Assembly: GCF_009389715.1 (NCBI RefSeq)
Contig: NC_052405.1
Span: forward strand, 10,618,694 to 10,682,693
Length of the DNA: 64,000 bases
Source of the DNA: Phoenix dactylifera
Lineage: Eukaryota > Streptophyta > Magnoliopsida > Arecales > Arecaceae
Direction of reading: 5' to 3'
Shown: in pieces, positions 1 through 64,000 of the stretch
How positions within the stretch are numbered: the stretch's first letter is position 1
How the letters are laid out: every line of letters begins with the position of its first letter
The notes under the pieces: generated by a model
Told to the model about the DNA's origin: nothing
Seen by the model: only the letters and a program-made list of their open reading frames with translations
The model's database searches: none
Program-made: the position numbers and the translations under genes

Positions 1-3000
1 TGGTTGCTTAAAACAATGAAAGTTGTTATTGTAATTTTTTGCTCGATAATCGATGGTGTGGGAGACAAGCAAAATTCCATTGAAACCCCACCAATTTGGA
101 TGGCAAGAAGAGGATCTCTCTTCAATCTAAAGTTGCTCCTTTGGCAAAATATATAAAAAGCTCAACTCACTGTCACCTCTTAATTTTTGATGTGATCACA
201 AGTTTTTTGTTATGCTTTTTGCATAACTTGTCAGCAAACAATGTGCAGAAAAATTTTCGAAGTACTCCAATGTCTTTTCAATTTACACCAAGATACGATT
301 ATATTTATTGCTTCATGAACCATATACGAGCAATATCTGAAACGTACACGTGCAACCAAGTGACCATTTAAATTATTATGATGCAAGAAATTTAGTCATC
401 TAAATACCATTCCACCAACTATTGGGTGCTTGGTTCACTATAACTTTTAAGTATATGTAGGCCCATCACACCTAAGCTCACTTTACGTACCAATTATTAT
501 GGCCTATCTTGGGACTAAGCAGGCACTAGCAGATATATCCAGAATCCAGATTCAGTTACCTGAAATTTCGAAGGTCTTCCTTCAATGGCTTCAAGTATAT
601 ATTTTTTCAGATTGATAGATAACATGCTGCAGCTCTTGATGGATGTGTCCAGAATCCAGTTTTAATGTTTTGGATTGCAATGGCCTCTTTTCCTTGATCC
701 ACCATTGGACGAGGATGATATTTGGAGGCAAAGAAACCTGACGGGTCTTTAATTTGCTTGAAGTAGATAGTCGATCAGACCTGTAAATTAGATTTTCTCT
801 ATTACAGGAATAGTAGAAGCATAACCAGCAATATCCTGTGATTGACAACAATTTAAAAAGGGACCTGGCTTTGTCTTTGCGAAACAAGAAATCATCTCTT
901 TTCTCACTCAAAGGTGGACAGTGAGTCCATCTATTGTTTTATGACTTCAACATGTGAACCAACAAAGACAGAAAATGATAGCTACAGTGGAATAAAGAAG
1001 AAATAAAGGAGGAGAAATGGATCACCAAGACTCAAAGCTTCTCTTTCTTCTTTGATGGATGTCAGTCTTCACCTTCTAAGTTTGAAGCTATCTCACGAAG
1101 AGAGCTTGCTGGCAAGGAGCTTCTCTTCTATTGGCATCTCTTCATGGATGCTTCTCTCCTTGAGATCTTTGTCACTACGACGAAGGTGTAGAACTCATGA
1201 CATGAGCTGTTGTCTCTTAAGAGAGGCCGAGCTTGCTATATAGACTTGGGAGAGATAAACCTTGGGAGAAACAGATATGAAAAAATCTCGCATCCGAGAC
1301 TTGAGGTTGGGGAAGAAGTGATGGGATTTAATATAACTAACATAAATCATATATTTAAGGTGCTAATTAGAACTCAAGTATCTCAATTGGTGATAGCTGG
1401 ATCTGACATAGCATGAGCCAATCCATTGAGGAGAAGAGAAGCTCAAGAGCAAATCACACCCTTCCATGTTGAAGGGCTTAGTGGATCAAGTCAAATCGCA
1501 GATTTTGTCCTGCCAGTGATTAAAGCAGTGGTAGGAAGCTCGATAAGTAAGCCTTTCCTCTATATAAAGATCAGCGGAAAGTGAATCTAGATAGTCTGTT
1601 GATTTGAAGACTAAATGCAAGTGCCAAAACCTAAGTTTTTATTGCCGAATTGATAAGTCTCACCATGAACCAGTGCCAACTGAATCCCTTGCAGAGCACA
1701 TTCGAGTTTATGCCTTAGCTAGCGATAGACCAACCAATGAAGAGATAAGAAAGGAAACTCTGGATGAGACTGCTTTCTTGATATCCTTTTAAACTCTTAC
1801 CTTAATAAGATTTGTCCCAGCCTTCACATGGAATCTCTTGATAGTTTAGCAATCACTTAAATTAGGTGTCCCACCTGGAGACATGCATGCAAGTTAACTT
1901 CTGCGCAGTCCAAGCTTTGATAAAACACTCGGTACTTCAAGTGAGCTTAGGTGTGGTGGGCCTGCATGTATGTAAAAGATTTAGTGACCTAAGCATCCAA
2001 TGGCTGATGCAATGATTTCAAATGACTAAATCTCTTGTATCAAAATAGTTTAATTGGCCACTTGATTGCATGTGTGAGTTTCTGATCTTGTTCATAATGT
2101 GGTTCATGATGCCATAAATCTAATCATATCTTGGTGTAGAATGCACATGAAACAGTGGTGTCAATTTCCAAATTGATAACAAGGATACAGCGTCTATGAA
2201 TGCCCAGCCACTTTGTTTATGTGATACCTCCCACAAGGTTGGGATCTTGTTGTTTAGGGAAAACAAAAGGAGGGAAATGGGTGGCCTAAATGGAGGCCTT
2301 GTTTATCCAACCCTGAGTTTTTCAGAATGCAAAAAGCAATCTGGAAAGATAATTTGTAGCATCCCTAGGGTTGCAGATTTGATGGCCTTCTCCTTTCCTT
2401 TTCATCCTTTAATCTTGACACCTCCTCTTGCATCTGCATGTGTTTGAGTGTTCAAAAAAGCCTAAATTTCACTTATTACATCAGTAGGACTGCTAAGCTC
2501 CCCCCGTTCAAGCACACCAAATATTCATTTGAATTTTGAAGTTGTAATAGAGAAATTCAGTTAACTTGGTTATGCTAGACTGCTTTAACAATACCTTCTG
2601 TTTACTTTGAAGATAGCCAAATAGCAGGAATCCGTGTGAGCTTGCAGCCCAAACAGGAAGAAAATCCCTCTAAAAGATAAAAAGCCACAAAAGGTTCTGA
2701 TATATGAGATTCATTATTAGAAATATACCCAATATTTAAGGAAATCCTGTTGGAGACTATTAATTTTGACCAACAATTTTGAGTTTCCCATCCCTATTTG
2801 TGGGAGGCCCTCTTTCTAGATTTGTGTTAGAGTCGTTTCTGTTGACCCAATGCAGAACTTGGGTTGCAAATTTTGGAATTTTAATATGTATACTGGCCAA
2901 GGTTGTGTCATTAACCATAATTTGATTTCTTTGTGATTTTATTGAACAACATCTACCTTTCTCGAGTCTTTAGCATCATTGTTGCACTCACCACTTTACC

Positions 3001-3069
3001 TTGTCCACATATATTTTTTTGACACTTCAAAAAAGTGGATTTATCTAACGAATCGTGGTTAATTTGCAG
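1..3069. other. Probable CPSF73-I upstream intron, no exon seen
   Basis: The first CPSF73-I exon in the window begins at 3070 with a split histidine codon, so an earlier exon must lie upstream. I searched both strands of 1-3069 for the expected N-terminal CPSF73 coding sequence and did not find it. The stretch is therefore probably intron, holding the inverted-repeat structure at 270-2157. Positions 2158-3069 show no other feature I can support. The short ORFs here look random. Confidence 0.45.
270..2157. mobile_element. Long inverted-repeat element, about 250-bp arms
   Basis: Positions 270-522 and 1898-2157 are imperfect inverted copies of each other. On the + strand the right arm reads from a GTGAGCTTAGGTGTG core (about 1940) to ATCTTGGTGTA (about 2130), and the reverse complement of the left arm gives nearly the same run. 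I judge them clearly homologous but with many substitutions. The 1.4-kb loop holds no recognisable transposase. Long terminal arms suggest a Mutator-like or foldback element, or two opposed copies of one repeat. I could not find a target-site duplication, so both ends are approximate. Confidence 0.4.
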
Positions 3070-6000
3070 CTTTCACCTTGATCATGCTGCCTCATTGCCA
3101 TACTTTCTGGAGAAGGTATGTGTCGATAATTCTGCAGGATGTTTATGCATTTTTTCCACCGATTGTTCATAGTTTTTCTTTACTTGTGTCCTTAAATATT
3201 TGAAACTAATCTGCAGACTACTTTCAAGGGCCGGGTTTTCATGACGCATGCAACTAAGGCTATTTACAGGTTGCTTTTGTCAGATTATGTGAAAGTGAGC
3301 AAAGTTTCTGTTGAGGATATGCTGTATGATGAGCAAGATATTCTTCGTTCAATGGACAAAATTGAGGTAGGATAAAGCTTTTAACAACTTCATATCAGGG
3401 GGCTTTCAGCCTTTGTGTGTTCCTTCTGATTTCGTTCACTCTCCACTATCTATTCTTTTATTTATAAATATGCAGTCTGTTGCTTTTGAAATGATTGCTC
3501 TTAGAAGCTGAACTTATATTTTTTATTTTGGTTTTGAACCTCTTTCTTATCTTATCTAAGAAACATCAGAATTTCATTTGTGCACTTCTGTTTCTGCAAA
3601 GATCATAGTTATTCTATGATGACCTTCATCAAATTATCCATATTGGGCCAGACCTTTCTCTATGATTCCTATTGGCATTGTTGAGAAGCTTTTCTTGGTT
3701 GATGGTCCTCCAATTTCAGTATGTGACTTTCCTTGTTTTATCAAATTTTACTGCTTTAATCAAGTTCCATCATGATAAAGCATTTTAAAGTTTTCTCCTT
3801 CATGCCTTAAAAGATTATTCAACATAGATTACTCTAGTTGTTTTGTAGTCATCAGGCTTCAGCTACCTCATGCATGATTAATGTTTAATGGTTACCACTT
3901 TGTATGAGTGGTAATGTTTCAAGTTATCTGTTGGTCCCCGTTATGCCCATTTGGAAGTTATGTCGAGATAATAACGTCCTGAAGATTCTTGGAAGCCCCA
4001 TTTGTCATATTTTTATTTCTTCTTTCCTTCAATTTTTTTTAGATTTTAATTCTGTTAAGATCTTTCTTAATGTTAGCTATATTTTTCTCCAATCTAGGAT
4101 TTTTTGATATCAGCACTTTTTTTTTTTGTCTATCCTGTTCTTAAGTTTGTTGAGCCTTGAAAGCTAATGCATTGTTAGACCAACTATTTTGTTGAGATTC
4201 GAAATCTCCCTTGTTAATGTCAACCACAAGCGAGCTTTCCTTCTTTCACTTTACCTGGTCTTTAGCACCAGAATGGTGCAGGCGTGTTAGTGTATGCAGG
4301 ATCTTATGCATGTCTCAATACTTTTATGTGCTTCCCCATCATTTAGATGCTAGACTAATTATTTTTTAGGTGCCATGAGTTTAAAAGATATTCCTGCATA
4401 AATTTTGGTGTGTTTCTTCTTGTTCTTTAGCAGCACAATCTCAAGTAAGTAACTGTGGCTAGTATATCTGGGTGCCCTAACAATGGCAGCTACCCATTCT
4501 CCTAAGAAAAATACTTTTCTAAAGGATGACATATTTTTGGTCAAATATGGGTAATAGCAAGAAGAAAAGTCAGGCTGTTACAGTTTCCTAATCCTTTAGT
4601 TATAACTTGATTGGAGGGCCCACAACCTTTTCATATCAAAATCTTTTAATTGTGTTGTGTTTCTAAATAATCTGATAATGTGAGGGTCCTTCCAACAATA
4701 TCTCTATGTAGGAAATTATCATGTCTTAGTTTATTTTTAATTCCCTAGGTCTTAAGTTAACGATGCCAGGAATCAATATTGTCAAGGCAGTCAGGTGGTC
4801 TCCAAGTGGAGAGGACCTCTAAATGCTATGGCAGACCGGCTAGAGACTCAGGTGGTCCTTTTGCTTTTTTTAAACAAATGTCAGCGTGTTTTGATTATTA
4901 AGCTGAAATCTTGTATCCCTTAATTTTTGTTTTCAGGTACATATTTTCATCCTCAAATGATATGGTTTTGTAGTTTAATTATAAGATATTGCTTTTCCTA
5001 ACACATGCTTTAAGAAAAATAATGGACCCCCTGAGTCAATAGGTGCCTAGCAATTGTCTATGCAATTCGGGGTCCTCTCCTTGTGGAACTGTCTGACAGC
5101 CTTGACAGTTGAGAACCTTGTTGATTTCTGCAGAGAGAGGGGAAGAAAGCTGGATGAAAGCTTATATTATCACAAAAGGTCTGATAAGCACAATAAACAT
5201 CATTCCCCTTTAGAATGCTAAAAACCCTCCTGATGCTATCTTAATTGGAATGCATTCTTTCCTCAGGCGTATCTTGCAAATGACAAGGAAACGAATAACG
5301 TCTATTGACTAACACTGGAGGAGGTAAATTGGGGAAAGATGGGAGGGGGGGGGGGGGGGGGAGCTTGACCTCTGCATATGATCACTCTGATCTTCTTGCC
5401 ACTTCATCTCTTCACCTCATTTTATCGAACTGAAACAAATTCTTTTCTTAGCAGGCATAAACTTTCACACCAAATTTGTCATTCTTGCAACTTGAGGTAC
5501 AATCTACAATAATGATCACTCCCACTGAAAGTTTAATGTCAGTCCTTCATCTAAAAAGCACCATATATTTATATTTTACCTTTAGAAATGTTGAAAGTCA
5601 CTACCAAATGACTTGTTAGACATGGAATTACAACAAATAGGGCAAATTCAGTCTTTGTATGCCCAAACATCCTGTCTTTGTCTTGTTTGCTTTACTCTCA
5701 TACTGGGCAACAACAGATGTCTTTAAGGGGTTCTTTGGCACTTCAGTAATTGATAGAATTCAAAAGGGCTATGCTTGTGGATGTGGCTATGCAAACTAGT
5801 GGGTGAGTGAGATTGTTTATAGCAACTTATGATGAGTATTAGATATCATTGTCTGTGTGCATTGCGCGTTGGGGAAAAAAAAGGGGGGGGGGGTGAGGGT
5901 TAAAGTTTTAGGGCATGAAGTGACATAACATGAAGTTGGCAAGGGAATTAGGGCCGGAAGTGGGTATAATGTTAGTAAAGGTTGTACAGTTAAATTCTCA

Positions 6001-8101
6001 TTAGGCTGCATGGCTAGCAAAATGTGGACTTCGCTATAATTTACCTTATTTCTTTAAGGAGTTAGGAGATTTTGCAGTGGAGTCAGATAAGCACTTGGAT
6101 GGGTTCTTCATTATGGACTGGAGCAGCTTGAATTAAGTTTTGGATGGAGAATGATTTTCCCCCTGTTCTCTCTTGAAAAGTAGCCTCAAATGACAAATCA
6201 ATATACTACAAATTAGTGCTGGACATTGAACAGTATAAAGTAGCTGGGACAGTCACCTGCTTAGTGAAGCCTCTTCCAACATTAGAGATCAGTAAAGTGT
6301 TCATGGTAAATATGTGTGGTTGATCACTTGACAAGTCTGTATGTCCAATGCCAACACGAACATAGTATTACTTTGAATATCTTTATCTTGACATGACCTT
6401 TTTAAAGATTTTAATAAATAGAAGCAATCATACAAGATAAGATACTGTCCACCTTGTCTCCAGGTTATTGACTTCCACCAGACACTTGAAGTGAATGGTA
6501 TTCGCTTTTGGTGCTACACTGCTGGTCATGTTCTGGGTGCTGCCATGTTCATGGTTGATATTGCTGGTGTCCGGGTTCTATACACTGGTGACTACTCTCG
6601 TGAAGAGGACCGCCATCTCCGAGCTGCCGAAATTCCACAATTCTCCCCTGATATCTGTATCATTGAGTCCACCTATGGTGTCCAGCTCCACCAGGCCCGC
6701 CTCATCCGAGAGAAGCGCTTTACAGATGTCATCCACTCAACCATCTCCCAAGGTGGTCGTGTGCTTATTCCCGCTTTTGCCCTCGGCAGAGCCCAAGAAC
6801 TCCTCCTCATCTTGGATGAGTACTGGTCTAACCATGCAGAGCTCCATAACATTCCCATCTACTATGCTTCCCCTCTTGCCAAGAGATGCATGGCTGTCTA
6901 CCAGACCTATATAAATTCCATGAATGAGAGGATTCGGAACCAGTTTGCAAACTCAAACCCGTTCGATTTTAAGCACATTTCTCCGTTGAAGAGCATAGAG
7001 AATTTTGATGATGTGGGTCCATCAGTGGTTATGGCAAGTCCAAGTGGCCTCCAGAGTGGGCTTTCTAGACAACTGTTTGATAAATGGTGCACAGATAAAA
7101 AGAATGCTTGTGTTATTCCTGGGTATGTTGTGGAAGGGACACTTGCAAAAACCATCATCAACGAGCCAAAAGAAGTCACCCTAATGAATGGCCTCACTGC
7201 TCCTCTCAACATGCAGGTATATTACATCTCCTTCTCAGCTCATGCAGATTTCGCACAGACAAGCACCTTCTTGAAGGAGCTCATGCCTCCCAATATAATT
7301 CTTGTCCATGGAGAAGCCAACGAGATGGTAAGGCTTAAGCAGAAGCTTATAACCCAATTTGCTGATAGGAATGCTAAGATCATTTCCCCCAAGAACTGCC
7401 AGTCAGTGGAGATGTATTTTAGTTCTGAAAAAATGGTCAAAACAATTGGAAGGCTGGCTGAAAAGACACCAGAAGTTGGGGAAACAGTCAGCGGCTTACT
7501 GGTCAAGAAGGGCTTTACATATCAGATAATGGCACCGGATGATCTCCATGTCTTCTCACAGCTATCCACAGCGAACATCACCCAGAGGATCTCAGTCCCT
7601 TATTCTGGTGCTTTCGGAGTTATAAACCATAGGTTGAAGCAGATATATGAGAGTGTGGAGTCCCCATCAGAAGAGCCTGATGTACCAACATTGATTGTGC
7701 ATGAAAGGGTGACGATAAGGCAGGAGTCAGAGAACTATGTGACATTGCAGTGGCCATCAGACCCCATAAGCGACATGGTTTCGGACTCTGTAGTAGCTAT
7801 GATCTTGAATATTAGCCGAGAAGGTCCAAAGGTGACAGCAGTTGCAGAGGCCAACAAGACCGAGGAGGAAACAGAGAAGATGGCGCAGAAGGTAATATAT
7901 GCTCTTTTTGTATCCTTGTTTGGGGATGTCAAGATTGGAGAGGAAGGAACACTGGTTGTGACTGTCGATGGGGATGTGGCGCGTCTGGATGGCAAGAATG
8001 GTGAAGTAGAATGTGAGAATGAGGGGTTGAAGGAGAGAGTAAAGACAGCATTCGGACGGATACAAAGTGCAGTGAGACCAATCCCGCTATCAGCATCTTG
8101 A
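3070..8101 (+). CDS. CPSF73-I: CPSF73-I, 3'-end processing endonuclease (5' partial)
   Basis: This is cleavage and polyadenylation specificity factor subunit 3-I, the zinc-dependent nuclease that cuts pre-mRNA before polyadenylation in the nucleus. Three exons are visible: 3070-3115, 3217-3366 and 6464-8101, all with GT-AG introns, giving about 610 codons. The family is usually near 690 aa, so about 80 N-terminal residues lie upstream of the window. Exon 3070 starts inside the HxHxDH zinc motif (FHLDH is visible; the first His codon is split by the intron). Further metallo-beta-lactamase signatures are GHVLGAAM and [12 protein letters not shown]. The beta-CASP part holds [18 protein letters not shown] and the late histidine motif FSAHADF, followed by [10 protein letters not shown]. 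The frame is open to the stop at 8101 with no lesion, so the gene looks functional. Confidence 0.93.
4780..5107. mobile_element. MITE-like element in CPSF73-I intron
   Basis: The ends are inverted: TGTCAAGGC at 4780 and GCCTTGACA ending at 5107. The inverted similarity extends about 85 bp inward on each side, including AGAGGACC against GGTCCTCT. At 328 bp without an ORF it fits a non-autonomous DNA transposon. No clean target duplication is visible, so the superfamily is unassigned. Confidence 0.6.
5345..5361 (+). repeat. G homopolymer, 17 nt
   Basis: Uninterrupted run of G inside the CPSF73-I intron, preceded by GGGA. It is length-unstable and prone to sequencing error. Confidence 0.9.
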
Positions 8102-8824
8102 GCTGTGTAACTATCAGTATATTTGCTATTCAACTCTGCTGACTTTTTGGTGCTATGTCTCACATAAGCAGTTAGCAAGAGGCTTTGACCTCAAGGGGAT
8201 TGTTGTTTATTAAAAACTTTTCAGTACTTGTAATCATCAAATTATCTAACACAACAGGTTTTATTTTGGAAATTTGTCCTCAGTCAAGTTTTATGTGATA
8301 TTTGGATGGATGAGGGAGATGTTGTAGACTTATTAATGTCATTGAGATTAATGTCTCTTATGCATCCTCTATTGAAGTTCTTGCGGGGGGTGTTATTTCA
8401 TAATTCGAACTTAGATATTTATGAATGAGTTTATCTGCAGTTTTTTTGTAAATGTACTGAGTTGAAATTTGAGTATGATTATGCCATCTCGTGAAGTTGT
8501 CATCAGGCATCCCGAACTTGTGGATGGAAGCGGTTTCTTTGCTCTATTAGGCGATAAATTAATTTTAATGTATGACATCAGTCTGTGCTTGTTGTATAAC
8601 AAGTCCCCTGATTCCAGGTGCTTTAAAAAAAATCTGCAAAGAACCCGAGTGGGCTTAGCAGCGGGACTTGTCTTTGATTCCATTTGAGCTGGTTGTCGAA
8701 AATTTTGAGCACCTTCATGATGAAGGTGGTGCAATGAGCACAACTTCTGTGGTGCAACTGAGCAGACTTAGTGCAGGTGGGTACAATAGAGCGGTTGGTG
8801 GGGTTCTGTCTGTGCGTCAATCAG

Positions 8825-8869
8825 GTTTGGTTTGGTTTGGTTTGCTTTGGTTTGTTTTATTTTGTTTTG
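8825..8869 (+). repeat. TTTGG-type low-complexity repeat
   Basis: Tandem GTTTG units degrade into GTTTT/ATTTT towards the right. This is a simple repeat of no evident function. Confidence 0.8.
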
Positions 8870-9974
8870 ATCAATCACAAACTTTTTCTGTGAACAACAT
8901 ACTTTGCATGTGTCCTGTTCTGTGACCAATTGGCTACCATCTTTTTCTTGTACTCGGACCAATATTTTTAACTCTAATCCAGTTTTTAAGCAAACTGTCA
9001 ACGAGTGAGGACAAAACCTCCTCAAGAGTGCAATCTAATTCAGGAAGGACATAGCTATAATTTTTTCTTTTTTGATTGATAAAAGTATCTAACTTGAAGA
9101 AATGGCTACTAATTTAACAAACAGAAGCCTGAAAATTTTCAAAGGTTGCGTTCAAGGTCCACATCATGGGATGTCAGTGGTCTGCATCAACATATAGGAA
9201 ACATTATAATATTATTGAAGCAAACCAGCCCTCATTATTGAGAAGTTGTTGTCCCTGCTTTTATAGCTTTCTTTTCTACGAATTGGATGGACAAGTGATC
9301 TACTTTGATGTTCACCTAAAACTAAAACATAAGAAATATTATTGTCAACGTAAAGAAATAAATAATATTTATGAATCATGCAATACATCAATAGATGTAT
9401 TATTGCCAATGTATATATATATTTTAAATTTGTGGGACGGATAGAAAGCAAATTGAATAAGATATAAAAATTCAGGAGCCATATTTTAGCCTTATAAAAA
9501 AATTTAACATTCATCATGCATTACCAAAAAAAAAAAAATTCACTGCATGCCCGGCAGTAAGCTCTGTACTCCTACGTATTACCTTTAAATTTACAGTTAC
9601 CGAAGCTTGCCGCGCGGTAATAAACACGGATTCCTGACGTTTCCTAATTCAATATATAGTCACGAGTCAATGTCAGAGATCTGACCATCTTGCACGCAGA
9701 GAAGTAGATCCGATGCATTTCTACGTTCTAACACATCATAGAAGTCCATTCATATGTTGTCACCTGTAAACAAAGCAGCAAACAGGCAGATCCTGAAACG
9801 GTTGTTGCACTGAATCCATCCTTCCATCTCTTGGAAAGATCCCTTTGGTATTATCATTATTATTATTTTATTTTCCCTTCTCTTCTCCCACCAACCTCAA
9901 GGTCAAGTGCTCTCTTTTGGTTCTCCCCGCCAGCCTCTTCACCTCTATACTCCTCTCCTCGGTTCTTTTCTTCC

Positions 9975-9997
9975 CTCTCTCTCTCTCTCTCTCTCTC
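9975..9997 (+). repeat. CT microsatellite in cytochrome b5 leader
   Basis: An uninterrupted CT dinucleotide run ends 14 bp before the cytochrome b5 ATG. Pyrimidine tracts of this kind are common in plant 5' UTRs and core promoters. Confidence 0.85.
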
Positions 9998-10011
9998 GAC
10001 AGCAGGCAAGG

Positions 10012-11050
10012 ATGCAAGTCTCTCAGAAGTACTCTCCTTCTGAGATCTCTCTCCACACCACCAAGAAGGATTGCTGGCTGATCATCCATGGCAAGGTCTG
10101 CTTTTCTTCTCCTTTCCCTTTTTCCTTTTTTTTTTTCCTTTTTTTTCCTATTTTATTTTGTTCTTTCTCTACTATGAGGCCTTCAGAGTTTAGAATATAT
10201 GGTTTTTCTATTGTTTTCTAGCTTATTTATTTATTTTTGCTTTTATTTTTGTTGAGCAGGTTTATGATGTGACCACCTTCTTGGAGGACCATCCTGGAGG
10301 GGAGGATGTGCTTCTGCAAGCCTCAGGTGCCTAACTATTTTCTTCTTCCTTTTCCCCTCCTTTTTCTTTACTATTATTATCATCAATTCCTTGATTCTAT
10401 TTTTGTACTTTTATGTCCTTTATATACTGTAAATGGGCTTTTCCATATCTATTGCAAGATCCTATCTGTCTGATGCATGTACACCTCTTCTTTTCTTTTT
10501 CTTTTTCTGATATTCCATTGTTGTTAGGAGCAGCATCCATATCAATGATTTCTCCTATGATTCTAAGGGGTCTCAATTTCTATTTTTTAAGCAAAAAAGA
10601 TGTCAAATTACTTGGAGTAGATAGCCACCCACTGAGATCATAAAAACAGGACTACATATATGTAGAGAAGTAGATCAGTTAACAGCAGAATTCCTGAAAC
10701 TTTGGTTTGTTTGTGTTGGAATTTGGAACATGGTGTGCTGCCTGGGATGTGAAGCCAATGGAGATGCAACTCAGTCATTTGAGGAGGTGGGCCACAGCTC
10801 CACAGCCATCAGCATGATGGAGGGCTACTCGATCGGTGTCGTCGAAGGCTACAAGGGCGGTGCTGCCGGCGGAGGAGCCCCAAACACCAAGGGAGCAGTG
10901 GTTGGGGGGCCAGTCAGAGCCAGGACACTGCAACAGCGGCAACCCCAAACTTCCTCCGGCTTCTTGGACCTCCTCCTTCCTGTGCTAGTCCTTGGCCTGG
11001 CCTTTGGTGCTTGGTATTACCTCACCTTCTACTCCAAAGCCAAGGCGTGA
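10012..11050 (+). CDS. Cytochrome b5, ER tail-anchored electron carrier
   Basis: Three exons, 10012-10095, 10260-10326 and 10755-11050, join with GT-AG introns to 148 residues. The heme-binding core is residues 5-75. Its axial histidines are H39 in DHPGG and H64 in VGHSS, and the surrounding VYDVTTFLEDHPGGED is diagnostic. The linker at about 90-115 is Gly/Pro/Gln-rich. Residues about 118-141 form one hydrophobic helix ending in a short Lys/Ala tail, the usual C-terminal ER anchor. The protein passes electrons from NADH- or NADPH-dependent reductases to desaturases, hydroxylases and P450s. The SANGDATQSFEEVGHSS context is one residue longer than the commonest plant isoforms and resembles a separate b5 subfamily. 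The start is the first ATG after the CT-rich leader. No lesion is seen. Confidence 0.93.
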
Positions 11051-11164
11051 GGACCATCCAAAGGGTCAAGTTTGGTTGGATGAATATTCCTAAGATTTTG
11101 AGAGGGATGGAGAGTCATGTGAAATAAAAAAAAAGCCTTGAAGATGATATCTTTTTGGCTAGGG

Positions 11165-12030
11165 AGAGAGTTTTGCAGGTAGTCTTGGTTGGTTTACCAA
11201 ACTTGTGTGCTTGTTGCTATCTCTGCTCATGTTTTGGCTGATTGTAAGAATCAACTTGAAGAAATTCATATTGGAAGTGAACCCATTACATTAATCTCTT
11301 GTGGAAGGAGTTTTCTTTATTACAGTATCACCATGAACCAATTTAATGCTGTATCCTTTATATTGCCTCTTGTTATCTTGATTCAAATCCTTGTAGTAGA
11401 GTTTTATTACCAACAAGCCAAGAACTTATTGGAGAAATGCATGGTTGGAAAATGTTTGAACTGGGTCTTTCACACTAGTCTTCAACAAAAGATGTTTATA
11501 CTAATTAAAGATGATATCTGTTTATTTCCCCTCTTTTTTTCTACCAAAAAAGATGGTATCTTTCCGGTTAGAGAGTGAGAGAGATAGATTGTTGCAAGTA
11601 ATCTTTGTGGCTTTGCAAACTTCTATGTTTGTTGGTAGACCATGCCAATGTTTTTGCTAAAAGAATGAATCTATTTGAGGAAATTCATATTTCGAACTGT
11701 ATCATGTCTATATTGCCTTTGACTGTTCTTTTTTCAAAGATAGCCTTTGATTGTGTTGATTCCAATCCTTGTTGAGGAGTTTTATTGGTAAGAAGGGAAG
11801 AACTTACTTGAAGAACTGCATGATGGGGAAGTGATTGAACTAAATCGGTCACACCAGTCCCAAACTAAGGGAGTTTATGCCAATCACCTCTTTTTATTAC
11901 ACCATCATCATGAACCAATTCAATCTCATCTCTCTCGCACCGTCGCTTATTATTATCTGAATTCAAGTCCTTGGTGAGGAGTTCAGCAGCAGCAGAATGA
12001 CTTGTGGTAGTGGAACCTGAGTGCAAAGAC
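11165..12030 (+). repeat. Three degenerate tandem copies of a ~300-bp unit
   Basis: Three successive blocks (about 11165-11520, 11570-11870, 11880-12030) share the order GAAATTCATATT, TTGATTC(A)AATCCTTG, GAGGAGTTTTATT, AAGAACTTA and TTGAACT. The third copy keeps only the central part. The copies are diverged with no common reading frame, so this is an old duplication or retroelement debris. Confidence 0.5.
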
Positions 12031-13351
12031 CTGAAATGGGTTCGAGCCATCAAACCTGCACTTGGTTACACCAATGGCTCTCTTCTCCTTCTTCCCCTTG
12101 AGCAAAGTTGAGCATTTTCTGGTGCTGCGATTGAGCCAGAAGTGGAAGCTTTGGTGGTTTCGGCTTTGGGGGATGGCTAGTTGACTGCCAATCAGCCTGA
12201 CCCGGGCTGTTAAGTGAGTATAGTGCTCGAAGGCTGACCAAGCCATCATAATCATCATCATCTAGTGTTAGATTGCTCTGTCCATTGGAGCAGTTGTCTA
12301 TGTAGTTGCAAAACCTGCACTTGAGAAAGGTAAGGTGCTCAGTTAGATAGGATTATATTCAAAAGAAGCATGCTTAATTAGATTCACACCAAGCTTGTGC
12401 CATCTATTTGTTCAAAACTCTGATGTTTATTTTGTGCACTCATGTTGACATAGGACCACTTTCTAGATCTCTGGTAAAAGAATAATAAATCTACTTTGCC
12501 TGAGCTTTCTTCCTCCAAGGCACTCCAAAAGCTGATATCTCGGTGCATGTCCTTTGCTGTGTCTTCTCTGTTGTTCCGTTCCATTGTCGAATGACCCTTT
12601 TCGAATGACAAAGAAGAGGTTGGCTGCTTCTTTGCATGCGAGTTTCTTGGCTACGTTCATGGATTTCTATTGCTACAGTTAAATAAGAACACTTGAATCA
12701 TCTTATGTTAGCTGTAAAAAATAACATGATTTGTAAGATGGATAAATGCTACAGATGGTAGTGAAGGCCTTGTTCTAAAGCCGGCGGATAGAGGTGGAAT
12801 AGAACACTTCTCTTATCCTTACCTATCCCAGAGATAAGTGCCTAACAAGTTATTTTAGGGGGCTCAACCACTGATCCTCAAGAATTAGGTCAAATTAGGG
12901 ATAACCAAACATTGAAGGTTCCTTAGACATGATGAAATCAGGGTTATCCTTTTTTTTAAAAAAAAAGTAGCTATGAAGATTTGGGGATATTTATATTTAA
13001 ATTGAAAAATAATGACTAGTGTGGATTTATGGTGTTACAATGTAATCATGTAATGGGGATAAAAAAAAAAAAACTTATCCAAACACAAAAGAAGGTTTAT
13101 CCTACCATATCTTTGTTAATTATATCCGCTGAGTATGATAACAACCTATGCCTGACTTGCTTATGGCACTTCCAAACTAGGCTTAAATAACTTTATAATG
13201 CTGAAATTACAGGTTGTGTGTGTACAATAAGTATGCTCGGGGCTTAAAAGTTGTACGCACAAAGTTACTTGGTCAGTTGATGCAAGTTTATTAATATGCA
13301 TTGGTTAAACTATGTTGCCACTTTAATTTTGTTCTTATATTTCATTGCAAT
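12031..13351. other. Intergenic, no supported gene
   Basis: Short minus-strand ORFs near 12050-12260 look partly protein-like but match nothing I recognise. The motif GGATAA and its complement TTATCC recur between 12820 and 13100, which hints at a decayed MITE, but I could not define its ends. Confidence 0.4.
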
Positions 13352-13551
13352 TGTTAGAATCATTGTAGAACCATTGATTGATTTGTATTTGATTGTGCCA
13401 AATATAGTCGGTCTCTATAAAGACTGATTGTGCCCAACATAGTCGGCCTTACCAAATTCATCAGCCTCCTAGTACCATATAAAAGTTGTACCTATACACT
13501 GTAAAGACAAGCATAAATACAATTTTCTTTCCTTATTCTTACATTTCAACA
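13352..13551 (+). mobile_element. Old short LTR of a Copia element
   Basis: The segment begins TGTTAGAATC and ends TTCAACA. It is followed directly by TGATATTAGAGC, which reads as the Copia primer-binding site TGGTATCAGAGC with G-to-A/C-to-T changes. The length (~200 bp) and TGTTAGAAT start match short-LTR Copia lineages such as Ale/Retrofit. No second LTR is seen, so this is a fragment. Confidence 0.5.
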
Positions 13552-13576
13552 TGATATTAGAGCATGGAGCAGCGCA

Positions 13577-13638
13577 TTACCTTAGATTTAGCCACAAGAG
13601 CCAAACAATAATGGCTCTTGTGGCTAAATCTAAGGTAA
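13577..13638. repeat. Perfect 27-bp inverted repeat, 8-nt loop
   Basis: Positions 13577-13603 and 13612-13638 are exact reverse complements across an 8-nt spacer. It sits just downstream of the primer-binding-like site at 13552, at the point where an element leader or gag start would be expected. It is probably a fold-back duplication generated during reverse transcription or repair. Confidence 0.9.
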
Positions 13639-13817
13639 CCAAATGGAGTGGACTATGGACAATTTTTATATCCTAAGGAAGACAAGAGTTTACAGCATAG
13701 CCTTTATAAATACTTGGACAGATTTCTTGAATGAAGATTTACCACATGCTCAACATGAACCTCTTTATCTATAACCTTAGAGACAGCTCGAAATTATATA
13801 ACAATTAAGAAGAGAAC

Positions 13818-16085
13818 TGAAAGAGTAGATGCCCTACAAGTCAATCGCAATATGTATTGCGAAAGGTTTTTTCTTTTGATTTGTCCAAATCATGTACATG
13901 ACATTTAAATATGAATAAAGGCGTTATGTTTTATCATATGCTGTTGATTATATTTATGATAAACTCCTTAGATTAGGGCAATGGTTTTAAGACTATGATG
14001 AGATCATACTAGTGAGACTTAAAATCCTAAAATCCTAATCTTAAATATTCCCAGTCATTGGTACATTGAGTCGGGGATCAATGATTACCGGAAAGACTGG
14101 CATGTCTTATGTATGCTCGATGCAGAGGATGATTGATCTCACAATCATTTGTGTGGAGACACTAATACAAAGATGTGGGTGCTCATTAGAGGAATGAGTT
14201 CACTGAATTGACCTACAAAGAGAAATCTTATGAAGTCTTACTTACATGTCAAAAGATGATTCTCTTAGTGGGAGTTATGCAACTGATCCTATGACCTGAG
14301 ATCACCATGGTATCTTGTGCACATGAACCCATATTTTGTTTTACACTCATTCATGACAATAAGTTATGTACGAGGTCTTCTGGATATGGTGAATTGTGTA
14401 CGAAGATTATGAGTAGGTCAACAAGGAATTAATCACTTCTAGTAAGAGAAGATAGCATCCTATTTATTCTAATCATATGATAATTCAGGAAGCCTTTGAT
14501 CAAAGCAGAATGAAAATTAGAAAGAGTTTCTAATATTTCATTATTTGAATTATCATTAAAAGATTGAGAAAAATATGAATATGAAATTGAGTTTGACATA
14601 TATTCATACTCATATACATATTTGGGATGCAGTTTGACTAAAGGATTGAATTGCATGGTAACTTGCCACTGAAGGGTATTTTTGGTATTTCCACCAAATT
14701 CCATATTTTTCGGGTAGACATGACACATTGCTAGACGTCAATTTTGTTTTATAGGTTTGATCAAATTAAAGAGTTTAATTCGATCACCAATTAGAAAGGA
14801 TTCTAATTGTTAAGTTCGGGTTCGCGCAGTTTGGACTTAAATCGATTAGAAGAGTTCTAATCAAGTTGGGTCAACTCGCACTCACACCTATTGCTGGCTA
14901 AGTATGGAACCTAATGGGTCACACACAAGAAAACTTATCAAGGGTCTAATTGGATTAGATCATGTTTGCAAGATAAACATCCTAGCAGGTGTTGCAAACC
15001 TTAGCTCCTAATTCGAATTGGATTCGAATCTGATTCGAATTGGATTCGAATCTGATTCGAATTGGATTCGAATCTGATTCTTAATTGATCTAATTTGATT
15101 AGATCATATTCTAATATGGATTAGCCAAGAGTTGGCACCTAATTGGCTTGGTTTGAGTCTAATTGGATTAGATTTAATAAATCATTCAATCTAGACCGTT
15201 AGATCTTGATCTACCGTTGGATGAAGACATAATGGAGAGTTGGTTTAACCCAATTGGATTGGGTTAGAGGATGGCTACCATAATTGACCATTGGATCTTA
15301 ATCCCACCATTGGATGAAGACATAATGGGTCAAGTGAATGGCGCCTTGCATTGGAGCCCTTGGATCATCATCATGAAAGATCAAGAGGTGAGGCGTGATG
15401 GACATGTGATTAGCATGTGATGTTGACTTGGTCAAAATATGGCACCACATGAAAGGACATATCATTTGATACACCTCCTCACTTGATCTGCACCTCCTCT
15501 TATTTGATATGGCCCTTTAGATGATGCCCTTTCATGAGAGGATGTGTGGATGGGATGCATCCCTTGGAGATGCATCCCTACACCTATTATAAATAGGTTA
15601 GCACTCCATGGGTTTCATCATTCCAATTCCACCCCACTCCTCTCTTCTTTCTTTCTTACATTAGTTTCTTTCTTTCTAGCATTGCTTCTAGTGTGTCCTA
15701 AGCCAAGACAAGGTGGTCTTCTTTAGGACAAAAGGATTAGAAGTGATTTTAGAAGGCTAAAGGAAAATAGAAAGAAAGGAAAGCAAGCCATTAGAGTTCT
15801 TTAGAAGAATTCTGCATTAAGGATCAAAAGTCTTTGGAGCTAAAGTCTTGATCAAGTTTTCGTGTGGATCACCATTGGAGGGCGGACACTTGGACGCCTC
15901 GTGGAGATTGTACACTTTGGATTAGCGTTTGAGGTATTCTACTAATCCTGCATTTATTTTATATCATTTGATTGTAATCATTAAGGTGATCTAGGCTTAA
16001 AAGGGTTTCATGCATAGGGACTTTATTAAGAAATTTTTAAACATCCCTAGCTTCCGCTGCGCATCATATATGCTAAAACCCTTCA
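13818..16085 (+). repeat. Copia 5' LTR
   Basis: This 2268-bp LTR has TG...CA termini. A TATA-like CTATTATAAATAGG lies near 15584-15597 within it. It contains three copies of a 22-bp TTGGATTCGAATCTG-type unit near 15015-15080, one more than the 3' LTR. The small ORFs inside it recur identically in the 3' LTR and are not genes. Confidence 0.95.
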
Positions 16086-16086
16086 G

Positions 16087-16103
16087 TGGTATCAGAGCCA
16101 TCC
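16087..16103 (+). promoter_or_regulatory. Copia primer-binding site
   Basis: TGGTATCAGAGCCATCC begins one base after the 5' LTR. It is complementary to the 3' end of initiator methionine tRNA, the usual primer for minus-strand DNA synthesis in plant Copia elements. Confidence 0.9.
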
Positions 16104-16647
16104 TTAATTGGTTCAATCAAATAATAATGCATGATGTATGATTAATAATTTACTATGAGATAGTAATGTCATATGCTTAATGAAATGCTGAAATATATGA
16201 TTCATATATGATATGTTATGTAATAAAATATCATGATATGAAATTTTCCATATGAAAATATGTTGAAGCATATTAATTAAATTGCTTATGATTTATACAT
16301 GCTATGAGATAGCCATGATGCATAATAGTTTATTTTAGACATGTTAAATATATGTTACAATTAAAGAATGTGCTAGAGACTAGTAAGCCCTCAATAAAAT
16401 TATATTAAGTCATAGTGTTGAAAAACTTTGAGCTAACCCATTCTAGAACAATTAATCTAATTGGTGTCTAAGGAAAGCACTAAAGGTGGTTACTTAATTA
16501 GGACCTTACTCTCTGAGTAAGGGGAGCCTCCCACCTGCTTACCTGGCCAATTGTTTGATTGCCTATTATGGATAAGCTTAATATTGATATAACACTATTG
16601 ATAGCCTTCCTTCATGCCTCGATATTATTATGTCAAGATCCATGCTA

Positions 16648-16947
16648 GTTTGTTGTGCTAACACAAGACTTGCAATGGGGACTGATGTTATACTGTCTTG
16701 GTGCATTAAGATGCTTATGGCATATTTTAATATATTGCCTTGTTGTGCAACCACAAGGGCAATATTATTCGAATATGACTATATGGAAATGAAGGATTTG
16801 ACTTAACTAAAATATTATTGTTTGTTGTGCTAACACAAGGCAATAAGTATTTTAAGAGGACAAGATAAAGTTGAGAATTGCATGAGATGCAATTGGAAAG
16901 AGTTTCCTACCTTTGAACTCATAAGAGTTTGTTGTGTAAACACAAGG
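16648..16947 (+). repeat. Four spaced copies of a 20-bp hairpin motif in Copia leader
   Basis: GTTTGTTGTGCTAACACAAG or a close variant occurs at 16648, 16738, 16820 and 16927, spaced 82-107 bp apart. Each can pair TTGTG with CACAA across a 4-nt loop. The array lies in the untranslated leader between the primer-binding site and gag, where packaging or dimerisation signals would sit. That function is inferred only. Confidence 0.8.
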
Positions 16948-17140
16948 CTTTTTATGATGAATTAGGATCTCAACCCTACTAAGAAAAATTATATTTTTAT
17001 GTTTATCATAGGAGAGGGCTATGATATTCGATAAAAATAGTAGGAGACAAATTAGATTAAAGTCCTTATCTAGTTGCAAACATGTCATCATGATTGGTCT
17101 GCTTATATTAGTTTTGTTCTTGCATATGTAGAATTATTAA

Positions 17141-20100
17141 ATGGCTTCTTCACTTTCACTAAGAGGCATCTTAGATGCCAACAAGTTGACCGGACCAAAC
17201 TATGTGGACTGGTTGAGGAATTTAAAGATAGTACTCACTCAGGAGAAAATTTCCTATATACTTGAAACCCCTGATCTTGGAGATCTAGGGGATGATGCTA
17301 CAGAAGAGGAGGTTGCCACACATAAGATGTGGAAAAATGACAGTGTGACTGTCAAATGTATCATACTTGCCTCTATGAACAATGAATTACAGAGGCAACA
17401 TGAAGGCATGGACACTCAATCCATACTTCTCAATTTAAAAGACTTGTATGGAGAACAAAGCAGGACTGCTAGGTATGAGATATCTAAGCAGTTGTTCCGT
17501 GCTAGAATGAATGAAGGAACTCCAGTGCAAAACCATGTTCTTATGGTTATAGACTTGATCACCAGATTAAGTCAATTAGGTTTTGCTATGAATAATGATC
17601 TCAGTCAGGATTTGATCCTGCAATCACTGCCTGATTCATTCTCTCAGTTTGTTGTGAACTTTCACATGAACAAGCTGAACACCTCCCTGCCCGAGCTGTT
17701 AAATATGCTCAAAACAGCTGAAGGGCATATTAAGAAGGATAAAGGTCCACTCCTTCTTATAAATAGCACCTCTATGAGGAAATCGGGAAATAAGGGTTCT
17801 AAGAAACGATTGAACCCCAAGAGTAGCATCAAAAAGAAAAAAGGAAAGAAAAACTCCGGATCAAGTACCTGTTTTCATTGCGGCAAAGCTGGCCACTGGA
17901 AAAGAAATTGCAAGAGTTTTCTTGCAAGTATGAAGACCGATGCAAGAGTTGCATCAAAAGGTATGTTTATGTTACATGCCAACTTGTCATTAAGTTCTTC
18001 AAATTCAAATTCATGGGTATTGGATACCGGCTGTGGTTTTCACATTTGCAAATCTTTGCATGGACTACAGAAAATTAAAATTTTGAAGAAAGGTGACTTC
18101 GAGCTGTATGGCGCTGGAGGAGAGTCCATCCAGGCTGAAGCTGTTGGAACCTACAACTTGGAATTGCCTTCGGGAAAGCTCCTACAATTAGAAGATTGTT
18201 ATTATATGCCCAAAATTATTAGAAATGTAATTTCCATTCCTTTGTTGTTAAAGAAAGGTTTTGAAATTAATGGAAAGGGCAATGGTTGCTCTATTTATTT
18301 TTCTAATAAGCATCTTTGCAATGGCATTATGGAAAATGGTCTTCTAGTTTTATTACTTAATGACAATGTCTTTCATATTAATAAAAGCAATAAAAGAAAG
18401 AGAGAGGAAGTGAATAATACCCTCCTTTGGCATTGCCGACTTGGTCACATAAGTGAATCAAGAATCAACAAGTTATACAAAGAAGAGTTCTTTGATCCTT
18501 ATGATTATGAATCATTAGGAACTTGTGAATCTTGTCTTATGGGAAAAATGACCAAGTCTCCATTCACTGGACATGGAGAAAGGGCAAGTGAGTTATTAGG
18601 ACTTATACATACAGATGTATGTGGTCCTATGACAACTCCAGCTAGAGGTGGATACTCTTACTCCATCACATTCACTGATGATTTATCAAGGTTCGGATTT
18701 GTGTATCTTATGAAACATAAATCCGAAGCCTTTGATAAGTTTAAAGAGTATCAAAGTATGGTTGAAAAACAAACCGGAAAGTGTATTAAAATCCTTCGAT
18801 CTGATCGAGGAGGTGAATACCTTTCTAGTGAATTTTTAAATCATCTTAAAGAAAAGGGTATTCTCTCTGAATGGACACCTCCGTATACGCCACAACTAAA
18901 TGGTGTAGCTGAACGGAGGAATCGTACTTTATTAGATATGGTAAGGTCCATGATGTGCTTTACAGATCTTCCTATTTCCTTCTGGGGTTATGCCTTAGAA
19001 ACTGCTACATATGTGCTAAACAGGATACCTTCAAAATCTGTATCTAGTACTCCATATGAGATATGGAGAGGTAGAAAGCCCAATCTTAAATATTTTAAAA
19101 TATGGGGCTGCCAAGCATATGTCAAAAGAAATTTTGGACATAAGCTAAGTGCTAGATCAGATAAATGTACATTTATAGGTTATTCCAAAGAAAGTATTGG
19201 ATATCTCTTCTATCACCCTACTGAACAAAAGGTATTTGTTAGTAGGCATGCCACTTTCTTAGAAAAAGAATTTATCTTAGAAAAGGGCAGTGAAAGAAGA
19301 ATTGAACTTAATGAAGTTCAAGACCTACAAATAGAAACACAAGAAATTCTTCAACCAGATGTACCCATTGATGAAGTACAACCACAACACACATCTCCTC
19401 TCCAAAGGTCAGATAGAGTGCGAAATGTACCTAAGAGGTATGGGTTTATCATTGAGAATGATGAAGCCCACATCGTCGAAAATGATGATCCTCTGACCTA
19501 TTCGGAAGCTATCATGAGTAATGACTCTAACAAATGGTTAGAAGCTATGAAATCCGAAATAGACTCTATGTATACCAACCAAGTATGGACTTTGGTTGAT
19601 GCACCAGAAGGTGTAAACCCTATAGGTTGCAAATGGGTCTATAAGAAAAAGATTGGAGCAGATGGCCAAGTAGAAACCTACAAGGTTAGATTGGTGGCAA
19701 AAGGTTTCAGGCAAAAGCAAGGAATTGACTATGATGAAACTTTTTCACCAGTTGCCATGCTTAAATCTATTCGGATTTTGCTTGCAATAGCTGCATACTA
19801 TGATTATGAAATTTGGCAGATGGATGTCAAAACTGCCTTCCTTAATGGTTATCTTGAGGAAGAGGTTTACATGACACAGCCAGAAGGATTTGTCTCAAGT
19901 GGGAGAGCAAATCAAGTATGCAAGCTTAAGAGATCCATTTATGGATTAAAGCAAGCATCGAGGAGTTGGAACATCCGTTTTGATACAACAGTCAAAGAGT
20001 TTGGTTTTATCAAAAATGTGGATGAACCATGTGTGTACAAGAAGACTAGTGGGAGTGCCGTTGTCTTCTTAATATTGTATGTAGATGACATACTAATCAT

Positions 20101-21048
20101 TGAAAATGATATTCCAATGTTACAATCGGTCAAGACTTGGCTATCAAAAAGCTTTTCCATGAAAGACTTGGGAGAAGCATCCTATATACTTGGTATAAAG
20201 ATCTATAGGGATAGATCTAAAAGGATGCTAGGCTTATCCCAGTCTAAGTACATAGATCGTGTGCTGAAAAGATTCAGCATGGAAGGAAGTAAAAGAGGTT
20301 ACTTACCTATGAGTCATGGCATACGTCTCTCTAAGAAGATGTCTCCTAAAACATCTGAAGAGAGGAATAGAATGAATTCTATTCCCTATGCTTCGGCAGT
20401 AGGATCAATTATGTATGCTATGCTATGTACTAGGCCTGATGTTGCTTATGCCTTAGGCATAACAAGCAGATTCCAGGCTGATCCAGGAGAAAATCATTGG
20501 ATAGCTGTAAAAAATATTCTTAAGTACTTAAGAAGGACTAAAGATATTTTTCTAGTTTATGGAGGATCTGAGTTGAAACTAGAAGGATTTTCTGATTCTA
20601 GTTTTTAATCAGATCCAGATGATAGCAAGTCCACTTCAGGGTATGTCTTTACCCTAAATGGTGGTGCAGTGAGCTGGAAGAGTTCCAAGCAGCAAACTGT
20701 AGCTGACTCAACTACTGAGGCAGAATACATCGCTGTAAGTGAAGCCGCTAAGGAAGCTGTCTGGATGAAGAAGTTCATCGCTGAGTTGGGAGTAGTTCCT
20801 GAGATTGCTGGACCAGTTTTAGTTTATTGTGATAACACTGGAGCTGTTGCTCAAGCAAAGAACCAAGATCTCATCACAAATCCAAGCACATTCTAAGACG
20901 CTTCCACCTCGTTCGAGAGATCGTCGAGAGACAAGACATAGTCATTGAACGAGTAGACACAAAGAACAACTTAGCAGACCCGTTCACTAAAGCTCTACAC
21001 ACAACAGCAGTTCGATCGCCACCTCGATTGTATGGGGATAAAATATAA
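17141..21048 (+). pseudogene. Copia gag-pol, two lesions
   Basis: The frame opens at 17141 with a Copia gag domain (residues 1-210). A zinc knuckle C244-x2-C-x4-H-x4-C257 follows, then the protease motif DTG. The pre-integrase HxxxC region, a DDE integrase core, the reverse transcriptase (YVDDILI near 20080) and RNase H come next. A nonsense codon TAA at 20606-20608 (codon 1156) interrupts the start of RNase H; a C-to-T change from CAA would explain it. A one-base deletion near 20860 then shifts the frame. The frame after that shift runs on to TAA at 21046-21048. Everything upstream of RNase H is open. These breaks affect only the RNase H end of the polyprotein. Confidence 0.93.
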
Positions 21049-21078
21049 GAGCGATTAGCTTTAGTGCAAGTGGGAGAT

Positions 21079-23324
21079 TGAAAGAGTAGATGCCCTACAA
21101 GTCAATCGCAATATGTATTGCGAAAGGTTTTTTCTTTTGATTTGTCCAAATCATGTACATGACATTTAAATATGAATAAAGGCGTTATGTTTTATCATAT
21201 GCTGTTGATTATATTTATGATAAACTCCTTAGATTAGGGCAATGGTTTTAAGACTATGATGAGATCATACTAGTGAGACTTAAAATCCTAAAATCCTAAT
21301 CTTAAATATTCCCAGTCATTGGTACATTGAGTCGGGGATCAATGATTACCGGAAAGACTGGCATGTCTTATGTATGCTCGATGCAGAGGATGATTGATCT
21401 CACAATCATTTGTGTGGAGACACTAATACAAAGATGTGGGTGCTCATTAGAGGAATGAGTTCACTGAATTGACCTACAAAGAGAAATCTTATGAAGTCTT
21501 ACTTACATGTCAAAAGATGATTCTCTTAGTGGGAGTTGTGCAACTGATCCTATGACCTGAGATCACCATGGTATCTTGTGCACATGAACCCATATTTTGG
21601 TTTACACTCATTCATGACAATAAGTTATGTACGAGGTCTTCTGGATATGGTGAATTGTGTACGAAGATTATGAGTAGGTCAACAAGGAATTAATCACTTC
21701 TAGTAAGAGAAGATAGCATCCTATTTATTCTAATCATATGATAATTCAGGAAGCCTTTGATCAAAGCAGAATGAAAATTAGAAAGAGTTTCTAATATTTC
21801 ATTATTTGAATTATCATTAAAAGATTGAGAAAAATATGAATATGAAATTGAGTTTGACATATATTCATACTCATATACATATTTGGGATGCAGTTTGACT
21901 AAAGGATTGAATTGCATGGTAACTTGCCACTGAAGGGTATTTTTGGTATTTCCACCAAATTCCATATTTTTCGGGTAGACATGACACATTGCTAGACGTC
22001 AATCTTGTTTTATAGGTTTGATCAAATTAAAGAGTTTAATTCGATCACCAATTAGAAAGGATTCTAATTGTTAAGTTCGGGTTCGCGCAGTTTGGACTTA
22101 AATCGATTAGAAGAGTTCTAATCAAGTTGGGTCAACTCGCACTCACACCTATTGCTGGCTAAGTATGGAACCTAATGGGTCACACACAAGAAAACTTATC
22201 AAGGGTCTAATTGGATTAGATCATGTTTGCAAGATAAACATCCTAGCAGGTGTTGCAAACCTTAGCTCCTAATTCGAATTGGATTCGAATCTGATTCGAA
22301 TTGGATTCGAATCTGATTCTTAATTGATCTAATTTGATTAGATCATATTCTAATATGGATTAGCCAAGAGTTGGCACCTAATTGGCTTGGTTTGAGTCTA
22401 ATTGGATTAGATTTAATAAATCATTCAATCTAGACCGTTAGATCTTGATCTACCGTTGGATGAAGACATAATGGAGAGTTGGTTTAACCCAATTGGATTG
22501 GGTTAGAGGATGGCTACCATAATTGACCATTGGATCTTAATCCCACCATTAGATGAAGACATAATGGGTCAAGTGAATGGCGCCTTGCATTGGAGCCCTT
22601 GGATCATCATCATGAAAGATCAAGAGGTGAGGCGTGATGGACATGTGATTAGCATGTGATGTTGACTTGGTCAAAATATGGCACCACATGAAAGAACATA
22701 TCATTTGATACACCTCCTCACTTGATCTGCACCTCCTCTTATTTGATATGGCCCTTTAGATGATGCCCTTTCATGAGAGGATGTGTGGATGGGATGCATC
22801 CCTTGGAGATGCATCCCTACACCTATTATAAATAGGTTAGCACTCCATGGGTTTCATCATTCCAATTCCACCCCACTCCTCTCTTCTTTCTTTCTTACAT
22901 TAGTTTCTTTCTTTCTAGCATTGCTTCTAGTGTGTCCTAAGCCAAGACAAGGTGGTCTTCTTTAGGACAAAAGGATTAGAAGTGATTTTAGAAGGCTAAA
23001 GGAAAATAGAAAGGAAGGAAAGCAAGCCATTAGAGTTCTTTAGAAGAATTCTGCATTAAGGATCAAAAGTCTTTGGAGCTAAAGTCTTGATCAAGTTTTC
23101 GTGTGGATCACCATTGGAGGGCGGACACTTGGACGCCTCGTGGAGATTGTACACTTTGGATTAGCGTTTGAGGTATTCTACTAATCCTGCATTTATTTTA
23201 TATCATTTGATTGTAATCATTAAGGTGATCTAGGCTTAAAAGGGTTTCATGCATAGGGACTTTATTAAGAAATTTTTAAAATCTCTAGCTTCCGCTGCGC
23301 ATTATAACATGCTAAAACCCTTCA
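21079..23324 (+). repeat. Copia 3' LTR
   Basis: This 2246-bp LTR is preceded by the polypurine tract AAGTGGGAGAT. It is 22 bp shorter than the 5' LTR, exactly one TTGGATTCGAA-type tandem unit (two copies here, three there). Apart from a few substitutions and one compensating pair of 1-bp indels near the end, the two LTRs match. Confidence 0.95.
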
Positions 23325-23329
23325 AGAAC

Positions 23330-24823
23330 CCTAGGAAAACACCACACTATTGAGAGGCAAACTGACATTTAGATATTTTAAGTGAGATGGCTGGTCCAAT
23401 ATCTCTTGGTAACATCGTCCAAAGCTGGATGCTGGATCCATTTGAAGATACTTGTCGGCCTTGAGACCAGTTTAGATCTTGGTTGATGTTCGAAACCACA
23501 TAATAATATGGGAGAGGTCTATCAAAGAGAGAGGAATTTAAAGTTGATCAGATTCAAACACATGCAGGTTGAACTGATCTTGTTGAGTTTGGTTATAAAA
23601 TTTACACCATATCGTAGGCTGGATTCAGATTGGTTGTCGTCGAAGTTTTTATGGCAGAAATATGGATTAGATTTAGTAAGGGAGCTCCAGCCTCCAGCTA
23701 ACTGCAGCTTGAGACGAGGTTGATGCTAAACAAGTCCAAACACTTTGTGGACATTGGGATATCTGGACACAAATATGGATTGAACCAGGCCAGATACATA
23801 ATTATCTCTCTAATCGAAAATTAATTGAGTCCAAATTGAGCTTGTATTAAAATTTATAACATCTGTGCCACATATTTACATGTTATGTTGCATTTTTTTT
23901 GGTTGGTTTTCTTTTTGGGAATACTGATTTTCTTGGTTTTAATGCATGGAAGAAGGATGATGATTTCAAGAATGCATAAGATGGATACAAATGCAGTGTG
24001 CTTGTTGCAATAAAAGTGGGTTCATTATGAGTTCTTATTGTATAGAAATTAGACTGAAAATTATATGTTCTGAAAAAAAAAACATATGTGATCACATCAT
24101 CCGCATGGCTCATATAAGAAATCATATGCTGGATGTAAGAAAGCATATCTAAAAATTTATCATACGTAAATACCATATGTCTCATATACCTATTGTACAT
24201 GTGGATCTAGTTCTTGCTCATGATATTTCTTGAGTTTCTCAGCAAATTTTTGGCTTGGCAATAGTTATGGCAGTGGGATGTCCAAGCTACATGAAGGTTT
24301 CTCATGTACTTTTTAACTTTTCAATGGTCTACATTACCTATTTCATCATTAAATTCAAAGTGTTCATTTGAGTGCATCATAAGCCTCCCCATCGGATTTC
24401 ATCGTCTCCCCACAGCTAGAACTACTGCTATTTTAGATAAACATATCTCCTAGCTTAGTTTGAGGTAGAGAAAGAAGGATACCTTTGAAACTAAAAAAGA
24501 AAAACTATGTATCTTCTTATATAAACAATTGAAATTACTAATCAAATTGGGAGATCATATCATCCCATAGGCTTTTCAGATATAGCGAATGTAGAAATAT
24601 GAAATTCGCAAGTTTAGTTAGTGTCCATATAAATAACCGATGAACCGCTTAGTGCAACTAGATAACCTATAAATAATTTTTCTTTAATAAAAGGTCCATA
24701 TAGCGATTGTACAATCATTCTCCGGCCGCTCTAAGTTGCAATTCAGGGACCTATACATCATTAAGAATTTAAATCAGAGAGTTGATATTTGCGATAAAGA
24801 TTTCCAATTTTCAATTAAGCCTC

Positions 24824-24886
<63 letters not shown>

Positions 24887-25044
24887 TTTCTCCTTTTGAT
24901 CCACCCTTGAGGAAAAAAAAACTTAAAATAAAGAAAATAATATCAAATATACTGCAGAGTGCAAACAATTTAATTGATAAAATTATAATCATCCATCAAA
25001 TGCTTATTCTCTCTCTTTCTTTTTTTTTAATTGAGGAAAGAAAA
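23330..25044. other. Intergenic, no supported gene
   Basis: AT-rich unique-looking sequence. The host sequence interrupted by the Copia resumes at 23325. I found no exon, RNA gene or defined transposon apart from the AT microsatellite at 24826-24884. Confidence 0.5.
24826..24884. repeat. AT microsatellite
   Basis: Uninterrupted AT dinucleotide run of 59 bp. Confidence 0.95.
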
Positions 25045-25048
25045 CCTT

Positions 25049-26069
25049 TGTAATGGGCCGTAGGCCTGGTTAGCCTGGGCCGGCCCAGGGGGGCGCTCAG
25101 CCGTCTGGCACGTGAAACAGGGGCCCTTCCCCTTCCTCCCCGAGTCCGGCAAGGAAACCGGGACTCGAAGGGTGTTGGACTCCGGCGGGGACTAGGGGAT
25201 TTCATCTATAAAAGGGTTTCTTCTCCTGTTGAATCCCATCTCAAATCTCTCGAAGGAAACCGCCAAATGCCAAGGTCTTCCTCCGAGTTCTCCTTCGGTT
25301 TCCGCCGGAAAGGGGTCGCCAGATCGTCGCCGGATTGGGGTAAGGGATCGGACCTCTTCTTATTCCTTGTTTCCCAGTTTGTCGGTCGCTGTCTCCATGG
25401 ATTTGGGCCGGCGAGTTGCCGGAATAGCGTGAAACAGGACATCCCCTGTTTGTCTTCCATCTTCCTTGGGTTGCCGACCGCCGCCGCCGCCTGCGGCTTT
25501 CTGCTCGGGGCCGTTGCCGTCGCCACCGCCGGGGGTTGCTGTGGCTGCCGTCGAGTGGGGGCTGGGCCACCATGGCCACCACCCCCTTGGATCTTGGGGG
25601 GAATGGGGGAAGGGAAAACAGAAGGGGAAGGTGCCTTCCCCGTAAAGCTTATTTACGGATGCATATTTTATCGAGCTACGTTGAATAATTGGTACGCGGC
25701 TTTATAATTTTAATCCATATTTTGATGAGGTTTATAGTTAATTTTTATTTTAAATTTATATTAGTGTGAGTGTGAAAGATTTTTACTAGGCTGTAAAGCT
25801 CATATCACCTCTTTTCTTTTTCTTTTAGAGTTGCAGAATGTATAGTTTCGGAAGGGTTAGATATAGAGTTTGAGCATGAGTTAGTTTATTTTCTGATGTC
25901 GGTAAATATTTAAAGATCTTATAATTGAACCAGTTTGAATATAATAAATTTATTTATTTAGAATATTTGGTTATTTACTGTTGAGTTGTTTGATATTTGT
26001 TTATTATAGGCTTTACATGATCTCAGGCCATATCATGTAAGTAACTCAGGCGAAGTTCGGGGCGTGACA
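25049..26069 (+). mobile_element. Probable Gypsy solo LTR
   Basis: The segment starts TGTAATGGGCC and ends GTTCGGGGCGTGACA, an ending typical of plant Gypsy LTRs just before the primer-binding site. CCTT flanks both ends (25045-25048 and 26070-26073), a short but exact candidate target duplication. The first 600 bp are GC-rich with palindromes such as CCTGGGCCGGCCCAGG, then TATAAAAG, then an AT-rich U5-like tail. No primer-binding site or internal region follows, which indicates LTR-LTR recombination. The GC-rich ORFs on both strands here are composition artefacts. Confidence 0.7.
25207..25214 (+). promoter_or_regulatory. TATA box of the solo LTR
   Basis: TATAAAAG sits about 160 bp inside the LTR and is followed by a CpG-rich leader and a GTAAG splice-donor-like site near 25340. 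This fits the R start of an LTR promoter. Confidence 0.55.
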
Positions 26070-26269
26070 CCTTTCATTTAAGGCTTGACGATAAAAGTTC
26101 ATGGATAGTGCTTATGCAAGGGGATGCATATTGAAAGCTTAAATTTCTAGTCAGCCAAGTTTACCATGACATGTAATATGTCATTAGTGTGTTACTTCTA
26201 AACATTCTTTTTTATCTTTTTGAGAAAAAGAAAGAGCCTAAGCTCCTCCTATCTTCATTAAAGTAAATG

Positions 26270-26720
26270 AAATCAATTATAGAAATAGTCCCCAGTGGCC
26301 GGAGGACAAGGAGAATCAAAACTAGTTTCCAGTAGCATTGCTCCTTTCATGGCATCCAAAAGAAGAGACGAAGAAGTAGACCACCTGTAATGGAATAACT
26401 CTTCCCAATTAGAACAGTATTCTACTGCCATGTGAGGTGTCTGCGAGGCAGTGATCTCTTTGTCTAAGAAGACACGTCTGTTACGTTCCAACCAAAGCCA
26501 CCAAGTGGAAGCTAATAAAAAAGAGTCCCAGGCCGTGCTGTGAGCATTTAAAATTCTGGTTTTCTCCACTCCAACCACATCGTTCTTAGAGACAATATTC
26601 TTGGCCATCTGAATCCTATCTGATCTTCCACCATTTCCCTGCAGCAACATGCATATTGGCATGACAACAAGATGTGATCCATGGTTTCTGAACTTGCTTT
26701 CTGTAGGTTTAAAATCTCAG
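26270..26720 (-). mobile_element. LINE ORF2 remnant (reverse transcriptase zinc-binding tail)
   Basis: On the minus strand the frame reads SETMDHILLSCQYA, a typical zf-RVT cysteine/histidine region. After a frame change it continues into WLWLERNRRVF, the common motif that follows zf-RVT in plant LINEs. The frame is broken between the two, so this is a dead 5'-truncated copy. It is unrelated in position to the full LINE at 43369. Confidence 0.65.
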
Positions 26721-27229
26721 GAGTGTTTTAACTTGTTTCTGAGTGCTACCATAAGAGGATCTGAGTTTTTCTAGTGTTGTCAGCACCCTTATGTCCAGAA
26801 ACCAATTGGTCTTAGATTTTGTCCTGTTATGATTCTGAAAAAGAATTCCTAGATGTGGGCATTTCTCCAAGTCCAACGTCGCAGTCCAAATACAAATCCA
26901 AAAAAAGCTGCTACTTAACTGAAAATAAAAACATAAAACAACAGAAAGATTTCACAAGCCAAATCAACTGCCACCATTGAACACCATTTCCCTTGCTACT
27001 CAACTCTTGGCGCATCTCTTGTCCACCTCTCTTAAAGTTGCTGAAGTTGGTGGCTTCTCCATTTAACTCAAAAAACAACAACAGCCTGCCTAATAATTGA
27101 GAGCGCATGGAAGAATAATTGCCTCCAGTCGAAGTCATGACTCATGAATGAGTGTCTTCTGGATGAAATAAGAGAAGTTTAAGTCTGACCATCTCTCTTT
27201 CCAGCTTCAACTTCAATTAGGGGTTTATT
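26721..27229. other. Intergenic upstream of MIR827
   Basis: No gene found. The right part is probably the distal MIR827 promoter. Confidence 0.45.
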
Positions 27230-27235
27230 CTCCTA

Positions 27236-27243
27236 GAATATAC
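27236..27243 (+). promoter_or_regulatory. P1BS element 1 (PHR binding site)
   Basis: GAATATAC fits the palindromic GNATATNC consensus bound by PHR-type MYB factors during phosphate starvation. It lies about 65 bp upstream of the TATA-like box of MIR827. Confidence 0.7.
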
Positions 27244-27264
27244 TGTTTGATAGAATTATTCCAA

Positions 27265-27272
27265 GAATATAC
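27265..27272 (+). promoter_or_regulatory. P1BS element 2 (PHR binding site)
   Basis: A second GAATATAC, 29 bp after the first. Two P1BS sites in the proximal promoter fit a strongly phosphate-responsive gene. Confidence 0.7.
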
Positions 27273-27301
27273 CATCTATCCTATTTCATTATTTAATTCG
27301 T

Positions 27302-27307
27302 TATAAG
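27302..27307 (+). promoter_or_regulatory. TATA-like box of MIR827
   Basis: TATAAG at the right distance (about 77 bp) before the hairpin base, with transcription expected near 27330. Confidence 0.5.
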
Positions 27308-27378
27308 AGACCACTCACTTTCTCTCTAAAGCTTCTTGCATGCTGTGGCCATTGGGAAGCTAAGAAGTATGCAGCTTT

Positions 27379-27482
27379 GAATGTGTTTTGCTGATGGTCA
27401 TCTAATCATCTTCAAATCTTCTCTTCCCCTCTTTAATTTGAAGCGTGAAGACATGGTTAGATGACCATCAGCAAACGCATTC
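27379..27482 (+). ncRNA. MIR827: MIR827 precursor hairpin
   Basis: The two arms GAATG...CTAA and TTAG...CATTC fold into a long, almost perfect stem with an AU/CT-rich loop. The 3' arm holds a 21-nt sequence that starts TTAGATGACC and ends CAGCAAACG. From memory this differs from rice miR827 only in the last base. miR827 is induced by phosphate starvation and in monocots targets SPX-MFS vacuolar phosphate transporter mRNAs; in Arabidopsis it targets the ubiquitin ligase NLA. Two P1BS boxes and a TATA-like box lie just upstream, in agreement with PHR control. No protein gene overlaps it. Confidence 0.92.
27457..27477 (+). ncRNA. miR827: Mature miR827
   Basis: The 21-nt mature strand lies on the 3' arm, with 5' U as expected for AGO1 loading. 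It pairs with the 5' arm at about 27385-27405, leaving a single bulge near the 3' end. The complementary strand at about 27387-27407 would be the star. Confidence 0.9.
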
Positions 27483-28039
27483 ACAAGACATGCACATCTC
27501 TCTGTGTTTTGATTTGTCTATTATTTGCTTTTGGTAGTATCTTTTATGTTCGACTCTGAGTAGACTTATAAGGTTCATTCGTGAGTACTCCCACTGCATG
27601 TTTTCTATTCTACCTTGATTTTTGAATAATTTTACCTTTAGATGAAGAAAAATCTTATAACCTTTTGTTATGTTAATGTTAAATTCATTTTTGTGTGTTC
27701 TGTTCTAGATCTACTTTAGGATGCACAATTGTGATTGCTTAGCAATTAGATCTTCTGATACAGCTTTCTCTCATTGTCTACTAATTAGTGAAAAATCATC
27801 AAATTCCCATCATATTTTTTTATCTATTAAAAAACAGATATTAGTGGCTAGTGCAATTCTAAGATTCTAAGAACCACTTTCTCTTAATTGCATGTTTATT
27901 GCCCAAGCTTCCTTGTATCCTTTTCCACTACTTCTATCTAATTTGTGCTTTTATTAATGCAGAATTCATAGCAGGATAACAATGGTGACATTGTAGATGC
28001 TGAATTGCGAGTGTAGGGTAGAATGTGAGAAGCCTTGAG

Positions 28040-28195
28040 ATCACAGTATGCTGTCTCGGTACCAAGCTCCATACTGAATGTCGATACGCTGCCCATACCA
28101 CATACTGGTACCGAACCAGTACGATATGATGCACCTCTGTACCGTTCGGTTTAGTATGATGCACCTTTGTACTATTTGGTTCGGTACTATATAGC
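28040..28195. repeat. GTACC-rich palindromic dispersed repeat, copy 1
   Basis: The block is rich in GGTACC, GTACCG and CATACTG words that are each other's near reverse complements. The same word set returns at 34195-34345 and 42390-42710. Confidence 0.55.
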
Positions 28196-30482
28196 ATGCC
28201 TTGCTTGAGATGATTTTGGGTGGAAGGTGATCCTTTTGCTTTGATTTCGTGGTTAACCTACCAAACTGCATGGGGCTGATTTTGGCCCCGGGTTGAAAGT
28301 TCGGGCTCAATTCCGGCTCGGCTGGAGGCTGGCCTAGCGATATCATGCTGAAGCCAAACCAAGGTCTATGTATTTTCGCAGGCTGGATCGGGTTCATGTC
28401 AGGCTCAAATCACTTGTCAAAAAATTTAAATTTGGGTCTAGTTGGGCTAAAACGCTGTAGATTGATGCATTAGTTGGGCTAAAAGGCTGTCAAATTTTTT
28501 TTTCTTGCATTAGTTTCTAGATTGATGCATGCCCTGTAGCCATTCGTTATACATGGATATCACTTTGTTGGCAATGATTTGATGTAACAAGCATGAAGTT
28601 ATCCATCCATTGGAAGACATTTTTCAACAGTCAGTACTTTGATGTGAATGATGTTATGGATGCTCATGATTATGTCGCATGTAATGCATCTAGAAAGGAG
28701 TATTTGATTGAATGCTGCAATCACATGATTTATCATCTTTTATTTTAATAACATGAATAGCATGGCACATGGTTCCATGGATGATAATGATCCATTACTT
28801 GGGATGCACATGGTAATATAGTTTAGGCCGAGAAGTAAAGATTTGATATATCAAAGGGTAAGGCTTTTGTTATGATTCAAGATGATACAAAATTTACTTT
28901 TCTTAATATAATTGTGATTAAGAAAGATATATAATAAAGGCAAGAAGAACAGGGGAAAAAAACAGTGCATATATTGGTCCTTGTTAAGCGAAAAAAAATG
29001 GTATTTGAAATGTATTTAGGAGAAAGAGTGGAAGAGAGGTAAAGGACACTCTCTAAAAATGGAATGCAGAGTTGAGCCACATATGGTTTTGTGATGGAAC
29101 CTCTGCCAAGAGAAGAAGTTGCAACCACTAGGCTAACAATTTGCTCCCCTTATGTAGTATAGTATGTATTTCTCTGAAAATGTAGCATGTTTTCATTACC
29201 AGCTTTCTGAATTCAATTCAACTGACTTTACAAAGCACCCCTCCCCCGCCCAATCCAGCTTACCTTAATTATAGGCTTTAATCAGGGTTTACAATGCTCC
29301 ATTTCATTAGAAAACTAAGCTCAAATTAAGCAGCTAAAAAACATTTTTTCGGTAGGCTTGGCTTAAAATTTGAGGCTGGATCATGTTGGTCGAAGAGGAA
29401 ATCGGTTGGACTTGATCCTGAACTTTGGACTCGAAACTGCTATGGAGCCTAGCTGAAGTTTGATTAAGATTTTTTGTGCCTACATCCCCTGAAAATTGGA
29501 TACATGAGACTTAATCTACAATTTAAATAAATAGTGAATAAATTCTTGTTTCGGTTAGTTTACAATTATTCATCTTTTTCATGTGTCATGTTGGTGAAGT
29601 TGGCTCTGCCTCTTGTCCACTCTTAGGCAAGTTGAGTTAATTTAATTTTGAACTTAGGCCTAAGTTTACTATGGGTCAATCTTGAACAATTAGATTATTT
29701 CATTGGTTCTTATCATGTCTGAAAAGATAGTTAGATCCTGTCAAACTAATATCCAATTCAGATGCATCTTGGAAGTTGGTTACTTTTTGAACCGTACAAT
29801 TTCTGAAGCCTAGGTTTAGTTCGGTGCAAATGGGATGCTCTGTAGAGTGGATCCAAGCTGAATCTATTTTATTAGTCCACTAGCACCTCTATTATCTCAG
29901 GACTGCCACATATTAATTGACAATCTATCCACATAATTGTGGATTGCCAATTTACCATTAAAATCATTTTAGGGTGAAAGAATGATCAGGTCTGCCATGT
30001 TCTCATTCTCCAGGAGAGTAACTAGAAGGCTAAAACAAATGGAATGATAGCCCTTATTTTTTTTCTTTGGTCATAGTCTTCCATTTGCCAATGTGTCTGT
30101 CCTTTTTGCTGAAATCAAAGACTATGACACTTGAATATTGAATACAGCCAACATCTGAAAAAAGAATGACCCCTTCTTCGCTGAAGTTGTCAAAGACTGT
30201 CGTCATACCAGCGTTGAAAAGATTAAAGATGGTTAGTTGGAGAGATTTTTACATATTGCACCCTATTTTATTCATATTATATGTAAATTCTCTTCTTATC
30301 ACTATTTACAAATTGATCCAAAAAAAGTCTACATGTATTGCAAAACAACCTTGGCTTAAACTTTTGTTACCAAAATCTGATGATGCTGTTACTCTCTATG
30401 TCAGAAAAAGCTTTTTTGCTTCATGATGTTGTCCATTGCCCCCAAGAGAGAGAGAAGAAGGCAACCCCTTCAACATTTAAAA

Positions 30483-30484
<2 letters not shown>

Positions 30485-30565
<81 letters not shown>
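30485..30565. repeat. AT microsatellite
   Basis: An AT dinucleotide run of 81 bp that grades into GATA and GAGA repeats to about 30600. Confidence 0.95.
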
Positions 30566-30567
<2 letters not shown>

Positions 30568-30676
30568 TATAGATAGATAGAGAGATAGAGAGAGAAGTAG
30601 AAGAAGGAGGTAGTGAAAGAGAGAGGAGGAAGAGGAGGTGATCGAGAATGAGGAAGAAAGAGAGGATTTGGAGCTA

Positions 30677-30730
30677 GTTTAGGTTAACCAGAGGTAAAAT
30701 GGTCATTTTGTACCTCTGGTTAACTTAAAC
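30677..30730. repeat. Near-perfect hairpin, 25-bp arms
   Basis: GTTTAGGTTAACCAGAGGTA (30677) pairs with TACCTCTGGTTAACTTAAAC (ending 30730) with one mismatch. AAATG and CATTT inside it extend the stem to a 2-nt loop. It could be a tiny MITE or a fold-back. Confidence 0.8.
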
Positions 30731-31783
30731 AGGATCCATGGCTAATTACAGTGACCAAATTTCGATAGATGGGATATATATCTATATCTATATGTATATA
30801 TATATATATATTGTAATTCATTGACATTAAAAGGGAGGTCTTCGGTATAACATCCATAAAATATGGGGGGCAGTATGCAAAAAAAAACTCTTAGTTGAAT
30901 TGTTGAAATTTAGGCATGGATATCATTTAATTGGTGACTATTCTAAAGCCTTATCATATTAGATAGGGACTTTAGAGGAGGCCTATGATGTATAGATGCC
31001 ACCTGCTCATATGTGAGTGGATTAGGTTGTCTAAGAAAGGCTAGTGAAGCACGCCTCTCCTAGATGCCCACTAGACAAGCCTCAAGCTTATAACAACCCA
31101 CCTCCCATTATAATAATAAGAAAATGTGGAGATAGTGATGCAAAATAATAGTATCAAACGCCTAAGGGTGCAAAGGATTTTAAATAGAGGAAATGCCCAA
31201 CTTACAATCAAGGTAGGTGGATATCTCATCTATCTCCAGATGAGGAGTTGCACTTTAGAAGGTCCCAAGGCTGGGAACTTCTCAAAAAATCAGTGGATAT
31301 ATAAAAAGAAAAGGGATGGGGGGTTGTCTTCATAAATAAATAATTTGGAAAATTAAAGAAAATTGCTTGTCTTCATAATGCTTCCATGCGATCGATATTA
31401 TGTTTCATAATTATCTTGAATAATATCATAGAATACCTTCAGCTTGAAAAGTTGGAGTATTGTAGGCAAATGGTGTCAATTCCAGTGATAGACACCCATG
31501 GTTTAGTTAATATTTTTATGGAATACTTATGCACCAAATATTTAAGTCTTCTGTAATACGAGCCATGGAGTCTTCTGTAAATTTTTTTATGAAGTCATTA
31601 TGCACCAATTACTTGGAAGCCACCTACTCCTTGAAGAAACTTTCCTCACAAACCCAACTAATAAAAACAACTCAAAAAAATCTGAATCCCTAATAACTGC
31701 AACTGCACCAATAAAGTATCAAGCTGAAGTGGGCATCCAAGTATTTGAACAGTTCAAGTCAACCCACAAGATTTTGAGCTTGC

Positions 31784-31790
31784 TATAAAG
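31784..31790 (+). promoter_or_regulatory. TATA box of the small gene at 31910
   Basis: TATAAAG, 120 bp before the ATG. The C homopolymer at 31808-31833 sits where transcription would start. Confidence 0.5.
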
Positions 31791-31807
31791 AAAAGCTTAG
31801 CAAATCT

Positions 31808-31833
31808 CCCCCCCCCCCCCCCCCCCCCCCCCC
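31808..31833 (+). repeat. C homopolymer, 26 nt
   Basis: An uninterrupted C run between the TATA box and ATG of the small gene. On the minus strand it is a G run able to form a quadruplex. Its true length may differ from the assembly. Confidence 0.85.
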
Positions 31834-31909
31834 ACTGTAAATATTAAGCCCCACTACTCTTTCCAACCTTCCTAAACTTCTAGTTCTTCTCCTCCTGCCT
31901 GACAAAAAA

Positions 31910-32317
31910 ATGGAGGGGCTGATCCCCTTGGTCTATAGAGCCATCAAGAGAAAGAAGACTAGGCGTTGCTACAAGTGTCTGTCCTCAGGTGCAGCACTGT
32001 TCGACTACTCCGAATTCAATGCTAATGGCCACATGTTCATGACACCCCCACCGGAGAACCACAAGCATACCTCATCAGGCACCACTGCAGCGTTCGAGAT
32101 GACTGAATTCAATACCCATGTCCATCGCTCGATGACACCTCCGCCGGAGAAGCTTGGAGGCTTCACTGAAGGATATAGCAGACATTGGAGGCACATCTCA
32201 GTGCAAGAATTCCCTCGTGAGTCCTTGTCGCCGGAGAAACGCATCGAACCACCTCGTTTAAGAAAAGATTTTGGCGTGAGGAGCCATCGCGTGTTCGCTT
32301 GCATCGCCGGAGGGTAG
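31910..32317 (+). CDS. Small plant-specific protein, MEGLIPLVY family
   Basis: This single-exon ORF encodes 135 aa. The N-terminus MEGLIPLVYRAIKRKKTRRCYKCLSSGAA recalls a family of short angiosperm proteins with no known function. A hydrophobic start is followed by a basic patch at residues 11-19. An internal duplication is visible: EFNANGHMFMTPPPE and EFNTHVHRSMTPPPE, about 30 residues apart. The C-terminal half is Arg- and Pro-rich. No signal peptide or enzyme motif is seen. A TATA box 120 bp upstream and the family-like N-terminus support a real gene. Function is not assigned. Confidence 0.75.
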   Translation: MEGLIPLVYRAIKRKKTRRCYKCLSSGAALFDYSEFNANGHMFMTPPPENHKHTSSGTTAAFEMTEFNTHVHRSMTPPPEKLGGFTEGYSRHWRHISVQEFPRESLSPEKRIEPPRLRKDFGVRSHRVFACIAGG

Positions 32318-33578
32318 AGCTTGGAATCATATGGGGAATGGATGGAGGAAGGAGATGATGTTATGATCAAAGAAGTTGGGTCTCTTGGCGTAATTTGCGA
32401 TGTAAGTGTCAAAAGTGATCTCACATATATAGTTTCTAGTCTGCGTGTTTCTAGTGTAAAAGTTTGTCAACTTGTAAGGAAGGGCTGGTATATTGATAGC
32501 TCCATAGTAAGAAATGCTTTCTTTTCACCAAAAGGAGATGATTCTTTTGGTGCAAGCGCATAGGCAAAATTAAGATAGCAGGTGCTTGTGGATGCTCTAC
32601 TGCAGTCAAGCAAAAGGCAAGAGGAAGAAAGGAGGAACTGGATAGGCTGCATATGTCCTGGTAACATGAAATTATTCGGAATACCATAACTCGTTTTTCA
32701 AATAAGTGTAGTGTCCTGCATGAGAATGGATAACGATCCAACTTCGTAGCTAATAAAAGTATCACTCTCCAACTTCGTAGCCTATATACACAACAGCAAA
32801 TGGATATCGTAGCTGTACCCACATCCAAATGCCCTTGGAGCTTTAGATGGCGATACACGATATGCAGGTTAATGAGGATAGTGGGACTTGTATCCTTTAT
32901 ATCTTCCCACTTAAATTATCATTTGGTTCGAATATTGTATCCTTTTATAAGATATCCCTTGGGCCTCAAGACTATGAGTTTTCTCATTCTTAATTTAAAA
33001 GTTGATGTATGATCCAATTCCTTTAGTGGTTACTTGTAAATCCCTTATTTTGCCCTTCCACTTGCCCCTATTCTTATGTAGGATAAGATAATGAGAACTA
33101 TGGGTTGCACTAGTTTAGAAAGGCCTTGTCTAATCGACCTGGATAACACTAGGTCAAAAACGGCAAAATTGTTGTTAGGCTTTGCAGAATTCCCCAGCTT
33201 AGCATTAAGAAGTCCTTAATGGATTCGAAATAATATCTACATGCGAAGAATATGATAATTTCTTTCTTTTGGAATTGGGCAGCGAACCAAGCACATTGAA
33301 GATATCACTTACTTGAGAAAACCAGTTTCCTAAGTTGTTGCCGAACAGGACAGCATCAACAACCCTGATGAAACAAGCGAACCAGAATTCCAGAGGCACA
33401 ACAAGGATGATTCATTAAAATTTTCCTAAAAGTAATATCTTTGATTCTATATATCCATCTTGTATTCCGGCAGCTATACACATATGGATGTTACGAACCC
33501 AGCTTGTTCCGCCCTTGCTTCTGAACTCCACTCGAGTAACTACTCTATGAATTCATACAAAGTAAAAAATTTTCCTTC
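32318..33578. other. Intergenic, no supported gene
   Basis: This includes the 3' flank of the small gene. A minus-strand stretch near 33290-33360 has acceptor- and donor-like sites and could be a terminal exon of the DGK fragment, but its frame closes quickly. Confidence 0.4.
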
Positions 33579-36343
33579 TCACAGAAAAAAAATTTCCTGA
33601 TCTACCAGGGCTGCAAACTCCAAGTAAGGGGTTAAAAAAGGTGGGGGAGATTCCACCTCTTTCCTCCAACCGTGTAAAATTACTTGCTTACCAACAAAGA
33701 AAGAGGACCAGTTCTTTCTAATTGCCATCAGCAACAAGGAGCTGCGAAGGGTAAATGAGGATGTTGCCCTCCTCAGCATGAACACCTGCATCAACACCAG
33801 ATCACTCTGTTTCAATACATTGCTTCCATTAAGAAAGAAAAAGCTGTGCCCGTACCGATAATTAAACACTTGATTGATGTTTAGCTGAATTTATCTGGTA
33901 CACCGATTCCTGTTTTAAGGCATTCTAGTGAATCACCGGCATGGTTAACAATTATAAAGGATAAAAAAAAGTTTACCTAGTACACTTAAGTACAATCAAA
34001 AGGATGTATTCATATATTACATCACAGTTTTCTCATACAGCTTCAAGATATCCATATATTACCAAGCCTGAACCTTTAGGCCTCGGAGCATATATGCTCT
34101 GGCATCACTGATGTATGTGGCTTCCTATTTTCTTCTTATCTCAAGAGAATGGTGTTCTTGACCAGGACAAAAGCATATGTGATTAATTCATGATATGCCA
34201 TACCATATCAGGCGTACCGTACCATACCGGTTTGGTACTGGTACCAGTACGGACGGCGTACTGACAAAAAATTTCGTACCATACCATACCGACAATATAT
34301 TAGTGTGGCACCGGTACAGGGTCCGGTACCGGTACGGCGAATCTTGAATTAATCACAGTCCAAAGTTACATGCTTTTATTCTGTCCTTTAAAATTCATGG
34401 ATCTAACTTCTCTGGATAAAAATTTGGGTAAAGTAGAGGCATATCATGTAATGCAATGAAAGAGATACTACCTGCCCATGATGAGTTATTTCCAGGCAAT
34501 CAGGCTGCTGGATCCACAGTTCCCTACCGACTTGGACAGGAAATGGGTTGTGGATATGCAATCTTGTCACTTTCCCTTGGACCAGCCTTCGAGCTTGTGA
34601 AAGTCCTACCTGTTGAACATCAAACATACCACTCATTAGAGATGAATATAGCGTAATTATGCGTGTTTTTTGGTTTATAATTTTTCAAGATCATGACCTC
34701 AAAACAGTTCTTCTGAGCAAAGCCTCTTCTTGGCAATCATCTTGGTCTACAACTTATACTTCTAAATTGTAGTGTTTCAAAGTTTCTGATCATACTCAAC
34801 ATGTACATGTAAATACAACCATGCAGAATATTTTTTAAGAAAAAGGATTTTAAACTAAGGATTCTTTATTCAGCATGTTTATAAAGTTAACTAATAACAT
34901 GAAGTTTTTCTTCCCCTTGTAGTATCAGCAGTGTCAATTCAAAATTCTACCAGAAACAAGAAAGAAAAGAACTCTACTTGGAGTTCCCCAAGGTGCCATG
35001 TTCCAGATATGCACACAACCAAGAATTCATTATCTACACCTGATAATGGCTAAGCATTAACGGCAACCTGGTTAGAAAAATCTCAAAGCTAAAAAAAGAT
35101 GTACGTGACTTCATAATTTGTGCAAAATCTTGTCCAATCTATTATTTGAGGTGCTTTTATGATAATGTGTCTGTAAAGACAAAGCATAGGATTGTTCTGT
35201 CAGAATTAGTCAGACACAACTGAAAAACTTGATTTGAGATTAGACACTTGACTCCTATGTCTCTTTGCTCATTAAATAAATGTCTCAAACATGAACAATG
35301 CAAATTTCTATATCACAGATTTTCCTCGCTTCTCTATGTCTAGGCTCTTTCCAATTCTAATAAGCCTTGTAGGGCTGCTCTCTAGTTGTATGAGTTTAAC
35401 TGCTGGATCAAGCAAATCAGTCTCTATACTTACAAAGTTGATCTAGCTTTCATGGCATGCCCTACTCTTGTCCAAAGATTCCTTGGCCAGGAACTTATTA
35501 TGAACTAAGAAAACTCTGCCATCAAACTAAGAGCAGGTCATAAAACATTACTCCAGTTTTGTTGGGTCCCTACCTTCATTTATATAAATCCACTACTATA
35601 TAGATGGCATAAGACTTATTTTATCAAAGAACAATTGATTCCATATAAGTAGATTCTTCTATTTCCTTCTGCAATTTACTGTCTCTTCCTTCTTATGCCA
35701 CTCACCTAATGTTACATGATATCCAGGATCCATACCATATCAAAATGTTTTGTAACTCTTGGAATTATTTCATGACATAATATAGGCTTGCATGTGAAGC
35801 AAATTCTGCATTCCAACTTATTCTAGATCTAAAGAAAAATAGAGCCTCATGAATAGATATTGCAAGAGTAAGATCAAGACCTCCAATAGATTTTCTTCCC
35901 GATCCATATTATTAACACATTAATAAGATTTCTTCTTTTTCACTTGAAAAGCAATCAGATTAGTTCATTATCCTAACAGACCCTTAGGATTTTACAAACT
36001 CAAAATTATTCTTGTTTAGTGGACAAAAGGATGAATAAGTACGATAAGTTCATGGTTTATCACTGAATAAAGGTTAACATAAGCTAAAACTAATGTTGCA
36101 TCTCATGAAACCTAAAGTGCTCAAGCATTACTTCAACAAAGGCTTTGAGTTGAATACATTTTTTGGAGAAATTTCATATCAAACATTTAATAAAACCAAT
36201 TAAAACAGAAGAAACATAATTACCCAAGATAAAGAATATCCAGTAGAAAGGGTGTAAAGAAATTACCTGGCTATAGAACCTATCAGGTCTTTCTTCACGC
36301 ATCATGTGAAAGTCATATGCAACCTTTGCACCACATCCAACCC
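33579..36343 (-). pseudogene. Diacylglycerol kinase 3' exons, catalytic half missing
   Basis: Four minus-strand exons in correct order match the accessory domain of plant diacylglycerol kinases, which phosphorylate diacylglycerol to phosphatidic acid. They are 36343-36267 (VGCGAKVAYDFHMMREERP...), 35039-34978 (VVCISGTWHLGELQ), 34609-34472 (VGLSQARRLVQGKVTRLH...WIQQPDCLEITHHGQ) and from 33785 down (VFMLRRA, then divergent). All have GT-AG borders. The exons normally between the first two (about 80-90 residues) and the whole N-terminal catalytic domain were not found up to 41 kb. The conserved aspartate in GCDAK is Gly here. The last exon diverges after VFMLRRATSS. This is most likely a decayed gene fragment; an unusual truncated gene is less likely. 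Confidence 0.75.
34195..34345. repeat. GTACCGGTACC-rich repeat, copy 2
   Basis: Dense CCATACC, GTACCGTACC and GGTACCGGTAC words lie inside the last DGK-fragment intron. They are self-complementary and so can form hairpins. Composition matches 28040-28195 and 42390-42710. Confidence 0.6.
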
Positions 36344-37640
36344 CTACCCAGAAAGAGTAGTACAAGGGACGGAAAGAATAAGGATTAAAGAAAATTTACA
36401 CCCAAAAATCTTCAGACCAGAAACATCAGACAGCAGCTAGTCTGAAGAGTGCAGAACCCAAGTCCATCACTATCACACAGACCTACTCCTTTCCAATATT
36501 TGTTGCTTCCTATTAAACTCAACACCCTCACAAAAACCTAGCAGCAAAGCGACTCCGAAGCAGACCTAAACCAAGGTGCAACCAACATATAGTCTCGGAT
36601 TAAAAAGCACTAATAGGAACTTTTTTCATGCAAATGGTGGCCTCAAGAAACATCATGCTAAAGTGAAAAAGCTATATGTAGAAACCTGAAAAAGAGAAAA
36701 ACCGAACACTTAAAATTAATATAATGACCAATAAGACCTTGCAATACAGACACAAGAAATTAAACAGAAAAGCTTCCAATACAGAAACAAAGAAATTAAA
36801 CAGAAAATTGGCTCTGAGATGCATTCTGAGAACAGAAAATGGTTTGACCCACGTATGATTTCATATCAAAGCCTTCTAAATTCATGGTACTGCATAAGGA
36901 GGTGATAAACCAAGATTCTGATTTTAGGACGACAACAAAAGAGAAAGTATAATATTCATTAATTCATACAAGAAACTAATCCAATAAGCAAGCTTCACCT
37001 TGCCCCCCTTCTCCAATCAATTCCAAACATTACATCAGCCACTCTTCAGCAAAAACCTTCCCAGATAAGTCTTTGTCTTCTCTCCATCAATCACCATTCC
37101 TCCCACAGAACTGAAAAATATCCATAATCTTTTACATTATTGCCCAATACAAGCTAGGAGACAGATCTTATACCAGATTCATTATAAGAAAACACGAAGA
37201 TATCCCAAGAAAACAGAGGTCATAAATAACAATGCACACATGCACGAGGTTAAATCGATCCAGAATCCAATACAAATCAACCAATTGCATAAATCGGAAA
37301 AAAAAACAATCAAGAACAAGAACCAGGAGATATCCCACCTAAATGAATCAAATCCAACCATGATCGGCACCAGATCTGTACAAATCAAACCCAAACCGAG
37401 GAACCAAAACCATCCCCCAATCCCACATTCCCAACCCAAAACCAAGAATTCACCAGAGAATGAAATCACAACATACCTCCGAAATCGAACCCGAAACAAC
37501 GAGAGAAAGCAAGAGACTCGAAGTCACTGGAAAACCTAAATCTCTTTAAATTCGTCTCCTTTTCTTGCCATATTTCGGTAGGAATCTTGGAAGGAAAGGA
37601 AGCGTGGAATCCTTCAACTTTCTTTCGCAGGCGACCGGGG
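36344..37640. other. Intergenic, no supported gene
   Basis: The DGK catalytic exons would be expected here on the minus strand if the gene were intact. None was found. The 37180-37600 stretch reads on the minus strand like a leader with a GTATG donor, which is only suggestive. Confidence 0.4.
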
Positions 37641-37811
37641 GATGGAAAGGGTACTTAAAGTGAGAGGCCCGGACTTCGGCGGTGGCAGCCGAGGGAGCTC
37701 GATCTTGGACATCTCAGTCTCTGAGGCGGAGCTATGGACAGCTTTGGCTGTAGAGTTGGGCAACGGGCCGTGCCGGGCCGGCCCGGCCCAGGCCTCCCGG
37801 GCCCAAATTCT

Positions 37812-38080
37812 AAGCGGGCCGTGCCTGGCACGGCCCGCTTATGAAGCGGGCCGTGCCTGGCACGGCCCGTGAGGCACGGAAGGCCAGCCCGGCCCGGCCC
37901 CCGGCCCCTCTATTGGTGGGCCGGGCCGGGCACGGCACGGCACGGGCCATGCTAGGCACGGCCCGTAACGGGCGCAAACGGGCCGTGCCAGGCACGGCCC
38001 GCAACGTCTCCAGACGGGCCGTGCCTGGCACGGCCCGTAACGGCTCCAGACGGGCCGTGCCTGGCACGGCCCGTCTGGAG
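37812..38080. repeat. 5' subterminal palindrome array of the hAT element
   Basis: Five palindromes with core GGGCCGTGCC-N-GGCACGGCCC lie at 37812-37840, 37847-37869, 37979-38001, 38014-38038 and 38044-38080. Arms are 11 to 18 bp with a 1-nt centre. A diverged copy lies near 37940. The longest (38044-38080) adds CTCCAGA/TCTGGAG outside the core. CpG density is very high. Confidence 0.9.
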
Positions 38081-38202
38081 AGGGGGAGTGAAAATAGCCG
38101 TTTCCAACGGCTATTTTCGTGAAAATGACCCTTTTACCCCTCCCAACAGTCCAATAACGGCTGAATTGAGGGGTATTTTGGGAAAAAAAATTTTTGGGCT
38201 TC

Positions 38203-38210
38203 TATAAATA
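38203..38210 (+). promoter_or_regulatory. TATA box of the hAT transposase gene
   Basis: TATAAATA lies 268 bp upstream of the transposase ATG, just inside the subterminal palindromes. This is a conventional promoter layout. Confidence 0.65.
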
Positions 38211-38477
38211 GCCCATTCCTCCCTCATTCTCACCACACCAAACCTCTCATTCTCTCCTTCTCTACTGCTATTATTTCTCTCTTCAAAGTGCTCTTCTAGC
38301 AATTTAATTTTTAGTTTGTTCAAGTGCTACACAAGAGGAGGTTCCTGTTGAGAAGAGAAGGTCGCTTCTGTTGAGAGCACAAGAGGAAGCTCGGAATCTC
38401 GGCTCTGCCTCTGCCCTCCGACCCTCTACTCAATTCCTCCTTGCGGTTAGTTTTTATTTTTTGAATTAATCATAGAT

Positions 38478-40502
38478 ATGTCATCTTTTGAGGAAAGTCA
38501 GTTTGGCATTCCTGTTTCTGAGGGAGAAGAAACTAATCCCCAACCCCCTGTTCCTAGTTCCTCTAGAACTGGTGAACCGAGTGAAGGTCAAACCTCTTCT
38601 CGTAAGAGGACTAGTACTGTATGGAATGAATTTGATAGAGTTATGGTTGAGGGAGTCTGGAAAGCTAAATGTAAAAAATGTGCCAAACTTTATAGTTGTA
38701 GTAGTAGTGGGGGAACAGGGCATTTAAAAAGACATCAAGAGAGTCATAGGATGCATGATTCTCATGCTCAAACTCAAAGTAGCCTTAATATACAAGGGGG
38801 ATTACTTGTAGGTAATTTTGCATATAATCATGAAAATCAAAGAAAAGCACTTGTAAAATGGATAGTTAAGGATGAATTACCTTTTAGTTTATGTGAATCT
38901 TTTAATTTTGAAGAATATGTTCAATTAAACCTACAACCTGCTTACAAAAGAACTAGTAGGCGTACATTTAGAAGAGTAGCTATGACCAATTTTTTAGCAA
39001 TGAAACAAAATTTAATTGAAACACTTTCTACTTTAAATGTAAAAATTTCATTAACTTCTGATATTTGGTCAGCATCTGTAGGTAGTAATTGTTTTATTGC
39101 CATTACTGCTCATTATATTGATAATGATTGGCAATTAAATAAACGTATTCTTGCTTTTCGTGCTTTTGATTTTCCACATTCTGGGCAACAAATTTCAAAT
39201 ATAATTTATCAAACTGCATGTTCATATAATATTAATGATAAAATTATGTCTATTACTTTTGATAATGCATCTAATAATAATTCTGCTGTTGTATTATTAA
39301 AAGACTCATTGCATCCCATATTAGATGGAAATTTACTGCATATTAGATGTGCATGTCATATCTTAAATCTTTCTGTTCAAGCTGGCATGGGCATGATTCA
39401 AGATGTGATTTCAAAAATTAGAAATGCAGTTTCTTTTATTCATGCTTCTAGATCAAGACTTCAAGAATTTAAGGAATTATGCATAAATCATGGTAAACGT
39501 TTTAAAAAATTTAAACTTGATGTAATTACTCGTTGGAACTCCACATATAGCATGATACATGATGCATACCCATATAAAAATTTATTAAGTGCATATATTA
39601 ATGATCGTGGATTAGGATTTACATTGACTGAAACTGATTGGAATAAAGGAAAAATTTTGGAAGATTTTTTGCTTAGTTTTTATAATGCTACCAATGTTCT
39701 TTCTGGTATTTATTACCCTACTTCATGTTCATTTTTACAACAAGCATATATAATTAGTCAAAAATTTGCAGAACATAGATATGATGATGTTTTAATGCCT
39801 ATTATTCACCTAATGGAATCTAAATGGAATGAGTATTGGGACAGGATATGTCCTATGCATAACTTAGCTGCTGTATTTGATCCTAGAGTTAAATTAAATG
39901 GCGTGCTAATTTTACTTGATGCATACGCTGAAAATATGAATCAAGATGCTGAATCTGCTAAAGATGAGGTAAGACAACTTCTTTATGATATTTATGCTAT
40001 ATATGATGAAAAAATTCGTGGATCTAGAACACAAATACAAACCTCTATTCCTCCTTCTAGTAGTTCTCGTTCGTCATCTATTTTTTCATTCATTGCACAG
40101 AGAAGACACACACATGCTTCAAGTTCCTCTTCATCTTCTTCATCTTTAAGTAGTGAACTAGAATTTTATTTACGAAATGATCTTCAGTCTGCATATGATG
40201 AAAATCAAATAGAGAATCTAGATGTATTATCTTGGTGGAAGAGTGTTAGAAATCAATATCCTGTTATGTCTGCAATTGCACGCGATATTTTAGCTGTGCC
40301 GATGTCCACGGTAGCATCGGAATCCGCTTTTAGTGCAGGTCGGCGTGTTCTTGACGAAAAGAGAAGTAGGATGACGGGCGAAACGGTGGAGATGCTTCTC
40401 TGCTTCAAGGATTGGCTGGATGCTGAGGCAAGACTTCAAGATAAAGGTGGACATAATACAACATCCTCTGATGATGATGATACAAACACTACTGAAGACT
40501 GA
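38478..40502 (+). CDS. hAT transposase, BED zinc finger, full length
   Basis: The 674-aa single frame has no internal stop. A BED zinc finger occupies about residues 48-92 (C65-x2-C68 and H86-x3-H90) for DNA binding. The RNase H-like core follows, with catalytic aspartates at D195 (LTSDIWS) and D262 (ITFDNAS). The RW motif in VITRWNSTYSM comes next. The third acidic residue is E615 in VASESAFSAGRRVLDEKR. Residues 560-660 are the hAT C-terminal dimerisation domain (WWKSVRNQYPVMSAIARDIL). Ser-rich linkers lie near 520-550. It resembles plant Tag2/RICESLEEPER-type hAT proteins. The enzyme would excise and reinsert the element through hairpin intermediates in flanking DNA. The start is the first ATG in a CT-rich leader. 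A domesticated gene is unlikely because the ends and target duplication are intact. Confidence 0.92.
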   Translation: MSSFEESQFGIPVSEGEETNPQPPVPSSSRTGEPSEGQTSSRKRTSTVWNEFDRVMVEGVWKAKCKKCAKLYSCSSSGGTGHLKRHQESHRMHDSHAQTQSSLNIQGGLLVGNFAYNHENQRKALVKWIVKDELPFSLCESFNFEEYVQLNLQPAYKRTSRRTFRRVAMTNFLAMKQNLIETLSTLNVKISLTSDIWSASVGSNCFIAITAHYIDNDWQLNKRILAFRAFDFPHSGQQISNIIYQTACSYNINDKIMSITFDNASNNNSAVVLLKDSLHPILDGNLLHIRCACHILNLSVQAGMGMIQDVISKIRNAVSFIHASRSRLQEFKELCINHGKRFKKFKLDVITRWNSTYSMIHDAYPYKNLLSAYINDRGLGFTLTETDWNKGKILEDFLLSFYNATNVLSGIYYPTSCSFLQQAYIISQKFAEHRYDDVLMPIIHLMESKWNEYWDRICPMHNLAAVFDPRVKLNGVLILLDAYAENMNQDAESAKDEVRQLLYDIYAIYDEKIRGSRTQIQTSIPPSSSSRSSSIFSFIAQRRHTHASSSSSSSSSLSSELEFYLRNDLQSAYDENQIENLDVLSWWKSVRNQYPVMSAIARDILAVPMSTVASESAFSAGRRVLDEKRSRMTGETVEMLLCFKDWLDAEARLQDKGGHNTTSSDDDDTNTTED

Positions 40503-40546
40503 AGACTGAAGACTGAAGACTGAAGACTGAAGACTGAAGACTGAAT
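40494..40546 (+). repeat. 7-bp tandem repeat GAAGACT at the transposase stop
   Basis: About seven GAAGACT units. The transposase stop TGA is formed by the first unit boundary (GAA GAC TGA), so repeat length changes would not alter the protein. Confidence 0.9.
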
Positions 40547-40604
40547 ACTGATTCACTGAATCACTGATGATTAGTAAGATTTCTTAATTTTTTATAATTG
40601 TACA

Positions 40605-40715
40605 TTTTTATTGTATTCTGGAGGTCAGACCAAGGTCCAAACCTCGGCCCTTTCTTAGTTTCTTATTGTATTCTAGAATCTAGAGGTCAGACCAAGGTCC
40701 AAACCTCCCTTCATG
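40605..40715 (+). repeat. Direct duplication in the hAT 3' region
   Basis: A unit with TATTGTATTCT, GAGGTCAGACCAAGGTCC and AAACCTC occurs twice, about 60 bp apart, between the transposase stop and the right subterminal array. Confidence 0.8.
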
Positions 40716-41028
40716 TACCATTTTGATTTAAATTAATAAACTGGTAGGGGTCTATGCCAAACCCCCCACCATTAAGGTGGCTTTATATTCATAAATCAAG
40801 ATTTCTTAGTGTTCAATATTTATTAATTTATTAAAAAAATTTTATCGGGCCGAGCCGGGCCCAGGCCCGGACCGTGCCAGGCTCGCGTGCCAGCCCGGCC
40901 CAGGCCCTTATGGGCCGTGCCGTGCTGGCCCGCGGGCCGTGCCGTGCTTGGCCCGCGGGCCTAGACCGGGCCGTGCCGGCCCAGGCCCGCTGGCCAGGAA
41001 CCTCTAGCCCAGCACGGCCCTATCAAAG

Positions 41029-41087
41029 GGGCCGTGCCAGGCACGGCCCGGCACTGTAGCTGGCGGGCCGTGCCAGGCACGGCCCGC
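41029..41087. repeat. 3' subterminal palindromes of the hAT element
   Basis: Two more GGGCCGTGCC-A-GGCACGGCCC palindromes lie at 41029-41049 and 41063-41087, near the right end, mirroring the 5' array. Confidence 0.9.
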
Positions 41088-41445
41088 TTCGTGCCGTGCC
41101 GTGCCGGGCCGTGGGCGGCCCGGCCCAGTGCCCATCTCTATTTGGCTGGTTTCCGTCACGCCCAGCATGTCACGGGCTAATGTCATCCAACTTGTGAGTG
41201 ATTAGATTCGCCACCCTCTGCTTTGGGGCATCTGGGATATGGCTAGTGATGGCATTGGCTTTAGAATAAAGCATGTTTATGAGGAGGCCAATGAAGCTGT
41301 GGACTCGGTGGTTTCCTTTGTAGCAAACCACTTGAAGATTTTTTAAACTAGTGAGGAGCTGCGTCAACGCTTCATAACTTGTTATATTTGGATGTATTCA
41401 TACTAAAATTGTATAAGTTGTCCGATGTAATCAAAAAAAAAAAAA

Positions 41446-43357
41446 AGTGTAGCCGTAGTCGTTGTTGGAGTTTTCAGTTTATTTATAGGAGGACATGGCG
41501 TGGTTTAAAGCTGTATAAGAAAGCAACAATTCATTTTTTTCCCCATTTTTGTTTTTCTTCTTTTCGCCCCTCGCTTCTTGTTATTTTATACCTTGAAATA
41601 AAGAAGACATCCAAATTTCTTTTCTTTCTCTCGTGATTCCAGAGGAAGGAGGGGATTTTCTGGTATTGTCGCAAAAAAGAAAAAGTACTGGAGATCGACT
41701 TTTGTATATATATATATTTTTTACAATTTATTGAGGAATTAAACCATTCAATCAAATAAAAACATTTTTGATATATATATAATATATGTATACGTATGTA
41801 TGAATGTTTGTATGTATATGGGTTAATATTGGGATTAGGTCAAGTAATACTTTGTTGAGCTTGCGTGATTATTTTATTCTCTTTTTTGGTGGTTGCATTG
41901 AGAGTCTCTTTGATTACATCTACTATGGGGCATTTATTTCGTGCATAAGAGAAATTTTTTCACCTTGTGACATGAGAGGGTTGGTGAAATTAATATAGAG
42001 TGGGGTAATATACTAGAGATTTTTATTGTTGAGCTAACAAGCCAGCATTATAAAGATCTGTGAAGCACGTACATTTTGCTCATTATATCATTTATGTTTT
42101 TTTTAATGATATTTATGATAGGTAAATGGACACATTGTTGAAAATGCGATGACATTAGATTTTCTTTGCTATGGTCCGAGAAATAAATGATTCTGAAAAA
42201 TCTATTTTCTCAACTTTATTTAGAACTTTTTGAATATTTTAAGATTGAGCAAAGATAGATATTATTTTTGCATCCGATAAAAATGATAATTTTTCTCCAA
42301 TATAGAAACTTTTGCCTAATCTTTTTTTCATAAATTTTTTTGTCTAATTCATTTGGAACTAATTAACTATTCAGCAAATAGTTTAACTTAAGGGCTGCCG
42401 AATCGGACCAAACCATCCAGTTCAAGCAGTACCGAACTGATCCGGTGTGAAATCAGGTTGGTTTATCATTCATATTCGGTTCCAGCCCCTACCAGCCGGA
42501 ATCGGTCATTTATCACATGAAACCAGTCGGAACTGGCCGGTTCGGTGCCGACTGGGTGCAAACTGGCCGGTTCATACTAAGTCAACTCGATTTCAAATCA
42601 GGTTGGGCCTCGGCCACCTGCCACTGCCCTACCGTTTTAGTATGGTATCGAACCGTATTGAGCGTCGAATGGTATGGGTCTCGGTACCGGTTTGGTGGAC
42701 CTTAGTTTAATTCTTGTAAGAGCTAAATAGTTTGAGCTAAGTGGAGTATACTGTTGACAAGGTTGGTCCCATTTGTTGGGCTTGGGGGTAACTCATATAA
42801 AAACTGCATAAAGCTTAATTGACTAGGTCTACTCTAGTTGAATTGTCTATTCGCATACTGTAACCCTATAATTCATTACACATTCTCCCCTTGCCCCCCT
42901 TCCCTCCCTCCCTCCCTCCCCCCCCCCAACACCGGGGCAAAAAAAAAAAACAGAAAAGAAAACTTTCATGATTACTCTAGTTTAATCTTGTGCGAGCACC
43001 AAATGGAAAGAAAAGCTTTAGCAAGTTCTTTCAAGCACTCTAAGAAGACTTCGTTCAACAACTGTTGGGATATTGCATGAGACATCCCTGTATCAACTCC
43101 AAAGAGTTACAAAGCTCTAAAATTAAATATCATGAATAATGATATTAGTTTTCCAGCCAATTGCATGTTAACTAGTATAAAGGATCAAAACTAGATACTT
43201 GTAGCTGTTACTCGTGTTGATCAAAATAATCCACATACTATGAATTTGCATAAGCTTATCCTCACAAAACAATAAGATTGTCTCATAGTTTTCAATGGAA
43301 GATAAGAAACAAATCTATCATCTCATTATCCAATAAGATACAAGGGTTGTCAGCAAA
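41446..43357. other. Intergenic, no supported gene
   Basis: AT-rich sequence with a repeat block at 42390-42710 and C/A homopolymers near 42900-42950. No gene is seen. Confidence 0.5.
42390..42710. repeat. CCGGTT/GGTACCGG-rich dispersed repeat, copy 3
   Basis: Repeated GGCCGGTTC, CAGTCGGAAC and GTACCG words on both strands, ending in GTCTCGGTACCGGTTTGG. It is related in composition to 28040-28195 and 34195-34345. Confidence 0.5.
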
Positions 43358-43368
43358 GCCTGTCATGC

Positions 43369-45420
43369 ATGCTGGGTTTGTGGGGGCGCGAGGAAGCGAG
43401 CGAGGAGTGCGGGTGGGGTGGGGATCTGTGGGGAGATAGGTCGAACAGCTTTGGGGTGTGGACCATGGTCGGTCCTGGAGCTGGGCCGGAGTCGCCGGAG
43501 GTGGGGAAGGTCGGTGGGGTGAATCCCAATGCTCCCAAGACTACGACGAAAGGTCCGTCGTGGGCGGATGTGGCTAGGGGTGCGCCGCGGGGAGCGACGA
43601 GGCAGCCGGAATGGACGCGCCATCGGATATCTCCCCGCGAACTGGAAGTAATGCAGAACCGTTTTACCGAGGTGGTGGTGGTGCCGGAGGAGGAGCTGGA
43701 GGCGGCACGCCGGGAATGGAGGAGCACCACTGTCTTGGTGAGGAGCCTGGGGAGGAGCGTTCCCGGTGACTGGGTGGCGAGGGAAATGCAACGGGCTGGA
43801 CGGCTGGAGTACAGGGTTGGGTGCTTCCCGTTGGCGGAGGGGTTCACTGCCATTAGATTCGCAAATGAGGCGGACAGGGAGGCAGCTGTGCGGAATGGAC
43901 CTTGGATGGTCGGTGGCCAGATGATGGCCGTGGAACGGTGGCGGCCCAATTTCATCCCAGATGCCGGAGGAATTGGGCGTGTAGTTGTTTGGGTCCGTAT
44001 GCCGGGCCTCCCTCTGGACTATTGGAAGAAGGAAACCATCCTTCGGATTGCAGCGAGGGCTGGCAATCCACTGGCTTTGGATGGTTTCACAGAGAAGGGT
44101 AGCAGGTTCGGCTTTGCTCGGGTGAAGATTGAGCTGGACGGCTCCGTCCCGCTCACACCGGGAACTTTCGTGATGGGGAGCTCGGCAGGGGTAGAGACGA
44201 AGTTTTGGCAAGGTTTTGTATATGAAAACTTGCCGGAACCGTGCTTCAACTGTGGGAGAATCGGCCATTCAGAGGTGCAGTGTACCTTTAGGTCTCCGGC
44301 GAGGGAGGCGGTGGAGGAAACGGAGATGGAGGAGGGGAGGAAAACTGCTGTTGAGAAGGAGGTTATGGAGGCTACTGGGCAGGAGGCCAGGGAGGAAGAT
44401 GGATCCAGGGGGGTGGAGCGGGCTTATGGCCCGTGGCTGGTCACTAACCGGACCGGATTCCGACGGGCGCCGGTGTCGTCTAGCCGGAGGAAGGAGATGA
44501 ACGAAGCTAGGGCGGGGAAGAGCTCGGTGCCCACACCTTCCTCTCCTGGTCCGAGTGTGGTGGGGGCTGGCTCGTCTCCGGCGACCTCTCCGGCGGATCT
44601 TGAGGGGTGGCAGAAGCCAACCAAGGTGGCTCGCCGGCGGACACCGGAGAAGGATGTCTCCTTGGGAGTGGCCACGGGAGGACCGAGTCAACTCGCGCCC
44701 GGGTCCGGGTCGGGTGCCGAGTTGGGTGAGAAGTCGGAGGGGCAGGCCGAATTCGAGTTGGGCCCGGGTGTGGGGAAGCCCAACTCCGGAGATGGCCAAT
44801 GCTCGGGTGGACCGGGCCCGAGTCCGTCTAAACGGGCGAGAAGTCCACCCTACACGGTGGGCCAGAAGGTGGGAGGTCCTTCCATGGGGGGGAAGGCTCA
44901 TTCTGATCCCTCGGTGGTGAGGCCAGGGCGGCCGGGGACTACCTTCCACCGGAGGTCCAAGAGCTCCCCTCCGCCTCTTGCGACGGCGCGCGGCCGGCCT
45001 CCCCGGAGGGAAAAGGTGCTCAGGGCTGGTAGCAATGGTCCGCAGGCATCGGGGGGAGCGGAGTCGTTTGGGCGGCGTTTGGCTCCGGTGCTTCCCGCGG
45101 CGGCAGTTTCGGCCGAAGTGAAGACGGCGGGGTCGTTCGGTGCCGGTAAGGGTCTGATGGTGGAGTCCGACGGTGGAGCGGCTGGGGGTGATGGTTTGGC
45201 TACTGGCGCAGAAGATGTAGGCGGTGTGGGGAATAGCTCAAAGCAGGGTGAGTGCCGTGCGGCACGGGGGCATAGCGGTGAGGTTGTCCCGAGTCTCCCA
45301 AACCACCCTTCTTCTGAGAGGGGATTGAGGAGGAAGGTGGTGGGTGAGTCAGGCTCCATCAAGCTTGGTGGTGATGCCAACACTGAGGCAAGAGGGGGGC
45401 TGACAGGGGGCTTGTGGTGA
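43369..45420 (+). CDS. LINE ORF1, RNA-binding protein
   Basis: The frame is 683 aa. Residues about 110-190 form a DUF4283 domain (STTVLVRSLGRSVPGDW to AVRNGPWMVGGQMMAVERW). A CCHC zinc knuckle follows at C292-x2-C295-x4-H300-x4-C305. The second half is low-complexity Gly/Pro/Ser/Arg. ORF1 proteins bind LINE RNA and form the transposition particle. A downstream ATG at 43465 is an equally good start. The stop at 45418 probably follows a 1-base deletion in the G run at 45394-45399. The alternative frame continues to 45626 and its TGA overlaps the ORF2 ATG. Confidence 0.88.
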   Translation: MLGLWGREEASEECGWGGDLWGDRSNSFGVWTMVGPGAGPESPEVGKVGGVNPNAPKTTTKGPSWADVARGAPRGATRQPEWTRHRISPRELEVMQNRFTEVVVVPEEELEAARREWRSTTVLVRSLGRSVPGDWVAREMQRAGRLEYRVGCFPLAEGFTAIRFANEADREAAVRNGPWMVGGQMMAVERWRPNFIPDAGGIGRVVVWVRMPGLPLDYWKKETILRIAARAGNPLALDGFTEKGSRFGFARVKIELDGSVPLTPGTFVMGSSAGVETKFWQGFVYENLPEPCFNCGRIGHSEVQCTFRSPAREAVEETEMEEGRKTAVEKEVMEATGQEAREEDGSRGVERAYGPWLVTNRTGFRRAPVSSSRRKEMNEARAGKSSVPTPSSPGPSVVGAGSSPATSPADLEGWQKPTKVARRRTPEKDVSLGVATGGPSQLAPGSGSGAELGEKSEGQAEFELGPGVGKPNSGDGQCSGGPGPSPSKRARSPPYTVGQKVGGPSMGGKAHSDPSVVRPGRPGTTFHRRSKSSPPPLATARGRPPRREKVLRAGSNGPQASGGAESFGRRLAPVLPAAAVSAEVKTAGSFGAGKGLMVESDGGAAGGDGLATGAEDVGGVGNSSKQGECRAARGHSGEVVPSLPNHPSSERGLRRKVVGESGSIKLGGDANTEARGGLTGGLW

Positions 45421-45622
45421 TTGAGGATGCCACTGGTGACCGTGTGTGCCATTTGGCACAAGCTGGTGACGGGAAGGATCACCACCGAATGGTTGATCGT
45501 TTGATGAATGCAGCAAAGGGGGTGAGGATGGCAGGCTCGGAGAGTGGAGGGACTAATGAAGAAGCTGTGTTTCATGATTGCAGCCCCGGGGTAGGGGGTT
45601 GTGATGTTTCCCTGGGTGACCC

Positions 45623-48600
45623 ATGAAGGTTATCTTATGGAACTGTCGTGGCGCGGGGAAGCCTTCTTTTGCGCCGGCTTTCCGCAGGATGGTGCAGTTG
45701 CATAGTCCGGAGATATGTGTGTTGTTTGAGACCCGGCTATCCGGTAAGAGTCTACAGAAGGCTAGGAGAGCGGTTCCCCGGTCATGGGGATTTTATGCAG
45801 TGGAGTCCCAGGGGTTGGCGGGTGGTATTATAGTCACTTGGGCGCAGGGCTCTTGTAGGGTGGATGTGTTCCATGTATGTACACAGGAGGTGGTTGTAGT
45901 GATTTCGGAGGGCAGCAGAGTTTCATGGGTGCTTGCTGCAGTGTATGCCAGTACTGACTTCAGGGAGAGGCGGAGACTGTGGGAGGAGGCGTCTCAGTTG
46001 ATTAGTCAGGGGTATCCTATGATGGTGGCTGGTGACTTCAATTGCATTGTTGATCCTCAGGAGAAGATGGGGGGGAAGCCTTTTTCTTATGAGAGGAAGG
46101 TTAGGGAATTCCAAGACTTTTTGACATCGAATGGTTTGATAGATCTGGGGTTCTCCGGTCCCAGGTTTACGTGGTGCAACAATCAGCAGGGCCAGGCGAG
46201 AGTATGGGAGCGACTTGATAGGGCCTGTGCGACCGCTGGGTGGATTCAGAGCTTCCCGGATCACCGTGTGAGCCACTTGCCCAGGATGGCGTCGGATCAT
46301 AGTCCATTACTGGTGAGTACAGACACTTATATTCCAGTACGACCTCCCTTTAGATTTGAGAAAATATGGCTTTGTTATCCGAGATCATGGGAGATGGTGA
46401 GGGAGGCATGGAGTGCACCAGTTAGAGGAGATGCTATGTATCGGGTGTCCCGCAGATTGGAGTTGACAAGGAGGCGGTTGAGGAGGTGGAACCGTGAGGA
46501 GGTGGGAGACATTTTTAGGAGGATTGAGGAGTCTGAGGAGGCTATTGCTAGGTTACAGGCTCAGGAGGACCAGGGAGGTGGCCTTGCGGATGGGGAGATG
46601 GGGGAGCTCAGATCATTATTGACATTGCATGATGGTCTCCTTAGACAGCAGGAGATTTTTTGGAGACAGAAATCGAGGGTACAATGGATTGTGGAGGGGG
46701 ATAGAAACACTAGATTTTTCCACCAGGCGACAGTTATCAGGAGGCATCAGAACAGAATCAGAGTTATCAGGGATGAGGGGGGGCAGCTGTCGGAGGATCC
46801 GGAGAGGATTCAGAGGGTTATGGAGAGTTTTTTCAGGGCTAGGTGGACAGAGCAGCCTACAGGTGGGAGCATAGTGGATATCCTTTCGCCTGAGGTAGGG
46901 GTATCAGAGGAGGAGACAACAGAATTGACTAGACCAATTTCGGAGGTGGAGATCAGAGAGGCAGTGAGGTCCCTCGCGGGGGACAAGGCTCCAGGGCCGG
47001 ATGGCTTCCCACCCTTATTTTTTCAGAGATATTGGATGATAGTGGGTTGAGATGTGACGGCGGCTATACAGCAGTTTTTCAGCACAGCTGTGATGACATC
47101 AGAGTGGCAGAGGACTTTCATTACCTTGATACCGAAGCGGCAGGATGCCACGGAGCCGAGTCACTTTCGTCCGATTAGCCTTTGTACGACCATGTACAAG
47201 GCGACGACGAAGATCCTTGCGGTCCGATTGCAGTGTGTTCTTCCTAGGCTTATTAGCCCAGAGCAGGGGGCCTTTCTGGAGGGGCGGAGTATCTCTGACA
47301 ATGTACTTATTGCCTAGGAGTTCATGTTCGATCTTGGTAGGGCTCCGGTGAGGAGGAGTTTGATGGGGATCAAGCTAGATATGGAGAGGGCCTATGATAG
47401 GGTGAGATGGGATTTCTTGCAGCAGTCCTTGCGGAGGTTTGGATTTCCTGAGTCGTGGATCAGGTGGGTGATGGGCTGTGTGTGTGTCCCTTCCTTTGCT
47501 ATCCTGGTGAACGGGACGCCATCCCGGTTTTTTGTGTCGGCAGGGGGGTTGCGTCAGGGCTGCCCCCTCTCCCCCCTATTGTTCATCATGTGCTCAGATG
47601 CACTGTCTAGAGCACTACGACGGGTAGTGGCTTCTCAGGAGTTGGAGGTTTATAGACCGGTGGTGAGAGCTCTTCCGATTTCCCATTTGTTGTTTGCTGA
47701 TGACTGTTTGCTCTTGGTCAGGTCGTCAGTGCAGACGGCCCGGATCATCTGTGGGATTATTCGGGACTATTGTGCAGCATCAGGACAACGGGTCAATTTG
47801 ACCAAGTCATCTATTATTTTCAGCCCAAAGACCAAAGTGGCAGTGAGGCGGTCTATAGTGGAGACCCTGGGGGTGGGAGAGCAGGTGGGCATGATGACAT
47901 ATCTAGGGGTCCCACTCTACGGTCAGCGGTTGCGGCGGAGGGATTGTACAGCTATGGAGCTCAGCATCAGACGGAGACTAGAGGGGTGGCAGATGCATAC
48001 ACTCTCGATGATGGGTAGGATCACTCTGGTTCGCTCAGTTCTTACCTCGGTTCCTATCTATCTACTTTCCAATACTCTCATTCCAGTTACAGTCCTGAGG
48101 TCTCTTGAGCAACTGTTCAGGAACTTTATTTGGGGGAGATGCAGTGGCAGGGGGGGTATCCATTTATTGTCCTGGGATGTTGTGTGCCAGCCGGCTAGCT
48201 ATGGAGGTTTGGGGGTGCAGTCCCTAGTGGCGACACGGGAGGCACTGATTGCCAGACATGCAGTTAGACTTGTGCTTGAGCCAGAGGGTATGTGGTCCTC
48301 GCTGATGAGGGCCAAATATGGTGCCTTGGTTCCTGGGATGCGAGCTGGTCGTCACCATTCTCCGATTTGGAGGGAGATTTGTACTCGAGCAGGGGTGGTA
48401 CTTCCAGAGATTAGATGGATCATAGGCGATGGTCGGTCTATTGATGTGCTGGAGGATAGCTGGGTGACCGAGATACCGATCTGTCGCATGCCGACTATGG
48501 TTGATGTGACGAGTTTAGATGGCTGCAGGGTTAGCGAGCTGCTGACATCAGAGGGGGCCCGATGGAGGGAGGAGATGGTCCGGGAGGTCTTCGGGGAGCA

Positions 48601-49783
48601 GCTGGCGGAGTCGGTTTTGTCTCTTCCGGTTTCCATCGACGGGGGGGGGGGGGGGGGGGGGGGGGGCGACAGGCTAGTATGGGGTCCGACGGGACGGACG
48701 CGAGTGCGTGTCAGAGATCTCCGTGCACTGCTTGATAGGGAGCCGGCTCGTCAGATTGAGGGTGGCTGGATATGGAGATTGCGGATTCACCCGCGAGTGG
48801 CTTTATTCATCTGGAAGGTGGCCTGGGGCTGCCTTCCTACGAGGAGTCTGTTAGCCTCGCGTGGCATGGCGGTCTCTCAGTGCTGTGAGGAGTGTGCAGA
48901 TAGTGAGGAGACGATCGAGCATGTTATCTTGCACTGTCCCAGAGCCAGAGAGATATGGAGGAGATCACCGATCCTACTACCCGACTCGATAGTTTCTGCG
49001 CAGGATATGATACAGATGGTGAGAGCATCCATGTCGAGCCCCCGATCTGTGGAGGTAGGGATTTTGGTGGCATACCTGTCCTATCACATTTGGTTGGATA
49101 GGAATGCCGGACTATTTGAGGGGAGGAGGTCGTCCCCGAGGAGGGTGGTGGATAGAGCGACGCTATCTGCGAGGGAGGTTTTTGCGGCTGCTATGCGGTT
49201 TTCTTCTGGGATAGTCAGGGACATCTGGGGTACTCTCCACGCTGCTTCAGCGCCCCGTTTTGCCCTTGTTTCCTGGGTACCCCCACCCCTTGGCTATCTC
49301 AAAGTAAACTTCGACGGCAGTCGGTCAGTGGATGGTGTGGCTGGAGGGGTTGGTTTTGTGGTTAGGGACCACCTTGGCAGGATGATAGCAGTAGGAGGAC
49401 GACGCACGCCTGGACTCACAGTGGTTGGAGCAGAGCTGCGGGCGGCTTGGGAGGGATTATCCTATGTGTGGCGAGTACTTGGTGTGGAGCGGATCTGTCT
49501 TGAGGGAGACTCATCTGTGGTTGTCGACTGGCTTCGAGGGGCGGATCGGTTCGGGGATGGCCATCCCCTTATTCGGGAGGCTCGGAGGATGGTGCGGTTG
49601 ATGCACGATGTTCAGATAGGACATGTGTTCAGGGAGGCGAACAGGGCTGCATACTGGGTCGCCTCTTATGTTGCCCGGCACTCCGGTGATTTTACCTGGA
49701 CGTCTGATTATGACGTTCCTCCTTCTTTGCTCTTTTTACTTTCTCGCGATTTAGCAGGTTGTACTCACGTTAGAGTTATATGA
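45623..49783 (+). pseudogene. LINE ORF2 (endonuclease-RT-RNase H), two nonsense codons
   Basis: One frame of 1387 codons runs from ATG 45623 to TGA 49783, interrupted by TGA at 47048-47050 (codon 476) and TAG at 47315-47317 (codon 565). Both can arise by single transitions (from TGG and CAG). The apurinic-type endonuclease covers residues 1-230 (WNCRGAG, FETRL, AGDFN, SDHSP). The reverse transcriptase follows (GDKAPGPDGFPPLFF, FRPISL, FADD near 47690), then the zinc-binding region. RNase H at the C-terminus (NFDGS, AELRAAWEGL, LEGDSSVVVDW) keeps its D-E-D triad. A 26-nt G run sits in frame at 48641-48666. Target-primed reverse transcription would need full-length protein, so this copy is probably inactive on its own. 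Confidence 0.92.
48641..48666 (+). repeat. G homopolymer, 26 nt, inside LINE ORF2
   Basis: The tract encodes consecutive glycines and happens to keep the frame. Any length error of the assembly would shift the frame of the zinc-binding and RNase H parts. Confidence 0.85.
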
Positions 49784-49954
49784 AATGAGTAGCCGCTTTT
49801 ACCAAAAAAAAAAAAAAAAAAAAAAAGCCTGTCATGCTGAAATCCATCCCTTAGATCGCTAGAAGTAATAATTTTCGATGGACTAGCATGTGGTAAATTC
49901 TACTTAAGTTCTAATGGTACAATCTAGGTCAAAGTATAGAAGACACAAAAAATA

Positions 49955-52003
49955 TCATAATTCAAATAAATGGTTTTCGTAGAAAAGAGTCCAATCAGAA
50001 TCACCAGAAGAGAGCAACTCAACTCCCTGTCGGCTAAGGGATTCTGCGCATGGAATTGGTCCACAAGGCCACTCTGTGATGCTTTTTTGAACTGCAGTTT
50101 CATCACAGGCAAATTCAATGGACCCAAACCCACTGGCTATGTGCTGGTCATTTCCATCTTTTAGTACAGAGCTTCTGATGTTTGGCTCAAATCTAAGATC
50201 AAACACTGCTTGCATATCATCTTCTCCATGACAATTGAAGTTGTCCTCATCATCTGAAAGCCACTTAGAGCAATCCAGATCACCCATCTCAAAAATCCTA
50301 CTGACCAGTCCGTCTCGCCATGAAATCCTTGTCTCTGAACTCGGCAAGCCCTGTCCTTGAGAACAAGCCTCTTTTGCTGCAGAGGTCCTATTCCATGAAG
50401 GCTGCTGAAAATGAACTAAATCTACCGACTTTGAAGGTGTGACTGTGCACCCAAACTGGAAGCTACGCTCAGGTGATGGCAAAGTATCGCTTGCTTTATT
50501 AGTTTTCGACTTCGGCGACAAGTTTACTGTTCCAAGAAGATCCACCACAGAGTCCATCTCAAATGCAGGAAAACCACCTTGTTTTCTTGAGCTCGAATAG
50601 GATGTCAGCATGGAAACAACATTTCCTTCAACCAGGGATTCCCCAGAAAAGGGTGAAGTCCCTAAGGCAGAACCATAGCGGTATCCTCCTCTTTCTTGAT
50701 AAGGCTTAGGAAGAGTACGTTTAGAAGATGATGCTGCAACCCTTTCTAAAATCATAGAGAAAGGACTAATGCTACTCCCGGTAGAAGGAGTTCTTCGAAA
50801 GCCATAACCAGATGATGGTGTTGTTTCTAAGACAGGCGAGTTGAGACACAACAGCCCTCCAAGCTCAGGCGATTCCGTAGGGTTAGAATTAGCAGGAGAA
50901 AAGCTCCAATTCCCAAGATCAGGAGAACACTTGTTACCCAAAGCAGACATCTTTGTGGACAATAACGCATTTTCCAGCATGCCTTCTTCTCCCTGCCCAC
51001 AAGGAGGGAGAAGCCAATTCGCAGAAGCTTCAGCATTGCAATGCGGCAGCCGAACTCTAGAACTAGAACTGAAACTACTAGTGAGGCCAGAATTCGCATT
51101 CTCTGAAGGTGAAGAGAGCCAATGTATGGAAGCACAAGCGATGGGAGGCGGTGTTGAAGAATCTTGAAAACCTGGATTCCTGGTGACCTCCGGTCCACCT
51201 TCACCGACAGTGAGTATGCCTCTTGGCCTACATTTCCTCCGGTCTTGGACTCCGGCGATCACATGGCCGGCGGCAAAGCATGCAGGAGTGGGGGCAACAG
51301 AGGACCCAGCAAGAACCTCCGGGGAGATGGAGGCCTGAATTGGAGGCGTGGTGGCCGATGTTGGAGTATTTGAGAGCTTCTGCTCTCCTTCCTTCGCCTC
51401 CAAGACCACCTCAAGAGCAAAACCAGGAAGAGTTTTCTCCGGAGTAGAGGCCAAACAAGCCCCAGACATCAACCCACTAAAAGTTCCAACCTTTCGCCCA
51501 AAATTCACCTCTAAACTGAGCTCAGGGCCAGGATTCTTACCGTCCGAATAATCGCCGGAGCTCCGACCCTGCTCTTCGGAGCTCGGCTTCCTTCGATTCC
51601 ACCTCTGGAGCAGATCAGGAGTTCTGGGCTTCGAGGGCTTCTTCGATTTGATCTTCTTGGAGGCTTCCAAACTAGGTTTTGATGCATTCTTCTTGGAGCC
51701 CGGGAATCTGGAATCCTTCACGGAATTCTTGGAGGCCAGCGTTTTGGGGACCACAGGAGCCGATCTGGGTGTTCTTTGAAAGGGTTTCGGTTTCGGAATC
51801 GAGTCTTTAGAAGAGGAACTCGATAGAAGAAAGCCGAAGCAACCCCCTCTGGGGGCATCGGCGGAACCAGAAGGAGGAGGATAAGCTCCACCGCCATTGA
51901 GCTCCTTCAATGGATTTCGAGGACTCGGCTTCTTCTTCGTCTCAGATTTCTTCGCTAGGGTTGCTTCCGAGCTCTTCCTCCCGAGTTTCGAAGGTCGGTT
52001 CAT
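49955..52003 (-). CDS. Serine-rich uncharacterised plant protein, intronless
   Basis: The single open frame is 682 aa from ATG at 52003. The N-terminal 140 residues are basic and rich in Ser, Lys and Pro, with possible bipartite nuclear signals (KKIKSKKPSKPR). A small PRGGCFGFLLSSSSS motif sits near 50-65. LLQRWNRRKPSSEEQ follows near 130. The middle is low-complexity Ser/Pro/Thr. The C-terminal 150 residues are more structured and acidic (WRDGLVSRIFEMGDLDCSKWLSDDEDNF, SDWTLFYENHLFEL). No catalytic or membrane motif is seen. The length and conserved-looking ends make a real gene likely. I do not recognise a functional family and assign no role. A TATA box lies 280 bp upstream. The LINE inserted just beyond its 3' end. 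Confidence 0.85.
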   Translation of the reverse strand: MNRPSKLGRKSSEATLAKKSETKKKPSPRNPLKELNGGGAYPPPSGSADAPRGGCFGFLLSSSSSKDSIPKPKPFQRTPRSAPVVPKTLASKNSVKDSRFPGSKKNASKPSLEASKKIKSKKPSKPRTPDLLQRWNRRKPSSEEQGRSSGDYSDGKNPGPELSLEVNFGRKVGTFSGLMSGACLASTPEKTLPGFALEVVLEAKEGEQKLSNTPTSATTPPIQASISPEVLAGSSVAPTPACFAAGHVIAGVQDRRKCRPRGILTVGEGGPEVTRNPGFQDSSTPPPIACASIHWLSSPSENANSGLTSSFSSSSRVRLPHCNAEASANWLLPPCGQGEEGMLENALLSTKMSALGNKCSPDLGNWSFSPANSNPTESPELGGLLCLNSPVLETTPSSGYGFRRTPSTGSSISPFSMILERVAASSSKRTLPKPYQERGGYRYGSALGTSPFSGESLVEGNVVSMLTSYSSSRKQGGFPAFEMDSVVDLLGTVNLSPKSKTNKASDTLPSPERSFQFGCTVTPSKSVDLVHFQQPSWNRTSAAKEACSQGQGLPSSETRISWRDGLVSRIFEMGDLDCSKWLSDDEDNFNCHGEDDMQAVFDLRFEPNIRSSVLKDGNDQHIASGFGSIEFACDETAVQKSITEWPCGPIPCAESLSRQGVELLSSGDSDWTLFYENHLFEL

Positions 52004-52281
52004 GGCGTCTCTTCCCCCTCTCCCAAACCCTGACCCTTGCTCTCATCGAGATAGAGCCGTTGGAGGGGCCAAAAAAGGGGCCTTTTTTTTATTTGAATTG
52101 GAGACAACGTGGGGGCTCTTCGAGATTCGATACAGTCCCCCTTTTTAAAATCTCCGTCCGACGCGAGGTAGCTTCCAGTAACCGTCCATTTGGAGATCTG
52201 ATCGACTTGGACGTCCGGATCGGTCGGTGGGACATCACATGGACGGCGGAGATTGGTTGGCCTCTTTTCTTAGCTCGGTCG

Positions 52282-52288
52282 TTATATA
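52282..52288 (-). promoter_or_regulatory. TATA box of the serine-rich gene
   Basis: TATATAA on the minus strand, about 280 bp before the ATG at 52003. The AT microsatellite at 52326-52427 starts just upstream of it. Confidence 0.45.
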
Positions 52289-52323
52289 GCCGACCGGGTA
52301 GGGGAGAGGAGCCGGAGAAAAAA

Positions 52324-54879
<2,556 letters not shown>

Positions 54880-56000
54880 TATAGCTTATACCTGTATATC
54901 TAGTTTCCAATTTTTACTCTACTGCTAATGGCTATGGTCGCATATGATCCCTGCAGCACAGGTCAATCCATATATAATCCCTATGGTCCGGGTTGCTGGT
55001 AAATAAGTACCGAAGACAGTGATTAGGCGGCCACACTTAACTTTTACGGCTTAGGTCACGCCACAGTTACCTCCATAGCAGGGTCGCTAAATTAACCTCT
55101 ATATTATGGTCATGCCACAATTACACCCTGTGCATGATCACTCATAAATCTTCATTTCTTTTCAATACCATTTTCCAGTTTTACAATTGGACTTGCAACA
55201 ATTTCAATTTTTATATGCTTGATTCCATAATGATAATTCAATTATAACATTAATTAAAAAATTGCAATGATAAATTAGATTTCATATAATTATAAAATTT
55301 CATATATACTTTATTTATAATCATGATATCAAATTATACAATTAATTTTAAGCAAACACGACAAATTATAAATGTTATTTACCTTCCAGATGTCATAGAG
55401 AGTCTACTCGATTGACAATGACTCCTTCGGGATCTAATCATTCCCAAATCATATATAAATCAAATTCGGGCTACATCAATATTTTAAAATAATTTTTAAA
55501 AATTTTCAAAATTCTGAAAATGTTAATTTCTACGTTAATAATTATTATAGCAGGGAAATTGTTCGCCAACCTTTCTCCGTTTTCTATCGCAGGTCGGAAG
55601 AGGAGAAGCGGCACGGTGAGATCTTCCAAGGCTTTGCTCAAAGATAAGAGAGGATTAATGTGAGGGTGAGTGAGAGCTGTAACCTTTTCCCCTGTAATGC
55701 CAATGTGTATGCACACGGGGAAGAAGAGAGAGATAGAAAGAGAGAAAGAGACCGGGAGGAAAGAGAAAGAAAAGAAGAAGAAGAGAGGAAGAGAGGGAGA
55801 ACGAGAGAGAGAGAGAGAGAGAGAAACCGTGGGAGAGATAAGCGTGGGGCGGGAAAACAAGAGAAAACAGGGGCGCGGCCTCTGTTTTAAACGGAGCGCC
55901 ACCCCCTTTTTCTCTCTTCGCGTTCATCCACGGCGGTATTTGGGGCCTCTGTTTCTTTTTTTTTTTTGGGTGCAATTGGGGCCTCTGTTTTAACAGAGCT
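54880..56000 (-). mobile_element. Degenerate LTR-like sequence
   Basis: On the minus strand this block runs from a GC/CT-rich leader (GA tract at 55720-55826 on the + strand) through AT-rich sequence to a GTGCTGCAGGGATCATATGCG region. That layout repeats in the LTR-like block at 58005-59520. The termini are not defined and no target duplication was found. Confidence 0.35.
55720..55826 (+). repeat. GA-rich tract
   Basis: Imperfect GA/GAA repeats ending in a clean GAGA run at about 55803-55824. The long ORFs on both strands across it are composition artefacts. Confidence 0.8.
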
Positions 56001-57539
56001 TCTCATTGCTCATTTTGTACATGGTGTGGATGGACTTGGAAACCAGAACTATCCTCCACCTTAGGGGAAAAAACCCCATAGATCACTCAGCTGCTGCTTT
56101 TCTGGTTGAATAGGTGAATCTTTATCCTGGAATAATTACTGTGGCTGCACTTGGCCCACCTACAAATATCTAGTTGACCTCTTTTCTGAATATATTGCTC
56201 TGGATATGCTGTCTCCAGTTGACTTTCTCAATCTTCTCAACTTGTTCTTCTTGGTAGTGCAAAGGCTAATGTGTGCCTAATCTTTCTCCTGCTGGCTTTA
56301 GTAACTCTATTCATATAATGCATGCATCTTTGGTTGGTGTAACTTCTGGATTTTTTCCATAATTTGCTTCACTTTCAAGTATTTACAGGAACTTGAATTT
56401 GTAATTATTTTATTGCATAACATTTGCAGGTCAGAATAGTAATTTACTCAACTGTTCCTAGAAAGTCAAAAACACCATTGCTGCTAAAATTTCTGCATGC
56501 ACTCTGGGCATTTTACAGGCATCCATTCTAATTTGCAAATAGGATGATATAAAATTTGGTTTTCATTTTTTCTTTCTTCAAGAAATTAAATTATACGAGA
56601 GAATCTTCAACAGCCTAAAGCCGAGAAACCAAGTCTTAATTATATTGCTGAATACACCAGTCCACCTTAGCTTTGCTTTTCTGACTGTAGAAAAAAAAAG
56701 AGAAAAAAATAATTTCATAAAATTCATTGATCCTTCAAGATTCAATTTTAGTTCTGCTTTTAGGTCAAGAGTTTTCTTTCAATATACAATCAAGAGGGTG
56801 GGTGCACTTACATACAAGGCAGCACATTTCCAACCAATGTTTATACCCAGTGTCAATATGACTCTTAACTATTCTTGCTTTTTGACCATTTTGCTCCTAA
56901 TGTTATTTTAGAGAGTAATAGTTTGAATGGAGAAGATAGATCTTGCATCTCATTTTTCTAATGGTGATCCTGTTTTAAGAACTAATGCCTATGGTATTAG
57001 CATGTACCGCAGCTTTATGTAATCCAACTATAGAGAACAGAACTTTTCTATTGGAACCATGGTGAGAGGGCACATCAAAGCTTGGCTCATTAAAGAATTA
57101 TCAGACTTCACATTCCTTTTTTTTCCAGACTTTTCTAGTTAAAAGAACAATCAGATGATTGACTCTAATAGAGCAATGAAGTGCAGGAGAAAGTACTGCA
57201 TGATGTACATTATGGTTGGAAATTCTATGTTATAGTTGGCAAAATCATATTCATAACTGGTGTTATCCTGTAAGAACCCATAGTTTCTACATGCATGAGG
57301 CATGCATGAAATTAATTAGTGATCCAGTAAAAGAAAATCCAAGCTTATTAATTTGTTTGAATACTTAATCAATAATTAATTACATACTATGTTTGTAGAT
57401 AAAAACAAATTATTTCTAAAATTAATTATAGATGGAATACAAGTAGAACTATGTATGTGAAAAGAAATGGAGTTAGTCTCAAATACACATGTAAAAGGAG
57501 AAAAAGAACAAAGGAGATTCAGGTGAGCCTGGCAAGGTG
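56001..57539. other. Intergenic, no supported gene
   Basis: Unique-looking AT-rich sequence with no defined feature. Confidence 0.45.
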
Positions 57540-57579
57540 GCTCAAATAGCACAAAAGATCCTGGGATGTAACAACTCAT

Positions 57580-57960
57580 AATCTTACCTAAAAAGGCGCC
57601 CAACCAGAAGGTATTATTTGGATTTCTTGATCCTATATAAGCACCGAAGATCCAACCAATGAATAACCAATATGAGACTACACATATGTCTGCACGGATC
57701 ATCACATGGGATCATTACCATGCTTGTGGTTCATAGTCTCCTTCCATGAGAACCACACTCAAGGAAGACATTCAGAGAGTCACACAAAGCCAGACACTAG
57801 CAACAACAGAAAGAAAGCATCATCCATATTACTATCTGCTGAGGAAACACCTGAACCTCGAAGCTTCCTAATACGATCCCTTGCCAAAACCGAGAATGGA
57901 TTTAACATCTTCTTTTACTTCCTACCAGCATATTTGCCAGCTCAAGGAGGCTTCCTGTCG
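57580..57960 (-). other. Possible unrecognised small exons
   Basis: On the minus strand a frame starting MLNPFSVLARDRIRKLRGSG covers about 57905-57780. A second, hydrophobic stretch SYWLFIGWIFGAYIG ends at a GTAAG donor near 57590. Both read like real membrane-protein pieces, but the phases do not join cleanly and I recognise no family. Confidence 0.25.
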
Positions 57961-58015
57961 ATCATGAACTTAATATAACCTCGCCCATTTCTCGCTCATT
58001 GTCAGTGTGAGACAC

Positions 58016-58248
58016 GGGGCTGAAGTCGGCAGCCCTCGCCGACTTCAGCCCCGATTCATTTGGGGAAGGAGCCGGAACAGAGGATCGCGTGGGCGATCCT
58101 CTCCGGCTCCTCCGGAGGGGCAAACAAGGCAAGGGCGCCGCGAGATCCCCGCGGCGCCCCTCCTAGTCCATCCACGGCCGTGAATCGGCCGTGGATCTCG
58201 CTTGACATCGCGGCGGAGAACCGTTGCGATGGGGCTATAAAGCCCCAT
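58016..58248. repeat. Five consecutive perfect hairpins ending at a TATA box
   Basis: Arms/loops: 58016-58030/58038-58052 (15 bp); 58079-58088/58093-58102 (10 bp, extended by 8 bp outside a 3-nt bulge); 58133-58142/58150-58159 (10 bp); 58170-58180/58186-58196 (11 bp); 58229-58236/58241-58248 (8 bp, loop ATAA). All arms are exact. The last loop lies inside the TATA sequence CTATAAAG. Confidence 0.9.
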
Positions 58249-58756
58249 CTACTCCTTACCCTAGGGCATCCCGAGCTCCTCCTCCTCCTCTTCTTCCTTC
58301 CCTCCTCCTCTTCTCCGACCGGTGTACCCTCCCGACCAAGCGCCGCCCGGATCCCCCTCGCAGCCACCCCCTGTTCTGAGACCCATCTCCTTGGGTTCAA
58401 GCGTCGCCGCCGCCGCCTGACACCGGACCGAGCCTCCCCCGGCCGAGATCCGCCACTTCCGCCGACTGCCTGTAAGCCCTCTTCCGTTTGTGCTCTCCGA
58501 TCTTAGCCGATGCATGCTTTCCTCCCTTTGTTTTGGCCCCAAACCGAGACCACTCTCGGTCTCTTCCTCGTCAATCACCGCCGCAACCGCCGGCCGCTGG
58601 CGGCCGGCTGACCGTCGACCAAGAGGAGGCCGGAGGCCGGAGGCCGGAGGCCACCCGGGCTGGCCCTCTCCCTCTCTCTTCTGTCTCTCCTGCTTCCTCT
58701 GCCCGTGAGGGGGTTTGGGGAAGGAGGAGCCCATCACGGGCCAAATTGGGCCCGTT

Positions 58757-58822
58757 GGGCCCAGTCCACTGCAGGCCCAACTTGGGCCCAGTCCACTGCA
58801 GGCCCAACTTGGGCCCAGTCCA
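58757..58822 (+). repeat. 27-bp tandem repeat, 2.4 copies
   Basis: The unit begins GGGCCCAGTCCACTGC and repeats at 58757, 58784 and partially 58811. GGGCCCA words continue to about 58870. Confidence 0.9.
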
Positions 58823-59077
58823 GTCCGATTGGGCCCAGTCGGGCAGTACCCTTGTGGGCCCAGCTTGGGCCCTTTTCAGATCCAAGCCCGGAACCCGAAC
58901 CCGGATCCGAAACCCGGAACCCGAAACCCGAACCTATTGGGCCGTGCCCAATATGGGCCTATCGGGCCATGCCCATTATGGGCTAACTATGGGCCCTGTT
59001 GGGCCGTGTCCAATAATATTATTTTTGGATTTTTGCTTAATTCTGATATTAACAAAGAATTAATTAAATTTAAACAG

Positions 59078-59122
59078 GTGAACCTGATCCGCCTATCTGA
59101 AGTAGGAATTAAGCAAGAAGAG
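59078..59122 (+). other. 45-nt exon-like unit between consensus splice sites
   Basis: TTTAAACAG precedes it and GTAAGT follows. It is open in one frame (VNLIRLSEVGIKQEE). It could be an internal exon of an LTR-driven transcript, or chance. Confidence 0.3.
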
Positions 59123-59695
59123 GTAAGTAACTTAATACTTCAAGTGTGATTTTCAGATAAATAGATTAAATTCTGAAATATGTTTTGTATTTAGTAAAAT
59201 GGGTCTGGCATGTTAAATTTCATTTGAAAATTATGCTCTGAAATCCGTAAACTATGACTGAAAAATTTATGAAATCTGTTTATATATATATATATATTCT
59301 CAGCATGGCTATGATCTGTCTGTTCTGTTCTGGCCCCGCCAATGGGGATTATACGTTGGACCTGTCGACTTGTATTCTGTGAGGAACCGGTTTCGACACC
59401 GCGCCACCGGTGATTAGAATAGTGGTTTCTGGACACCGTTTCCACCGGTGACTAACAATAGTGGTTTCTGGCACTCTGTGCAACCCATGCCACTGGGTTA
59501 CGTGGCCGTAGCCTATCATGTTGAGATTATGATATCAGAGTTTTATAAAAACAAAAATGATATTATTTGTGATTTGTTTCAAACATTATCCTGTATTTTG
59601 ATCTGATATGCTCTGTATTTAAACGTTCATAATACTTCACCCAAAGAAGGAAATTTAGGGTAAAATAGCCATACCCCACAACCATTTGGTCCACC

Positions 59696-59703
59696 TATAA
59701 ATA
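59696..59703 (+). promoter_or_regulatory. TATA box, probable LOB-gene promoter
   Basis: TATAAATA is followed by a pyrimidine-rich leader to a GGTAAT donor at 59809/59810. It lies 3 kb upstream of the LOB coding exon, whose ATG follows a TTTGGCAG acceptor, so a leader intron is plausible. Confidence 0.4.
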
Positions 59704-60128
59704 CCCTCTCAATCTCATCCTTCCTCCATCGCTTTGTTAATTTGCCTTCTTCCTCTTGCTGGTGGCGAGGAGGAGAGCAGAGGTTGCTAGTCAAAGAAGG
59801 CCCAGAAAGGTAATACCCATGGGATATCTGTCTCTTGAGAAATATACCAAGTATCAGTTTTTGTAGGAAAAGTCACCTGAGAAATTCAAAGGATTCTATA
59901 TTAGAACATAGAAAAGATTACATTTGACCTCTCTTTTTTTGGTAGCCGTAGATTTGAATTCTTATTCAAAGAAGGCCACATATGGTATGACTCTCCTTCT
60001 GTATACAAAATACTTTTAGAAAATGTTATCTGAGAAAGAAGTTTTTATATTGCTAATTTGGACTTGCAATGCATTTGCTTTGTTGATTTGTTGTTTTCTT
60101 ATTAGATTTCTATCGAGTTCGTACTAGA

Positions 60129-60572
60129 TTTCCTGAAATCATTTTTGTCAGATAGGGAAAAAAATCACTTCTTTCAGCTTCTAAAAAAGACTCATGGATC
60201 GATCACTTCATTTTTCTGATGGATTTCTCCCCGGCGGGAACCAGAAAAAAACGAAAGTTCTGATTTTTTCGGACTTCTTCTTGGATATTTCAGAACAAAA
60301 TAGTAACAAGAAAAGAGAAAGATATCTAATACCTAGTTCTAAATAGAAGTCTGTTGAGGTCTCACTTGGTTTCCTGAAATCCTTTTTCGTTGGAGATCGA
60401 GGGAAAATTCACTTCTTGCAGCATCTAAAAAGGATTCATGGATCGACCATCTCATCTTTTTGATGGCTTTCTCATCCTTTTTCGTTAGAGATCGAGGAAA
60501 AAATCACTTCTTTCAGCATCTAAAAGGTCTCATGGATCGCCCATCTCATCTTCTTGATGCCTTTCTCACCTA
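60129..60572 (+). repeat. Three degenerate copies of a ~95-bp unit
   Basis: Copies at 60129-60230, 60369-60475 and 60477-60570 share AAATCACTTCTT, CAGC(A/T)TCTAAAA, TCATGGATCG and CTCATCTT. They lie inside the probable LOB leader intron. Confidence 0.75.
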
Positions 60573-60788
60573 TGGCTCTCTCTCTCTCTCTGGGTAATAT
60601 TGCAACTTCTCAATCTTAGAACTTATATGTTTATATATCATAAAATTCGTTTGACTCAAAGATCAGAATCTTCTCCTTAGCTTTTCTTTCTTTCTTCTTT
60701 TTTTTTTTTTGCCTGAATGGAAGGGAGGGTAAAACTCACCCAGATTTCACGAAGTATACGAAATCGGTGTCTTTTACTTAGCCTCTAA

Positions 60789-61270
60789 GGGCTCGTTTGG
60801 TTCGCAGGAAAAAGAGGAGGGAAAGTGTGGTCAACGGGAAAGTAATGAAATGCCTCTTGTTTGGTTGGAGTTTTCAAAGGAGAGAGATGGGAAAGTTGTA
60901 TTCCCATGGGAATATGATTCCCACATTTCATGAGAAAGTCTTTCCCATGAGAAACATGGAAAAGTTACTTTCCCATGAGGTAGGAATCACACCTTTTTTA
61001 TTTTTTTCCCAAAAAGATCCTTCAGCATTAAAGAAGCATTAAAGAGGCATTAAATACCTAATTTTTATTAAGGGCATAATAGGAATTATACATAACTTTT
61101 CTAGGAAAGTGGATGGTCAACCAAACATAAGCACTTTGGAAATTTGTCACTTTTCCATGGTTAACCAAACATGCCAAAAGTATTTTCCTAGGTATCCTCT
61201 TCCTAGGAATCTGATTCCCAGGAATCATATTCCTAGGAGGGAAAATACTTCCCGCGAACCAAACGAGCCC
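60789..61270. mobile_element. PIF/Harbinger-type MITE
   Basis: The 482-bp element has a perfect 17-bp terminal inverted repeat GGGCTCGTTTGGTTCGC. TAA target duplications sit at 60786-60788 and 61271-61273. It has no ORF. The 3-bp TAA duplication and the GGGCTCG ends fit Tourist/Harbinger MITEs. Confidence 0.88.
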
Positions 61271-61460
61271 TAAGTTCGAGAAGGCAGCGATCATTCTCTT
61301 TTCCTCCTTTTTTTCGTTTATATAGCTTATATATTTGTATCAAACTTTTATTTCATTATATCTTCTCTTCAGAAACATGCTGTCTTTTTCCTTCTTATTG
61401 GATTACTTTCTTGGATTTCTTTTCTGTTTTTCATTTTAGATTCATCACCAGTATTATTCC

Positions 61461-62599
61461 CAGGGCTGGCCCGACCCTTAGGCGAAATAGGCGGTCGCCT
61501 AAGGCCTCGGGCCTAAAGAAGGCCCACCGGCTACAGGAGCCCCTAGTGACCCATAGGGGACCATAATCCCCTCCATCAAACCCTAGTCTCCTCGTAACCC
61601 CTTCGATTTCCCCTTTTTCGATCTCGATCCGGTGATCTCTTCTGCAGAAAGGGCTTCTTCTCTGTGATCTCGAGCCTCCCCTCGATCCCTCTGCGGCTCC
61701 GCCTTCCGCCTCCAGGTGAGGTGAGCTTCCGCCTTCCGCCTTCCGCCTTCCGCCTTCCAGTTTTTTTTTTTATGACTTTCGATTGACTTCCTAAGCCAAC
61801 CACCTCCAAGGGGCAAGGCCGCAAGGGCCCGTGAGATTGTGAGAAGATCGTGTGATGTTCTTTTGTTAAATCTGATTTGGTTTAGATGGCTTGAGTTTGC
61901 CGGATTTATTCATTTGGGACTTATTTGGGTTGAGTGATGTTGATATGGTTTTACATACTGAATAATGATTTATGTTTGTTTTTCTCTTCAACCGAATGAT
62001 TTTTTTCAGATATTGAGACCTTTATGTTTAGGATTTTTCGCTGATAAGGCAATGCATTGATCTCAGGGGTTTGGTTTTCACTGTGTTCTTTCTTTTCGTT
62101 GAGGCTCTCAGTTTTAGGATTAAATCTTCTCTCGGTTGAGAGATTAAAATCTATAACCATATACAAAATATCTACCAATCAATAGATTTTGTGCACGCTT
62201 AATTCTAAATAGTCTCAGTAGCTTGTGAACCCCATAATTCATCTAGGTGCATCTCAAGCTAAATTCTAGATTGATATCCATTCTTCACTCTTGACAAACC
62301 ACAGAGCATTATTCCATCAAACAAAAAAAAAAAAGAAAAAACAAACAAATGGCAGTTCCATATACTGTTGGTTAAAACAATTAGTTAAACCTTTTGTAAA
62401 ATCTATCAAGACATGGTTCTCATGGGATACATCAACAGCAAATTAATTCTCCTCTTTCTAGCACACAATCAGTAATTTTATTTTTAAATAAAATTTTAAA
62501 ATATTTTACACTTATTAAATTTTTTTTATTATTTTTTTTAAAAGAAGGCCTTCCTTACTGAGTTCGTCTTAGCCCTCCAAATACATTGGGCCGCCCCTG
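61461..62599. mobile_element. Non-autonomous hAT element
   Basis: The 1139-bp element has ends CAGGGCTGGCCC and (complement) CAGGGGCGGCCC. It is flanked by an exact 8-bp target duplication ATTATTCC (61453-61460 and 62600-62607). No transposase frame is present. A CCGCCTT 7-bp repeat lies near 61725-61760. Confidence 0.88.
61725..61760 (+). repeat. CCGCCTT 7-bp tandem repeat
   Basis: About five CCGCCTT units inside the hAT element, preceded by one separated copy near 61700. Confidence 0.8.
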
Positions 62600-62718
62600 A
62601 TTATTCCTAGAAGATTTATCTCATTTCCCTTGATCCTATACAAGTATATGCGAAGATTTCGTTTTGTTTTTATAAAACAGTTCAAATTTCGTGTTGCTGT
62701 GTTTTGGCAGAAAGAAAC

Positions 62719-63186
62719 ATGTCGAACGACTTGTCCATGAACTCCTCGCCGCGCCGAGTGCACCACGCACCGTGTGCACTTTGCCGTTACTTGGAGCAAA
62801 TACGCCGCCGGGACTTCCCGCTCGCCGATCACTTCCCGGCCAACCAGCCGAGATGCTTCCTTTACGTGAGCAGAGTTTACGGCGCGCGTAACGTTGCGAG
62901 GATGCTCCAGGAGTTGCCCCGAAGCCAGCGGACGGCAGCCGTGAAATCCTTGATCTATGATGCAGCCGTTCGCATCCACTACCCCGTTCGTGGTGCCGCC
63001 GGGGTCGTCTCGGGCCTCCGGAGGCAGCTCATGAATCTGAGGGCGGAGAACGCGTCGCTGGGAAATCAGCTCGCTCAGCTTCAGCAGCCTGCTGCGGCTG
63101 CCGCAGCAGCAAGCGAAGCACCTCGGCAAGGGAAAGGAAGCGGGCCACCTGGAGGCGATCACCCCGGGGAACCAAGTTCTCCTTAG
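62719..63186 (+). CDS. LOB-domain protein with incomplete zinc finger
   Basis: The 155-aa single coding exon follows a likely 3' splice site (TTTGGCAG, 62703-62710). The LOB domain spans residues 18-115. The canonical finger is C-x2-C-x6-C-x3-C. Here C19 and C22 remain, but the last two positions are R29 and F33. The following FPANQP, the GAS-like block VYGARNV (53-59) and the PVRG...LRRQLMNLRAENASL coiled coil are well kept. LOB proteins are plant-specific transcription factors acting in organ boundaries and lateral organs. The remaining parts best recall the LBD22-24 branch, which is inference. The C-terminus is Ala/Pro/Gly-rich. The frame is open, so the gene is not an obvious pseudogene, but zinc binding is doubtful. 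Confidence 0.85.
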   Translation: MSNDLSMNSSPRRVHHAPCALCRYLEQIRRRDFPLADHFPANQPRCFLYVSRVYGARNVARMLQELPRSQRTAAVKSLIYDAAVRIHYPVRGAAGVVSGLRRQLMNLRAENASLGNQLAQLQQPAAAAAAASEAPRQGKGSGPPGGDHPGEPSSP

Positions 63187-64000
63187 GACAACAAGCCTCC
63201 TCGCGTTGCACTCTCAGAGTCTTCTTGAAGGTATAAGTTTATGGAGGTTTTATTTTCTTCTCTTTTTTTCTTTTTTGATACAGTATTTTCTTCTACTTTG
63301 ACTTCTCTATGCATACATAAATACATAAATAAATACATGCATACATTCACGCACACATTCGTACATACACATATTGATTTATGACTGATAATATTTCTTG
63401 AAAAATGGTAGATGATTGATGATGTGATGAATACACAAAATATATAGAAGATTCGTCATTGCAGGAGTTTTATTTATTTATTTTGAAGAATGAACATTGC
63501 TTTTAAAGTTATATTTGCATTTGATGACAAGTAGAAGAGTGGATCTTCTGCAATTACAAATTTTAAGCATCAAGGAGGAGAGATGCATGCTGGTCAAGCG
63601 ATTTATGAAAACATGTGTCAGTAAAGCTCAGGATTTCTGCAAACATGCATGACCTAGCGGTATTCATTTGATATTGAATTTCGAATAGATTTCGAATGAT
63701 ATAGTCAGTGAAGAGGCAATTTCGATCAACTTGTGCGAACTCTTGATCAGGATTAGTAGTTATTTACATTAACCTCACTTAGATGTCTGGATGGGTACTC
63801 CATGTCAAAACTCAGAAAATTTGGACCTTGGTTGTGATTAAAATATTTAAATTAATCTTATTTGGATGCCTAGATGGATACTTCCTAGCAAAACTTTAAC
63901 AAAATAAAATTGGCCTGGGCTGATGTAGAAAGTGGTTGGCAGTTATATGCTCTCCAGATGGGCATGCTATGGAAATGGATTTTTTGAAACTATTAAAATA
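63187..64000. other. 3' flank of the LOB gene, no further feature
   Basis: AT-rich sequence with TACATAAA/CATACA runs near 63310-63370. No gene was recognised. Confidence 0.5.

Follow-up and report, generated by a model that had tools for sequence, protein, structure and literature searches.

The hairpin in the 64-kb stretch of date palm DNA analysed here (the window, taken as a whole) raises the question of whether it is a genuine MIR827 gene, how such a gene would be controlled, and on which mRNAs its product would act. In the reading that we favour, to which we assign a probability of roughly 93% as a whole, the locus is date palm MIR827, the sole copy found, driven by PHR through P1BS boxes and giving rise to a miR827 that lowers SPX-MFS mRNAs (Table 1).

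Table 1 Features of the MIR827 locus in the window and putative miR827 sites upstream of SPX-MFS genes (C2, C5 and C136 are contigs of the genome).
Feature	Position	Strand	Basis or remark
P1BS box 1, GAATATAC	27236-27243	.	145 bp upstream of hairpin
P1BS box 2, GAATATAC	27265-27272	.	116 bp upstream of hairpin; 29 bp after box 1
Alternative TATA-like box, TATTTAA	27290-27296	+	91 bp upstream of hairpin
TATA-like box, TATAAG	27302-27307	+	79 bp upstream of hairpin
MIR827 precursor hairpin (RF03692)	27381-27481	+	Rfam match and fold
Predicted miR827*, 5' arm, 22 nt	27386-27407	+	MFE pairing; ends inferred
Mature miR827, 3' arm	27457-27477	+	Mature-sequence match and pairing
Putative SPX-MFS site, C2	C2:13653940	-	4441 bases upstream of start codon; score 1.5
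Putative SPX-MFS site, C5	C5:6248858	+	4256 bases upstream of start codon; score 3.5
Putative SPX-MFS site, C136	C136:516528	-	3631 bases upstream of start codon; score 5

When the window was searched against Rfam, the MIR827 family model RF03692 matched the hairpin over its full length (model positions 1-125 of 125) with 66.1 bits (E = 9.7e-11), clearing the gathering score of 65 bits by a narrow 1.1 bits. It was the sole match above any gathering score within the 64 kb. Positions 27370-27490 fold with a minimum free energy (MFE) of -55.4 kcal/mol and a z-score of -10.36, with none of 200 shuffled sequences folding as well, and the miRNA stem persists when the hairpin is folded with a wider flank (27330-27530). 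The mature miR827, TTAGATGACCATCAGCAAACG, is a UUAGAUGACCAUCA-type sequence on the 3' arm, the arm that also carries the miRNA in Arabidopsis, and all 21 of its bases are paired in the MFE structure, the final one as a G-U pair. The star arm has a single bulged base, T at 27389, which accounts for the predicted length of miR827*; its ends were set by the 2-nt 3' overhang rule and are hence putative. An earlier note, made from the letters of this DNA, had named the hairpin miR827 and held that the rice sequence differs only at the last base. The first claim is borne out by the RF03692 match, the z-score and the mature sequence, and the second is confirmed by the sequence listed in Table 1 of PMC2607281, where rice osa-miR827a reads UUAGAUGACCAUCAGCAAACA, with A as its last base where date palm has G and with the remaining 20 of 21 bases identical. 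Family model, fold and mature sequence together support the assignment of the locus as a MIR827 gene, and we infer that the gene is complete at the transcript level.

The window lies at C14:10618694-10682693 of a genome of 773,078,369 bases in 2391 contigs. On contig C4 of this genome, the methionine of an open frame with a Myb DNA-binding domain falls precisely on 24,051,178, the first coordinate given for VIRESCENS on date palm chromosome 4 (24,051,178-24,054,765; PMC10673830), in keeping with a date palm assembly. A profile search of the genome with RF03692 placed MIR827 at this locus only. The two rows that it returned both belong to this hairpin, one per strand, the plus strand with 66.1 bits and the minus strand with 53 bits. 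The search scored 55 of its 47,166 first-look candidates and might therefore have overlooked a poorly matching second copy. The score near the cut-off, together with a young Copia element that ends about 4 kb upstream, might suggest a decayed MIR827 copy or a relic inverted repeat that no longer yields miR827. We consider this extremely improbable, as no further copy was found in the genome, all of the mature bases are paired, the mature sequence is intact and has matching sites in two SPX-MFS paralogues, and the pair of P1BS boxes is intact as well.

The upstream sequence was analysed for elements of phosphate-starvation control. P1BS is the binding site of PHR1, and PHR controls starvation genes (PMC11062440). 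The earlier note had described two P1BS boxes and a TATA-like box 70-145 bp upstream of the hairpin, and the promoter elements located here agree with that description (Table 1). Across the window, GNATATNC occurs 10 times against 17.9 expected, indicating no overall enrichment, and of these ten sites only the two in front of the hairpin lie close together. In 40,000 first-order Markov simulations trained on positions 26900-28000, at least two sites fell within 150 bp, a span picked after the sites were seen, in 0.0225% of cases, and within 500 bp in 0.435%. These frequencies bear on the possibility that the MIR827 gene is real and its P1BS boxes are there by chance, with no PHR control. Given how common GNATATNC is in AT-rich DNA, as its ten occurrences in the window illustrate, such a coincidence is conceivable, but we hold it to be unlikely, both on account of the local simulations for the 150-bp span and because several P1BS are present in MIR827 promoters elsewhere, with four copies each in Arabidopsis and Nicotiana benthamiana (PMC6296076). 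By analogy with those promoters, date palm MIR827 may well be a PHR-controlled phosphate-starvation gene, with the two GAATATAC boxes in its proximal promoter as candidate sites of this control. The TATA-like boxes are weak evidence, the DNA being AT-rich; transcription would start near 27330.

The order of the TATA-like box and the hairpin points to the plus strand as the transcribed one. Were the minus strand transcribed as well, another miR827-like RNA would result: the 5' arm on that strand reads TTAGATGACCATCAGCAAAAC, which has two mismatches to the mature sequence, and the minus strand folds with a z-score of -6.69 and reaches 53 bits with the MIR827 model. However, any near-perfect hairpin behaves in this way and the minus-strand score falls short of the 65-bit cut-off, and we therefore regard a second, minus-strand product as very improbable.

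The rest of the window contains several transposable elements and putative exons. The Copia LTR retrotransposon upstream of MIR827 (13818-23324) has a long gag-pol frame (17141-20605) and 2.3-kb LTRs that are 98.5% alike, suggesting a young insertion. Downstream of MIR827, a hAT transposase frame of 683 codons (38451-40499) has dimerisation and RNase-H-like domains, and a LINE-type element (43306-49780) has DUF4283/zinc knuckle, endonuclease, reverse transcriptase and RNase-H-like domains. An exon resembling CPSF73, an mRNA 3'-end endonuclease, lies at 6422-8098, and a LOB-domain (LBD) transcription factor exon at 62611-63183. For the segment 10625-11047, Sec61 beta was considered and rejected; its similarity is to the terminal part of cytochrome b5, of whose gene it may form the final exon, with a weak match of 17.3 bits that is below the Pfam cut-off of 23.7. 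A 695-codon open frame on the minus strand (49958-52042) has no Pfam match at E 0.001 and probably represents an uncharacterised plant gene. No tRNA was found in a tRNA search.

To which mRNAs, then, could the mature sequence pair? The genome was searched for the perfect complement of the 21-mer with at most three mismatches, with no gene named beforehand. As a result, 12 sites were found genome-wide, two of which are the hairpin's own arms. One reversed pattern, used as a control, gave one site, and an equal-base estimate gave about 13, so that the number of sites is no evidence by itself and the weight rests on their position. Three of the ten non-hairpin sites are located 3631-4441 bases upstream of the start codons of SPX-MFS genes on contigs C2, C5 and C136. 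These genes begin with MVNFGKRL or MVNFGKKL; the exon after the start reads YYINYKLMKKKVKQY in C2 and C5, while for C136 only the later part of the exon was read, KEFSRMLDDQVCE. All three genes have an SPX exon that scores above the Pfam cut-off, followed by an exon with matches to MFS_1 and Sugar_tr. Of these single-exon matches, that to MFS_1 is below the cut-off throughout, and that to Sugar_tr passes in C5 and C136 and fails in C2. The C2 and C5 genes align over most of their length including introns and look like a duplicate pair, whereas C136 is more distant.

In a three-way alignment, the sites of C2, C5 and C136 occupy the same columns and are followed by a common GAAGCAT and a common donor-like GGTAAT, and each gene has a TATAAA 90-108 bases ahead of its site. 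With a TATAAA upstream and a donor-like GGTAAT downstream, the site most likely lies in a noncoding first exon, separated from the start codon by a presumed leader intron. None of 5000 shuffled complements matched as well within the 5 kb upstream of each of the three SPX-MFS starts. By the terms of the earlier note, a genome lacking any miR827 target site in SPX-MFS or NLA would have refuted its reading; with the site or a remnant of it in what appear to be the 5' leaders of three SPX-MFS genes, its reading stands.

The three sites differ in how well they would be cut. In the scoring of miRNA targets, a mismatch counts 1 and a G:U pair 0.5, doubled at positions 2-13. By their pairing, the C2 site should be cut well, the C5 site, with a mismatch at miRNA position 9, should be cut less than C2, and the C136 site, with mismatches at positions 7, 10 and 19, is probably decayed and not cut; given these mismatches, cleavage at C136 and C5 may be poor or absent. 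Opposite the last base of miR827, both the C2 and the C5 site have a G, which leaves this base unpaired, so the last-base difference from rice should be irrelevant to targeting.

The other seven non-hairpin sites are on C4 (two, with scores of 2 and 3.5), C256 (3), C3, C10 and C354 (4 each) and C15 (5). Three of them (2, 3 and 3.5) score as well as or better than the C5 site, and the score alone therefore cannot single out the SPX-MFS genes. The best of them, C4:6945652 (locus L017, positions 9253-9273, minus strand), has two mismatches and is situated some 110 bases beyond a PPR-like open frame of like strand, in which the PPR_2 match is below the cut-off; it could be a further miR827 target. 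No SPX exon was noticed within the 3-kb loci of the C3, C10 and C354 sites, and downstream 10-kb stretches were taken in for seven of the ten sites. The C10 and C354 sites are in copies of one sequence beside frames that, by eye, are apparently RNase-H-like and LINE-type.

A genome search for SPX domains, in which all 59 candidates were scored, returned 20 rows, assigned by eye to SPX-MFS (3), PHO1-like (9, from three loci), SPX-only (4) and NLA-like (3) genes and to one low-complexity frame. None of the 12 complement sites with at most three mismatches is on C216, C135 or C13, the contigs of the NLA-like loci, and the best scores in the roughly 10 kb upstream of these loci were 10.5, 10.5 and 9.5, respectively. 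An NLA 5' leader with a miR827 site was thus not found in these stretches; the NLA-like first exon was located only for C13, and the leaders of C216 and C135 may for this reason lie beyond the stretch searched. According to PMC11062440, miR827 targets NLA in Brassicaceae and Cleomaceae, and PHT5 homologues elsewhere. The missing NLA site is therefore expected in date palm, which is outside these families. The NLA-like loci on C216 (L046) and C135 (L047) share 99.1% identity over 3.1 kb and run in opposite orientation, as would recently duplicated loci or a single locus present as two haplotypes.

Taken together, these data are consistent with the following model of the date palm MIR827 system. 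In phosphate-starved plants, a MYB factor of the PHR type, freed from SPX proteins, would bind both P1BS boxes, and transcription would start from the TATA-like box. The transcript would form the hairpin (27375-27487), from the 3' arm of which a Dicer-like enzyme would excise the 21-nt miR827. In Argonaute, miR827 would pair with the leaders of mRNAs for SPX-MFS proteins, vacuolar phosphate importers of the PHT5/VPT type, lowering chiefly the C2 mRNA and more weakly the C5 mRNA, and with less SPX-MFS, less phosphate would be locked in the vacuole. PHR binding, transcription, Dicer-like processing, phosphate induction and cleavage are proposed here by analogy with known miR827 systems. More tentatively, and as a possibility that we do not yet favour, SPX-MFS may have been duplicated while a single MIR827 was kept, so that three targets with graded sites (near perfect in C2, mismatched at 9 in C5, and at 7/10/19 in C136) would set vacuolar phosphate import copy by copy, through strong cutting, through weak cutting or decoy-like binding, and through escape. 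In a perennial desert crop genome, coordinates can now be given for promoter boxes, miRNA and target sites of a phosphate-storage switch. Physiologists are thereby provided with testable elements, among which the graded target sites lend themselves best to a test.

The date palm locus belongs to a known kind of miRNA and leaves the general understanding of miR827 unchanged; it may be compared with several known systems. The exact 21-mer TTAGATGACCATCAGCAAACG was not found by a literal search of the literature, in which its first 20 bases were found (e.g. PMC2607281), and no paper on date palm miR827 was found in the literature searched, supplements being outside its scope. A date palm miRNA survey (PMC3738527) treats 21 other families, with 827 absent from the main text. 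In rice, MIR827 is likewise a single intergenic locus with SPX-protein targets, of which one 5' UTR site is cut (PMC2607281); two rice SPX-MFS genes are under miR827, and the barley degradome points to both (PMC7941915). Oil palm miR827 has one family member, as in date palm, and under salt and drought it goes down while two predicted SPX-MFS targets go up (PMC8573918, PMC9539919); a third predicted target, LOC105054157, goes down rather than up under drought (PMC9539919). Both oil palm studies concern salt or drought and neither concerns phosphate. Compared via targets, date palm differs from oil palm in having a third SPX-MFS gene with a probably decayed site. Arabidopsis MIR827 resembles the date palm gene in having several P1BS in its promoter (PMC6296076). 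Arabidopsis miR827, however, cuts NLA (PMC11062440), whereas the date palm NLA-like loci are without a site of at most three mismatches. With date palm, a palm genome joins those behind the reported rule that, outside Brassicaceae and Cleomaceae, the targets of miR827 are PHT5 homologues and not NLA.
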